Source: Portulaca oleracea (taxonomy: Eukaryota; Streptophyta; Magnoliopsida; Caryophyllales; Portulacaceae). Taken from it: DNA of 64,000 nucleotides. Made by a program: the position numbers and the translations under genes. Below the pieces are notes generated by a model. The model worked only from the letters and a program-made list of their open reading frames with translations. It did no database searches and had not been told where the DNA came from. Shown here in pieces: positions 1-64,000 of the stretch. Position 1 is the first letter of the stretch. Every line of letters begins with the position of its first letter. The stretch spans positions 17,514,501-17,578,500 of the forward strand of contig CM055876.1 of NCBI GenBank assembly GCA_029582165.1. The letters are read 5' to 3'.

Positions 1-1131
1 TTTAGGGCAAAAACTTCTGATTTGATGTATATCGAGATAAATGTTATCAAATAAAAATATTTTGAGCTAAAAATTTATATTTGAGGTTTTTTTAATCAAT
101 TCTATCGTGTTACAAAATTTCGAGCAAACCCGTTAATGTTAAATTTCGGCCTCAAATTTCAGTTAGGGTAGTAGTAAAACTCGATCCAACAGTTAATGGT
201 GGAAAATGATTTTTCTAGATTGATCAAAGGAAGTCAATTTCCTCCCTTTAAAGGAAAATGATTTTCTTTGGAAATGATTTTCTAAACTTTTTTTGTACCA
301 AACACTAGAAAATTGGGAAAACATTTTCTAAAAAAATATTTTCTCCCCTACCAAACACACTCTTAATCTAAAAGTTAACCTCCCCTATTTCATCCTCAAT
401 CTCTGGCCCGGGCCCTTAGTATTTCCTCATTTCCCTTTGGAAGTGAGCCACAGACCAAGGCCCCTCAGCAAAGTGCATGCGATTCATTAGGTGTACTTAA
501 TTAAAACTTGGGTTCAAAATACTATGGGTATTCACTGTTATTGCTATCATTGTTCACTTTTATTATAATTATTCATTCACAATATTCTGAAGCATTATAT
601 ACTCAAATGCATGTAATATATCTATCCCGACATAGAAAGAGAGAGGATTGTTCATAATTTTTATATCTAAAAAAATACCTAAAATAAAATTAATGAATCG
701 GATAAGCTTAAATCATTAGAGTATTATTTATAATCATAACATAGTCAACACATTTCAAATATCTTATAAGTATAATTAATAAAAATAATATCAAAAGTTA
801 TAATAAATATTAATATTAAAAATAAAACATTCAAGCATTAATATCTTGTCTCAAGACAGTACTTTTAAAGGAGTGATCCAAATCATCCAATCAGAGCGAC
901 CAAACCACGCGAAATATATGTACAATCTAATATTTTATGCAGTCACATGTCTGTAGTGTAGTACGCTCCACATCTAGGAAGAATATTGCATTTTTAGTGG
1001 TCATTTGCCTCTCGGACTGGTCTTTTTGTACAATAATTTTCAACCCGATTGATGTTTCTACCGTTTTTGAAGTGGCTTTTAACTGTTTTCATTTTCAAGC
1101 TGCATGAGAAAGTAATTACATAAAATAAATA

Positions 1132-1395
1132 CTCCATCTTTCTCTTTTTAAGTGTTAAAATAACTAATTTTACAAAATTCATGTGTGTTGGAAATAAAAT
1201 GAAAAAAATTATGTATGGACAAATATATCCTTCATTAAAAGAGATGAATAAAGGGAAATTTTAAAAGGTAAAATAAAAATCTTATTCATTAATTAAGGGT
1301 AATATGGGTATTTTAATTATTGAAAATGTAAAATTAATAAATAAAAAGGGATAAAGTAGTTAAAAAAATTGACATTCATTGAGGGACTGAGGGAG
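1132..1395. mobile_element. Stowaway-like MITE (old copy)
   Basis: The element opens with CTCCATCTTTCTC and closes with GGGACTGAGGGAG, which read as diverged Stowaway termini (family consensus CTCCCTCCGTCCC). It is flanked by TA on both sides (1130-1131 and 1396-1397), as expected for Tc1/mariner-type MITEs. At about 264 bp it is in the usual size range. The arms have many mismatches, so the copy is old. Confidence 0.6.
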
Positions 1396-1602
1396 TAGTT
1401 ACATACTTACACGACATCAAATGTATGTACCAATTACAATTGTTTGTTAGTGGATTCAAATTTTTATGACAAATTATACCATACATCTTGGAGGACCTAT
1501 CAAAATCCACCACATATATTAAAATAAGTTAATGTTTTACTTGATAAATTTAAAATATTGATTAAATTTACCATTAATTTTAAAATAAAATGATAAATAT
1601 TA

Positions 1603-1733
1603 GGCATCGTTCTTTTGTACGTTGCGTTTGCGTTGCGTTACGTTTAGTTGCGTTGGAAATGGTTAAAAAGTGATGATAATTTGCGTTATGTTGCGTTGCG
1701 TTTGGGTGTGTTAACGCATAAAAGAACGACGCC
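1603..1733. mobile_element. Tourist-like (PIF/Harbinger) MITE, 131 bp
   Basis: The terminal inverted repeats are GGCATCGTTCTTTTG on the left and AAAAGAACGACGCC on the right. Both sides are flanked by the trinucleotide TTA (1600-1602 and 1734-1736), the classic PIF/Harbinger target duplication. The interior repeats GTTGCGTT several times. It has no coding capacity. Confidence 0.75.
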
Positions 1734-1908
1734 TTAATGAAGTTTTTTTAATAAAATGTTACACCTTGAGAGCCTAGGTATGACAATTGAATTTTCATGT
1801 ATCAAAAATTGCTTTTCTTAGTCAAAGAAAGATCCCTTATATATACATGAAATAAGCTGACGCTGTAAATAAGTACATATAAAAATCATAATGGAACAGT
1901 AATTAACA

Positions 1909-1911
<3 letters not shown>

Positions 1912-1939
<28 letters not shown>

Positions 1940-1940
1940 G
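1912..1940. repeat. (TA)n microsatellite
   Basis: A pure TA dinucleotide run of about 14 units. Confidence 0.9.
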
Positions 1941-2675
1941 CTAGTGTATATATAAGGTGCATGTAATAGGAGGATAACGTCTGAAAATCTTAAACTAGTT
2001 TGCTCCTTCATTCATATAGGTAATAAATATGTAGCTGGGACTAATTTATATTGGGGCCACAATGATTGTGACAATCGCAAAATATATCGTATATTACATG
2101 TGGTGGACCTATCTAGGTATACTATATATATTAAAATATATCAACTTTTTATGTGATGAATTTGTGTTAAAAAAATTTGATAAATTTAAAAATTTTTGCT
2201 GAATTTTTGCAATAATATAGTAGTAAATTTATGATAAATTTTATAATAAATATTGATCATTTATTTCAAAGATTAACACCTTGATGGATTTAGATGCTCC
2301 AATATTAATCATATAACAATTGGTGTGACAATGCCTCTTTATTCTTTTTGTTCCAATTATTTTATGAAATTGTATCTACCTGGTATTTATTTGTTGGATG
2401 TTGAATGAGGGCTTCAACCTTCTACTATTGGTGTTTAATTCCTTCTGCTATCAACTTTAATTTTTCTTTTTTTGACAGCTCTTGGCCTACTGGTCGTCCC
2501 TCCCATTCCCGTGTTCCTAGTCTGCTTTTTTATGCTCTTCATGTTTTTTTTTTCCGGCTCTTCAAGCTGTTCAAGTTTTAACATATTTTATAATTAATTA
2601 ACAACATCTAAAAATTTTATATAAATTTTAAAAATTTTTATAAGCTAAGTTATAACCTTTTTCAGGGTGGGAATC

Positions 2676-2781
2676 TCATAACTTTTCTTTCAATAGAAGA
2701 GATGTTACGTTCTTATTTCATTGAAAGGTCATAACTTTTCTTTCAATAAAAGAGATATTACGTTCTTATTTCATTGAAAGG
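2676..2781. repeat. 53-bp tandem duplication
   Basis: Two adjacent 53-bp units (2676-2728 and 2729-2781) start with TCATAACTTTTC and end with TTTCATTGAAAGG. I see two substitutions between them. A third unit starts at 2782 with TCATT and breaks off. Confidence 0.85.
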
Positions 2782-3084
2782 TCATTTAAGTTCAATATTT
2801 CATTTGACAAAAGTCTAATTTAGCCTTCTCAAATTGAGAGTTGGCTTCATCCATTCACACAAACCCGAATCGGTTTCAAACCTAAGAGTATTTACAATGT
2901 GAAAGTTTATGCTAAGGTGTTTAAAGTTTTAATATTTATCATAATGAACATTAATTAAATCTCACCTTTAGTAATTATTTCTAAATAAAAGTGTCTCACT
3001 TATTCTATAGCTCTCACATTTCAGTCAATTACTCCCAATTTGTATTCATTTTTCTATATTTGTTGAAAATTTAATACAAACAGT

Positions 3085-3350
3085 GGTCCTGTAATTAAAA
3101 CAAACAACAACGAAAACTTTCAGGATAAACACAATTAAGCACGGTTTGAGAAATTTATACATAAACAGTTTACCCCATAAATTGAAGTTTGGAAGTAACT
3201 TATTTTCCTTTACTTGACTTAAGAATTTCGGAATAACTAAAGGTTGATCATGGAAATTTCAACCAATTGTGATAAGAGGAGAATAGGAAGAAAACATGAT
3301 ATATGTTAAATAAGAGGGGATGATTAGGAAAGTGAAAAATGAAATGAACA
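3085..3350. repeat. Dispersed direct repeat, copy 1 (about 265 bp)
   Basis: This sequence recurs in the same orientation at 4689-4950 with roughly 10% difference by eye. Copy 1 lies upstream of the exon at 3810 and copy 2 lies in the intron after the exon at 4224-4291, so the pair brackets two exons of the WSD1-like gene. No coding potential or terminal repeats were seen. Confidence 0.85.
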
Positions 3351-3437
3351 TGTACCAATGCATTACATAGATTGTATCTTAAATGTTGTTGTTGTATGCT
3401 TTTGTTTTATGTATGTAATTACAAGTAGCAGTACTTA

Positions 3438-3689
3438 GACCCTGTTCTTTTATATAGCTGGTTGGCTGCAGTGCCACAACATATCGCACTTTGTCAGAAC
3501 CACCACAATTTACCATAACCCACCATAATCAACATTTTCACATTTACCAATACAATTTACATTTATAAAAAACAAAACTCACCACCACTTACCAAAAACC
3601 CACCACAATTCCACGGTACCACACCTGCCACAATTCCACCACACCTCACCGCGCCTTACCGCAGCCGGCCATATAAAAAAAACAGGGCC
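3438..3689. mobile_element. Tourist-like MITE, 252 bp (family shared with 38876)
   Basis: The ends are GACCCTGTTCTTTTATAT and ATATAAAAAAAACAGGGCC in inverted orientation, flanked by TTA on both sides (3435-3437, 3690-3692). The inner part carries repeated CCACCACAATTCCAC blocks. The same blocks appear on the opposite strand in the element at 38876-39118, so the two are members of one family. Confidence 0.8.
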
Positions 3690-3809
3690 TTAACGATAAC
3701 GCTGGTTTCATTCCCTACTTTGCAAATTATGACTTTTCCCTATGCCTCCTTAATTAAAATTCAATGAAGTTGACATGCATCTTCCAAATTGGCATGTATA
3801 CATATGCAG

Positions 3810-6435
3810 ACTGTTAACGATGTCCTGCTGGGAGTTATATCATCTGGGTTGTCCAAATATCTGCATCTGAAATCGCCTAAGGGTAAGTAATCATTGAAAT
3901 CACCCAAGAGTACTATCTCTGTCTCAATTTAATTGTCATTATAACTAATTTTAGCAGTCCATACATCTTGAAATTGGTGTAAAAATTTTGTGACTTGTTA
4001 ACATTATTCCTTCATTAATCGAGAATGATAATTATTGAAATTATAAAATGTGATAAATAAATTTAAAAGGGAACAACAATTATTGAAATCATAAAAGTAA
4101 CAAATAAATTGAGACAAACCAATTAATTACTGCAAAAATTTTTTGGGAAGAAGGCCGTACAAGTATGTCATAATTGCAGCATTCATGACCTTCAACCACC
4201 GTTGTCTTTTTTTTTTTTTTCAGCTCTGTTGCATGGTGTTGAAGTTACTGCACTGATGCCAGTGAATCTTCGAAGTAATTCTGGCTTGCAGGTTTGTATG
4301 TTGGGGCAAAGCCTAATATTTCCATTTAATGCTATATACTACCTCCATCCCAAATTGTTTGTCCATCTACTTAACTCCCTTGTCCCAAAATGTTTGTTCA
4401 TTTTATAATTCCAATAATTGTAATTCCTATTATACCCCTAATAAATACTCTTTTGTTTCTTTTTTATTTTTCTTCACATGAGAAAAGTAAGGACAATTCT
4501 GATACATTACACATTTTTCACCCCATTTTCCATGACCATTGGACTTTTAAATATAGTTGGATGGACAAATAATATGGGACGGAGGTAGTACCATATTAAT
4601 TTCTTTGCGTGTCTTGCATCAAGCTGCCATCAACTTGTTTCATTGGTAACTAAGACAACTGTTTCACATAAATAATATAGGGAACTGCGGTCCCATAAAA
4701 CAAACAACAATGAAAACTTCCATAGTAAAAGCAATTAAGCACCGTATGAGAAATTTATATATAAACAGTTTTCCCTATAAATTGAAGTTCAGAAATAACT
4801 TATTTTCCTTTATTCGGCTTTAGAATTTCGGAAGAACTAAAGGTAGATCATGGAAATTTCAACCAATTGTGGTAAGAGGAGAATCGGAAGAAAACATGAT
4901 ATATGTTAAATAAGAGGGGAGGATTGGGAAAGTGAAAAATGAAATGAACAAAGGACTGACAAAAAAAAAAAAGGATTTTTTGTTAATTCTTATTTCCATC
5001 TTGTTGAAGAACACCCAAATGGAGCCTTAGTGGAAAAATAGATTTGTCGGACTGAAAATTTGTGAATGTGCAATGTTTGGCCACTCACAAATTCATCTCT
5101 TAATTTATCAATGTACGCTGGAAACTAGCCAACTCACCAGCTTATATTATAAAACATCTATCTACGAGTAATTAAGTAGTTGTAGGTGTGATTCATGAGG
5201 AGATTGCAATCTTATCTAGAGCGAACAGGTGAGGATCCATGTCAGTGGAATAATTGGGTAATATTAATGCATGCATATATTCATGGTTTTGAATAACAGG
5301 GATCGACAGATATAGTGAGAGGCAACAACACATGGTATGGGTCATCTTCATTTGGGAATAAAACAGGCACACTTCTCCAACCACTTCTCTGCTGTCAGGG
5401 ACTCCATCCTTTTGACCATGTTAAGAAGATGAAGGCAATCATTGACAGGAAGAAGCTTTCATACGAAGCTCATATCCCTTACATTTCTCTCAAACTCTTG
5501 GCTTCTTGTTTTGGCTCCAAGGTACTCACTAACATTTATTTTTTTTGGAGGTGGGTGTTTGCCGTTTTGTATGCCGTTTGATGTCTTCTATGAATTTTTA
5601 AGTCTTTTGGCTCTTAATAGTTGGAAAAAAAAATGGTACGCACCTAACCTAAAGTTGCTTTGGAACTTTAATTTTGTTCGTTAGCCATCTATTTATATTA
5701 TATGCTGGCTGTAATACTATTTTAAATGAAACAGATCCATATGTAGGATACAATTCAATGACAATCTACGTGATTGATTGAGATGGTCTCCACACTAGTT
5801 ATAAAGTTTCATTTGGAATACATTTTTTATGGAAGATTTTCATCTTACCGATTACCAAATGTTTTCAAAATTATATGATTGATATTTTTAAAATTAATTA
5901 AGGTTGCTTAAATTTAGATCTCCTAAAATAGTGAGTAAACGGGACCCACAATTGATGTTGCTATTATTGCTTTGTTTGAAATTCATATATAGAATTTATT
6001 AACAAGGATCTTTGTATGCTGAATGATTGCAGGTAGCTAGCTGGTGCTCACATAGAATACAATGCAATACAACTCTGTTGATCTCAAACATTATGGGTCC
6101 ATCCAAGCAAATAGCTATTGCAGGCAATCCTGTGACTTACATGAGAGTGAATATTTCTAGCATGCCCCAAGTATTATTTCTTCCCAACATACCACATATC
6201 TTAAAGTAGCAATTAATTGGTTTATATGTCTTACTTGATACACTAATTGATTTATTCTTTTCAGGCATTAACGATACATATGGTAAGCTATGCTGGAAAG
6301 GCTGATCTACAAGTAATGATAGCCAAAGATATAATCACTGACCCACAACTGTTGGCTAAGTGCTTTAAGGAGTCTTTACTTGAAATGAAGACTTATGTTA
6401 CCGAGTGCAACAATATTAGTCAAGTTTTCAAATGA
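3810..6435 (+). CDS. WSD1-like O-acyltransferase (wax ester synthase/DGAT), 3' half, 5 exons
   Basis: Enzymes of the WSD1 family esterify fatty acyl-CoA to fatty alcohols or diacylglycerol, usually at the ER, for cuticular wax. Exons: 3810-3882, 4224-4291, 5300-5521, 6033-6170, 6265-6435. All introns are GT-AG, all phases agree, and the joined frame is open to a TGA (223 aa). Landmarks in order are TVNDVLLGVISSGLSKYL (the conserved block after the usual intron), MPVNLR, KAIIDRKKLSYEAH, SNIMGPSKQIAIAGNPV and ALTIHMVSYAGK. The last two are typical of the C-terminal DUF1298 domain. The N-terminal condensation-type part with the catalytic HHxxxDG motif is absent from 1-3809. The gene may continue off the left edge, or it may be a 5'-truncated copy. 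Introns contain MITEs and a duplicated 265-bp block. Family assignment is firm; function of this copy is not. Confidence 0.85.
3913..4110. mobile_element. Degenerate Stowaway-type MITE in an intron (weak)
   Basis: Within the intron 3883-4223, CTATCTCTGTCTCAATTTA is matched further on by its rough inverse TAAATTGAGACAAACC. The pattern is that of an eroded Stowaway element, but the outer ends are not well preserved. Confidence 0.4.
4339..4588. mobile_element. Stowaway MITE, 250 bp, in a WSD1-like intron
   Basis: It starts CTACCTCCATCCC and ends GGGACGGAGGTAG, the Stowaway terminal repeat, and is flanked by TA on each side (4337-4338, 4589-4590). The arms stay complementary for about 27 bp. It lies inside the intron between exons 4224-4291 and 5300-5521. 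Confidence 0.9.
4689..4950. repeat. Dispersed direct repeat, copy 2 (about 262 bp)
   Basis: This is the second copy of the 3085-3350 repeat in the same orientation, inside the intron 4292-5299. It shares the same ends (GGTCC... to GAAATGAACA) and differs by scattered substitutions and small indels. Confidence 0.85.
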
Positions 6436-7335
6436 GCAAAAGCTTGTACTACTTTAACATTCTACAAGATTGGGTATGGTTGTACTTATAACTTAGCAGT
6501 TTAGCAAACAAATTGGTCTCACAAAAAAGAATGTTATGTGAGATTATTTCCTAGAGAACTTGCAAATGATCTAGTTCCTAATGTGATTTTCTAGATGTCT
6601 ATTTGTCCTTAATTTGTCGGATTCATACTATTTTCTTGTGGGACTTCATCGCTACTTTAAATTATCATTATTAGAATGATTTTCAGTTTAGTTTATGATT
6701 TGGGTATTGTCAAATTTTCATTTGTATAGACAACTCCAAAAGCATCTCTATTCACACTTGACACTTGCAACCAATATCATATTACAAGAGTACCATAACA
6801 TGCTTCTGGGTGGTTTCTTCTTTTTTTTTCAGAATCAAGCACAAATTAGTTTTATTTGCTTCGATCCATATTGTTTTATGGATTGCTCGATTGATTTCTC
6901 GTTTTCGGGCATGTTTTTGTTTTTCCCCCAAATTGAAAGATGGAAAGTTTTGCTAATTCAAATAATCGACACAGAAGACTACCGTAGTAAAGGAAAATTG
7001 GGTTATGATTTTCCAATGGAATTCGCTCTCAAAGTGTTGAAGCGCTTGCAAATCATATCTACTAAAAGAAGAAAAACCAAAACAATCCTAAATCAAGGTA
7101 GTTCTTTAACAATTGTCGACGTATTTCCAATTTAGAACTTGGATATCCAAATTGGTGAGGCAAAAGGAATAACAATGCTTCAAAGATTGTTGCGGCTAAA
7201 ATGAATCTTGCAAAATTTGAACAAAAATTTCCTTTGAACATGGTTAGCACTCTAGTAATTATAGTTTGGACTTCGGAGTTTTTGATAGTTCTTTTTTGCA
7301 AAATTTAGCTCATGAGGTGGCCAAGATCAATAAGA
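6436..7335. other. Non-coding flank between WSD1-like gene and the retrotransposon block
   Basis: The first part should hold the 3' UTR of the acyltransferase gene. The longer open frames at 6695-7135 and 7062-7301 show no recognisable domain. The sequence resumes at 29487 on the far side of the inserted block. Confidence 0.5.
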
Positions 7336-7340
7336 GTAAG

Positions 7341-7999
7341 TGTAAACACAAATTTCTAGGTCTAAATAAATAAACACAAGAAATTAGTAAACAAATATAA
7401 TATATTAATTTCAAAGGAATTTGTGTACAATCTCAATGTATTTGTTACAAAATGAAAATGTAACTCCTCCGATTCGATCTCCTTGGACGAGTCTTGAATG
7501 AGTATGGTTTTGGATAAATATATTCTTGGATGAATATACTCTTGATTGAATATGAACTTGGATGATTGTGGTTTTGAACGAGGGTCGTAGAGACTTGATC
7601 CCGATCAAGAAGAAGTAGTTTGATCTCCACAAATGGATGGCACGAGCTTAAACTTTGTTGTGCTTCTTGTCTTCGAGAGAGAGTATGAGAGCTTTTGAGT
7701 TTTCTTTAGATGGTTTTCCACCCCTCTAAAAAGAAGGAGAATGGTCTCTATTTACAGAGAACCTGGGTCAGCCTTTGAACCCATTTAACTCCTTTTTAAA
7801 AAAAAGGAGAAATATTTATGTGTCACCCATGACACGTGGCATGATTTAACTGGCCAAAAATATAATATCATTTAATTTATCATTAAATGATCCACCATAA
7901 TTAATTTTGGCACATGGCGGATTATAATTGGCCGAATTAAAATTATTTTAATTTCCACATGGCGAGTCTGGATTGACTGACAAATTTTTGTCTTCTACA
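7341..7999 (-). repeat. TR-GAG-1 3' LTR (left), 659 bp
   Basis: It starts TGTAAACACAAATTT and ends GTCTTCTACA. The same sequence recurs at 11883-12272 and continues, after the nested insertion, at 29200-29481. A TATA-like CTATTTACAG (minus-strand promoter; CTATTTATAG in the other copy) sits near 7748. The purine-richer stretch just internal to it (8000-8014) is the likely polypurine tract. Confidence 0.9.
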
Positions 8000-8995
8000 A
8001 ATGCTCCTCGAGAGTTGGTCGCGCTTACGACTTGATAGTAATGGCCGCGGTCGGGTCTCGAAACTTGGAAATATCAGTTGTACCCATTTGACTTAGTACA
8101 CTATCTATGTCGATTTGAATTGATAAGGTAATGAAAAATCTTTGTTCTAATCATTCAATTAAATCCCATAAAATTGAATGGAATTATGAATGCATAGAAA
8201 TTTATTTATTGGACTTTGATCTTTGTGCTGCTCCAATTGATGGTCCAATCATTGACAAAGGTTTGGAAGAAAATTGCTCAACGCAACCCCCCTTTCAATT
8301 ATGTGACGGATAAATTTGCACATTTGTACAACAAGTCTTCTCGGTAAGTTGAAAACATATATTACCATGAAATGGTAATAATATAATTCCTTGGTGTAAT
8401 TTGGAAATATTTCCAAGTAGTGCAAATCTGAATTCATTTACTTCCCTTTTAAATTGACTTGGCCTACGCCTTCAATATATTGCATCCCATTGTACGCTTG
8501 AGGCAACCACTGGTTGGTGTTTCTTTTCTTCCTTGTTCTCCCTTTCTTATTTATGATTTCTATTACCATTAGTCATATTTGGCAACCCACCAAATGAGTT
8601 GAATCTGTTATCTGTGTTGCACTCTTTCCCTTCATCCACTAATACCGTATCATATGAGGAGGTCAAGAGTAGTAAGAGAATGAAGAAAACAACCCAAAAG
8701 GTTTTTTCAACATCTTCGTAAATTTGGGTTGGCTTTGCTGTTAATCAAACTAATTTTTCTCCTAAAATATATTAGTAATATATTTAGTCCTTCACTCTCC
8801 TGTCTTTCTACTTTTACATGCCAACTAGTACATGTACATTGGAAACCTTCATTTTTCTTTTGCCTTGCGTGAATTTTATTCATCATGCATGTTTCAGACA
8901 TTTTTTTCCTTTTTTTTTTATTTGCTGCAGTTCACATCTTGATGGAAAAAAGCTTGGATCAATGATAGTAATCTCAATGTAAAATTGGTAGACTT
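8000..8995. other. TR-GAG-1 internal region without coding potential
   Basis: It lies between the 3' LTR and the 80-bp tandem array, where pol would sit in an autonomous element. No retroviral protein motif is visible in any frame. Confidence 0.6.
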
Positions 8996-9405
8996 GAAGG
9001 ATGACGAGTCTTTGATTGTCCTCCTCAGTGGGGACATTAATTCGGCTCGTCTTGAACCTATCTTGACAATCAGAAGACAGGTGCTGACCTTTGATTGTCC
9101 TCCACAGTTGGAGACATCAATTCGGCCCGTCTTGAGCATGTATTGGCGACCTGAAGACAAGCGGTGACCTTTGATTGTCCTCCTCAGTTGGGGGCATCAA
9201 TTCGGCCCGTCTTGAGCATGTATTGGCGACCAGAAGACAAGCGATGACCTTTGATTGTCCTCCTCAGTTTGGACATCAGTTCGGCGCGTCTTGAGCATGT
9301 ATTGGCGATCAGAAGACAAGCAGTGACCTTTGATTGTCCTCCTCAGTTGTGGACATCAATTCGGCCTGTCTTGAGCATGTATTGGCGACCAGAAGACAAT
9401 TTATC
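8996..9405. repeat. About 80-bp tandem repeat, 5 units (TR-GAG-1)
   Basis: Units begin with TTTGATTGTCCTCC at about 9011, 9090, 9170, 9250 and 9329, and each contains TTCGGCCCGTCTTGAGC and AGAAGACAAGC. The first unit is the most diverged. TR-GAG-2 has a different tandem array (about 95 bp) at the equivalent place. Confidence 0.9.
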
Positions 9406-9479
9406 CGCATGAGTCTGCATCACGCCGTTGGAACACTTGATTCTATTGATCTTTGATGCCTCGAACCTCTTATCCTCGG

Positions 9480-10190
9480 AAATTCAACATTTTTGATGAC
9501 TTGAATCTTGAACTTTGTTGACTTGGGAGTCTCAAACTTGAAAATCTTGAATTTTGACTTCGGAGTATTTAACTTTGACGACTTGAGAATCTTTAATTTG
9601 ATTTGAAAGTCTTTAGTTTTGACTTGAAAGTCTGTAATTTTGCTGACTTGTGAGTTTTTGACTTGAAAGTCTTGAATTTGGACTTGTGAGTCTTTGGTAT
9701 TGAAGACTTGGGAGTATTGCTTTTGACTTGGAAGTCTTTAATTTTGGTGACTTGCGAGTCTTTTTCTTGAAAATTTTGAATTTGGACTTGTGAGTCTTGA
9801 TTTGGACGACTTGGAAGTTTTGAATTTTTGACTTGTGAGTCCTTTTTTGGATGACCTGGAAGTCTTGAATTTTTGACTTGTGAGTCTTGATTTTGGTGAC
9901 TTGGAAGTCTTGAATTTTGTTAACTTATAAGTCTTTTGCCTTAATGACTTGGGAGTCTTTGACTTGAAATTCTTGAACTTTGACTTGAGAGACTTTAATT
10001 GTGATGACTTGAAAGTCTTGATTTTGGATTTGTGAGTTTTTTTTTTGGATGACTTGGAAGTTTTGAATTTTGACTTGTGAGTCTTGATTTGCATGACTTG
10101 AAAGTCTTGAATTTTTGACTTGTGAGTCTTGATTTGGATGACTTGGAAGTCTTGAATTTTTTACTTGTGAGTCGTTTTTTTATTATTTGA
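9480..10190. repeat. Array of GACTTnnnAGTC quasi-palindromes (TR-GAG-1)
   Basis: About 28 copies of a 12-bp motif such as GACTTGGAAGTC, GACTTGTGAGTC or GACTTGAAAGTC are spaced about 22 bp apart with T-rich spacers. The outer GACT and AGTC are complementary, so each unit is a short palindrome. The Lys/Ser-rich open frame across it (9738-10094) is a by-product of the repeat. TR-GAG-2 has the same kind of array at 53150-53600. Confidence 0.9.
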
Positions 10191-10210
10191 CTTGAAAACT
10201 TGCAATAAGT

Positions 10211-11805
10211 TCAATCAGATTCATCATTATTGTCTTCATCGAAATGATCTTGCCTTCATTTTTAAGCCTCATGACAAGCTCCTTAAAAATTTGGCACTTC
10301 TCCAACGGATGGCTAATGATCCTGTGGTACTTGCAGTATTTAGGGTCATTAATTCTTCCAACTTCATTTGGACGCTTCGACTCTGAAAGTTTAATAATTC
10401 CTTTTCAAGATGTTTATCAAGTATTTCAGGTGTATCATCGTCGGAAAATGGATATTCTTTGTCTTCAAAAATCATTGATGAAGGATTTCTTTTTGACGTG
10501 CCCCCAAGTGAAGTTTGCTTCTCCTTGACACTTGGTCTTCTCGCATTATGTTTGAAAATTGTGAGTTCCATGTCATGTGCCCGCGTTGCCAAGTCTTGAC
10601 AAGTTGTTGGCTTACTCATATGCAAAACATAAAGTAGATCCCATTCCATGCCTTGTATACATATCTTGACTGCGGAGGCTTCGGACAATCGATCTTTGCA
10701 CTCAAGGTTAAGTGACCTCCAATGATTGATATAGTCCAAGACTGACTCCCGGTACCACTGCTTCGTGTTTGTCAACTCCATCATACTGACGGTGCGCTTA
10801 GTGTTGTAGAATCGATTAAGGAATTCTTGTTCCATTTTTTCCCAGCTGTCGATGGACTCCGGCTCCAAGTCCGTATACCAATCAAAGGCGATTCCTTTGG
10901 GTTCTAACGAACTGCTTCACTAGTTGATCTCCCTCAGTCCCAGCATTATTGCAAGTCTCGATGAAATGAGCTATATGTTGCTTAGGATTCCCTTTACCAT
11001 CGAAGTGAGTGAATTTCGGCGGTTGATAGCTGTAAGGCATGCGAAGTGCGTCAATCCTCTTTGTGTAAGGCTTCATGTACAATTGATTTTTATGAGAGCC
11101 TCCCTCGATCTGAGCTTTTATCACATCGGCTACTAGTTTTTGGATCTGCTTCACAGACAATGATCCCGAGCCGGACCCTTCTTCATATTTCTCTTCTTCG
11201 TCAGAATCTTCACGATTGGATCCTCTGTCGGAATCTTCATCTCCCGCACCTTCGTCGAATTTTCCAGCGGGGCGCTTTTCTAACTTCTTCGTTAATTTCT
11301 TGATCCGCTCATCTTGTCGCTTAATATGCTCAGTCTTTTCCTCGCTTTCTTTCTCAAGTCTTGCAAGTGTGGCCTCCATAGTCTTGAATTCTTCTTCATA
11401 GTTAGTAGCATCTGTGACCATGACGGGCATAATAACGGTGTCGATAGAGTCGGTATCAGAATCGAAGGAGAGCGGATCCCTTGGTGATTTTGGCGTTTCC
11501 TTGCCATCTTCATAGTCTTCATCTTCTTCACCCAATGGTTGATATCGAATTTCATACATCCATTGAGCGACTATCTTCTTCGGGTTAACTACTTGAGTCG
11601 AAGTAGTGTGGTTTGCCCCCGGCAAGTTGGAGTCAAAGATTTGCAACGAGGCACTCGCACCAACTTGTTTCTTGGCCTCAATAGCGGCGATCTTGACCAT
11701 ACTTCTAGTGATTACTCCATTGGATGTTGCACTAATTATTGATTCTTGTGACTTGGCTGGAGAAACTTTCTTCAAAGCATGATAGATGTTGTTCTTAGGA
11801 TCCAT
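10211..11805 (-). pseudogene. gag: TR-GAG-1 gag, frameshifted
   Basis: This is the structural (capsid/nucleocapsid) protein of a Ty3/gypsy-type element. The start is taken at the ATG at 11805. Order: an acidic, charged N-terminal coiled-coil-like part; a conserved YTKRIDALRMPYSYQPPKF block leading to FDGKGNPKQHIAHF; the gag core EFLNRFYNTKR...YINHWRSLNLECKDRL; and a C-terminal knuckle CKYHRIISHPLEKC. The frame breaks near 10905, near 10385 and near 10245, so the zinc knuckle now lies in a different frame from the core. The ancestral stop is probably at 10211-10213. The closest relative in the window is the gag of TR-GAG-2. No pol follows. Confidence 0.85.
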
Positions 11806-11858
11806 CTTCTTCGAATGATAAATAGTTCGTTCTTGGAGAAAGAGATGAGAGGCAGAGA

Positions 11859-11877
11859 TGTCCCAGGGAGCGTGCCA
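11859..11877 (-). other. Putative primer-binding site of TR-GAG-1
   Basis: Just inside the 5' (right) LTR the minus strand reads TGGCACGCTCCCTGGGACA. TR-GAG-2 has the near-identical TGGCACGCTCGGTGGGACA at the same place, which supports its role. I do not assign the tRNA. Confidence 0.6.
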
Positions 11878-11882
11878 CAATT

Positions 11883-12272
11883 TATAAACACAAATTTCCG
11901 GGTCTAAATAAATAAACACAAGAAATTAGTGAACAAATATAATATATTAATTTCAAAGGATTTTGGGTACAATCTCTATGTATTTGTTACAAAATGAAAA
12001 TGTAACTCCTCCGATTCGATCTCCTTGAACAAACTTGAATGAGTCTTGAATAAGTATGGTTTCGGATAAATATATTCTTGGATGAATATACTCTTGATTG
12101 AATATGAACTTGGATGATTGTGGTTTTGAACGAGGGTCGTGGAGATTTGATCCCGATCAAGAGGAAGTAGTTTGATCTCCACGAATGGACGACACGATCT
12201 TAAACTTTGTTGTACTTCTTGTCTTCGAGAGAGAGAGTATGAGAGCTTTTGAGTCTTCTTTGGAAGGTTTTC
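11883..12272 (-). repeat. TR-GAG-1 5' LTR, first part
   Basis: It begins TATAAACACAAATTT (TGTA mutated to TATA) and matches 7341 onward until GGTTTTC, where the nested Tat element starts with TGTAGACACC. The remainder is at 29200-29481. Confidence 0.9.
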
Positions 12273-12414
12273 TGTAGACACCCGGATTTGCACCGGATAT
12301 AATCCCGACTTGTCAAAAGTTCAAATAAAACATCTAGGGCTGAATACATCATTGGGCCAATGTAGCAAGCAATGCAAACAAAAAACAAGTATAAGACGGC
12401 CCACTACCAAAGAA

Positions 12415-13123
12415 AAAACCCGCACGGGTTTTTATCAAATGAAATGGCCCAGAACCAGGACAGGCCCAAGGCGCGCCCCGGCCCAGACACTCCAAAACCC
12501 GCGCGGGTTTTCTACAGCCTGATACGCGTCGTTTTGCTCCGTCCACGTCAGCGATCCGTGTGTGAGATATTATAAAACCCGCGCGGGTTTTATCTTTAAG
12601 AATCTGGCGCCAAAAATTTGATCATCATCCCATGGTATTAGCCCATGTGTTTTGACCTTAAGCATTGACTTAATGATTGCATGGCATGATCCAAGGGATG
12701 TGTCCCCATGATTTTCCCTCCAAATCTCACCTCCTTCACCTATAAATACCCCTCTCTTTCACCCCCACTAATCACCAACTAATACCATCATTATCACCTA
12801 AACTCTCTTAACATTCCATCATCCATATTCACTCTCTAATCCTCTTCTAATCACTTTTGTCATATCCATTTTTATTGTTTGTCGGTTTCCTTAAATCGAC
12901 TGGCGACTCTTTCATTCTTTTTATAATCCGTTTAGTTATTTAATATTAGAATTTGCACTAAAATAAGTAAAAATGGCTTAACATCTTCCATTCATCATAT
13001 TCAAGGCTAAAACCGAGAGAAAGTGGGCCAGGAAACAATAAAACCCGCACGGGTTTCTTTCTTTTCCCTCTCTCTGGCCCGAAATGTGACGCCCAGATCA
13101 AGGTCAAAACCCGCGCGGGTTTT
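12415..13123. promoter_or_regulatory. 18-bp palindrome cluster, left LTR (5 copies)
   Basis: Copies are at 12415, 12494, 12574, 13040 and 13106. Those at 12494, 12574 and 13106 are the perfect palindrome AAAACCCGCGCGGGTTTT; the others carry CGCACG in the centre. Three lie 150-330 bp upstream of the LTR TATA box and two downstream. GGCCCA/TGGGCC motifs are interspersed. A regulatory role is inference. Confidence 0.7.
12741..12750 (+). promoter_or_regulatory. TATA box of the Tat 5' LTR
   Basis: TATAAATACC lies in a CT-rich context and is conserved in the right LTR at 28139. It is the probable core promoter, so transcription would start about 30 bp downstream. Confidence 0.7.
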
Positions 13124-13403
13124 GAGTTTTGACAGTTCTTGGCGGCCCGGTTGCTTTCTTTTGGGCCAGAATTTGTTGTTTGGGCCGATTTTAAGTTATT
13201 ATTAATATATTTTGGCGTAACTTCAAATATTTAAATAGTGAAAATGGATTTATAAAATAAATAAAATTTCACTACACCGAAAATGAAGTTCGAAAATAAA
13301 AATATCATTATTTAAGGAGTAAGCAACCTTAGTCGGCTCCCGATCACTTAAGTAGCGCATCCGAAAACAATTTCCCCGAACGGGAATTTTCCGGTCCTCT
13401 GAT

Positions 13404-13421
13404 TGGCGACTAATCGGGGAC
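13404..13421 (+). other. Primer-binding site of the Tat element
   Basis: TGGCGACTAATCGGGGAC follows the left LTR directly. It resembles the TGGCGACTC...GGGGAC type of site seen in Tat/Ogre-like elements. Confidence 0.65.
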
Positions 13422-14825
13422 TTAAACTTAAAAAGAGGGTAAGACTTGAAAAAATCGAATTAATTTGAAATTGTAAAAGGGAGAAGTTGATTTATTTCGT
13501 GATTTTATAATTCTCTTTAGGCATCCTTTGCATACCGGGCCACTAATCGCGTCTTTTGACACGTTAGCACAAAGGCGACGGTTAAGTTATACCTAGGTGA
13601 TTCCCTCGAGAGCGGGCGGGCCACTACTTGTGGGATGCACCCTACATCGCCAAGCATTTGGTCCCCTCTCTCCCCGCGTTATACTCAAAGGGCTTCCTTG
13701 AAGTTCTTTGAGCAATACCTCACACTCCTTACCTAAGGGTATGGAGCACGGAGATGAAAACCTGCGGTAGGCCATGTAATCCAACCATAGAAAATCCGTG
13801 AACACAGAACCTTGATTTAGGGTGTCGCTTCATGTTGTATGCTATGTGCTATGTGCTACCCCTTCATTGGGTTGAGAAAATGATTATTTATTAATTAGAA
13901 TAATTAACCCAAAAGGCATCATGGTTAGCCCAAGTGGAAGGGCCCATTAATGCTTGAAGAGTGATTATTTTAATTAATAAATAAAAATCGACTCACCTTT
14001 GATGATATTATATGGCCCTTTACAAAATTCTCCAAATGAAGGTCGAAAAATTAATTTAAAAGTCCAACAAAGTTAATGGATGGCGTCTTAGATTGTATAA
14101 TAGTCACTAAGCTCGAGGAAATTAATTTGTCGACTTAATTAATAAATCCACCGAATTTATGGCCGGCCCGTTGTTAGGCCCAACCATATTGGATTTATCG
14201 ATTAAACCTATAAATTAATTATGACTCGCTTATTGTTGGCTTTATTCAATCCTTTACAATATCCATTTTCCTCGACTAAAAAAAATTTATAAAACAGGTA
14301 AATAAAAAAAAGATAAAAAGAAAGAAGGTCATAAAAAAATGGGTTGTCAGTCTTGTTAAGCATTATTCTAGTCCGCGTAATAGTCATTATGGCTTGAGTT
14401 GTCTAAGTTGTTGGGTCAAGTTAGGATTCTCCTTAAAACGATCGGCCTGTGGTTTGAGCCCGTCCGAATTGAGGAACACTGACTTGAACTTATCAACTTA
14501 TGCCCCGCTCGCTATGTTTGACTTTATTCGGCCCTTTATAATGCTTTGTCCTTAGGTTCATATAGAGTTAGGTCATGAACTCCTAAAAAGTGGGTGAGTC
14601 CTTTGTGTCAGCATATATGTGTCGAGTCAGTTAGGATCATATAGATCTCTTAGGATCATGCATGCGTCGGGTAGTACATGTCAGAGTATGTCATCGAGTG
14701 TTCTAACTTTGAATTTCCATGCATGAATCATTGGTGATCGACTCCGAGCCCGCATTCGAGATTCACGAACTGGTCGTTTGATTCCGAATCCGCATTACGA
14801 TCCATCTGCAACGAGTGACTGCATC
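13422..14825. other. Tat element untranslated leader
   Basis: A 1.4-kb leader lies between the primer-binding site and gag. The short minus-strand frame at 13593-13805 has no recognisable domain. A long leader is usual for this lineage. Confidence 0.6.
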
Positions 14826-16464
14826 ATGTCTGGAGAACAATTCCAAGAAGTCCCGGTCCAAAGCACCGAAGCCAACATCACGAAGCATTTGGACGAGCTC
14901 TACACTAAAATGCAAGGGCTTGTGTTTGCTAATACCCTAGAGCAGGAGCAGAAGATAAGTAAAAGGCTGAATGAGCAACAACAAGTGATGGATGGTATGC
15001 TGCAAGCCATCACTAAGATCAACACCAAGTTAGGACTGGATGTTGAAGAGGATGACGAAGAAATGCAAGGATATGAATCTGAACCTGAGATCATCAAGAC
15101 ATCCTCAGATTCTGGAGGAGTAGGGATATCTAACGCTAAGGTTAACACGCCTGAAGTGTCAAAACCTACAAGGGACCCCGCTGTTAAGGCCCTTGAGCAG
15201 AAGTTAAAGAGCCTCACCAAAGCAATGAGCTCTGTGCTAGCTTTTGCTGACAAGTACTTAGAGGTCCCATTGCCTATTCAACCAACTTTAAAGATAGCTA
15301 ACAAAGTTGAAGTGCCAAATATCAGGTTCAAACCTTCTGAGAACCCTATTCATCATGTTGAGGAGTTCATGAGGCTGGCACCTTTAAACCGGATTGATGT
15401 CAACTTATACTCTACCATCTTCCCATCCACCCTAGATGGAGAAGCAAAGGTATGGTATCATGCGCTGTCACCTCAAATCAAAGCCAACTGGAGTGAGTTG
15501 TACAAAGCTTTCATCCACCATTACACCCGCATCCAGAAGAAGCAAGCTACGGTGGATGATCTAACCGCCATGAAGCAACGGGATGATGAGTCCTTTATGG
15601 ATTACTTTGAAAGATTACATACAAAGTTGTCCCACATCAATGAGACAATCCCTCTCCGCCTACAGTTATCTACCTTTAAGCAAGGACTCAAGAGCAGTCT
15701 ATCCAAGCATTTAGGGTACCATGTCGTTAAAGACTTTGATTACTTGAAGGACATTTGCGTCCAATTAGAGGCGATGCAAAATGATAAGACCACTTCGCCT
15801 GGATGGAAAAGGTCCAACTCCAATAGGAGGGCCACTAGTGCGGCTAGCCACCCTCCTAAAATTATAGAGACTAACTCTATCCAGCGCAAGTGGCCTTATG
15901 TACCGAAGTATGAGACTTATACGCCGTTGGATGTTCCTTACTCTCAAGCTCTCGACCGTCTAGTCAAGAAGGGTATTTTGGTTTTGCCCTTATCAATTTT
16001 GCCGCTATCACCGTTGTCGAGGGCATGACACTGAGAAATGTTGGACTTTAAGGAACAAGATAGAAGATATGATAAGGGCAGGGACGTTACCAATGCCAAA
16101 AGCTGCCAGGAAACCAAACAATCAAAGTAATCCTATCCCCGAGCATGCGAATGCTATTCTCTATGGCGACTTCAGTTTCTACCCCTCTCCTTTGAATGTA
16201 GAAACAGGTCAACTTGTCCCCGAAGTAGTTTGGTTCCCACAAGGTCTATTCATCCATGGAATTTGGGACAGTGATGAAGATGATGAGCATGAGCATTCCG
16301 AGACAGAATGGGTGGAGACAAATGAACCAGGCAATGTGGCATTTCTTATTCGGTCTGGTCGCCACAACCATAGGAACACCACCTCCCCAGTAACTGTCCC
16401 TAACCACACACCAACGGTCGACAATGACAGTCAGCTCTCCCCTGAAGATCCTTTACTGTCTTAG
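14826..16464 (+). pseudogene. gag: Tat element gag
   Basis: The start is taken at the ATG at 14826 (MSGEQFQEVPVQ); the same frame is open somewhat upstream without an ATG. An N-terminal coiled-coil-like region is followed by the gag core (FMRLAPLNRIDV, AKVWYHALSPQIKANWSEL, FIHHYTRIQKKQ, TFKQGLKSSLSKHL). The frame breaks near 15980. The zinc-knuckle remnant CRYHRCRGHDTEKCW lies in another frame and is followed by a stop (TTTAAG), after which the frame reopens (16069-16464, ILYGDFSFYP...). The protein would package element RNA. Confidence 0.85.
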
Positions 16465-16533
16465 CTCAAAAAGACTAGAGCGGAGGTCACCATATGGCAA
16501 CTCTTATGCACATCACATGCTCATAGACAGAAG

Positions 16534-17364
16534 ATGTTGGATGCCCTTACAGCACTCACAGTACCGCCCACCATGACTCCTGAATCATTGGTCGCTCATG
16601 TGACTACTCAACAGGAAATGATTACTTTTGGGATCGAAAATCTGCCTCAAGGAGGAGCATCTCACAACAAAGCCCTGTACCTTACAGTGCAATGCTCCAA
16701 CAAAACTATTCCACTAGTTCTGGTTGACAACAGCTTAGCTGTAAATGTGTGCCATTGGAGGACGACGCAAAAGTTGGGAGTTCAACAACAACATTTGGCT
16801 CAAAACGGTGTACAACTCAAGGCCTATGATAATTCACCTCGGAGATCAATCGGATCTGTAGTATTGCCCATTACTACTGGCAGTATCACTCGAAATGTGG
16901 AATTTGTGGTGTTAGACATACCAGCCTCCTTCAATTTGCTATTAGGGTGGCCATGGCTTCACGAGTGTAACGTTATAGCGTCCACTCTACATCAAAAGGT
17001 GAAAATGCTGGTTCAAGGACAAGTGATCACTATTTCAAGAGAGTCTATCAACGTTGTTTTCACTCCTAAACAGACAACTCTCGAAGTGGAGCACAGTTCA
17101 ATGGATGAAGAACTCCACAATTTTGAGCTTGTGGCAATGATGAGCCAAGATGAAGCACCTTTTGACTTCGATCCCTACTCAAACCCTAAGGTACATGCTA
17201 TGCTCAAGAGACAAGGTTATTTCCCTAGGATGCCGTTAGGGAAGAATCCGAAGAACAAAATTCCGCCCGTATTCAAGACCTTTAAGCAGCAGGGAAGGTT
17301 TGGCTTAGGCTATAAGCCAACTGAGAAGGAGGCCAGGCTCGCAAAGATGGCTATCGTTGAATAG
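16534..17364 (+). pseudogene. Tat element aspartic protease region
   Basis: HNKALYLTVQC followed by VLVDNSLAVNVC matches the retropepsin active-site region, where related elements have VLVDNGSALNVCP; here the expected Gly after Asn-Asp context is altered. FNLLLGWPWLHE is the downstream protease hallmark. The C-terminal GRFGLGYKPTEKEARL is a G-patch-like motif common between protease and RT in this lineage. It is separated from gag by a TAG at about 16462. Confidence 0.85.
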
Positions 17365-17370
17365 AAAAAG

Positions 17371-17940
17371 ATGGACAATCCTCCCACTTTATTCCAGATG
17401 AAGCCCTATCCACTTACTTTGAATGGGAAATTTGTTAGGGAAGGTGATGACTTCCCCTACTATGGATTCTCTGAGCCATTTTACCTGAAGAACAAGGGAA
17501 TTCAAGTTGCTGGATTGGAAGTCTTCGATGATTGCTCCATTAATATGGCTACTGTCTTTGTTCCCGCTCGGGACAAACAACCTCCATTAGAATGGTCTCA
17601 TCTTGCTGAGAGCAACATTTTTGGCATGTTGTTTGGACAAGAAGCTGTCCAAGAGAAGTCTGAAGTTGATGCTGTTATTGCTGCTTTGTCCAACCCAAGC
17701 TTCGACCCAAGGTCCATGATTACTGAAGTCGGAGAAGTCAAGGCGGTCTCGTGGGTCGATGCTAAGGAGAATAATTTTGCTTTATCTGTAGGAGAGTTTG
17801 TTCCTAAGGACATGGGGTCAGGTCTTAAGGGTCTAGAGTCAAGTGAGTCTGGTCTCGAGTCTGCTGGCGATGTATTCCTTTCTGCATTCAATAAGATGAA
17901 CCTTTCTGCTTACTCTGATTCTTCTTCCCCTTTTCCCTGA
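17371..17940 (+). pseudogene. Tat element linker between protease and RT
   Basis: This 189-codon frame has no catalytic motif. It sits where Tat polyproteins have a poorly conserved linker, and begins after a TAG that ends the protease frame. I do not recognise a domain. Confidence 0.6.
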
Positions 17941-18011
17941 ACTGCTGCGCCAATAATAATCTGGAATTTAATGAACCCCTAAAAGAATTTTCTAATGAAC
18001 ATGAGCATAAA

Positions 18012-19490
18012 ATGGCGGTGTTGGAAGACACCATCACCGTAAACATGGGCACAGAAGGGCAACCTCGGGAGTTGAAGTTAGGTAGCTCACTCACAGCAGA
18101 AGAACGGGTAGCATTCACGGAACTTCTCAAGGAGTTTGTGGACATATTCGCATGGTCCTACGAGGACATGCCGGGGATTGACAGGGAAATTGCAGAGCAT
18201 ATCATACCTTTGCTTCCTAATGCAAAACCAGTTCGACAAAAGGCTAGGAGGATCAAGCCTGAATGGGCTAAGAAGATTGAGGAAGAAGTGATCAAGCATC
18301 TCAACGCTAAATTCATCAAAGCAGTTTAATATCCTGAATGGATTGCTAACATTGTCCCGGTACCCAAGAAAGACGGGAAAGTGCGCATGTGTGTAGACTT
18401 TCGAGACCTCAATAAAGCCAGTCCCAAGGATAGTTTCCCTTTACCTCACATCGATGTATTAGTGGATAACACTTGCAGACATGAGCTCCTATCCTTTATG
18501 GATGGATATGCCGGTTACAATCAAATCAAAATGGCAGAAGAAGACATGGAGAAAACCTCATTCACTACACCATGGGGAATATACTGTTAAGTGGTTATGC
18601 CTTTTGGTCTCAAGAATGCCGGAGCAACATATCAAAGAACCGCCAACACTCTACTTCATGACATGATGCACATAGAGGTAGAGGTTTATGTGGATGACAT
18701 GATTGTTAAGTCCAAAGCGAGGGAGGAGCACATTCCTAACCTTCGCAAGTTCTTTCTGTGACTTCACAAATACAAGATGCGGCTTAATCCAGCAAAGTGC
18801 ACCTTCGGTGTTACCTCTGGGAAGCTGCTAGAGTATGTGGTTAACCAACGGGGCATTGAGGTTGACCCTTCAAAGATAAAGGCTATCCAAGAATTGCAAC
18901 CACCCAGGATAGAAAAAGAGATAAGAGGCTTCCTAGGACGAGTTCAATAAATCAGTAGGTTCATTTCAAAGCTCACCATGACTTATGAACCTTTATTCAA
19001 GAAACTAAAGAAAGGAATCAAAATGGAATGGGATGATCAATGTCAAGCGGCCTTTGACAAAATCAAGGAGTATTTGCAACATCCTCCAGTCCTCATCCTG
19101 CCAGTACCAGATGAGCCTCTACTCCTTTACCTTACCGTGACTAGCTCTGTAATGGGGGCTATGCTACCTCAGAAGGTAAAAGGTCAGGAGAGCGCCATCT
19201 ACTACTTGAGCAAGAAGTTCTTGGACTATGAAAGTCGATACGCAGACATAGAGAAAATGGCTCTCGCATTAGTATGGGCCACCAAGAAGTTAAGGCATTA
19301 CATGCTTTCACATACAATATATGTCATAGCTGAGAATAATCCCGTCAAGTTCATCATGGAACAACCTACCATCAACAACCGCATCACTCGATGGATGGTC
19401 ATGCTTTCAGAGTTCAATCTTCAGTACTTGTCTCAGAAATCCATCAAAGGACGGGTTGTGTCAAATTTCCTAGCTGCTTCACCATCATAG
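18012..19490 (+). pseudogene. pol: Tat element reverse transcriptase and RNase H
   Basis: RT motifs follow in order: KDGKVRMCVDFRDLNKASPK, SFMDGYAGYNQIKM, VMPFGLKNAGATYQR and the catalytic YVDDMIVKS (near 18687). Then comes the classical RNase H region (DEPLLLYLTVTSSVMGAML, YYLSKKFLDYESRYADIEKM). In-frame stops interrupt it: TAA at about 18327 (probably CAA originally), TAA at about 18588, TGA at about 18759 (probably CGA originally), and TAA at about 18948. It is inactive. Confidence 0.92.
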
Positions 19491-19508
19491 GAACCTCTAA
19501 GCACTCAC

Positions 19509-19983
19509 TTGGAATTCCTAGATGAGGATGTATTCTTCACTGACGAAATAACATGGGAAATGTATTTCGACAGAGCTTCCAATCAAATGGGCTGCGGACT
19601 AGGAGTACTACTAATCTCTCCAGAAGGGACACAAGTCCCTGTGTCTGTGAAGTTGGACTTTGATGCTACTAACAACGCTGCCGAATATGAAGCATGCATC
19701 AAGGGCTTACAAGCTGCATTGACCTTGGGAATACGTCACATAAAAGTCTTCGGAGATTCTGGCCTCATCATTAATCAGGCTAAAAATACATGGAAGGTCC
19801 GGAATGAATGTCTTATGGCATATCAATAGAAGCTCTTTGGACTTGCTGACCAATTCGAGCAAATCAGCTTCCAATACCTCTCAAGGGATCACAATGAGTT
19901 AGCTGACGCCCTAGTCAAGTTGTCTTCAATGATATCGATACCATCAGGCACGCTCCAATTACCAATAGTAGTAGTAGAGCGAT
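19509..19983 (+). pseudogene. Tat element second (archaeal-type) RNase H
   Basis: The order WEMYFDRASNQMGCGLGVLL, NNAAEYEACIKGL, VFGDSGLIINQ and DHNELADALVKL is that of the additional aRNH domain of the Tat lineage. Catalytic Asp, Glu, Asp and the final Asp are all present, although the usual FDGS/A is FDRA. TAG stops at 19827 and 19983 interrupt it. Confidence 0.85.
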
Positions 19984-20009
19984 AGTCTGAACCTGCATAT
20001 GTTTGCAAC

Positions 20010-21273
20010 ATGGAGGCACAAGAGGAAGAAACTGAGGAATGGTTCCATGACATATACAATTTTCTTCGGAAAGGAGAATACCCAGCTGAGTTGGATGCTC
20101 GAGGACAGCGAGCGGTCAGGTCTCTAGCAGCACAATACTGCTTGATCCAGGATCGACATTACAATAAATCACCTACGGGCATTAATTTATTATGCATCGA
20201 TGCTAAGAGCGCCAAGGAGATCATGACTACTGTGCATGGAGGAGAGTGTGGTCCCCATATGAATGGACGTATGCTGGCAAAGAAGATTCAAAGGGCTGGT
20301 TACTATTGGTCTACCATGGAGGGGGACTACCTAGAGTTCGTTCGGAAGTGTCACAAATGCCAAGAGTATGCCAACCTACAACATCAACCCCCATCATACC
20401 TAACTACTTTGACATCTCCATGGCCGTTTTCAGTGTGGGGTATCGACATCATTGGCAAGATACACCCAACCGGAACAGGAGGACATGAGTACATATTGGT
20501 CGCCATCGATTACTTCACTAAGTGGGTAGAGGCAGCCTTTTTTGCCAAACTCACATCCAAACAAGTGGCCAAATTCATCCTTCAAAACATCATATGTCGG
20601 TATGGAGTGCCTCATGAGATCATTAGTGACAATGGAAGCCATTTCCGGAAATTTGCTCACCACTTACAAAATTCAGCATCACCGATCTTCGCCATACCGA
20701 CCTCAAGCTAACGGAGCTGTGGAAGCGGCCAACAAGACAGTAACGGGAATCATCAAGAAAATGGTTGTCACTTACAAGGATTGGCCTGATAAATTGGCAT
20801 TTGCCCTGTGGGGATACCGAACCTCTATACGAACTGCTACGGTTGCAACACCATATTCCTTGGTATATGGGATGGAAGCAGTCTTACTAATTGAAGTAGA
20901 GATCCCTTCGTTACGGATATTGGCCGAAAGTCAGTTGCCAGAAGCAGAATGGGCTAGGGCAAGGTTCGAGGAGTTAATGTTAATGGACGAAAGGCGATTA
21001 AGGGCATTGCATAATGTGCAAGTATACCAAAGTAGGATCACTCGTGCTTTTAATAAGAAGGTGAAAAGTCGTTCGCTTCAAGTAGGTGATTTGGTGCTTA
21101 AGGAGATGAGGGCACCTATACAAGATCCGAGGGGAAAATTTGCACATAATTGGAAGGGTCCTTACATGATTAAGGACATTTTGCCAGGAGGCGCAGCTCG
21201 GCTTGCTACTATGGATGGAGAAGATGTAATTCAGCCTACGAATTTGGATCAAATCAAGCGATACTATGCTTAA
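20010..21273 (+). pseudogene. int: Tat element integrase
   Basis: The zinc-binding region has H-x4-5-H (VHGGECGPHM) and CHKC. The catalytic core shows WGIDIIGKIH (first Asp), IISDNGSHF (second Asp) and ANGAVEAANK (Glu). It ends with LQVGDLVLKEM...GKFAHNWKGPYMI, typical of Ty3/gypsy integrase C-termini. A frameshift near 20660 between the second Asp and the Glu splits the frame (20010-20711 and 20542-21273). No chromodomain is visible, as expected for Tat. Confidence 0.92.
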
Positions 21274-21501
21274 TATAACCAAGCAACTGGAAAACCAATT
21301 TTCAGACACTTGGGATATATTTAACAAATGCTCATAAGGAGAATAAAGTTTGCAAGAACACAATAATTGTGAACAATGTTTCTTCTTTATTAATCAATAA
21401 TGCAAGTACACTACTTGTAACATAACAAAATTCAAAAGGCATAATTAAATAAAAGACTATTATGGCAAAGCAGTTTCAGTTCCTTCATTTTCATCAATCT
21501 T

Positions 21502-22962
21502 CTAATCTTGCTTCACTTTCTCTACTTCGCCAGTTGTCTCATGGTCAATCTCCATGTCTCTAGGTCTGTTAAGAGCTTTCTCTTTGTCCTCGGGCTTATA
21601 GGCCCGCCTGCCTGGTTTTCGTGCCTCCACTCTCGGACCAAGTCTATCTTTCACCGAGTCTCTCGTACCCAGACGGTCCTTTACTGAAGTACGAGGACCA
21701 AGTCTTTCCTTTGCAGATATTTGTCTCCTTCTCGCTTCCCCAGCGCGGCGAGATTCAACAGCAACAATCAGCCATCCATGGTAATCAGCATCGACAATAT
21801 GAGACACGTGTATCTTGGGAGGGGCTTTAAGAGTTGGCCTTCTTTCCCAGTATTTCAGCCATGACTCTATCACCGAGCTTCGAAGCTTCAATTTTTCGGG
21901 AGTTTCACACAGTAGCTCAGGAATATCCTGCTTGCAACCCATCTGGCGCTTCACTCGCGCCGGAAAATAAAAGGTCATGTGTGTCAAGCCGGCGAGACAC
22001 ATATAGGCATTGAGGAAATCATGGGTCACATATTCAGAAATGTGCCACCATTCGATCCATCATAAGATATCCCGAGGCTCCTTTAAAAAGGCGATCTATT
22101 CCTTTACCGAGCGGAGATCGGTATACTTCCTCTTCCTCTGATAGTAGTTCGCTATCGCCGAAGAAGTCTGAGGTTCTTCAATAAGACCCAAGTGCTCCAT
22201 TAACAAGATCTGTGCAACATTTAGCCAGGGTTAGATTGCATGCCAATTATCCCAAACAAAAAAAAAAAATGCACAAAACCCACGCGAGTTTTGCAGATAG
22301 TAGAGGCATAGGTCAGACTGGAATGAAAAGGAGGAATGAAATACCTGAAGTAGCAAGGGACTTCCTCGGAAATCATGTTCTGGATCCGGGTCATCCAAGC
22401 CCATCATGGTTTCCGCTAACATTAGAGGCACGAGATTGTAGTCTCGGGACATGTCTTCGACGATTTGGATCAAATTCGCCGGTCCGGTTCTTTTGCCACC
22501 ATGGTAGAAGCAAAACTCGCCAAGGAGACATAATACGAGCGCTCGCACTCGTATCACTGGACCATATACCAAGGTATCAGAAGATTGAAAATATTCAACT
22601 ATGGTTTGAAAGTGTACCTTTTCGCCGAATATTGCGCTTCCGATGACTCGAGAAGGAAGACATAAGAGCTCCTTGTATTGCTTGGGGATGTCCGTTGGCG
22701 TTGGAGGCGATGTCGGCCGAGCAAAATGATTTGTCCCTAGGATGGAGGACCATTCCTCCGGAAGCAGACATAACTCCTTCCACGAAAAGCGGAAGACATG
22801 TATTTTTGGATCCCAAAAAGTCTCCGCCGCACGGAGAAAATCGTGATTAATCCTCACTTGCTGAAGACTCATTAAACTTGTTAACTTATATCTTCCGAGC
22901 TCTTTCTTCTCTTCCTTGGACAAGGTGCTCACCCAAGTTGCAAGTTTCTTCTCGAATGCCAT
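21502..22962 (-). pseudogene. Antisense gene 1 of the Tat element: DUF7745-like protein, 2 exons
   Basis: Exon 1 is 22345-22962 (ATG at 22962, MAFEKKLATW) and ends CAG|GTATTT. Exon 2 is 21502-22209 after CACAG; phases agree (442 codons). The core FWDPKIHVFRFSWKELCLLP with EEWSSILG resembles the retrotransposon-borne plant family now called DUF7745, as do MTFYFPARVKRQMGCKQDIP and PELL. The C-terminus has short RLGPRTSVKDRLGTR repeats. Two exon-2 stops fall where Trp is expected (TAG near 22097, TGA near 22060); both fit C-to-T changes on the + strand. Function is unknown. It lies antisense, downstream of integrase. Domain name is moderately sure; the gene structure is clearer. Confidence 0.7.
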
Positions 22963-25900
22963 GAGAATCAGGTTCCTTTCTTCTTTGTGTTTTAGGAGAA
23001 TATGTGATGAAGACTTTGAAGTGATGATCAGGGGTGATGATTATATGCATAACATGAGGTATTTATACACCTCCATTCATGATCAAAATGGAGAAAATGC
23101 AACCAGCAACGATCAAGTACCCATTGCATTTGTATCCCATGATTTTAGCCCACTTACAACGGTTAGTAAAAAAAAAAAGAAAAACAATATCAAAACCCGC
23201 ACGGGTTTTGATGTGCACAGATCCATGCGCGCGTCTGTCCAAGCCCAGGCCCAGGGCCTGCTGAAGAGAAAACCCGCGCGGATTTTCTGTCGACATGGGC
23301 CGGCTCTCAGTAGCTCGACCCACATGTTTCTGATTGTAACTGGGCTCAGGAATTAAATTTGCCCGTTCGTGTATTTTAAATGTTTCAGATCTTGGCCCAA
23401 TGATACTCGGTTCTGAAATTTTACTCGAGTTTACTCTGACACTTAAGCTTTTGTTTTCTTTTATTTTCTTTTCTTTTTGGGTAAGCGGGATTAAGTTGGG
23501 ATTAATCCCGTCATGTAGAAAGTCATTCAGATATACGTTAATCGTGCATTCACCGAGTCTTGCATATAAAATAAGAAATAAAAATAAATAAGAGTCTTGC
23601 ATTAATAAAAAAAAGTACAAATTAGTCTTGCATACAAAAGTCTAAAATTGCATAGGGTCTTGCTTGTCATCAGTCTGATCACCATAGGGAGCCTGAATTG
23701 CCGCTATCTTCAACCGGGTTGTTACCAGTATGAGAAGTCCCAGCGTTGGAGGCATCAGCCGTGCCGAAATAAGTGTCCCAGGAATAGTAGTCAGGACCAG
23801 GAGTCGTCTGCGGTGGCCCAGACAAGGGAACTTCAGAAGGATGCATGCTCGACGGTGATGATATGGAATGCTCCTGCGAACCGGCTAGCCATGAATGGTC
23901 AGGTAATGTGCCACTCAACAGAAGGGGTAGGCCATACATGATCAGTACCGTAACCGGGGGCTGGCCAACTAGAAGAAGAAGATCCTCCCAACCAAGAATG
24001 TTGAGGTGCAGACCACTCTTGCATACCCGTCGGCCATGAGGGACCCATCCCAGGGGTCGGAACAGGCCACCCAGCAGAATAAGAACCAGAGCCAAAAGAG
24101 GAGGCGTCGTATGGTGCAGGTCGTGAAGTAGCGTCATCCGCTAGGGCCTGACCGCCAGGATACCCTACGTATGCACCTGAATCATGGTCCCTCACCACAA
24201 TCTCCCGACCACGGCGAGCAGAATGCACTGAAGCTGGAGTGCGGCGAGAATGAGAAGGTCGGTTGGTAGCACTTGACTCCGAAGCATCTTCCACCCAATA
24301 GGAATGGGGCTGGGTGTCACCACCATACCCAACACTGTGATGTAACCCCCCTAGGCCAAGTTGTTCATCCAAGGACATTTGAGCCATGTCCTCTTCCATA
24401 GGGCGACGATCTCTGCTATCGGATCTACTACGATGAGACCCAGTTGAATGCTGACCCTCAATCATGATGCCTTTACCGCGACCCTCTGGCACAACTACTA
24501 GAGGAGGATGAGATGACCCACCAACCTCTTCTCGAGATTGGCCCCGGGAAGAATATTCCCCTGCCGAAGAACGACGTGGGGGCTCAGTGCGAGGGACCCC
24601 TCCAGTAGAACGCCGAGGGGGATCCCGAGGAACAGACTCTGCATCGGCTTCCATATCAGCCCTTCCGACAGTATTCCCACGATACCTGCCTGAGCCGATG
24701 AATGCCCGGTCAATGTGCTTTAACATAGTACTCCACTCCTTGGTCACTTGTCGGAAGATAACCCATCTTAGCTGGAAGACAATGAGACCAAGGTCATACA
24801 TGTATAAATGGCATAAGGGAGAAAAGGGAGGAACATGAAGACTTACCGGTTTCCGATCAAACTCTCGGAGTGCAGAGCATTGACTGCTAGTCTCTACATC
24901 CAAGAAACCGCCAATCTTTCTTCTCGCTAGTGGAGCCTCCACCTCAGCGGCCTTAGCATAGGGCCTCAACGGTAAACATTATGATCAGAAATCAGCCAAA
25001 ACATGACAGAAGCTGTAAACATTATAGTTAGAAAACATGACAGAAATAAACGGCTCAAGTAGCGCTGAAATTCCTCATCAAATTGCTCCTATGAGACGTC
25101 ATGCACAAAGTTGTCGGAGTCTTGGCCGTGAATCCAATCTCCCAAGGCACCCGGAGCAACGCGCCATAGCTCGAACATCTGCTCTGGAGGATGTTGGGGT
25201 ATAAGACCGAGATATTCCCCCAGGATTTGCCTCGTAGCTCTCTCCCCCAAGTACCATATGAAGCCTCAGGGTCCCTTCATCAGAATACGGAGGCGAGTAT
25301 CATGCTCCACTGTTTGCAAAGGGGTGGGCAATCCGCCCAAGTTGAACTCCGCTCATGGACGCCAGTTCACGTGGTCATGTGAAAGAAAGAGAGTCACTAC
25401 AAGAATAGAAGCAAAATAAATAAAGGCCTTAGGTATAAAGAAATACCGGGGAGAGGTCATCCAGCATACGACGAACGCGATCGAGACTGCCCGACTGGAA
25501 TTTCTTCCCATGAACGGCCTCGGTAGACAAGCGTTCAGCAGCTGGGACTGTCTTATTCTTCTCGGAGCGAATGCCCAAAGACAGAATATACTCGTATGCC
25601 CATGATTGCATGAATATAAAGTCAAAGAAGGAGCGAAAGAGTAGCAAAACTACAAAGAGAAGAGTCACGGGGATATACCTCGAGCACCATCCATAGAGAA
25701 GGGTCGTACTGGTAGCGAGTATGAGACTTGTGGAGGTAAACCGGATCATTATCCTGTGAAAGCCTAATGCCGCGGCGAAGCCAGAGGATGAAGTTCGCAT
25801 AAGCCGCCTTGCCCCAGTTCAAGTTCCGAACATTATTTAAGTCCAAAAGATTCCGAAGCCACGTCAAAGTGATGTTATCTCCCCGGTTGGCGAATAGGGT

Positions 25901-26745
25901 GGCAGAAATGATGTATGCCAAATGAAGCGGCATTGATCCCCAGGCAAGTTCTGGAAGTTGGCGTCAAGGATGGCCGCCTCGAAGTACGCATAAGCAAGGT
26001 TGGAAAGGCCCTGTCCTTGGTCTAAGCGCGCTGACAATGGACCCAGAAGATCCAAGACCATCGGCGGAATCTCAGCGTCGAAAACTACATCACGCCCTCC
26101 CCAAGGAAGACCAGTGATCATGATAAAATCTGTAGGGGTAATCGTCATCTCGCCCACCGGAAAATGAAAGGAGTTGGTGGTGTCCCAAAACCTTTTAGCT
26201 ATAGCACGGCCTATAACACGGTATGTACGGCCCTTCCAGGCCACCAAACATTTCCAGAACGACATGAGTCCCACCGCGGTCAAGGTATTGCTAACAAAGT
26301 CCCCGGGAATTGAGGCGCCTACCTTAAGGAGATCCTTTAGGACACCGGGGGTTTTCAAGTTATCCTCCTAAAGGCAAACAGAAGGGATCAGTTAAAGTTG
26401 AGGGCTCATCTAAATACATTGGACCAAGGCCTATTCTTTCGGGCCCTAGCTGGACCCAGCACCAACACTGGGCTCACAGCCATGACCCACAAGATAAATA
26501 AATTGGAAAACGAAAAAAAGAGCAAAACAAAAAAAAGGACAACTCAGCACGGCCCAAATGTGCCGGCCCAGCAGAACTAAAACCCGCACAGGTTTTAATT
26601 CTCTTATGGGCCGCACATTCAGGCCCAGTGTCTTTTTTGGCGGTCTGCGGGCCAGAAAACCCGCGCGGGTTTTCTTTTTTTTTTTTCTGGTGGGCCGTTT
26701 TCTTTGTCAATTAGGCCGATCATGCATAAAACCCACACTGATTTT
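22275..26745. promoter_or_regulatory. 18-bp palindrome, internal copies of the Tat element (6)
   Basis: Copies are at 22275 (intron of the DUF7745-like gene), 23192 and 23269 (spacer), and 26579, 26656 and 26728 (intron 1 of the PMD gene). The copy at 26656 is the perfect AAAACCCGCGCGGGTTTT; the others have one to several changes, mostly CG to CA or TG. All avoid the coding exons. Confidence 0.7.
22963..23678. other. Spacer between the two antisense genes of the Tat element
   Basis: It lies upstream of the DUF7745-like gene and downstream of the PMD gene, so it may hold the promoter of the former. It contains palindrome copies at 23192 and 23269 and several GGCCCA/TGGGCC motifs. Confidence 0.5.
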
Positions 26746-27045
26746 CTCTTGGGTCGGGTTTGGTCCGTCTCTCAAATTGGGTTATCGTTTTAAATAAATA
26801 AAAAGAGTCATCATGAAGGCATGCATACACATCAATTTAAAGCATGCTTAAAATAATGAAAAATCGACAAGACATGAAAAATAAATTCGTGCTTGCTCAT
26901 TTTTTTATTAAACTAAGCATAAAAGAGAGGTTTTGGAAATTACCTTGCCATGGGAGCGGTAGAACCAAGCATGGTTCCAAGACTGAATAGTAAGGTCCGA
27001 AGGGGCGGCGTTCGCACTCGGAATAAAATTGCGACGTGAAGACAT
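23679..27045 (-). pseudogene. Antisense gene 2 of the Tat element: plant mobile domain (PMD) protein, about 6 exons
   Basis: PMD (aminotransferase-like) proteins occur in retrotransposons and in host MAIN/MAIL proteins. Exon 1 is 26944-27045 (ATG at 27045, MSSRRNFIPSANAAP). Exon 2 is 25679-26367, with FWDTTNSFHFPVGEMTITPTDF, the PMD signature, and a frameshift near 25945 before SATLFANRGDNITLTWL and RNLNWGKAAYANFI. Exon 3 is about 25447-25606 (SWAYEYILSLGI); its acceptor reads TGCAA rather than TGCAG. Exon 4 is about 25040-25375, with stops where Trp is expected. Exon 5 ends at 24847 (CCG|GTAAGT). Exon 6 starts at 24771 (VTKEWSTMLKHIDRAFIG) and continues as a Ser/Arg/Gly-rich tail to about 23679 with a frameshift near 23930. 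A decayed copy. Confidence 0.8.
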
Positions 27046-27049
27046 CTCG

Positions 27050-27610
27050 TGGGACCATGCCGCCGCATAAAAGAGCACCATCATCTGGTTGCCGCAAAAA
27101 AGGGACCATCCATCGTCCGGTTGCCGCATAAAAGAGCATCATCATCTAGTTGCCGCTAAAAAGGGACCATTTATCATCCGGTAGCCACATAAAAGAGCAC
27201 CATCAGCGACAGTCGTCAAACGGTTGCCACTTAAAGGCCTCCAATGATGTCGTCAGCGACAGTCGTCCCACGGTTGCCACCTAATGGCCTCCAACGATGA
27301 CGTCAGCAACAATCGTCCAACGGGTTCCGCGTAAAGGACTCTGATGATGTTAGCAACAGCAGTCGTTCAAACGGATTCCACTTAAAGGACTCCAAACGAC
27401 ATTCTTAGCATCAGTCGTCCAACGGTTGCCACCTATATGTTACCGACAATCTCTTCATCAGCAGCAGTCGTTCAAACGGATTCCACTTAAAGGTCTCCAA
27501 CGACACCCTCAGCATCGGTCGTCCAGCGGTTGCCATCTAAAGGTTACCGACGACATCATCATCAGCAACATCACCTGGTTGCCATATAAAAGAACACCGC
27601 CAACATCAAA
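27050..27610. repeat. Degenerate tandem repeats upstream of the Tat 3' LTR
   Basis: Blocks of roughly 55-65 bp share CGGTTGCC, (A/T)TAAAAGAGCACCATC or TTAAAGGCCTCCAA, and CAGCGACAGTCGTC. They are followed by a polypurine tract and the right LTR. There is no coding potential. Confidence 0.75.
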
Positions 27611-27657
27611 GATAGACATCAAGTCTACTTTGACCTTCGTCCTATTCGGACTCGATC

Positions 27658-27672
27658 AAAGTGGGGGCTCTT
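27658..27672 (+). other. Polypurine tract of the Tat element
   Basis: AAAGTGGGGGCTCTT lies immediately before the right LTR, where plus-strand priming is expected. Confidence 0.7.
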
Positions 27673-29194
27673 TATAGACACCGGGATTTGCATCGATATA
27701 ATCCCGACTTGCCAAAAGTTCAAATAAAACATCTAGGGCCGAATACATCATTGGGCCAATGTAGCAAGCAATGCAAACAAAAAACAAGTATAAGGCGGCC
27801 CACTACCAAAGACAAAACCCGCACGGGTTTTTATCAAATGAAACGGCCCAGAACCAGGACAGGCTCAAGGCGCGCCCCGACCTAGACACTCCAAAACCCG
27901 CGCAGGTTTTCTACAGCCCGATGCGCGTCGTTTTGCTCCGTCCACGTTAGCGATCCGTGTGTGGGATTTATAAAACCCGCGCGAGTTTTATCTTTAAGAA
28001 TCCGGGGCCGAAAACTTGATCATCATCGCATGATATTAGCCCATGTGTTTTGACCTAAAGCATTGACTCAGTGATTGCATGGCATGATCCAAGGGATGTG
28101 TCCCCATGATTTTCCCTCCAAATCTCACCTCCTTCACCTATAAATACCCCTCTCTTTCACCCCCACTAATCACCAACTAATACCATCATTATCACCTAAA
28201 CTCTCTTAACATTCCATCATCCATATTCACTCTCTAATCCTCTTCTAATCACTTTTGTCATATCCATATTCACTCTCATACAATTCTTCTAAACACTTGC
28301 ATATTTCCATCAAGGTCCAAAGGTCAAGGCGAAGTCAAGAAATTCAACCGGCGCGTTCGAGCTCCTAAGTCAAAAAGGTTCGCTTTATGTTTCTTTTCAT
28401 TATTATTTAATCATGTAATTTGTACTTTATTTTCATTACTTGTGTATATTTTGTAAACCAAAAACCCCTTGTTTTATAATGCATGTTAAGAATATAAATT
28501 TGCGAAATTAATTAAACTTCTCCCTGCTTTATTTCATTTTGATGTCGATTTTAGTAGAGTGTTTTCTAACAGGCGAATTCGAGAATTCTTATAATTCTCG
28601 AATTCGTAACCTTACCCCCGGACTTAGAATCGGGTTCCATAGACCGGAGTCATTTTCATTATTTTTATGGTTTGTCGGTTTCCTTAAATCGACTGGCGAC
28701 TCTTTCATTCTTTTTATAATCCGTTTAATTATTTAATATTAGAATTTGCACTAAAATAATGAAAAATGGCTCAACATCTCCCATTCATCATATTCAAGGC
28801 TAAAACCGAGAGAAAGTGAGCCAGGAAACAATAAAACACGCCGCGGTTTTCTGTTTCCAACCCCTCTACGGCCCGGTGTGAGACGACCAGGTCAAGGCCC
28901 GATCAAAACCCGCACGGGTTTCGACAGTTCTTGGCGGCCCGGTTGCTTTCTTTTGGGCTAGAATTTGTTGTTTGGGCCGATTTTAAGTTATTATTAATAT
29001 ATTTTGGCATAACTTCAAATATTTAAATAGTGAAAACGGATTTGTAAAATAAATAAAATTTCACCACACTGAAAATGAAGTTCGAAAATAAAAATATCTT
29101 TATTTAAGGATTAAGCAACCTTAGTCGGCTCCCGATCACTTAAGTAGCGCTTCCGAAAACAATTTCTCCAAACGGGAATTTTCCGGGTCCTACA
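27673..29194 (+). repeat. Tat element 3' LTR, 1522 bp
   Basis: It starts TATAGACACCGGG (TGTAG changed to TATAG) and ends GGGTCCTACA. It carries a TATA box at 28139. It contains about 392 bp that the left LTR has lost. By eye the aligned parts differ at several percent of sites. Confidence 0.9.
27814..28922. promoter_or_regulatory. 18-bp palindrome cluster, right LTR (5 copies)
   Basis: Copies at 27814, 27893, 27972, 28833 and 28905 correspond one to one to those of the left LTR. None is perfect here; changes are mainly CG to CA in the centre, and the copy at 28833 is rearranged (ACACGCCGCGGTTTT). Confidence 0.7.
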
Positions 29195-29199
29195 TTTTC

Positions 29200-29481
29200 C
29201 ACCCCTCTAAAAAGTAGGAGAATGGTCTCTATTTATAGAGAACCTGGGTCAGCCTTTGGGCCCATTTAACTACTTTTTTAAAAAAAAGGAGAAATATTTA
29301 TGTATCACCCATGACACGTGGCATGATTTAACTGGCCAAAAATATAATATCGTTTAATTTATCATTAAATGATCCACCATAATTAATTTTGACACATGGC
29401 AGATTACAAATGGCCGAATTAAAATTATTTTAATTTCCACGTGGCGAGTCTAGATTGGCTGACAAATTTTTGCCTTTTACA
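29200..29481 (-). repeat. TR-GAG-1 5' LTR, second part
   Basis: It resumes at CACCCCTCTAAAAAG exactly where the first part stopped, after the TTTTC duplication at 29195-29199, and ends CTTTTACA. The minus-strand TATA region is CTCTATTTATAGAG near 29228. The GTAAG duplication of the outer element follows at 29482. Confidence 0.9.
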
Positions 29482-29486
29482 GTAAG

Positions 29487-30326
29487 GATCAACCAATGGA
29501 TAAGCTAGGCATTTGCACAATTTACTAAGACAAGTTTTACAGGTAATATATTAATTGCTGCAATACTTGAGCTAAATGTGTTTTTTGGATTGTTTATACT
29601 AGAGAAAGTACGTGATTACATAACTTGTAATTATTCTATATTGCACAATGTTCATCATATTTCTAATCCTGTTCAAGTTTGGGAAGTGAGAGAGGGGGAA
29701 AATGAGGGTGGGAGTTGGGGGTTCGAAGAGGGAGAAAATGTGAATAGTGAGAGTCTTTTCTGAATGTCTTTTAAGGCGAACCACGGTTCGCTTTTGTAGA
29801 TATCCGTGAATATCTTTAAAGATAAACCATAGTTTGCTTTGTAGATATCCTATGTGTGAATAAAAGAAAGAGGGGGTAGAGCAATTTAAACAAAAGAAAG
29901 AAAAATTGATTGTCCACTTTACATGCCAAGTCAACAATGCTAGGTCTCCGTCTCTTTGATAAATTGGGGTCGCATGGTACTCATGTCTTCCATAGTCAAT
30001 GTATATTTTGGGTCATCCTTCATTGTCAATAACCCTAATTTATAAGTTAATGGCTGATTTTATTTTTTCTTATAAAAAAAGGCAAAGAACTGAGAACTTT
30101 GGGCTCCAAAAGAACACTACAAAAAGCAAGCCAACCACACGGCTTAGCCCAGTCACCCACTCATCAATTTTAGGTCATTAGGTTGTCAACTCGTTGGGTT
30201 TTTTCTTCATTTCTTGTTCGTGGTTATTTTGTATTTTCCTTTTCTTTGTATGTCCTTTTTTTTATAACTATTATTTTATTGGAGTGGAGTTGTTCTCTTA
30301 TCTTGAAGCAGGAAGTGGGTGAGAAG
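29487..30326. other. Intergenic region, presumed promoter and 5' leader of the next gene
   Basis: It is host sequence beyond the retrotransposon block. No coding sequence was recognised. The last 100-200 bp before the ATG at 30327 should include the 5' UTR; no convincing TATA box was identified. Confidence 0.45.
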
Positions 30327-33300
30327 ATGACGGCAGGGATGGTTGGTCTGGTGCATGGAGCCCCTTGCTCCACCGCGTTAGGGCGGCGCCATGGCGGACC
30401 ACGGAGACCTCAAATTCATTGCTTTTCTTCTTCGGGTAAGTTGCATTAACCCTTAAGCTTTTCTCCCCCCCCCCAAAAAAAAAAAATTAAGAAAAAAAGA
30501 TCGGGAATTTCGTGGGAAATGAGTGGAATAACTTGACTTAATTAGCAACTGTGGGTTAAGTCAGGAAAATTCCTGGGTAAATGCGTTGCCATGTTGGGGT
30601 TCTTTCTTTCTGCCTATTAAATGGGTGATGAGATGATTGCCTAGTATATCAGGTTAATTTGGTTTTAATTCTTGGAACTCAACAATTTTCAACAATTTGA
30701 GTAGCTTTTTGGTGTCAATTGATATTGAAATAACCCTGATGACATGACAAGACAATGTGCGGTAAAAGTTAAGATTATGTTAGAGTTCCAAACCATCATT
30801 GGGCGTTCAACTCTCAGCTTAACTTTTTGGTTGACATGGTTCCACGTGGGACTTGGTGAGTCAAGTTCGAATCTTGGTACCCCATGTTTATTTGCGCAAG
30901 GTGAAGGGTCCTTTGCAATATCCACGTTTCAAGCCCGAAGGGAACTATTGGCTTAAGCTTTTTGTTGGGATGGTTCCACGGATTATGTAGGGAGGGTATA
31001 TAAAGCTTAAGTTTTTGGCTGAAATGATTCCACAGATTATATAGGGAGGGTGTATAAGAGGCAAAGCGAGAAGGGCCTAGACCTAACTTTGTCACAGACT
31101 CACAATATTTTGATAATGTAGTTACTAGAAATAGTCTTTTACTCAAGATATGATTATAGTTAGTTCCCTGCGCACACAATTTGCCATCTTGCTCTTTGTT
31201 TTGGGAGAGAGGGAGGGGTGGATTGGATTTTGATTAAACCTTGAGTAAATAATGGGCTCTTGAAAATGCTACTTTCAAGTCAGACTGGATGGCATCTTTT
31301 TAAAATTAAGGGAATCTGATTCTCAATGAGAGTTATTTATAACCAGGACAATTTGGTTGGGTACTAAGAATTTCATGGAAGATGCATTTGAGGAGGTTCA
31401 AGTGTAGACAAGCATGCCCATGAAGGATAAAGGTTGCTTCTAGATGACCCACAGATTGATTCCTAGATGGTTTGTGCATGTTAGTTTGGGTTTAGATTTA
31501 GAATTCAAAATCTTTTGGAGAATCTTGTTTTTTTCTGGAAGATTTTTGACAAACAAGTGTACTGCAATGCAAAGGATAACTGGAACAAAGTTCATTCGTT
31601 TGACTGTAACAGAATATCTAAAAGGCCATTTTGCTTTTATGTTCTATGAGCATGACCATATGCTTACTTGGAAATAATATTTCTTGTGTAAGAGTTGGAA
31701 CTTGAATTCAAGTCAACCATTTACCGGATCTTGCTGTCCTGCATACAAAGATCATAGCGCTTGTCTTTTGGTTAAGTTACCTTGTCTAAGATTGGTTAAT
31801 AGAAGTTCAATCTTTCGCTGAGCACGACTGTCTGGTTCATGTTGGTATTGCAATGCTGATTTCCTATCTGTAATCACATCACCAAACTATTATGTACAGA
31901 AAGCTGTATTTTATTAGTATTAATATACATTAAGAAATTGAAGGTTAGCTGTGACCTCTGTAGATATGGGAAAACTAGGTTTACCATGCTTTAATGGGTC
32001 TTCTCTTTTGCAATTCTACACTGTTTCCTATTGTTTTTTATGACTTTCTTCATAAAAACATGCTACAATTTGCTATGGATTGCAGATCACATATCATTTG
32101 TGAAGGATATTGCCTCCACCCAAGCCCCTGAGCATCTTCATCATTTGCTGAAAGTCCTCCAAACAAGAGGTCTGTTTCCTGACTCTTGACAGCAATGCTT
32201 AGCTATGTATATTTTTTTGCTGACTTTATAATTTACTATAACAGTATAGAGGTCTATGTAATTAGAAGCTGCAATTTTACAGGAGATGAATCAGCTAGCC
32301 CTTTCTTTTTTCTTTTTTAATTATCCTGTTGGTGATACTGCTCTGATTGTATTTTAGGTGAAACTATCATTTCTCCTGGAGCTAGGAAGGGCTTGATTCC
32401 TCTTGCTATTCCTCTATCGGAAAACTCGTCAGGTTAATTTGTCCCCCCCCCCCCCCCCCAACCCAAAAAAAAAAAAAAAAAAGATATGAAAAAGAATACC
32501 TTGCCCATTCCCTTCTTGTCAGCACTTTATGCATCATCCCTGACATTAACCATTGTTTTCTGCAGGTTCCATAACTGCATTACTGCGCTGGCCAACAGCT
32601 CCACCAGGGTACTAGATTCAAACCCCTAAATACCCTGCTCATGGAATTTCTATCATGAAAGCCTACCGGCAGTTATTCTTCAAAGCTATATGACCGCTGC
32701 TTTTCTGCACAGGATGGATTTGCCAGTTGTGGAAGTACACAAACATGGAGTGTGGCTTTTGGCAAAGAATGTAATGAGCTAATCTGAAAGCATGTACTCA
32801 TGTGCGTATTTGAACAAGTATTATACATATTGCAGCATACCGATACCATGCTTTGTCATAGGTTCTCCTTTGGCTTTTTGCTATGTTAACTTTCACATTC
32901 TCTTATGAACCCATCAGTTCCAATTAAAAGCTTGTGCATTCCGGACCATGTTTTTGGATAAATGCCTTAGTACACTTCCTTTACGATCCAGGTGGATCAA
33001 TACATTCACAGAATTCTAGTTGAAGAAGATGCAAAGAGCTCAGATGCTGACAACGTGCTTTATGATGCTTCATCTGAGGCTGGTAAAAAGCTTTACAGGA
33101 AGGGAGACTTCGCTGAGTCTCAAATTCTTAACCTGGATAGCTATCTTTTGAAAAAAGTAAGGCATCAAAGAGATACTTCTTTGTGTTATAAAGTGCTTGG
33201 ATGTATTTAATGAATTTCCCCCTTTTTTTAATTGAAAAACCTAGGTGGGGTTGTTCCCTGATATTCTGGAGCAGAAGGTGATGCGACATTTTGCTGATGG

Positions 33301-34168
33301 TGATCAGGTGAGACATTTTTTGCACCCATCTTATGGTTTTCTTCTACTAGTTATCTTTAAAATTTGTTTGTTTGTATAATCATGTGCATTTGCACTAAAG
33401 GTTTCTGCATTGGTGACGGGAGAGTTTTACACAAAGAAAGACCTGTTTCCAGGATTTGCACGGCCATATGTCTTCAATTCAAAGATATTGTTGAGGTACA
33501 AAAACTTCTTATTCAGGCATTGGTTAATGAATATATATTTGTTTGCTATTCTCATAGCAATGTCTACAAATAACTTGATCATGATTCTGAAAAGTATAAT
33601 CTTGGGATATTCTGAATCTGCAGAGTAGGACGTGTCTCGGAATCTAAAGATGCCGCAAGAGTGGCCCTGAAATCACCATGGTGGACATTGGGCTGTGCAT
33701 ACCAGGTGTGCAACCTTAATTATTTGGTTTGAAACAGTATATTCTTAGGACATTCTAGGATTGTGTTTTTGATGTGCAACCCTTTGGAACATGATCAGGA
33801 AGTTGCTGATCTTGCACAATGGGATGATGAGCAAATTGAGTACATCAGGGAGAAGGTGACAGAAGAGGGAAGGCAAGAGGATTTGAAGAAAGGAAAAGAT
33901 CCTCTTCAGGTAAAAGACCAAGTACAGTGTATATTATTGTCAAAACATGTGCAATGTAAGACAGATGAAACTCATGAGTTTAAGTTAAGAGCTCTTAATC
34001 CTACTCGTCTCCCAATTTTCTTTTCAGGTTGCATTGGATGAAGCTGCCTTTCTTCTGGACTTGGCTTCTATAGAAGGGAATTGGGATGAATGTCTGGCGC
34101 GAGTTGCTGAATGTTACAAGGAGGCTGGACTAGCTGAAATTGCTAAGTTTATTTTGTATAGAGATTGA
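30327..34168 (+). CDS. Putative chloroplast ATP synthase biogenesis factor (CGLD11/BFA3-like), 11 exons, 341 aa
   Basis: Exons: 30327-30435, 32086-32169, 32358-32432, 32566-32608, 32713-32770, 32992-33156, 33245-33307, 33401-33495, 33624-33705, 33799-33909, 34028-34168. All introns are GT-AG and all phases agree (1026 nt, stop TGA). The first 36 residues are basic and Ser/Gly-rich without acidic residues, as in a chloroplast transit peptide. The mature part has GLIPLAIPLS, ALLRWPTAPPGMDLPVVEV, GVWLLAKNVDQYIHRILVEE, ARVALKSPWWTLGC and EAAFLLDLASIEGNWDECLA. I recall these from plant proteins annotated IN CHLOROPLAST ATPASE BIOGENESIS, which assist CF1 assembly in the stroma. The name is from memory, so gene structure is firmer than identity. 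A second ATG at 30339 is an alternative start. Intron 1 (1650 bp) contains repeats; intron 3 has poly(C) and poly(A) tracts. Confidence 0.85.
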
Positions 34169-34731
34169 GCAAATAGAAGATTATCTGTCTCTCTTATTAA
34201 GTTAAGGAATTTGGAAGGTTTTTGGGAAATTGTCTCCATTTGATGCTGGCCAAACAGCTAATATCCGGATCTCCAAAAACCACGCACCAGCAATGTCCAC
34301 ACTAGATGGTCAGAGAAATGAGACTTCCAGCTTCCAGTTCTGAATGCGTTTTGATGAGTGATGACGGGTATAGTCTATTTACTGAAGTTTTGACTCAGCA
34401 ATTGTATTGTTTGTATATTTCATGTTATATATATGATGTACATTTTCAAGTAATGAAGGGAAGATACTGCTCAATACATATGTTAAACCGAGTTCAACTG
34501 CTAGTTATTTGGTTCTATACAAAGAGGAAATGCTGTGCATGAGAAAATTCAGATTATAATTTGCCTCTTCCCATCTTAAGAAGTTCACATTACAGCACTA
34601 TTTACAAGTAAGCTTAACCTTTTGGTGTTGGCAACTTTCTTGGGTGCAAAAAATGGTCCCTGGACATTTCTCACCAAAAAACAGAAAGGAAAAATGATGT
34701 AAACGGGGTGAAACAGGTCCCTGGAAATACG
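34169..34731. other. Convergent 3' region between the two island genes
   Basis: Two genes end here tail to tail, 563 bp apart. The interval should hold both 3' UTRs. No further coding sequence was found. Confidence 0.6.
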
Positions 34732-37715
34732 TCAAGCAACAAGCAAGACATCCCTTTGTCTAATCGATTGACTTGCATTTCGCTGCAAAGAAATGGTCTT
34801 CATCTTGCTGCAACCTGTCTTTCTTCTCAAGAACAGCTTCCTAACAAAACCAAACCCTCCACCTTGCTTCTTACTTGGCACAATGGCCATGGTTTGTTCA
34901 GAAGACCTCACTTTCACTTCAGGAGCAGGCAGAGCTTTGACGTCACTGGGGTTGAAACTTTGTGGCTTCTGCAAGTCATCCTGGCTTTCCTGTTTATCAT
35001 TGTCATCTGCCATCATTCGGTCACGCAGAGAAGACCGTTGGGGGGCCAGATTCCTTTTGTGAGAGGCTGGAGCCCTGGTCTCTGTCATCTTAGTTGTAGG
35101 AATGAGAGCCATGTTGTCTGGTGAGGGCAATGCCCTTAGTTGTTTCCCCCACTGCTGGATTGATTCCTGGCATTCAACTATTCCTTTCAGCAAGCATACA
35201 ATACGAAAGGCGGACTAAGGGGAGTCCAGGCTTAGGATTAATCTCTAGTGAAATAAGACGACTTACAGTTGTGAGTTTCTTTGCCATTTGATCTATGTCA
35301 AAATCTGGGGTCTCTTTCCTTGAGATACTGCAGTTGCATGTTCTAAAATCAGTTGAAGAATCTCACGTGAAATAAAAAGCAAATAATCAGAGTAGGATAT
35401 TCGAATTCTTACGTTTCTAGTTGAAGTTGAAGTTCAAGGCACGTTGCCTCCAGTTCTTCACAGCAGTTGTTCTTGTCCTCCAACTCTACCTCCAATGATG
35501 ATAACTTGTGAAGAATTTCATTTAGTTTGGCTTTTGCAACTGTAAGTTGTGTATCAAGATCTTCATTGATTAATCTTTGATTTTCCATTTGATCCTCCAT
35601 CACCCCCTTAACTTCCCTGAGAGCCTCTACTTCTGTTTTCAATCTTGCTATATTCTGGTCTGATTCTTGCAGGTGTTTTCTCAAGCCCTCGTTTTCCTCC
35701 ATCACTGACTCCAGCTCTTTCTTCATTCGTCTATTCTCTTCCTGTAACACAGACTGAATCTTAATCATCTGTGCGAGCGTGTTGTGACTATTTGGGCTAG
35801 ATACAAGTTGAATATCACTCTTCGATCTGTCAGAACCAAAATGCTTTCTTATCTTTTCCCTCGTAAATGAAGCATCTTTGATGTTCTGACCTTTCTCTAT
35901 CACAGAGGTGCAATTGCTTGGTGTGCCTTTAAGAGTCGGACCACCTACATCAGCGGGATCTTGTGATTTCCATGGGAGAAGGCCACTAATATTTGAACTG
36001 CTCTCCTCTTTCTGCATTGAGATGCCGTCCTTGCAACCCAGAACAATCTCAATATCTTGCAAAAGTTCAGAGAAACTTCTTTTCGAGACCCGATGCTCTT
36101 CCAAGATCAAGTTTAAAACTTCATCCAGCCAAGATTCACGCCTTTGAAGTACAAGTTCCTTGCTGGTTGATTGCAGCTGATTTTCTGCAGCTTGACCATC
36201 CATACCGGTTGCTACTAGAGCATACTTCTCTGCCTCGAGCAGATCATTGTTTCCAGTGAGTTCCAATGCTCGGCTTTCTGGTTGATTCCTGATTTGCCCT
36301 TTTCTGAAATGTTCCAGTTCTGCTAATAAAGCACTAGCCCACGATTCAGAATCGCCAATTCTGTCACTATTGCTGAGCTCAAACCCCGGTAAAGCCAACT
36401 GTCCCGATTCGCCATTTTCTGAGATGTGTTTCAGCTGAGCTTCAACCTCAGCCAACTGAGAAGCCATCTGGCAGCATCTAGCTCTCCAGGATTGAAGTTC
36501 ACTGTCATTTAAAGTTAGAATGTCTCTCAAGGTCTTGTTTTCTTCTTCCATTTGATATACCCTTTGGACAAGGAAACTTGTTCCCTTGCTTGGTTTCTCA
36601 GAGAAGTTCCCCATCATCATAGGACCTTGCAGCCTTTTTCTGATCAGATTGCGCAACTCCTGACATTCAGCTTCTAACTTTTTGATTTGCCTAGCATTCT
36701 CCAATGCAGATCTCTTGCTGTATTCTGTCTCTTCATTCAGCAGCTCGAGTTCTTCCTCCATAGAGCGGCATCTGTACTTGAGAAACGTGTTGTCCTCTTG
36801 AGCTGAATCCAACCTGACCATTAGCATGTCAAATTCAGCTTCCAACTGGGCTTTTCCTTTGTCTAGATCCTCAATCAACTTCTCTTTGCAGAGGAGTGCT
36901 TTCATCAAGTTGGTGTTCTCAGCCGATAAATTCAAAACTCTTTTGTTCGATTCAGCTAATTTACCCTCCAGCTTCTTTTGAGCCTTGTCAAAATCCTGTG
37001 TTCCTTTTGAAATTGCATTTTTTAACCTTTCATCCTGCTGTCCTTGAAGAGATTCTATCTCTTGCATGCACTCCCTCAGAGCAGCCTCAAGATGACACAA
37101 CCTTTGCTCTGCTGCTTCTCCTTGCAGCACAGCTTTGTTTAGCTCCTGCTTCAACAATGCAGCCTCTGCTTCTGCCATCTCTTTGCCTACAAGTAATTGA
37201 TCGCAGGATGAGATCAAGAAAAATTTGTGAGTGTTTTTCTAACCAAATATGACACAAAGTCAGAAAAATCCAACCCAATCCCATGCAGTAAATATTTCCT
37301 TGATCCTTGATGATCTGATGTAAACATCAACCCAACTTGAAACCAACCCAAACAAGTGATTTCCCGGGTCTGATATTGTCTGGTATATTAAGATAAGTTA
37401 GAGACAAAAGAGCAAGTTTGGTATGTACCTGCAACTGCTTCTTCTGCCATTCTTGCATACTTTCTGAGTTTTTCTTCTTTAGCAGGGCAATCACAGAACC
37501 TCTCACTAAGATTACTCGGGCATCTGCTCGATCCATTGTCATTATCTTCATCCTGAAGCAAAGAGAACTACCTCAAATCAGAATTCTGAAACTTGCAATT
37601 TTAGTAATGGCTCTAGGATGAGAGGATGCATTACCCCATCTAATATAGCTCTTCCATTGGCAACAATGGTCTTCTCTGAGGTTCTCCTTGACCATCGCCA
37701 TGCTTTATGCTCCAT
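34732..37715 (-). CDS. FPP: Filament-like plant protein (FPP, DUF869), 5 coding exons, 840 aa
   Basis: Exons from the start: 37635-37715 (MEHKAWRWSRRTSEKTIVA), 37429-37552, 35413-37186, 35267-35327 (an alternative acceptor would extend it to 35342, also in frame) and 34732-35214. Phases agree (2523 nt, stop TGA). The WxWxRRxSEKTIV start, KYARMAEEAVAGKEMAEAEA, LKYRCRSMEEELELLNEE, SWASALLAELEHFR and the C-terminal ECQESIQQWGKQLRAL block are hallmarks of FPPs. Most of the protein is predictable coiled coil; the tail is basic (GFVRKLFLRRKTG). FPP family members are associated with microtubule, nuclear envelope or membrane functions; which applies here is unknown. No defects were seen. Convergent with the upstream chloroplast-protein gene. 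Confidence 0.92.
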
Positions 37716-38350
37716 GTCTCTTTCCCTTACTATGCAGAAATCAAAGAAGGGCTAGTACAAGTGACAAATACCCTCCAAAAATCTGTGCTAAAATCCCAAA
37801 AATACAAAAGAACAAGGGAATATCATTATTCACCATCTTTCTCTTTCTCTTTTTGTGGACCAGTCACAAAAAAAAAAAAAAAAAAAGAACATCAAGATTC
37901 ATCATTTTTCCAGTGATACTTGAGTAGAAATATGACTTAGTGAAGGGAAGCAAATGATGATGTATTGAAGCACGAGAAACTATTACCACTGGGCACTGGG
38001 TATACTGAACAAATTTCAAGTAAGCCTCGAAATGATCAGATGAGTGGTTCACATTAAGATGGAAAGAAGAAACAAAAACCCAACAAATTTGTTCATGCAA
38101 ATTAAGATTAGTTCTCACCTGGATGAAGTTGTTCATAGTGAATTAGCATGAAACAGAAGAGAAGATTAAAGTATGAAAGCTCCACCGACAAGGTAGTGAG
38201 AAGAGAAGCAATAATAACTAATAAGGGATGGGGACAGTGAGGACAGTGGACAACAATGGAGAAAAGCAGAATTTGGGGCCGTTAAAAGCAGAGAAAGGAC
38301 CCTGTGATTGAGGAAGAGAAAAGAGTACGTATAAATGGAGTGGCTGTTAC
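37716..38350 (-). promoter_or_regulatory. FPP 5' leader with a probable intron, and promoter
   Basis: On the minus strand a good donor CCAG|GTGAGA at 38118/38119 and an acceptor TTCTGCATAG at 37730 would remove 37730-38118, leaving a short leader before the ATG at 37715. The transcription start would lie near 38150-38350. Inferred from splice signals only. Confidence 0.5.
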
Positions 38351-38485
38351 TTTTTTGACCAAAAGATAGTAGAGACAGAGGAAGAGGGTGCATGATTGTA
38401 CTGTCACTGTTTTGAAGAATTGTCCAAATAACAAACAGTATGATTGAAAGCTTGTAGTATGATTTTATGCAAGTTTTGGTAGTTT

Positions 38486-38870
38486 AACGTGCCAAGTGTA
38501 GTGTTTGGACTGGATTAGCTGTTGTATTTACTAATATTAACTATGAACTACTCTTTGCAAACCTCATTTGTGTTAATGTGTCTCTCCACACCAGTGGTGT
38601 TGGCGGTAGGTGGGTGAGTGAGTGAGTGATTCTTAAAAGAGTGCCACAGTAGAAATAAGGCGAAAAAGAAATTGCGACAAAATATAAAAAAATTGGGGGA
38701 AGTAATTTTTTTTCTATTGTTTGGTAACTTTGGTTTAAGTAAAAATTTGAAGAAAAAAAAAATAATTTTCTATTTATTTTTCTTTTTCTTATTTAGTTCA
38801 AGAAAAAATATATAGAAAAATAAAATTTACATGAAAACTTGTAAATGTTAAACTTTCTTTTTGTAAATTC
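38486..38870. repeat. Old duplication, copy 1
   Basis: It shares AACGTGCCAAGTGTAGTG, GGACTGGATTAG, CCACACCAGTGGTGTTGGC and the following low-complexity stretch with 39973-40790 in the same orientation. Copy 1 lacks the inverted-repeat element present in copy 2. Its end is cut by a Tourist MITE. Confidence 0.8.
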
Positions 38871-38875
38871 TACTA

Positions 38876-39118
38876 TGTCCTGTTCTTTTCTGCGGTATTT
38901 TGCGGTATGGTGTGGTGGAATTGTGGTGGGTGTGGTGGAATTGTGGTAGGTTATTGGTATGTGGGGTAGCTGAGGAGAGAGAATATAAAAAGTAGAGGAG
39001 AAAAGTGAGGAGAGAGAAAAGTAATGCTTCGTGGTAAAGTGTGGTGAGTTGTGGCAAACTGCGGTGTGCTGTGGACCTGTGGTACTGCAGTTTGCCAACC
39101 GCAGAAAAGAACAGGGCC
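38876..39118. mobile_element. Tourist-like MITE, 243 bp (family shared with 3438)
   Basis: The ends are TGTCCTGTTCTTTTCTGCGG and its inverse CCGCAGAAAAGAACAGGGCC. The flanks are CTA and ATA, a target duplication with one mismatch. The GTGGTGGAATTGTGG blocks are shared in inverse orientation with 3438-3689. Confidence 0.8.
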
Positions 39119-39187
39119 ATAGTTTGGAGAGAGAGAAAAAAAATTATTAAAATAAATATACAAGAGAGAGCGGTGGATAGAGAGAAT

Positions 39188-39822
39188 AGGGATGGCAACG
39201 GGTCGGTGGCGAATCGGAGGTGGGTACCTTAATAAACGGAGGTGGAGGTCCACCTCCAAATCCGATTAATCGGAGGTGGATGAACCTCCACCTCCAATTA
39301 TAATCGGAGGTGGAAGTCCTTAGATTATAATCAGAGGTCTAATTAGCATTTGTACTATTTATTTTTTTTATTTTTCTATTTTTTGACAACATTTTTGTTG
39401 CAATTTATTATATCATACTCATTACTTGTAAAAAATGAAACACCAACAACAAATCAAAATATTTTTTTTATGTAACAAAAAATATAACATTACAACAAGT
39501 GAGAAAAAGTATGTCAGCTGTTAAAATACTAGCAATACACCCTTTCTTGAAAAAAATTAAGCGTTAAATTCTCCCCTAAATTCTCAAATTTGGTCATATA
39601 ATAATTTTTCAGATTTTTTATATATATTTATTATTCTAATTGGACTTAATCGGACTTAATCAGATCGGAGGTGGTCATCTCTATATCCGCTCCAACTATA
39701 ATCGGAGTCGGACTTTCTTAATCGGATTCGGACTTGGGTTTCTTTTTATCGGACTTGAATCAGATTTTTTTACTGCGAATCAGAGCGGATTCGCTTCGGA
39801 TTCAGATCTGACTGCCATCCTT
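39188..39822. mobile_element. hAT-type non-autonomous element, 635 bp
   Basis: The terminal repeats are AGGGATGGCA and TGCCATCCTT. The flanks GAGAGAAT (39180-39187) and GAGAGAAA (39823-39830) make an 8-bp target duplication with one mismatch, as in hAT elements. The interior has many ATCGGAGGTGG/CCACCTCC repeats in both orientations. There is no transposase. Confidence 0.8.
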
Positions 39823-39972
39823 GAGAGAAAGATAAGGGAAAGAGAGTGGTGGAAGAAAAATATTAAAATTTATGCATGAGAGAAAGTTGGAGATACTGAA
39901 AGAAAGGTGAGAGACAAATATTAAAATGGATGCTTAAGAGAGTTGGAGAGAGAAAAAAGAGAGAGAGACATT

Positions 39973-40790
39973 AACATGCCAAGTGTAGTGTTTGGACTGG
40001 ATTAGTCACTGTATTTGCTAATATTAATTATGAACTTATCTTTTCATCTTCATTTGTACAAAAAATTATTATCGGAGATACTCCATATTTTGAAAAAACT
40101 ATTTTTTGATACTCTAAGTTTTCAAAACTGATTTATAGATACCCTACATTTTTAAGTTTGTAATTTTTGGGTACTTTTTAGGTCATATGACTTGAAAATT
40201 CCGATATGTTTAGGCGAGAAATAGACTATAGGCATGTAGGGTACCGATAAAGTACCCATAAATTACAAACTTTCTGCATAAATATATTGGAATCTTCAAG
40301 TTTTATTTTGCCGGAAAATTACCCAAAAATTACAAACTTAAAAATGTAGGGTACCCATAAACGAGCTTTGAAAACTTGATGTATGACAAAATAGTTTTCC
40401 CAAAATATGGGGTATCTCCAAGTAATTTTTTAAGTTATGCATCTATATATCCACAATAGTGGTGTTGGCCCTAGGTAGGTTCATCGCATGATTTCTTAAG
40501 AGTGCATTTGGACAGTAGAAAACACTCAAATAAGGCGGGAAAAAAATGGCGATGAAAGAAAATAAAAATAAAAATAGTTTTGTCTTTGTTTGGTTTGAGT
40601 AAAACATGAATAAAAACGATAATAAAAATAGAGTTTTTCTTTATTTGGTTTGAATAAATCTTGAATGAAAAAAAATTGACTTTACATTTAATTTATTTTT
40701 TTCTCTTGTTTGGTTCATGAGAAAATTACATAAGGAAATTGAATTTGTATGACGACTTGCAATTTGTGAATAGTAAAATATCATTTTTGT
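39973..40790. repeat. Old duplication, copy 2 (with insertion)
   Basis: It parallels 38486-38870 but is interrupted at 40060-40431 by an inverted-repeat element. After the insertion the match resumes at CCACAATAGTGGTGTTGGC. Confidence 0.8.
40060..40431. mobile_element. Inverted-repeat element, 372 bp, dated by an empty site
   Basis: The two arms are complementary over about 110 bp (AAAAAATTA...GGAGATAC at each end, ATACCCTACATTTTTAAG in the arms). Comparison with the duplicated copy at 38486, which lacks it, supports its limits. No clear target duplication was seen, so the superfamily is unassigned. Confidence 0.75.
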
Positions 40791-40799
40791 GGATCATCT

Positions 40800-42060
40800 A
40801 ATCTGATTTGGGAGCGAGACTAAAATAGATGCCCACAATCAATGAGGGAGAGTAAAATGTGTGTTAGAGAAATGTAATGGAAGCAAGAGAGATTGAAATG
40901 GGCCCGTAAGAGGGATTAAAATGGTTGTGAAATAAATGAGAGTCTAATGTGTGAAAAGGTGAGATTAAAATGAATGTGACTGAAAAGAGTATAGAGAGAA
41001 AATTGAGAGAAATGGAGAGAGGCGCCTCAAGAGATTAAGGAAAGAAAAGTCCGACTTTGAATTTAAATTTTCTTTGAACTTTCGTTTTGTATTTGTGGAG
41101 AAATGTTTTCGTCCTTTCAAATCCCTAATTTTTTTAATCTATTTTTCCAACTAATTTTTCATTTCATTTTCTTCTATCTAAATAGAGGAAACCTTGTTAT
41201 TTTCCATTCATGGGCAAGATACAATACTTAGAATAAAAAAAGTTGTCCAAAATATGGGAAAGAGGTTGTGTATCATATGAGCGAAATACTAATGTATATT
41301 TTTCTTTTGAGAGAAATACTAATATATATTAATATTGAAGGCATAACAAACTTTTGGCTGCCCCAAAAAATATTGGGTATGATCAAAAAGTATTTATCTG
41401 AATTTCAAACTAGGTCAATCGTTCATGTCTTGTATGAAATTATGTTCAAGTTGTCCAGATGTCTTGTAAAATTTGGGTTTGCTCAATTTGGACAATTGTG
41501 TCATGACCGTATCCAATTTGTGATCAAACATTGGATTGGATTTTAAAAGTCCAACACTCTGAGAAAAGCTAAAAATATTTTGAAAATAGAGTGGGGATCT
41601 AAAGTATTCTTAAGCAGTGCAATTCGGTCATTTGGTTCTGTTATTTAAACCCCCAAAGGTGTAAAGTATCAATGTTATCTTGACATACGATTCACTCATC
41701 ATACATCTGAGTTCGATTACGATCAACCTCGTCCGAACTGTAAATCAACAAAGGGGTTTGAGTATTGTATATTTGACCGAATACCGATATAATCAAACTC
41801 CAAATTAATTCGAACCCAAAATTTACCAATCCTACTTGGAGTTTCGAGTTCCAAAAAAAATTAAAAGTAAAAATCAAAAGAAAGTAGCTTAAAGCAACTT
41901 AGGAAATGTTTCATTACTTTGTTAGAATTCAAATCTGTTTTTCAACAAAGGACACGACTTTATTGATAGTAATGAAAAAAAATTACAAGCGATAAACTTA
42001 CCTTTTTCTAGCATAAGTCACTAGTTTGTTGGCAAGTGCTATAATATTTTTTTTAACCTT
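40800..42060. other. AT-rich intergenic DNA, nothing recognised
   Basis: It includes a purine-rich stretch (40840-41040) similar in composition to 39830-39970. Short open frames (41268-41546, 41692-41877) have no recognisable domain. Confidence 0.5.
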
Positions 42061-42616
42061 AGGGATGACAAGAGGTTCCGGATCTGATTAAGGATCTGGG
42101 TCCAAAAATTTTCAACCCAATGAATTTAGAGAGGATTTAGGTCCACAGTTTGAAAAAAAAAAACACAGATATGGGTTTAGGTCTAAAGATTAGCAGTTAG
42201 ATTCGTTTATAAGTTTAAATATATTTTTTTGTTTATCAATTAGATTTACACACATACACACACAGTGATATAACATTTTTGTTAACATTAGGGATGACAA
42301 TAGGTTCAGGACCTGATTAAGGATCTAGGTCCCAAAATTTTTGACCCAATGAATTTGGAGAGGATCTAGGTCCACGGTTTGAAAAAACAGATATGGGCAC
42401 ACATACACGCACACATACACGCGCGTGCGCATTCACGCACACACGCGCACACACACACATATACATACATATACATATATACATACATACATATAGGTCC
42501 CAAAATTTTTGACCCAATGAATTTGGGGAGGATCTAGGTCCACGGTTTGAAAAAATAGATATGGGTCAAGTTCTAAAGATTAGCACTTAGATTCGTTTAT
42601 CAGTTTAAATATATAT
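42061..42616. repeat. About 220-bp repeat unit in 2.5 copies, each ending in a (CA)n tract
   Basis: Units start at about 42061 and 42290 with AGGGATGACAA; a third, 5'-truncated, starts at about 42496 with GGTCCCAAAATTTTTGACCC. Each contains AATTTGG(A/G)GAGGATCTAGGTCCAC and ends in CA-rich DNA. The start resembles the hAT-like terminus at 39188. Confidence 0.8.
42397..42480. repeat. Mixed (CA)n/(CG)n/(TA)n microsatellite
   Basis: Alternating purine-pyrimidine DNA with CACACA, CGCGCGTGCGC and TACATACATA blocks. Confidence 0.85.
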
Positions 42617-42640
42617 TTTTGTTTATAAATTATATATACA

Positions 42641-42718
42641 CACAACACACAAAACACACACGCACACATACACGCGCGCGTGCACTCACGCGCACACGCG
42701 CGCGCATATATATATATA

Positions 42719-42762
<44 letters not shown>
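42641..42762. repeat. (CA)n-(CG)n-(TA)n compound microsatellite
   Basis: It runs from CACACA through CGCGCGCGTGCAC and CACGCGCGCGC into a long TA run. It is strictly alternating purine-pyrimidine over much of its length. Confidence 0.9.
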
Positions 42763-42765
<3 letters not shown>

Positions 42766-42766
42766 G

Positions 42767-42840
42767 TGGGTATAAAGGGTGAGGTTGGAATATGTGAATT
42801 TTAATGAGGGTATTACTGGATAGCTATAATTGTTGACTTT
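42767..42840 (+). mobile_element. Helitron-like 5' end (copy a)
   Basis: TGGGTATAAAGGGTGAGG followed by ATATGTGAATTTTAATGAGGG starts right after a (TA)n tract. The same roughly 65-bp start recurs at 43409, 46968 and 49264. It is a conserved transposon end; the Helitron assignment rests on the 3' end at 49751-49780. Confidence 0.5.
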
Positions 42841-43359
42841 TACTTTTTCTTATAAAAATAAACCTTCATACATATTAATACATAGGGTCTTTATTAATCA
42901 CAAAATTAATGGCATTGACCAATTATAAAATACTAACAGAAATTAAAAACCATTTAAATTTCATATAAAATAATTTTCTAATAAGAAAAAAAATCTAAGG
43001 TAGTTTCTTAAGTTGTGTTAGGTTAAATAATAAAAGAACATGTAATTTTATGTTGAAGGTTTAAAATATTAGTGTCTATTTAATAAATATTATTTTCTAT
43101 TTAAAGAGCATGGTTAATTTATGTGTCTTTTGTTTGTTTTTCTTTTGAAGGATGACATCACTATTTTGTAATTTTTTTAAAAAAATCATTATTCTTTTAG
43201 AGATATAAACAAAATTCTTATTAGTTTTGATGATGATTATGTGATTTCTCGATTTTACAGTTGGAAAAAAAAATCTCACACTAACATGTAACCGGTTAAG
43301 TACATCATTATTTCGCAATTTTCTTCAAAAAAAATTTAACGTATAATAACTCCTATATG

Positions 43360-43365
<6 letters not shown>

Positions 43366-43406
<41 letters not shown>
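43366..43406. repeat. (TA)n microsatellite
   Basis: A pure TA run of about 20 units directly before the second Helitron-like 5' end. Confidence 0.9.
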
Positions 43407-43408
<2 letters not shown>

Positions 43409-43409
<1 letters not shown>

Positions 43410-43480
43410 CTGGGTACAAAGGGTGATGATCGATATTTGTGTGATTTTGTGAGGGTATTATGGGTATTTTAGATTCATCC
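43409..43480 (+). mobile_element. Helitron-like 5' end (copy b)
   Basis: TCTGGGTACAAAGGGTGA follows a (TA)n tract. A possible truncated 3' end, CCCGTGCAAC at 45741-45750, again abuts a (TA)n tract, so 43409-45750 may be one element. Confidence 0.5.
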
Positions 43481-44201
43481 AAGTAACCTTTTCTTTATTC
43501 TTTTTTTTAAAAAAGGCACATCTAAATAATTATTTAATCATGAATACAAAAAAAAAAAAAAAATTCTTAGGCAACACTCAAAAAACCTATTCTCAACGTA
43601 ACCCATGTTTAATACATACTTAATTGTTGAATGTAACCTCATATTTAATTTATACTTAATTGTTAACCTAAATATATTTTTTTTGAGATCAATCATAAAT
43701 ATCATTAACACCGCAATCTTCAGTTTTTTTTAAAAAAAACGAAAAGGTCAACATACCTTTTTGATCCGTATTTAGTTCATAATTAAAATTATTAATTATG
43801 AATATCATTACCACCCAATTACCGTTATCAAGTAAACTAAAATGGCCTTTTTTCATACAACACCAAATGCACATTCAATGATAGCAAACGGATAAACTAA
43901 TTTATGAATAAATGATTAAATAGAGATTATTACTTGGAACAATTTGTGTAACTGTTGCATGTTTATGAATTGATGGCATTAAAGGAAAACATTATATAAT
44001 ACTAATTTATTATTACTTATAAATAGGGACGATAAATTAGAAATTAGGATGAAGCTATAATTTGTCTTCACACTTTTATGTTTCTTTCCTAGAAAGTATG
44101 GCTCCATGGAGTTGTACAATATTCTACAATCTCATATTTTGTTTATACTATTATGATTGTTATACCATACGGTACATGCTATACAACTTTCAATTGCATA
44201 T

Positions 44202-44406
44202 CTAAAGGTAAATTTTTTGGTCTATATTGCTATGCATTCAAGTATAATTTGTCATTTGTAGTATAAATTATGCCATTTGAAATTTTGTTTGATTCTTAAT
44301 TTCTAAAGACAAATTTTTTTATCTATATTACTATGTCATTCAAGTATAATTTGTCATTTGTAGTATAATTATGCCATTTGCAATTTTGTTTGATTCTTAA
44401 TTTCTA
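44202..44406. repeat. About 101-bp tandem duplication
   Basis: The second unit starts at about 44303. Both contain TCAAGTATAATTTGTCATTT, GTAGTATAA and TTTTGTTTGATTCTTAATTT, with a few differences. It is inside the possible element 43409-45750. Confidence 0.85.
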
Positions 44407-45754
44407 ATATCATTTTTCCATTTTTACAGATTATGTTTCTTCTATAAAACTTTCATAAGTCTAATAAATGTTTTATAATTATATGATTTAAAATAGGGCA
44501 GAATAAAAATGATTTATGATACTGATATGCTTATAACATTTACAAAAAAAAAAAAAAAAACAGCTCATGAGCTTTGAAAAATAAACTTCTTGAACATATT
44601 TATTCTATTGACAAGATTTTGACTTGCTTTGATCAATTGGCTATATTGTTTCTAATAACTTATTGTATCTTTTAGAGCTATGAACTTATTTTTTTCCCTA
44701 TATTTTGCTTGGAATATACAATATAAAATATTATTACTATAACAATAACATCACATAAAAAATAAAAAATATTATAATTTTATTAATTACTGTACAAAAT
44801 ATTAATTAGTTAATGACTTAAACTATTTTTAAAAAATATTGTAATTTTATTTATTGAATTAAATAATCAATCCTTAACCTCCCATGAACATTCAAAACCT
44901 CAAAAAATGCACAAAGAAATAGTTCATATCACAATCAAAACAGTTTAGGTGACTTATTTTAGATCAAAATAGTTTAAGTGTTAGCTAAGTTAGCAACGTC
45001 AAAAACTTACTATTAAAATTTTACTTGGGCATTGTGATTCAATATTATTATTTTATTATAAAATTAATAGTTTTACAATTTAATGGTTTATGTAACGTTT
45101 CATTGTCTTTTGAGTGACCCTTAATTGTTCAAATTGATTGTCAAAATCAATGGGTTACTTTTGATAACCGGAGATTCATTTTTATCACCAACTGAAGAAC
45201 TTATAATTGGTAGCAAACTTTGACAGTATAAATAATTTCTAACATTTGTCACCAAAGGAAATCTTCAAAGCCTATTCATAGTTATCTGATTTGAATCAAG
45301 GAATGCATTATAAGGTATTTCTATGCTTCTCTAACCTATGTTGTATCTTATTTTAAATTATGAAACTAGTATCTTATTATTTTTTTATAAAAGGGATATG
45401 TGAAATTATTTGTTTGTCTAGGTGGAATTTTAGAGCATTGGGATTTTTTTAATATTATTTGCATTTACAATCCAATTTTACAGGTTGGATTCGAGGTATG
45501 ATAAAGGTTGGAGAACATTATTTTATTTTTCCAAAGTAAAAGATCCATAAGTATAATATAGAGAAAGTCATTTTGATAGAAATATTGAGAAAGATAAATT
45601 GTATTATATAAAATAAAGTCAAGTAAGTATAATCTACTATTTCAATAGAAAATACTATTTTAAATAACAAATGGATAACCTTATTCATAAAAAATAAATA
45701 AATAAATATTTTTTCCATAAAATATGCAATTTAATTGCATCCCGTGCAACGTAT

Positions 45755-45756
<2 letters not shown>

Positions 45757-45815
<59 letters not shown>

Positions 45816-45844
45816 CTATATATATGTATCTATCTATATATATG

Positions 45845-45937
<93 letters not shown>
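45757..45937. repeat. (TA)n microsatellite, about 180 bp
   Basis: A TA run with a few GTATCTA interruptions in the first half. It is followed by the foldback element; a run of similar length follows that element on the other side. Confidence 0.92.
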
Positions 45938-47040
<1,103 letters not shown>

Positions 47041-47572
47041 CCACCTTTTTTTAAAAAAATATAAATTGAATATGAATGCATTAAAGAGACCATTTTTGGA
47101 AACTTATAATTTGTCATTTATACTTTTTGAAAACAACCACTTTATATCTATTAAACTTATAAGATAAGTTATTGGCAAAAAATGAATAAATAAAAAATGA
47201 AAGGTAATAAATTAAAAAAACTTAATATTTTATTTTTCAATGAAAAACCTAAATGCTACGATTATTTATCCTACTAATGAAAAATGTGTAGGTAAAAATG
47301 TATAATTGACTCATTTCTTGCTCTAATACCATTCTAAACACCTAAATGGAAAATGTGTTTTAATATCCTAATTATTTATGTTGCTTTTACATCTTCCATG
47401 CAAAAATAATAATAATACACATGCATATATGTACATACTATTAAAAGCAAAAATTAAAAAATTAATAATATATATTTATTAATATTAACATAGGTTACAT
47501 TTTTAAATTGAAAATTAGTTAGTGAAATAGTAAAAGAAAAATGAGTTATACATGCAGTGATTAATTATCATC

Positions 47573-47604
<32 letters not shown>
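47573..47604. repeat. (AAT)n microsatellite
   Basis: An AAT/ATA trinucleotide run of about 10 units. Confidence 0.9.
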
Positions 47605-48537
47605 GTAAATCGATGGTTGTAACTCATGAGTAAACAATTAATTACATGTTAACAAATCAACTATAAATAGGTAGACTACAAAGAAGAGGAAATATGAAGG
47701 TATGTCTCACCTTTTTCTTGGTTAATTTTTTCTTTGATTTGATTTTATGTGTTATTTCTCCTTTCTTTTTTTTAATTATTGTTAGCTATTTTAGATATTC
47801 ATTTTTATTAATTGTTTTTTTGTATCATTATTATTATATTTATATTTATATTTATGCCTTCATTTTGTTTTGTCAAATTATGATATGTATTTTGCCATTT
47901 TTTTTATATTTGTATCCTTCTATATTCTCCTACTTTTTGTCATTATTATATTTTTAAGTTGCATAGTCTATAACTTTCTCTTATTTTATATATATTATTG
48001 TAATTGAAATTGAAGCATACTAAGAGATAAACGTAATTTTTTTTATTGCAATGAAAATTTTCAACTAATATTATTGGAAGAATTAGGTATAATGATATGC
48101 TCAATAATTTTAGAATTATGATTTTATGAAGTTAACAAATGTTTTAATTTAACAAATTTAACAACACTTTAAGGGTGAATTCTTATATCATTGTACTATA
48201 TCTTTTGTATGCATGGAAGTGTCTAAACATATGTGAGGTATGTTTTTTTTTTTAAAAAAAAAAAATCAACATAAGGTATGTTTGAAACAAATGTTTCAAT
48301 CCTATAAAAAAAAAAAAAAGAAGCTTCAAATCATATTATGGGAGAGTGATATGTGCTTATATGAAACTACAAATGTCTTTATTATATTAATAAAATTAAT
48401 AAATTTATTATATTAAAACAAATGTTTCAACATAAGGCAGTGTTGTTTTAAAATTAATAAATTTATTATATTAATAAAGTATTGGTTAAGAATCTTTATG
48501 TGTAGAATATTAGTTCAATATTTATCGAATATTGGTT

Positions 48538-48827
48538 CAATATTTTAATATTATTGTTAAAATTATAGAAAAGTATATAGATAATCTGTTTGTATGTAAG
48601 CAAAATAAATTTTCAGCAATATATTTTAAATGTGGTTTATTTTTGTCTCGCGCAACATATAGGTCTAAGTATCAGGGCATATCAATATTTTAATATTATT
48701 GTTAAAATTATAGAAAAGTATATAGATAATCTGTTTGTATGTAAGCAAAATAAATTTTCAGCAATATATTTTAAATGTGGTTTATTTTTGTCTCGCGCAA
48801 CATATAGGTCTAAGTATCAGGGCATAT
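48538..48827. repeat. 145-bp tandem duplication, apparently identical
   Basis: Units 48538-48682 and 48683-48827 show no difference by eye. Each contains TCTCGCGCAACATATAGG. It is probably a recent duplication. Confidence 0.92.
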
Positions 48828-49263
48828 TAAATGAGGAATATAATTTATTGTTTTAAAAAGTATACTAGACATATTAATATGTTTCAGCAACGAGGATTTG
48901 TCTCTTAAGAACACTTGCATAAAATTTAATGTTAGTTTTTTACACCTTGAACTCTATTTGTGATGTTAATTACTTCATCTATTAATTAGTTTCTTTTGAA
49001 TGTATAGTTAACATATAGCTAAATATGTACACCACTGATCAACTGCTAAAAAAGAACAACATAATTTTTAATCATATTCACTAATGAGTAAAATAATAAA
49101 TGCAAATGTATGCCTCGCACCCTTCTTTCTTTATTTTTTGGTTAATTTTGTGTACTATTTTTTTAAATTATTGTTAGTTGTACAGTTTTTCATTTTTAAT
49201 GTTTTTCTCTATCTTTTTAAATATAATATCAACAATGTCTTCAATAATATACGTGGTTAATTT

Positions 49264-49780
49264 TCTGGGTATAAAGGGTGAGAATTGAAATATGCAAGTT
49301 TCAATGAGGGCATTTTTAAAATAAGGAAATTAAAGTGTTCATAAATAATTATTATTCAATGGGAGTTAATGGAGGTAAATGAAAAGTTAGGCAAAAGAAA
49401 ACATAATTGTCATTTATTTCCTTTGATTGATATTAATTGTTAATATTGTACTGTTATCATCTATTACAAAAATAAACACTATAATATTTTTATGGGTTCG
49501 TGTTGTTAATAAATCAAATAAATTATATCCTCAATTTCTTTTATATCACTTTCCTTCCAAAAAAGAAGATTTAATGTGTACTTTTCATTAAATCATTAAA
49601 TTAGAATTTAAATTGGTCAAATTCTTTATGCAATATAATATTAAGTTAAATTTTTTGTATTTTAAAAAAATATTATGAAATTATATATACTTTTTTTTAT
49701 ATGCGTTCCTATAAACCATACTTTTAACAATATATGCGTTTTATCATTGTCCCGTGCAAAGCACGGGTATGAGGACTAGT
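49264..49780 (+). mobile_element. Non-autonomous Helitron candidate, about 517 bp
   Basis: It starts TCTGGGTATAAAGGGTGA and ends with the hairpin CCCGTGCAAAGCACGGG (49751-49767), then TATGAGGA and CTAGT, followed by T. A GC-rich hairpin about 10 bp before a terminal CTAG(T) is the Helitron 3' signature. The 5' TC is present but the preceding base is T, not the expected A. It might be the 3' part of a longer element starting at 46968. Confidence 0.6.
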
Positions 49781-49784
49781 ATAT

Positions 49785-49788
49785 ATTT

Positions 49789-49846
<58 letters not shown>
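49785..49846. repeat. (TA)n microsatellite
   Basis: A TA run with one TTAGA interruption, directly after the Helitron-like 3' end. Confidence 0.9.
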
Positions 49847-49848
<2 letters not shown>

Positions 49849-50473
49849 CACTTGAAAGACTAAAACCCTAATTTTCTATGACCATAGTATGCACAATTCA
49901 ACACTCACATACCATTTGATCTCCCACTCGACAACCTTCCTCTTTCTCCCACTATATGATGTCGCCTAGAATCCAGATCATCGTTGGTGATGTCGGGGTT
50001 CAGAGCTCTATGAGTTGGACCTGCTAAGGACCCACAGGTCTGTTAGACCCAAAGAACCTAGGATTGGTTCCTCATACAAAAGACCAAGAGGATTTGGGAA
50101 GGATTTGGATCCAGTCAGAAAAATGCAAAAAGGAACCAGGTGCCTAGATTCTGCCCATTGTCATCCCTCATTAACTTTCTCAATAATAACTAGAGAAAAG
50201 GAAAGAAATAACTTAGGACAAAACTTGACTTGATTTATTGTAATGAAATCTACCTAATTCAGATGGAGTCGTATAACTTGTGTTGAGCTCATACCAATCT
50301 ATATGTTGCTCTATCCTTTGTTAATAGTATGTTGCAGAACCATTTTGATTACTACAAGCTCTACTTATAATGGGACACAACCTAAAGTTCTTGAGCTTGT
50401 TCTCTATGCCTCACCCATCCTGCTACAGTACCCAAGTTGCTCCTGACTTGAATAACCTTTCCCAAGATTCATC
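49847..50473. other. Intergenic DNA, nothing recognised
   Basis: The open frame at 50015-50233 has no recognisable domain. The region is the left flank of TR-GAG-2. Confidence 0.5.
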
Positions 50474-51162
50474 TGTAACCACAAATTTTCGAGTCTAAAA
50501 TTAATTAAAGACAAGAGAAATGGAACAAATATAATTTGTATTAATTTCAAAGAATTTGGGTACAATCTCTATAATATTTGTTACAAGATGAACAAATAAA
50601 AATCCTCTGATTCGATCTCTGTCATCTTCTTGAAGGAGGGTCGATGCGGCGTGAATCTCGATCAAGTTTTTGTTGAATCTCTAGAACAAACGACACATAA
50701 TGAAGTGTTTGTTGTTTAATTCTAGAGAGAGTCTTTTTGAGAGTTAAATTTTTCTCTGTGCCCCATATGAGAAGAGGTAGAGTCCTATTTATAGGGAAAG
50801 GACTTGTTCTCTCTCTTGGGCTTCTTGGTAGTTTTTATGGGCCGTTGTCCGGGCCTTAGGTCTGAGTTGACTTGGCAGTCCATTTGACTTTGACTTGGTA
50901 GTCTTTGTGGGCCGTTGTCCGGGCCTAAGGTTTGGGTTGACTTGACAGTCCGTTTGACTTTGACTTGGTAGTCACTTGGGGTTTGACTTGGTAGTCGATT
51001 TGACCTTGACTTGGCAGTCGTTCGAGCTTTGACTTGATAGTCAACTTGAGCCAATTTTAGTTTAATAAATTAAATAAATTAATTTGGACCGCCCAAAATA
51101 ATCAACTTAATTTATCTTAACTTGTGACACTATTTTCTATTTTGATTTTTTTAGTGTCTACA
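50474..51162 (-). repeat. TR-GAG-2 3' LTR, 689 bp
   Basis: It starts TGTAACCACAAATTTTCG and ends TTAGTGTCTACA. The minus-strand TATA box CTATAAATAGG is at 50784-50794. The distal part has several GACTTGG(T/C)AGTC motifs like those of the internal array. It contains about 72 bp near its right end that the other LTR lacks. Confidence 0.9.
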
Positions 51163-52009
51163 AATTGCACCCTCGAGACTAGGTCGTGTACACTGTCATG
51201 TAATTAAGCATGACCGATGTCTCAACACATTATTTGACTTGTCTTGCGAGCTAGACTATTGACTTGATCCGTGGTTTTGCCACTAGAGGGTAACGTACAT
51301 GGTCAAATGTTTGAACACGACCGTCATCTTAACTGTCTTGATGCAACCTCTTTTTTTTTTTTTTTATTCTTGTAGCACTTGTCTAGACTTGTCCCAGTGC
51401 ACTGTCTGTTCAATTCGTTGGATCATTGTATCATCCAGTTTTGTGCACCACTAACAAGGTTTCTTTTTTTTTTTTTGACGAGATTATTTTCCGTATAAGC
51501 TTGATGCTTCCCAATGTTATAATAGGAAAGTATGTTAATGGATGGTTTTGACAATTTGGAAACAAAAATTGGCACATCAAAATATTGAGATATGATAATA
51601 ATAGTTGCTAATTTATGCCAAAGTTGTTATTGTATTGACAATATGGAAATACACAATCAACTCATATAATATTGGAATATGGCAGCAAATGCCTTCCAAT
51701 TGACGCCAAATCATGATTGGATTGATATGGAAGTAGCTATATAAGCATGACCATGATTCATTCAAGGTTACCACTGTCGCACCTTTTCAGCAAGTCAAGG
51801 GGTATATTTTGTCTTTCGTTGCTGAAACCTGCTCATATGGCCGCTCAATACATAGCGGTGTAATAATTAAGCTGCACGATTCAGCCTCTTATGTTAGCAG
51901 TGAGCTTGGACTCCTTTTTTTCTCTTCATACGATTGAATAAACCGTGATGAATATGAATTCACCACGACTCCCTTTTTTTTTGGGTTTTGTCTTAATTAT
52001 TTTGTAGGT
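51163..52009. other. TR-GAG-2 internal region without coding potential
   Basis: It occupies the place where pol would be expected. No retroviral motif was found in any frame. Confidence 0.6.
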
Positions 52010-52470
52010 GTCGAAGATCGAGTACCGTCAAAGACAAAGATAACGGGCTTCGCTTTTACGTGAGGAGTTTATTCTTGTTGGAGGTGATGAGTTAGATACT
52101 TTTTTGGAAGACTGAGTACAGCCAAAGACAAGGAAAACGGGCTCCACTTTTGCGCGAGAAGTTTATCCTACTTGGAGGTGATGAGTCGGATATTTTTTGG
52201 ATGACCGAGTACCGCCAAAGATAAGGATAACGGGCTCCGCTTTTACGCGAGGAGTTTATCCTTGTTGGAGGTGATGAGTGGGATATTTTTTGGAAGACCG
52301 AGTACCGCCAAAGATAAGGATAACGGGCTCTGCTTTTGCGTGAGGAGTTTATCCTTGTTGGAGGTGATGAGTCGGATATTTTTTGGATGACCGAGTACCG
52401 CCAAAGATAAGGATAACGGGCTCCGCTTTTGCGCGAGGAGTTTATCCTTGTTGGAGGTGATGAGTCAGCT
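52010..52470. repeat. About 95-bp tandem repeat, nearly 5 units (TR-GAG-2)
   Basis: Each unit has GAGTACCGCCAAAGATAAGG, ATAACGGGCTCCGCTTTT and GAGGAGTTTATCC; starts are near 52020, 52113, 52207, 52300 and 52393. The sequence is unrelated by eye to the array of TR-GAG-1 but sits at the same place. Confidence 0.88.
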
Positions 52471-53149
52471 TACCCTACGCATGCCAGAACGACTAACCCC
52501 TCTGAGAGTTCACAAACTTTCTTTGCTCTTTTTTTTTGTGCAGGTTTGCGAGGCTACACAATGTACGTTGCTTGGACATCTAGGTGCCAAAAGATGGACA
52601 TGACTTTAAGAGGTTCGTGATTTGAAGCAGTATCCAACAATCATGCCAGTTTCGCATGTGACACCACTATTGGCCTTAACTTGATGGAAGCCGCCAAAAA
52701 TTGTGGGAATGACACAATTGTTGGCACGGAACACTGACTATGACGATGGTGCAAATTTTAACATAACGATATTGGTGCGAACGTGTAATACGCTGACAAT
52801 AAAGACGATGCAACTGTTGGCATAACATAACTGTTGGCCTTGACAAGAAGAGTATCATCGACAATTGTAGTGACACTATTGATGATGCAATTCCTGATGG
52901 TCGTCAAAGATCATGGTCATGGCACAATTATCAATAAGGCTTGACTTGAAGTGGGATGTCAACAATGTTGGCGACACAATCGTCTAGTGACTTGAAGTGA
53001 TATGCGAACAATGTTGGTGACACAATCGTCTTATGACTTGAAGTGGTATGCCAACAACGATGACCAACAATCATCGACGCCATCTTGAGAAGGGATGTCT
53101 ATGGCCGTGGTGGCACATGTATTGACGTTAACACTATGATCACTGATCG
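52471..53149. other. TR-GAG-2 internal spacer with degenerate repeats
   Basis: Loose repeats of GACACAAT..TTGGC and GACTTGAAGTG occur at 52700-53050. No coding sequence was recognised. Confidence 0.5.
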
Positions 53150-53600
53150 ATGACTTAGGAGTCTGGGTTTTTGGATAACTTGAGAGTTTCTTATTTTGGT
53201 CAGTCATGATGACTTAGAAATCTTTTGACTCAATTGTTCCTTTGTAGCGACTTGAAAGTCATTGATAGTGACTTGAGAGTCTTTCTTTGATGATGACTTG
53301 AGCGTCTTTTTCCTGTGATGACTTAGAAGTCTGTCGGTGATGACTTGAGAGTCTTTTGGTGATGACTTGAGAGTCGTTTTGATGATGACTTGAGAGTCTT
53401 CCGGTGATGACTTGAAAGTCTTTGGTCATTTGATAGACTTGTGAGTCTTGTGCTTCAACTTAGGAGTCTCTTGATTAGGTTGACTTGGGAGTCATTAGTG
53501 GTGACTTGGAAGTCTTTGTGTACTTGGGAGTTTTTTTTTTAATTTTTTATGACTTGGAATTCTTGTGGTGACTTGGAAGTCTATGATGATCACTTGAAAG
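53150..53600. repeat. Array of GACTTnnnAGTC quasi-palindromes (TR-GAG-2)
   Basis: About 20 units such as GACTTGAGAGTC, GACTTGGAAGTC and GACTTAGAAGTC at 18-30-bp spacing. It is the counterpart of 9480-10190 in TR-GAG-1. Confidence 0.9.
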
Positions 53601-53690
53601 TTTTTCGTTGCTTGAGTCCCCCCCTCCCTTTTTTTTTGGCTGACTTCCCTTTGCCCCCTAGGGTGTCCTCTCTCTTTGCGCGCGTCGCAT

Positions 53691-54962
53691 CTAGTCAGAC
53701 TCGTCAGTATCTTTTTCATCTAGTGTGATTTTCCCTTCCTTCACTAGTTGCATGACTTTCTCTTTGAATGCCCTACATTTCTCTAGTGGGTGACTGACGA
53801 TCATGTGGTACTTGCAATACTTAGGATTGCTCACTCTTCCTACTTCTTCAAGGTGCTTCGGCTCAGGGAGTTCTATGAGTCCCTTCTCAAGGAGCTTGTC
53901 CAACATTTCTGATACATCAGAGTCAGAAAAACAATAGTCATTTTCTTCAATCACAATGTCTCTTCTTGGCATATCTTCATAAGTAGTTGTAGACACACTA
54001 TTGTTAGAATGTTTTCCATGGTTGGCAATCGTAAACTCCATGTCATGAGCTTGTGTCACCAAGTCTTGAAAACTCTTAGGTTTCTGACAGACGATCCTTG
54101 CACATTAGGGAAAGAGCACGCCAACGGTTGATGTAGTCAACTACTGACTCGTCATTCCATTGTTTGGCATTAGTCAACTCTGTCATGCTAACGACACGAC
54201 TTGTGCTGTAGAAACGATTTAGAAACTCCTCAATTTGCCCCTAACTATCGATGGACCCAAATGCAAGGTTGGTATACCATTCAAACACGGTTCCTTTTAA
54301 GGAGGGCACAAATTGCTTGACTAAGAGATCTCCGTTCGTGCCGGCATTGTTGCATGTCTCCACAAACTGTGCGACATGCTGCTTTGGGTTACCATGTCCA
54401 TCGAATTGATGAAATTTGGGAAGTTGGTAACCATGTGGCATACGAAGAGTGCTTATTCTCTTAGTGTATGGCCAAGTGTACCTGTGAGTTCTTTGTGAAG
54501 CTTCTCCTAATTGGTCCTTGAGTGCCTTCGCGATCAAATTTTGGATTTGTTCTATAGTCATTGAGCTTGTCACTGATGATGGTTTATCGCCCTTCTTAGA
54601 CATTTCACTCTCAGCCTCACTTTCACTAGATTCGTTTTCTCCCTCTACGTCTGAAAATTTATTAAGGGACTTTGCTGGTCGTTGCTTTAACTTCTTCTCC
54701 AACTTAGCAATATTTCTATTTTGACGCTTGATTTGCGCGTCCTTCTCTTCGCTCTCTTGAGTAAGTTTATGTAACGTGGCTTTTATGTTAGCCATTTCTT
54801 CTTCTATAGTCACAACTCCTGTAACCATGACTGACATAGTAACAAGATCAAATGACCTTGTACTTCGAACTTCCCTCACCATGCCAATGGCCTTGTGTTT
54901 CATCTTCACATTTGTTGCGAGATTTTCCTATGGAGATAGATTGGTTGAAGTCTTCGTAGCCA
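53691..54962 (-). pseudogene. gag: TR-GAG-2 gag, with stops and a deletion
   Basis: The start is at 54962 (MATKTSTNLSP), with a TAG 12 codons in. Then an acidic coiled-coil-like part, YTKRISTLRMPHGYQLPKF, FDGHGNPKQHVAQFVETCNN, and the core EEFLNRFYSTSR...YINRWRALSLMCKDRL. A stop falls near 54241 and, compared with TR-GAG-1, about 50 bp are missing near 54075. The C-terminal part (53691-54062) keeps the knuckle CKYHMIVSHPLEKC and ends DTDESD. No polymerase follows. Confidence 0.85.
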
Positions 54963-55026
54963 TGTCTTATTCGTGGAGAGGTTCTTGAAAGTCTTGATTT
55001 CAGAGATGGAGATGAGAGGTAGAGAT

Positions 55027-55045
55027 TGTCCCACCGAGCGTGCCA
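55027..55045 (-). other. Putative primer-binding site of TR-GAG-2
   Basis: The minus strand reads TGGCACGCTCGGTGGGACA just inside the 5' LTR, matching TR-GAG-1 apart from two bases. Confidence 0.6.
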
Positions 55046-55050
55046 AAATT

Positions 55051-55667
55051 TGTAAACACAAATTTTCGAGTCTAAAATTAATTAAAGACAAGGGAAATGG
55101 AACCAATATAATTTGTATTAATTTCAAAGAATTTGGGTACAATCTCTATAATATTTGTTACAAGATGAACAAATAAAAATCCTCTAATTCGATCTCTGTC
55201 GTCTTCTTGAAGGAGGGGCGATGCGGCTTGAATCTCGATCAAGTTTTTGTTGAATCTCTAGAACAAATGACACATAATGAAGTGTTTGTTGTTTAATTCT
55301 AGAGAGAGTCTTTTTTAGAGTTAAATTTTTCTTTGTGCCCCATATGAGAAGAGGTAGAGTCCTATTTATAGGGAAAGGACTTGATCTCTCTCTTGGGCTT
55401 CTTGGTAGTCTTTGTGCGCCGTTGTCCGGGCCTTAGGTTTGAGTTGACTTGGCAGCCCATTTGACTTTGACTTGGTAATCTTAGTGGGCCGTTGTCCGGG
55501 CTTTAGGTTTGGGTTGACTTAACAGTCCGTTTGACTTTGACTTGGTAGTCACTTGGGGTTTGACTTGGTAGTCGATTTGACCTTGACTTGGCAGTCGTTC
55601 GAGCTTTGACTTGATAGTCATCTTGAGCCAATTTTAGTTAAATAAATTAAATAAATTAGTGTCTACA
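55051..55667 (-). repeat. TR-GAG-2 5' LTR, 617 bp
   Basis: It starts TGTAAACACAAATTTTCG and ends TTAGTGTCTACA. The minus-strand TATA box is at 55361-55371. It is shorter than the other LTR by a deletion near its right end. Confidence 0.9.
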
Positions 55668-55689
55668 CCATCCATGAGGAAACACCTAA

Positions 55690-58600
55690 TTTGACATAAG
55701 CTTTCCCCAAGCCTCCGTAGTCCATATGAATCCTTTTGTATCTTCTTGCTCTTGTCGTGCCCCTCTCAACCAATGGTTGGGCTTGATTTTTGTTTCTTTT
55801 TCAAGCTCCTTGTTTCAACTATTGAGTTAAGAGAGTATGGATATCTCTCATGATTTGCATTGGATTCGGCTTTTGATCTCATGATTTGCATTAGATTTGG
55901 CTTTTGATTGGAGAATACTACTGCTCCCATAAAGTGACAACATATACTTTCTGAAGTCCCTGTTCCCTGTCATCTTTGGAGTTCAAGAACAAAATCCTAT
56001 CTTGAATCGATTTGGTATAATTTTAGTTGGCCAAGCATTTAACATTTTAGTCGTAATTAACCAACTCTCTAAATATGATCTTCAATCTAACACATCCCAA
56101 AAAATTGTACCATCTTCTCTGCCATCTAGAGATTTCCTTCACTTTGTATTCCTCTTTTCCTCATAGGTAGCGAATTTGTTGCACACCTCCATAAAAAATA
56201 AAAATAAAAAAACATTATCCATTTGTGATGGATGGCCATGTACCAAATGATCTTCTTCCTATACTTATATAAATGGCAATGCTTGACCATACTTGTCCTT
56301 GTATAGCCTTTTCAAGGGTGAATTACCGTTATTTTCACATCTTAACCTTTTTAAAGAGCAATGCGTTGTTTAAGGAGCAATCCTAATAGGTTTTTATGGG
56401 GATCTTCTTGCTATACTTATATAATAAAGGGGTTGCTAGACCATACTTGTCCATGTATAGCCTTTTCAAGGGTGAATTACCTTCATTTTTCACACGTGTA
56501 TGGGTTTCCTTTCTTTAGTAGTTGTTTAACTAGTGTATGGGATTCCTTTCTTCAGTAGTTGTTTAGGAAAACTTGGATATTACTACATTAATTTTCTAGC
56601 TATAGTCACCGGCATTTTGTAAATTGATAGAACATGGAGATAAATGGAAGTGAGCACAACTTATATTAGTGACAATTTTCCAATTTGGTTTAACGTATTA
56701 ACCTTCCAACTCTGTAACTTTTCTTTGACTTGATCAAACAATGTGTTGAATATCAAGTTCTTATTTTTCTCCAGGATAGGTGGAACTCCAAGATATTTAT
56801 CCCATGTCTCCTCTAATTGGAATATGAAAGTTACTCTTAACCCTAACTTATTATGTTCTATTATCCCCTAAGTGGTCAGAATTGATGACTTACTAACGTT
56901 TATAATTTGACTAGAGACGTTGCAAACTTGATGTAAATATTCGAGATTGAGACATGAGCTTGCATCCATATTGCAAAAATAAAATTGAATCATCTGAAAA
57001 AAAAAATAATAATAATAAGTCTGCGATTTTTTTCCTTGTTTCTTGTGGCTTTGAATCCTTCTAGCAAGTTACTTGCTTCTAGGAAACGGAGACTTTGTGA
57101 AAAAAACTTCCAAGACAAGTAAAAATAAATATGGGAGTGGGTCTCCATGTCTTAGCCTTGAAGTCAATGATGATGAGTGGTCTCCAATAACCACAAGTGA
57201 ATAGTGGACAATAGAGACACACAACATCGGCAACTTGATCTATTTGTAGGGAAATCCAACTTTTAGTGAGTACTTGGTCAAGAAAATCATGCAACTTTAT
57301 CATATTCCTTACTCAAATAAATTGCAAGAGTTAATATTGTTTGTCTCTGGATTGTGAGACTACCGATTGAAAGTCCAATAGCAACTTGCTCCAATCCGAA
57401 TTACAACAAGATGCGCTTAACTTCTGCTAGCAACGGGGCAGGGGCATCGAAGTGATGTTGTTTAATTTTTGCTAGCCATTGGAGAAAGAATTACGTAGAC
57501 TATAAAGACTTTATCCTTATTACCCTCCCTGGGAGATATTGTGAATTGATTATTTTATCCATAATATTGTGTAGCATGTATACTAAACACTTTTCCATTA
57601 CGTAGTATATATATAACATTACACAAACTAATTGGGCGAAACCCAGTCACTACCTCAACCTGATTCGTCTTTTTAATGAAGACAATGTTGGTGTAGGCAT
57701 TTAGTTAATCTCCTTTAGTAGCTTCCTTGTGTTTAGTTAGGATAGCACCGCCTTAGTGGCTTGCTCTTCTGAGGAAAAAAACTTGGAGCCATGTCACCCA
57801 AACCAGTCCGGGCCTAGGTGGAAAACAACTTCTTTCACATCCCAATTTTGAAAATAAGTATCAAGCTTTTCTTTATCTTCCCTAGACAAGCTAGTTGTGA
57901 CTTTTTAAAGTAGACTTTTCATGATTCTCAGCCTTCTTGTGTCGACGTTCTCTCCTTTTCCAGCAACTTTCTATACTCCATCAAAAATTCTTACATTACC
58001 GCTTCCACATCCATATAAGTCCAATACTCCAATCTCCATTTTCTTGTCTCAAGCCACTTAATTATTTGATTCTTTCTTTGCTTCTCTTTTGTGGAGTGAG
58101 AAAAAAATTCATGTGATACATTAGCCATCCACTTCATTTTTGCTTTGTGATGCTAGTATTTAGAGGTGGCCTTCATCGTTTCTCCAACTTTGCCTTTACT
58201 ATTCTATAATTTAATCATAGCTGAGTGTGGAAAACTCACCTCCTTTAGTAATCTTTGAGTATCACTAACCTCTATAAAATCTATTGCCCTCGTGTGCATG
58301 TCTCCTTTTGTTGTAGGATCTACTTTTGCATTCTTGCCTTGACGAGCCTAGGGTTTAGTGGTATTGAACATTGGTGTAGCTTGGAAGGTTTGTTTCCAAA
58401 TTTCTTCAATTTGAAATCGTAATTCATGTGCCTCAAGATACAAGGTTTTACTTTGTAGATGCCCCCATTTTTCTTCCTGAGTGGCTCAATATGTAGAACA
58501 AGTATCCCTATCATCAGAAGCGATGATAGGCGTGTTTATCAGTGTGGCTTCTGAAAACCTTTGCATCTACTCCAAGTGACCATAAGTTTGGTGCAATGTT

Positions 58601-59190
58601 TAAAAATAGTGCTCGGTGGCTCTCTGTTATTTTTCTAAGGCAACTTGACACCTTGAGCTTCAATATCCACCAATCCTACTTCATGTTTCCAGTTTTGGAA
58701 AAACCTTTCGCCACTTTTAAAATTTGAGCCTCCCTATTTCTGTTGGTGGGAGTCAACTTGACTCATGTCCCCCATGATAACATAGGGGGCTCTCAAATTT
58801 GTTAGTGTATCTTCGATTGATCTCCATGTCTTTTTCTTAGCAAATACCTCTAGATGACCATAAATAAAGATGATGTACCACATTTGACAACCTTATTTAT
58901 TCACTTCCCAAACAACATGACTCTCCCACTTAGACATGGTTACAGTATCTACATTATAGTTCCAAAGCACTAGAAATCCACCTTTCCTACCCATGAAATC
59001 CTGGCCTTCAAACCAAGGAGACCTTAGGCACTTGGCCTTATTAAAGGCTCTTAGGACCAACATCTTAGATTAAAAAACAAAAGTGTAGAGTCTTACACTC
59101 CTCCTAGACCTCTATAGTTATAAGTCATAACTCTCGTTTGGGCTATGGAGGCATTGAGCAGGCTACCTCCATGCCCTCAGCAATTTTGAG
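55690..59190 (-). mobile_element. Decayed LINE-1 (ORF2: endonuclease and reverse transcriptase)
   Basis: On the minus strand, from right to left: endonuclease remnants (GRKGGFLVLWNYNVDTV near 59000; RAPYVIMGDMSQVD near 58780), the linker KEKQRKNQIIKWLETR near 58080, the RT block GFRPISLCNVIY near 57630, the FADD-box FSDDSILFC near 56985, and KYLGVPPILEKNKNLIF near 56770. These belong to several frames with many stops. The element is 5'-truncated or eroded. TR-GAG-2 abuts it on the left and may have inserted into its 3' part. Confidence 0.8.
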
Positions 59191-60486
59191 AATAATTGGA
59201 GAAACTTAGCTCTTACTTCTGTCATACTTGCACTCTTGATTTTTTTTTTTTTTTTTGGAACACATGTGGTAGCTTCTTCACCATCCTCCTCTTCAATCTA
59301 ACCTTTTAGACTTACACCTAATATTGACATGGACATTAATTTCCTCTTGAGCTTGAAAAATGATCTATTTCTTTCCTTATCCTTTAGTGGTATGGACTTG
59401 CTCGTGATATGAGCTACGTTTTTTGTCCTGGGATTTTGTAAAGGTTTTCTCTTCAAGTTGTTTTCCACTTCTACTTGGTTGTTTCTTAACTCAAAAGTGC
59501 ATCCAACATGTTGGTGCAGAAAGCTAAGTCACCTATTTTGACACTAGCTTTGTGCTTTGTTCTATTTTCCTTAACTTCAACAAAATATTTTGGTGTGTAG
59601 TGAATGCTTTTGATTGATGGTGACACACGCATTATGTTTTGAAAAAATTACCAAGGCCCCCCAACTTATAGGTTCATGAGATGGGTATGTGGGGTGTACT
59701 GCTGGGAAAAGTAACAACTGTGGACTAGCTTCTAAATCCTCATAATATGCTTGACGAGGAGGTGTTGCGAATGAGAATTTTGGGAACATTTATGGGCCTT
59801 CAAGATCTGAATCAATTGATAAGTATCCTAAAGATAAGTTAGTTTAAATATTAAACTTATCATTTACAAGTGCCTCAACTGAAACTACCAATGTTAACTC
59901 TTAGGTGGAGTAGTTGCAAAAAAAGGTCGGCTTCTATTTGGAGATTTTGTCCCTCTTCTTCAACACCGTAATCAGGCTCCTATCTAAAATTAGTGTAGAG
60001 CTAACATATGAAATGTGTTAACTTTCTTACTTGTACTAGCCTTCTGGGTTTGTATTATTGAGTAGCATAATGCATAAAAGCTTCATTTTGCACCATAATG
60101 CTTAAAAGCTTCATTTTGCACATGTTGTTGTCGTTATGGTTGATTCACTTCATTTGGAACCTCCTAAACATTGTCATGCACGTAGGCCTGGTTGTCTCAA
60201 TGAGTTATATCATGCATCTCCACGTGGACATACTCTTGAAGCATATGAAGGACAAGGCCTATGCCTCATTCATCCACTCCTTGAGCTTCTTCAATTTCCA
60301 GGTCTTCCTCCATGGTATAATCTTCATTGCTAGGTCCCTCATGGGAGAAATATGGTAGCCATTATGCAACCTTGTCATGATATATTGGTTCAATGGAGGG
60401 TATGTTCTAATCTTGTTTGAATATAGTGTCTCGATTCTATATAGTATTTCAAATTCCATATCTTCTGAATCCTTGAATTTTTTAAG
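59191..60486. other. Intergenic DNA, nothing recognised
   Basis: It contains a 26-bp direct repeat (AAAAGCTTCATTTTGCAC at about 60078 and 60105). Open frames of 60-90 codons show no recognisable domain. Confidence 0.45.
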
Positions 60487-61356
60487 CATACCTGATATAT
60501 CGCAAGTACACGGGTGTAAGTGTAGCATGTATCAAGGTCGTCTCTTCAAGGACTCTCATTAACGACACACTAAACTAGCCCTCTGCTCAATCATAAAGTA
60601 ACCCGATTTTCAAGTATTTTGTTATCTAGCTACCTCTAACTATTCAAAAGCAGTAAATTCTAAAGTTGAAATCAAACGAATAAAGACTTTGAAGGGATAA
60701 ACCTAAATTGCATAACGAATTAATTCAAGAGGATGGAACACGAACTTCACCAATTTTGGATAAATTTTAAGATCAATAACCCTATACAAAATTTACAACA
60801 TGCTTTTGGAGTTCAAGCGAATTGCGTAGAAAAATTTAATCACCTACTGACATGGATATTCAATGTTTAACTAAGTTTCAAATCAGATTATGAGATGATC
60901 CCTAACTCAAAACCTCTACATATAGCCGATTCACGACATCCCAACATGGGTTGGTGTTTGGGAAAATTGGGTTGTCTGTAGAGTGATATGGCACAATTGA
61001 ATTTGAGGAGTCCGGGGCCAACACCGTTTGTGGCATTCCGACACATGCCATATTGTTGGTTTTTGGGAAAATTGGGTTGTCTGAAGTGCGAAATGGACTG
61101 TGTCAATCTCAAAACGGATCGTGTTGAAGCTGGAAAATTTTGGGTCAACTTGTTTTGACCGCAACTTCTCCATTTGATTGATTTGGTTATTGAATCATCG
61201 AAGATTTATAGAAATCTACTTTGCATTGGTCTAAATATGAAAGTAAGAACATATGTGTTAAAAATGGTGAGTAAAAGAGTGGGTGTGTCAAGTTTTTGTA
61301 TACTTTCTGTTATCTGACTCAAACCTTTAATCTCAATTTAGAAGTAAGCTTACAAT
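60487..61356. other. Repeat-like DNA, possible old LTR fragment
   Basis: TGATATATCGCAAGTACACGG and GGTCGTCTCTTCAAGGACTC near 60490-60560 recall the ends of some plant LTR elements, but no partner copy is in the window. A 28-bp sequence (GTTTGGGAAAATTGGG core) is repeated at 60951 and 61055, about 104 bp apart. Confidence 0.35.
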
Positions 61357-61667
61357 ATATCATCGGAAAGATCGTTTGATAGAATGGTTGATGAAGCTCG
61401 TAGAAGGGCTAAGTTTGGTTGTGACATTGGCATCATTCAGGAAGATCAAGAGACTGCGACGAGTATATTCATAGAGCAGTGGCAGCAAGATAGGACGGCG
61501 ATTTGATGGATAATCTTTTGTTGCTATTTTGTTTAATGCTGGTTTCGTTTTATTTTGGTGAACCTTGTTAGTTTGCTGTCTTGCTGTTTTGTATGCAACT
61601 TTTGTTGCTGGACCTTTAGCCCTTTTGGGCCTTAAATAATCGGAAAAAAAATATCATCGGAAAGATT
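61357..61667 (+). mobile_element. 5'-truncated LINE with poly(A) and 16-bp target duplication
   Basis: ATATCATCGGAAAGAT occurs at 61357-61372 and again at 61652-61667. Between them, 61373-61651 ends in a short A run (61645-61652). This is the footprint of target-primed reverse transcription. The insert is about 279 bp, the last part of a LINE on the + strand. Confidence 0.85.
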
Positions 61668-62176
61668 GTATAATGATACATCCATACATGTTGCATGATC
61701 TTTAGAATTCAAAGCATTAATGTGTAAAGATAGAATAAACACCCGAAGACCAAGTAAAATGGTAAAACAGAAACATAAACGATCAATTAAATAATTTAGT
61801 CCCTAAATTCCACTATCAAAATCCTTCAAATATTAAGTCAATATGTGCCCTTGTCCACATTGTTATAAGATTGCTCATTTGTAGTAGATTATGTTCAGGT
61901 GCAATAGCCAACAAGACCAATTTTTTTTCCAAAACTTGAAAATTCTTTCGTATTGAAATCGTTCTCAAAATGGTACACCTTTATAATCCCTAGCAAAGAC
62001 ACATTAATTAGGGGTTATTTGAGATTCATCTTGACCTTCACCCGGACACCAGCACTAGTGGTGTCTCTTTATTGGAAGAAACTAATCTTATTTATGTCTC
62101 TATTGACTTTTACAATCGCTTGTACATCACCCCCTCCATCTATGCTTGAATGGTAATCATTCTATAGTTGCACACA
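61668..62176. other. Intergenic DNA, nothing recognised
   Basis: No gene or repeat was identified between the short LINE and the LTR that begins at 62177. Confidence 0.45.
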
Positions 62177-63007
62177 TGATGTATATTTGGTCCCATATAC
62201 ACATCATGGGAACCAGATACTCACTTATATGGAGGAAGAGCTTCAATCACTCACATCTCTCTCACTAAAGGACGATTTCATCAAAGGCAATCAGATACTT
62301 TGCTCTATATCTCAAGATCCATGAAGCTATTGCGAAAGTCATCCTAGAGCCGAAGATAGACCATTCAAAGAGCTTTCTAGTGGTTTTTGAATCTTGAAGA
62401 TTGGAGAAGAAATGAGCAAGATATCAATGTTTCTTTCTAGCTATGTACATTTTGATTCTTTATGATGTAATATTTGTAATAGATGATGTAAGCTAGAAAC
62501 ATTGTAATTCTTGTTATTATACACGCCTAAGGGGTCCTCTATTACTATAAATAGACCCTTTGAGATGCCTTGTAAACACATTATTCAATATCAATCAAAT
62601 ACAAATCAAAACACATATGTTGTTTTTCTCTCTAGTTTCAAAACTAGAATTGTAGTTCTCTTGTGGGGGGAATACGCCCATCTCTACTTCTATTCTAGGG
62701 TTGGAATCCTTAGATGGTGAAAGGTAGAATTGGAGGAACCATTAGAGTGGTGTGCCTATATCTCCATTGAAGAATCCAAAGCCATTATCAATCGTTCTAT
62801 CTTAGTGAGTTTCAATCTTTGTTCGTTTGATCTTTCTTTTTACATCTACATTGTTTCAATCACAATATCATTCGAATCATAACCTAAACAAACAAGAAAC
62901 TTACGTTCGCCATTCATCCATTCATTCGTTCATACATTCATTCATAAAGAACCACTTAAAGATCCTAGTCTTGTTGGTTTGATCATTTTTTATCCTATCA
63001 TACATCA
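62177..63007 (+). repeat. LTR of a Ty3/gypsy element, 831 bp
   Basis: The limits are inferred from the inverted ends TGATGTA and TACATCA and from the primer-binding site that follows. TATAAATAG at 62546-62554 is the probable TATA box. The partner LTR is outside the window, so the left limit is not confirmed. Confidence 0.75.
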
Positions 63008-63011
63008 AAAT

Positions 63012-63026
63012 TGGTATCAGAGCCTA
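63012..63026 (+). other. Primer-binding site, initiator tRNA-Met
   Basis: TGGTATCAGAGCCTA is the standard plant iMet-tRNA complement, four bases after the LTR. Confidence 0.9.
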
Positions 63027-63246
63027 GGAGATTGATTCTTGTGGATCTTGTTACCATCTTTTTACAATCTTTCCATCACAAATCTATCCCCCACCATTTC
63101 CCATTTCACGTCCCCCACAAAACTCCACAAAGAACCCCCTAAACCCAAACACAATCTAGCCTAAACACATGCCATCTCTCGTCCCTACACCCAAAACCCA
63201 AAACCGTGGTTCTTGAAGGATCTTTTCTCATCAAGATTGATGCTAG

Positions 63247-64000
63247 ATGGCTAGTCCAAGTTCTCTTACGAATTCTCCCACGAATTCCCAAGAGAATGTA
63301 GAAAGATTGAAGCAAAAAGTCACTTATCTCACCGACCAATTAAAGAAGTATATGCATCTTCAACATAGAGAGATGCGAGATGATTCTTATGTTGGGAATC
63401 CCCCACGGTGATGAAGATGACATACTAAGTGAAAGGAGTGGACGTCCAAGAAGGGAGGAACGATTTGATTTCAAAGTGGAGATTCCGGAATTTGATGGTA
63501 ATCTCGATCCTGAAAACTTTCTAGATTGGATGCAAACTGTTGAAAGAGTTTTTGTTCTTAAAGAAGTACATGATGAAAAGAAAGTGAAGTATGTGGCCCT
63601 AAAGTTGCGCAAACATGCGTCCATTTGGTGGACAAACTTACAAAAGAAGAGGCAAGCTAAGGGCAAGGACAAGATTAGGACATGGAGTAAGATGAAAAGC
63701 AAATTGCAAGGAAAGTTTCTACCACCAAGTTATCTCCAAGATAACTACTACAAATTGCAACGTTTGGTTCAAGGAAGTAGAAGTGTGGAGGAGTATACAA
63801 AAGAATTTGAGCATCTACTTTGGCGTTGTGATCTTCAAGAGAATGAACCTCAAACTTTGGTACGTTACTTGTTTGGTCTTAATGATTGGATTCGTAATAT
63901 TGTTGAATTACATTCCTATCAATCTTTGGATGAATTAAGTTCTTTGGCCTTGAAAGTTGAAAGGCAAAGAAAAGAAAGGGGAAAAGACTCCACGTCCAAG
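63247..64000 (+). CDS. gag: Ty3/gypsy gag, partial, one frameshift
   Basis: The ATG at 63247 opens a frame (MASPSSLTNSPTNSQENVER) that stops at about 63410. A one-base shift near 63406 leads into a frame that is open to the window edge, about 198 codons: FDFKVEIPEFDGNLDPENFL, DWMQTVERVF, KLRKHASIWWTNLQ, KLQGKFLPPSYLQDNYY, SVEEYTKEFEHLLWRCDLQE. These are the retrotransposon gag core of Ty3/gypsy. The zinc knuckle and pol would lie beyond 64000. Sequence level suggests a younger element than those above, but it is not intact. Confidence 0.85.

What the first reader, a model, noticed from the sequence alone, without database searches (positions are those of the whole stretch)
12415..28922. A dispersed 18-bp GC palindrome, AAAACCCGCGCGGGTTTT, in all non-coding parts of the Tat element
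Seen: about 16 copies (12415, 12494, 12574, 13040, 13106, 22275, 23192, 23269, 26579, 26656, 26728, 27814, 27893, 27972, 28833, 28905). All lie inside 12273-29194: five per LTR, one in the intron of the DUF7745-like antisense gene, two in the spacer between the antisense genes, three in intron 1 of the PMD gene. None is in a coding exon and I saw none elsewhere in the window. Three LTR copies sit upstream of the TATA box. The neighbourhood is rich in GGCCCA/TGGGCC, the TCP-type site II motif, and the half-site resembles an E2F-like CCCGCG core. Inference: a multi-copy binding site shared by LTR and antisense gene transcription, possibly tied to dividing cells or to an element-encoded protein. 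Most deviations are CG to CA/TG, as expected if the sites are methylated.
Basis: partly seen in the sequence, partly recalled or inferred. Interest (0 to 1): 0.9.

Follow-up and report, generated by a model that had tools for sequence, protein, structure and literature searches.

The report
Retrotransposon's repeated 78-bp-spaced control tags
A large plant retrotransposon family carries thousands of copies of one 18-letter mirror-image DNA tag, set about 78 letters apart beside its promoters, which looks like an address label read by the element's own regulatory proteins.

Summary
The window's genome (1.13 Gb) holds 2,544 exact copies, the reversed control none. In 20 sibling stretches (137 sites) the motif is better conserved than its flanks in five of five regions. 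Mapped exons, gag-pol and 5' leader have none, so 'all non-coding parts' is wrong. Sites come in clusters with a median spacing of 78 bp, with GGCCCA in 44 of 68 intervals. The centre points one way (CA 58, TG 6). Of 20 copies picked by gene, not motif, 19 carry it. In U5 it caps hairpins with compensatory changes.

Best reading: a promoter-proximal self-recognition array, probably read by the element's PMD proteins to keep its promoters active. The array is shown; reader and outcome are inferred.

The parts
12273..13400 (+). 5' LTR, with a 395-bp gap relative to the 3' LTR
   Evidence: target-site duplication TTTTC on both sides
27672..29194 (+). 3' LTR
12415..12432 (+). palindrome, U3 site 1 (centre GCAC)
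12494..12511 (+). palindrome, U3 site 2, exact
12574..12591 (+). palindrome, U3 site 3, exact; TATA-like CTATAAATA at 12740
13030..13067 (+). U5 hairpin 1 with palindrome 13040-13057 at its tip (imperfect in this copy)
13096..13133 (+). U5 hairpin 2 with palindrome 13106-13123 (exact) at its tip (outer stem imperfect in this copy)
22275..22292 (+). palindrome in gene B intron
23192..23209 (+). palindrome about 230 bp upstream of the gene B ATG
23269..23286 (+). palindrome about 307 bp upstream of the gene B ATG
26579..26596 (+). palindrome, gene A intron 1
26656..26673 (+). palindrome, gene A intron 1, exact
26728..26745 (+). palindrome, gene A intron 1, decayed (4 mismatches)
27814..27831 (+). 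palindrome, 3' LTR U3 site 1
27893..27910 (+). palindrome, 3' LTR U3 site 2
27972..27989 (+). palindrome, 3' LTR U3 site 3
28833..28850 (+). palindrome, 3' LTR U5 site 1, decayed (4 mismatches)
28905..28922 (+). palindrome, 3' LTR U5 site 2
22346..22962 (-). gene B exon 1: DUF7745/PMD-superfamily, dN/dS 0.11 among 7 copies
21502..22209 (-). gene B exon 2: C-terminal PMD match below the Pfam cut-off; two in-frame stops in this copy
26945..27045 (-). gene A exon 1
   Evidence: GT-AG junctions read
23661..26368 (-). gene A exon 2 onward (end approximate): PMD match above the Pfam cut-off (25867-26367), weak DUF1985/PMD match (25625-25963); frame broken in this copy
14727..21273 (+). gag-pol in several open pieces: Retrotrans_gag, RNase H, second RNase H (RVT_3), integrase

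Best explanation
The palindrome is a conserved cis-acting recognition site of a Tat/Ogre-type LTR retrotransposon family. It is set in promoter-proximal clusters with a spacing of about 78 bp, alternating with GGCCCA boxes, at the element's three transcription units: LTR U3 and U5, upstream of and inside antisense gene B, and (in siblings) upstream of and inside antisense gene A. Most likely it is bound by one or both of the element's own antisense-encoded PMD-superfamily proteins. These work like VANC of VANDAL transposons: they find their own element by a short motif in its non-coding parts and keep those promoters open against silencing. In U5 the same 18 letters also form the tip of two long hairpins kept by compensatory changes, so the sequence may be read there in RNA or as extruded DNA as well.
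Confidence: 0.5

Rival explanations
1. Host transcription-factor array. A host DNA-binding protein reads the palindrome together with TCP-type factors at the GGCCCA boxes, so the element is transcribed in dividing cells. No element protein is involved.
For: GGCCCA/TGGGCC enriched 17.3-fold within 60 bp of the motif (143 of 250) and GGCCCA present in 44 of 68 intervals. Clusters sit near promoters. That TCP factors bind site II is recalled.
Against: All 20 stretches taken around motif places belong to this one family, and the other 47 kb of the window have no copy within 5 mismatches. An 18-bp specificity is long for a plant host factor (recalled). The recalled E2F consensus does not match the arms, and the recalled CAMTA CGCG box is broken by the common GCAC centre.
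Confidence: 0.25
2. RNA element. The palindromes are hairpins in the genomic or antisense RNA, used for dimerisation, packaging, splicing or export, as in retroviral leaders.
For: In U5 both hairpins show compensatory change: 37 and 20 cells changed on both sides, 0 of 500 shuffles reach either. U5 flank pairs are Watson-Crick in 6.70 of 10 against 4.01 in shuffles (0 of 3000), and G-T outnumbers A-C 30 to 15.
Against: Outside U5 the stems do not extend significantly: U3 793/3000, gene A intron 270/3000, gene B upstream 250/3000, gene B intron 834/3000; only the unmapped group does (14/3000). The mapped leader has no sites. A fixed 78-bp spacing in U3 and upstream regions is not needed for RNA hairpins. 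Inner stem letters show no both-sided change.
Confidence: 0.2
3. Passive origin: remnants of an old 78-bp tandem repeat or fold-back insertions spread by recombination, without function.
For: Uniform spacing in unrelated regions could be inherited, and GGCCCA sits mid-interval as a repeat unit would have it. Two neighbouring gene A intron sites in L032 share most of their left flank. Inverted symmetry extends past the 18-mer in the window (8 of 11 first flank pairs, 19 of 20,000 shuffles).
Against: Motif is more conserved than flanks in five of five regions, spacing stays near 78 although flanks are only 68-79% identical, and neighbouring flanks are at shuffle level (mean 0.48-0.52 by region against 0.48).
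Confidence: 0.05

Closest known systems
VANC/VANDAL anti-silencing system of Arabidopsis (VANC21, YAGTATTAY; PMC5735166 passages, PMC10398659 abstract)
   Same: An element-encoded protein family and a short motif repeated in introns, intergenic and terminal non-coding parts of the same element; the relative's predicted fold matches DNA-bound VANC21.
   Different: Ty3/gypsy LTR retrotransposon, not a MULE; 18-bp palindrome instead of a 9-bp asymmetric motif; 78-bp spacing with unrelated flanks instead of tandem repeats; PMD/DUF7745 instead of a clear DUF1985 protein; U5 hairpins; binding and demethylation unproven.
MAIN/MAIL1/PP7L and the DOWN motif (PMC7156037, PMC9899485, passages)
   Same: PMD proteins tied to a promoter DNA motif.
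   Different: Host genes; the printed MORC1-promoter example is CATGCAGTTT, unlike this palindrome; direct binding unproven there too.
PMD extra ORFs of Ogre and other Gypsy elements (PMC6317226, PMC5418596, passages)
   Same: PMD genes carried by Ty3/gypsy elements; PMD reported in 57% of Ogre elements and in Gypsy-only PMD-A clades.
   Different: No cis motif is described in the passages I read.
Retroviral dimerisation hairpins (recalled)
   Same: Leader hairpins with a self-complementary GC tip.
   Different: Here in U5, two in a row, and the same motif recurs in U3, introns and upstream regions.

Membership tests
Tat/Ogre LTR retrotransposon | gag, RNase H, second RNase H between RH and INT, integrase, LTRs, target duplication | tested here: met
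   reverse-transcriptase phylogeny not run
Tat/Ogre LTR retrotransposon | antisense PMD extra ORF (Ogre) rather than Transposase_28 (Retand) | tested here: met
   PMD 35.9 bits against cut-off 34.9; no Transposase_28 match among the 8 antisense pieces scanned; subclade not tested by a tree
VANC/VANDAL anti-silencing system | short motif repeated in non-coding parts of the element, absent from coding parts | tested here: met
VANC/VANDAL anti-silencing system | element protein with VANC fold | tested here: inconclusive
VANC/VANDAL anti-silencing system | protein binds the motif and causes sequence-specific loss of methylation | not testable with these tools
   needs binding and bisulfite data
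VANC/VANDAL anti-silencing system | target motifs multiplied by tandem repetition | tested here: not met
   1 of 76 neighbouring pairs has flanks above the shuffle's 99th percentile; so not filed as a VANC member
DOWN-motif module | DOWN motif sequence | tested here: inconclusive
   the printed MORC1 example CATGCAGTTT is unlike the palindrome; the matrix itself is in a figure I could not see
E2F or TCP host sites | consensus match | tested here: inconclusive
   GGCCCA enriched; E2F consensus is recalled and does not match; binding not tested

The most novel reading that the evidence does not exclude
PMD-superfamily proteins of Ogre-type retrotransposons are VANC-fold, sequence-specific self-recognition factors. 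Each family carries its own palindromic address, phased at about one gyre of nucleosomal DNA (78 bp; gyre length recalled), so that the protein can grip two turns of a nucleosome and open the element's promoters. Host MAIN/MAIL1 would then be domesticated copies of such address readers.
Probability: 0.35. Interest if true: 0.93.

Novelty: new variant of a known kind. Interest (0 to 1): 0.82.

Why it matters
What the plant mobile domain does is still called unknown in the papers I saw. A palindrome with thousands of copies, near-fixed spacing and a matching element-encoded protein family gives a concrete DNA target to test. If right, it would give LTR retrotransposons an anti-silencing system like VANDAL's, explain why Ogre-type elements keep antisense PMD genes, and suggest how host PMD silencing factors find their genes. 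My held-library searches listed no paper whose title or seen passages describe this motif in an LTR retrotransposon or a PMD-VANC fold link; preprints and most subscription papers are not held.

Tried and rejected
From the window alone I inferred that the left half-site (AAAACCC) is the conserved half, because 15 G>A and 0 C>T were seen. Siblings reject this: arm transitions are balanced (C5-7 to T 13, G12-14 to A 11, of 125 distinct sites), and only the centre is directional. Antisense-RNA G-U tolerance looked good in the window but is not general: G-T exceeds A-C in U5 (30/15) and gene A intron (29/15) and is lower in U3 (39/47), gene B upstream (4/22), gene B intron (1/11) and the unmapped group (15/21). 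CpG o/e without the motif is 0.88 and 1.05 in the LTRs against 0.52 in gag-pol, 0.72 and 0.63 in the spacer and gene A intron and 0.00 in the short gene B intron, so heavy CpG decay of the LTRs is not evident. MSA (mitosis) elements in the array: 1 near-match. IMG/VR: one single-site contig for the exact 18-mer, no relative by integrase or PMD profile; GTDB contigs: no relative. The 18-mer with G or A at position 10 occurs in 24 stretches of the 257-Gb prokaryote collection, one site each: chance level. Gene A piece: no protein homologue. Structure searches: own-exon model without match, Foldseek nothing significant. A search for other PMD families in the genome did not complete, so whether other families carry other motifs is open.

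Choice of rows: L030-L049 were chosen because they hold the exact motif, on one contig, from the first places listed. L050-L069 are 12 from the top and 8 from the bottom of the 150 gene B hits. A4/A5 (13 rows) leave out the three 3' LTR U3 sites. One search leaves out window 28833 and the three 3' LTR U3 sites; leave out in addition L043 1330, L031 5028 and L032 9781 (decayed or out of register). One search prints '>=1 20' through a script slip; its rows show 19 of 20 (L068 none). The 7 copies for dN/dS are the window and 6 from the motif-chosen set; 4 of them have 1-2 stops in exon 1, which were skipped. Sibling copies are related, so shuffle counts overstate independence; at the level of 41 flank classes the first-pair excess is 20 against 13.4 (366 of 20,000).
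Full report
1. The observation. One search finds the 16 copies at exactly the coordinates given and nothing else in the window within 5 mismatches; one search gives 0.08 per shuffled element at up to 4 mismatches. The element is bounded by a TTTTC duplication and LTRs 12273-13400 and 27672-29194. It carries gag, RNase H, a second RNase H (RVT_3) before integrase, and two antisense genes of the PMD superfamily. Gene A has PMD just above the Pfam cut-off (35.9 against 34.9 bits). Gene B has DUF7745 and C-terminal PMD matches below the cut-offs (16.7 and 22.6 bits), but in the alignment of its relatives 56 of 60 members match DUF7745 and 21 of 60 match PMD at E 0.1. In this copy both antisense frames are broken.

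2. Genome scale. The genome tool answered twice. The window lies in a 1.13-Gb genome with 2,544 exact copies of the 18-mer and 0 of its reversal. Gene B exon 1 has 150 scored matches out of 4,568 candidates. I took 20 stretches around places listed first on one contig. All 20 align to the window element (summed BLAST pieces 1.9-10.7 kb), with 137 sites at up to 4 mismatches and 0 for the reversed motif. As a check free of motif selection, I took the region upstream of gene B in 20 of the 150 protein hits: 19 of 20 have at least one site and 17 of 20 have two; their 17 spacings have a median of 78.

3. Architecture. Sites map to U3 (50), R-U5 (31), gene A intron 1 (17), gene B upstream (12), gene B intron (6) and 21 places without a window counterpart. 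In L032, L034 and L046 the last group includes a three-site cluster that, judged by the flanking BLAST pieces, lies upstream of gene A and is missing from the window copy. Mapped leader, gag-pol, exons and the tandem array have none. Adjacent spacings under 250 bp: n = 80, median 78, 68 in 73-83. Medians are 78, 78, 78, 77 and 78 in U5, U3, gene B upstream, gene A intron and the unmapped group. In the window the spacings are 79, 80, 66, 77, 77 and 72 on one LTR set; random placement put all six in 66-80 in 0 of 200,000 trials (the range was set after seeing the data). GGCCCA on either strand occurs in 44 of 68 intervals of 70-86 bp; 43 of 68 occurrences of GGCCCA/TGGGCC lie between 0.4 and 0.7 of the interval. 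Flanks of neighbouring sites are at shuffle level in 75 of 76 pairs.

4. Conservation and direction. Motif identity exceeds flank identity in all five regions. The centre is mostly G-C-G-C or G-C-A-C; the CA form outnumbers its mirror image TG 58 to 6 in element orientation, and in each region except the gene B intron (1 to 1). So the site looks symmetric but has a direction. This argues against plain CpG decay, which would be even on both strands.

5. Structure around the motif. In U5 the palindrome is the tip of two hairpins with stems of 16-18 pairs as named for the count. Compensatory changes are strong: 10 of 18 pairs and 37 cells in one (16 sequences), 6 of 16 pairs and 20 cells in the other (11 sequences), with 0 of 500 shuffles reaching either cell count and sliding controls far lower. 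Two other measures are weaker: further pair types 6/500 and 47/500, pairs changed on both sides 0/500 and 15/500. Outside U5 the stem is not significantly longer than the 18-mer, except in the unmapped group (14 of 3,000). In the window alone, the first flank pair is complementary at 8 of 11 sites. The U5 hairpin patch is also where the window's two LTRs differ most (23.3% against 0-5.2% elsewhere).

7. What is known. PMD is reported in 57% of Ogre elements (PMC6317226, passages). PMD-A clades are Gypsy-only, and an anti-silencing role of TE-carried PMDs has been speculated (PMC5418596 and PMC8616336, passages). Host PMD proteins are linked to a DOWN motif, printed as CATGCAGTTT for MORC1 (PMC7156037, PMC9899485, passages). 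Vicient 2025 describes antisense ORFs with a probable DNA-binding TRP28 domain in Retand (PMC11963269, outline and passages). A VANC21 crystal structure was announced as unpublished in 2021 (PMC8756742, passage); the paper behind 9lnj was not seen. I recall, unverified, newer work on host PMD-motif modules. None of the passages read describes this motif.

8. Weighing. That this is a conserved, promoter-proximal, directional array is close to certain from the counts. That an element-encoded PMD protein reads it is the simplest link between a site that I found only in this family and a selected, VANC-like protein of the same family, but no binding was tested. Anti-silencing is inferred by analogy. 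The U5 hairpins show that the same letters also matter in a paired form there, which a complete account must explain.

Noticed in passing
13040-13133 versus 28833-28924: The two LTRs of this one insertion differ 23.3% in the U5 hairpin patch but 0-5.2% elsewhere, suggesting template switching or conversion at the hairpins.
   Followed up: partly
27062-27567: Imperfect tandem array (periods 32, 50-61 and 104) upstream of gene A, with repeated AACGG; some siblings carry a motif cluster next to it that this copy lacks.
   Followed up: partly
28267-28661: 395 bp present in the 3' LTR but missing from the 5' LTR.
   Followed up: no
L050-L069, second upstream site: Seven copies (L055, L056, L060, L062, L066, L067, L069) show the palindrome-preserving double change AAAG...CTTT; L052, L054 and L064 show only its left side.
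   Followed up: no
10269-11925 (-) and 53691-54927 (-): Two further ORF groups that look gag-like by eye; the Pfam gag model matched only 10272-10916.
   Followed up: no
35409-37238 (-): Long filament-like plant protein (FPP) exon, a host gene.
   Followed up: no
46605-46991: Long TA microsatellite read as an open frame of IY repeats.
   Followed up: no
52092-52469 and 9738-10160: Repetitive reading frames that look like minisatellites.
   Followed up: no
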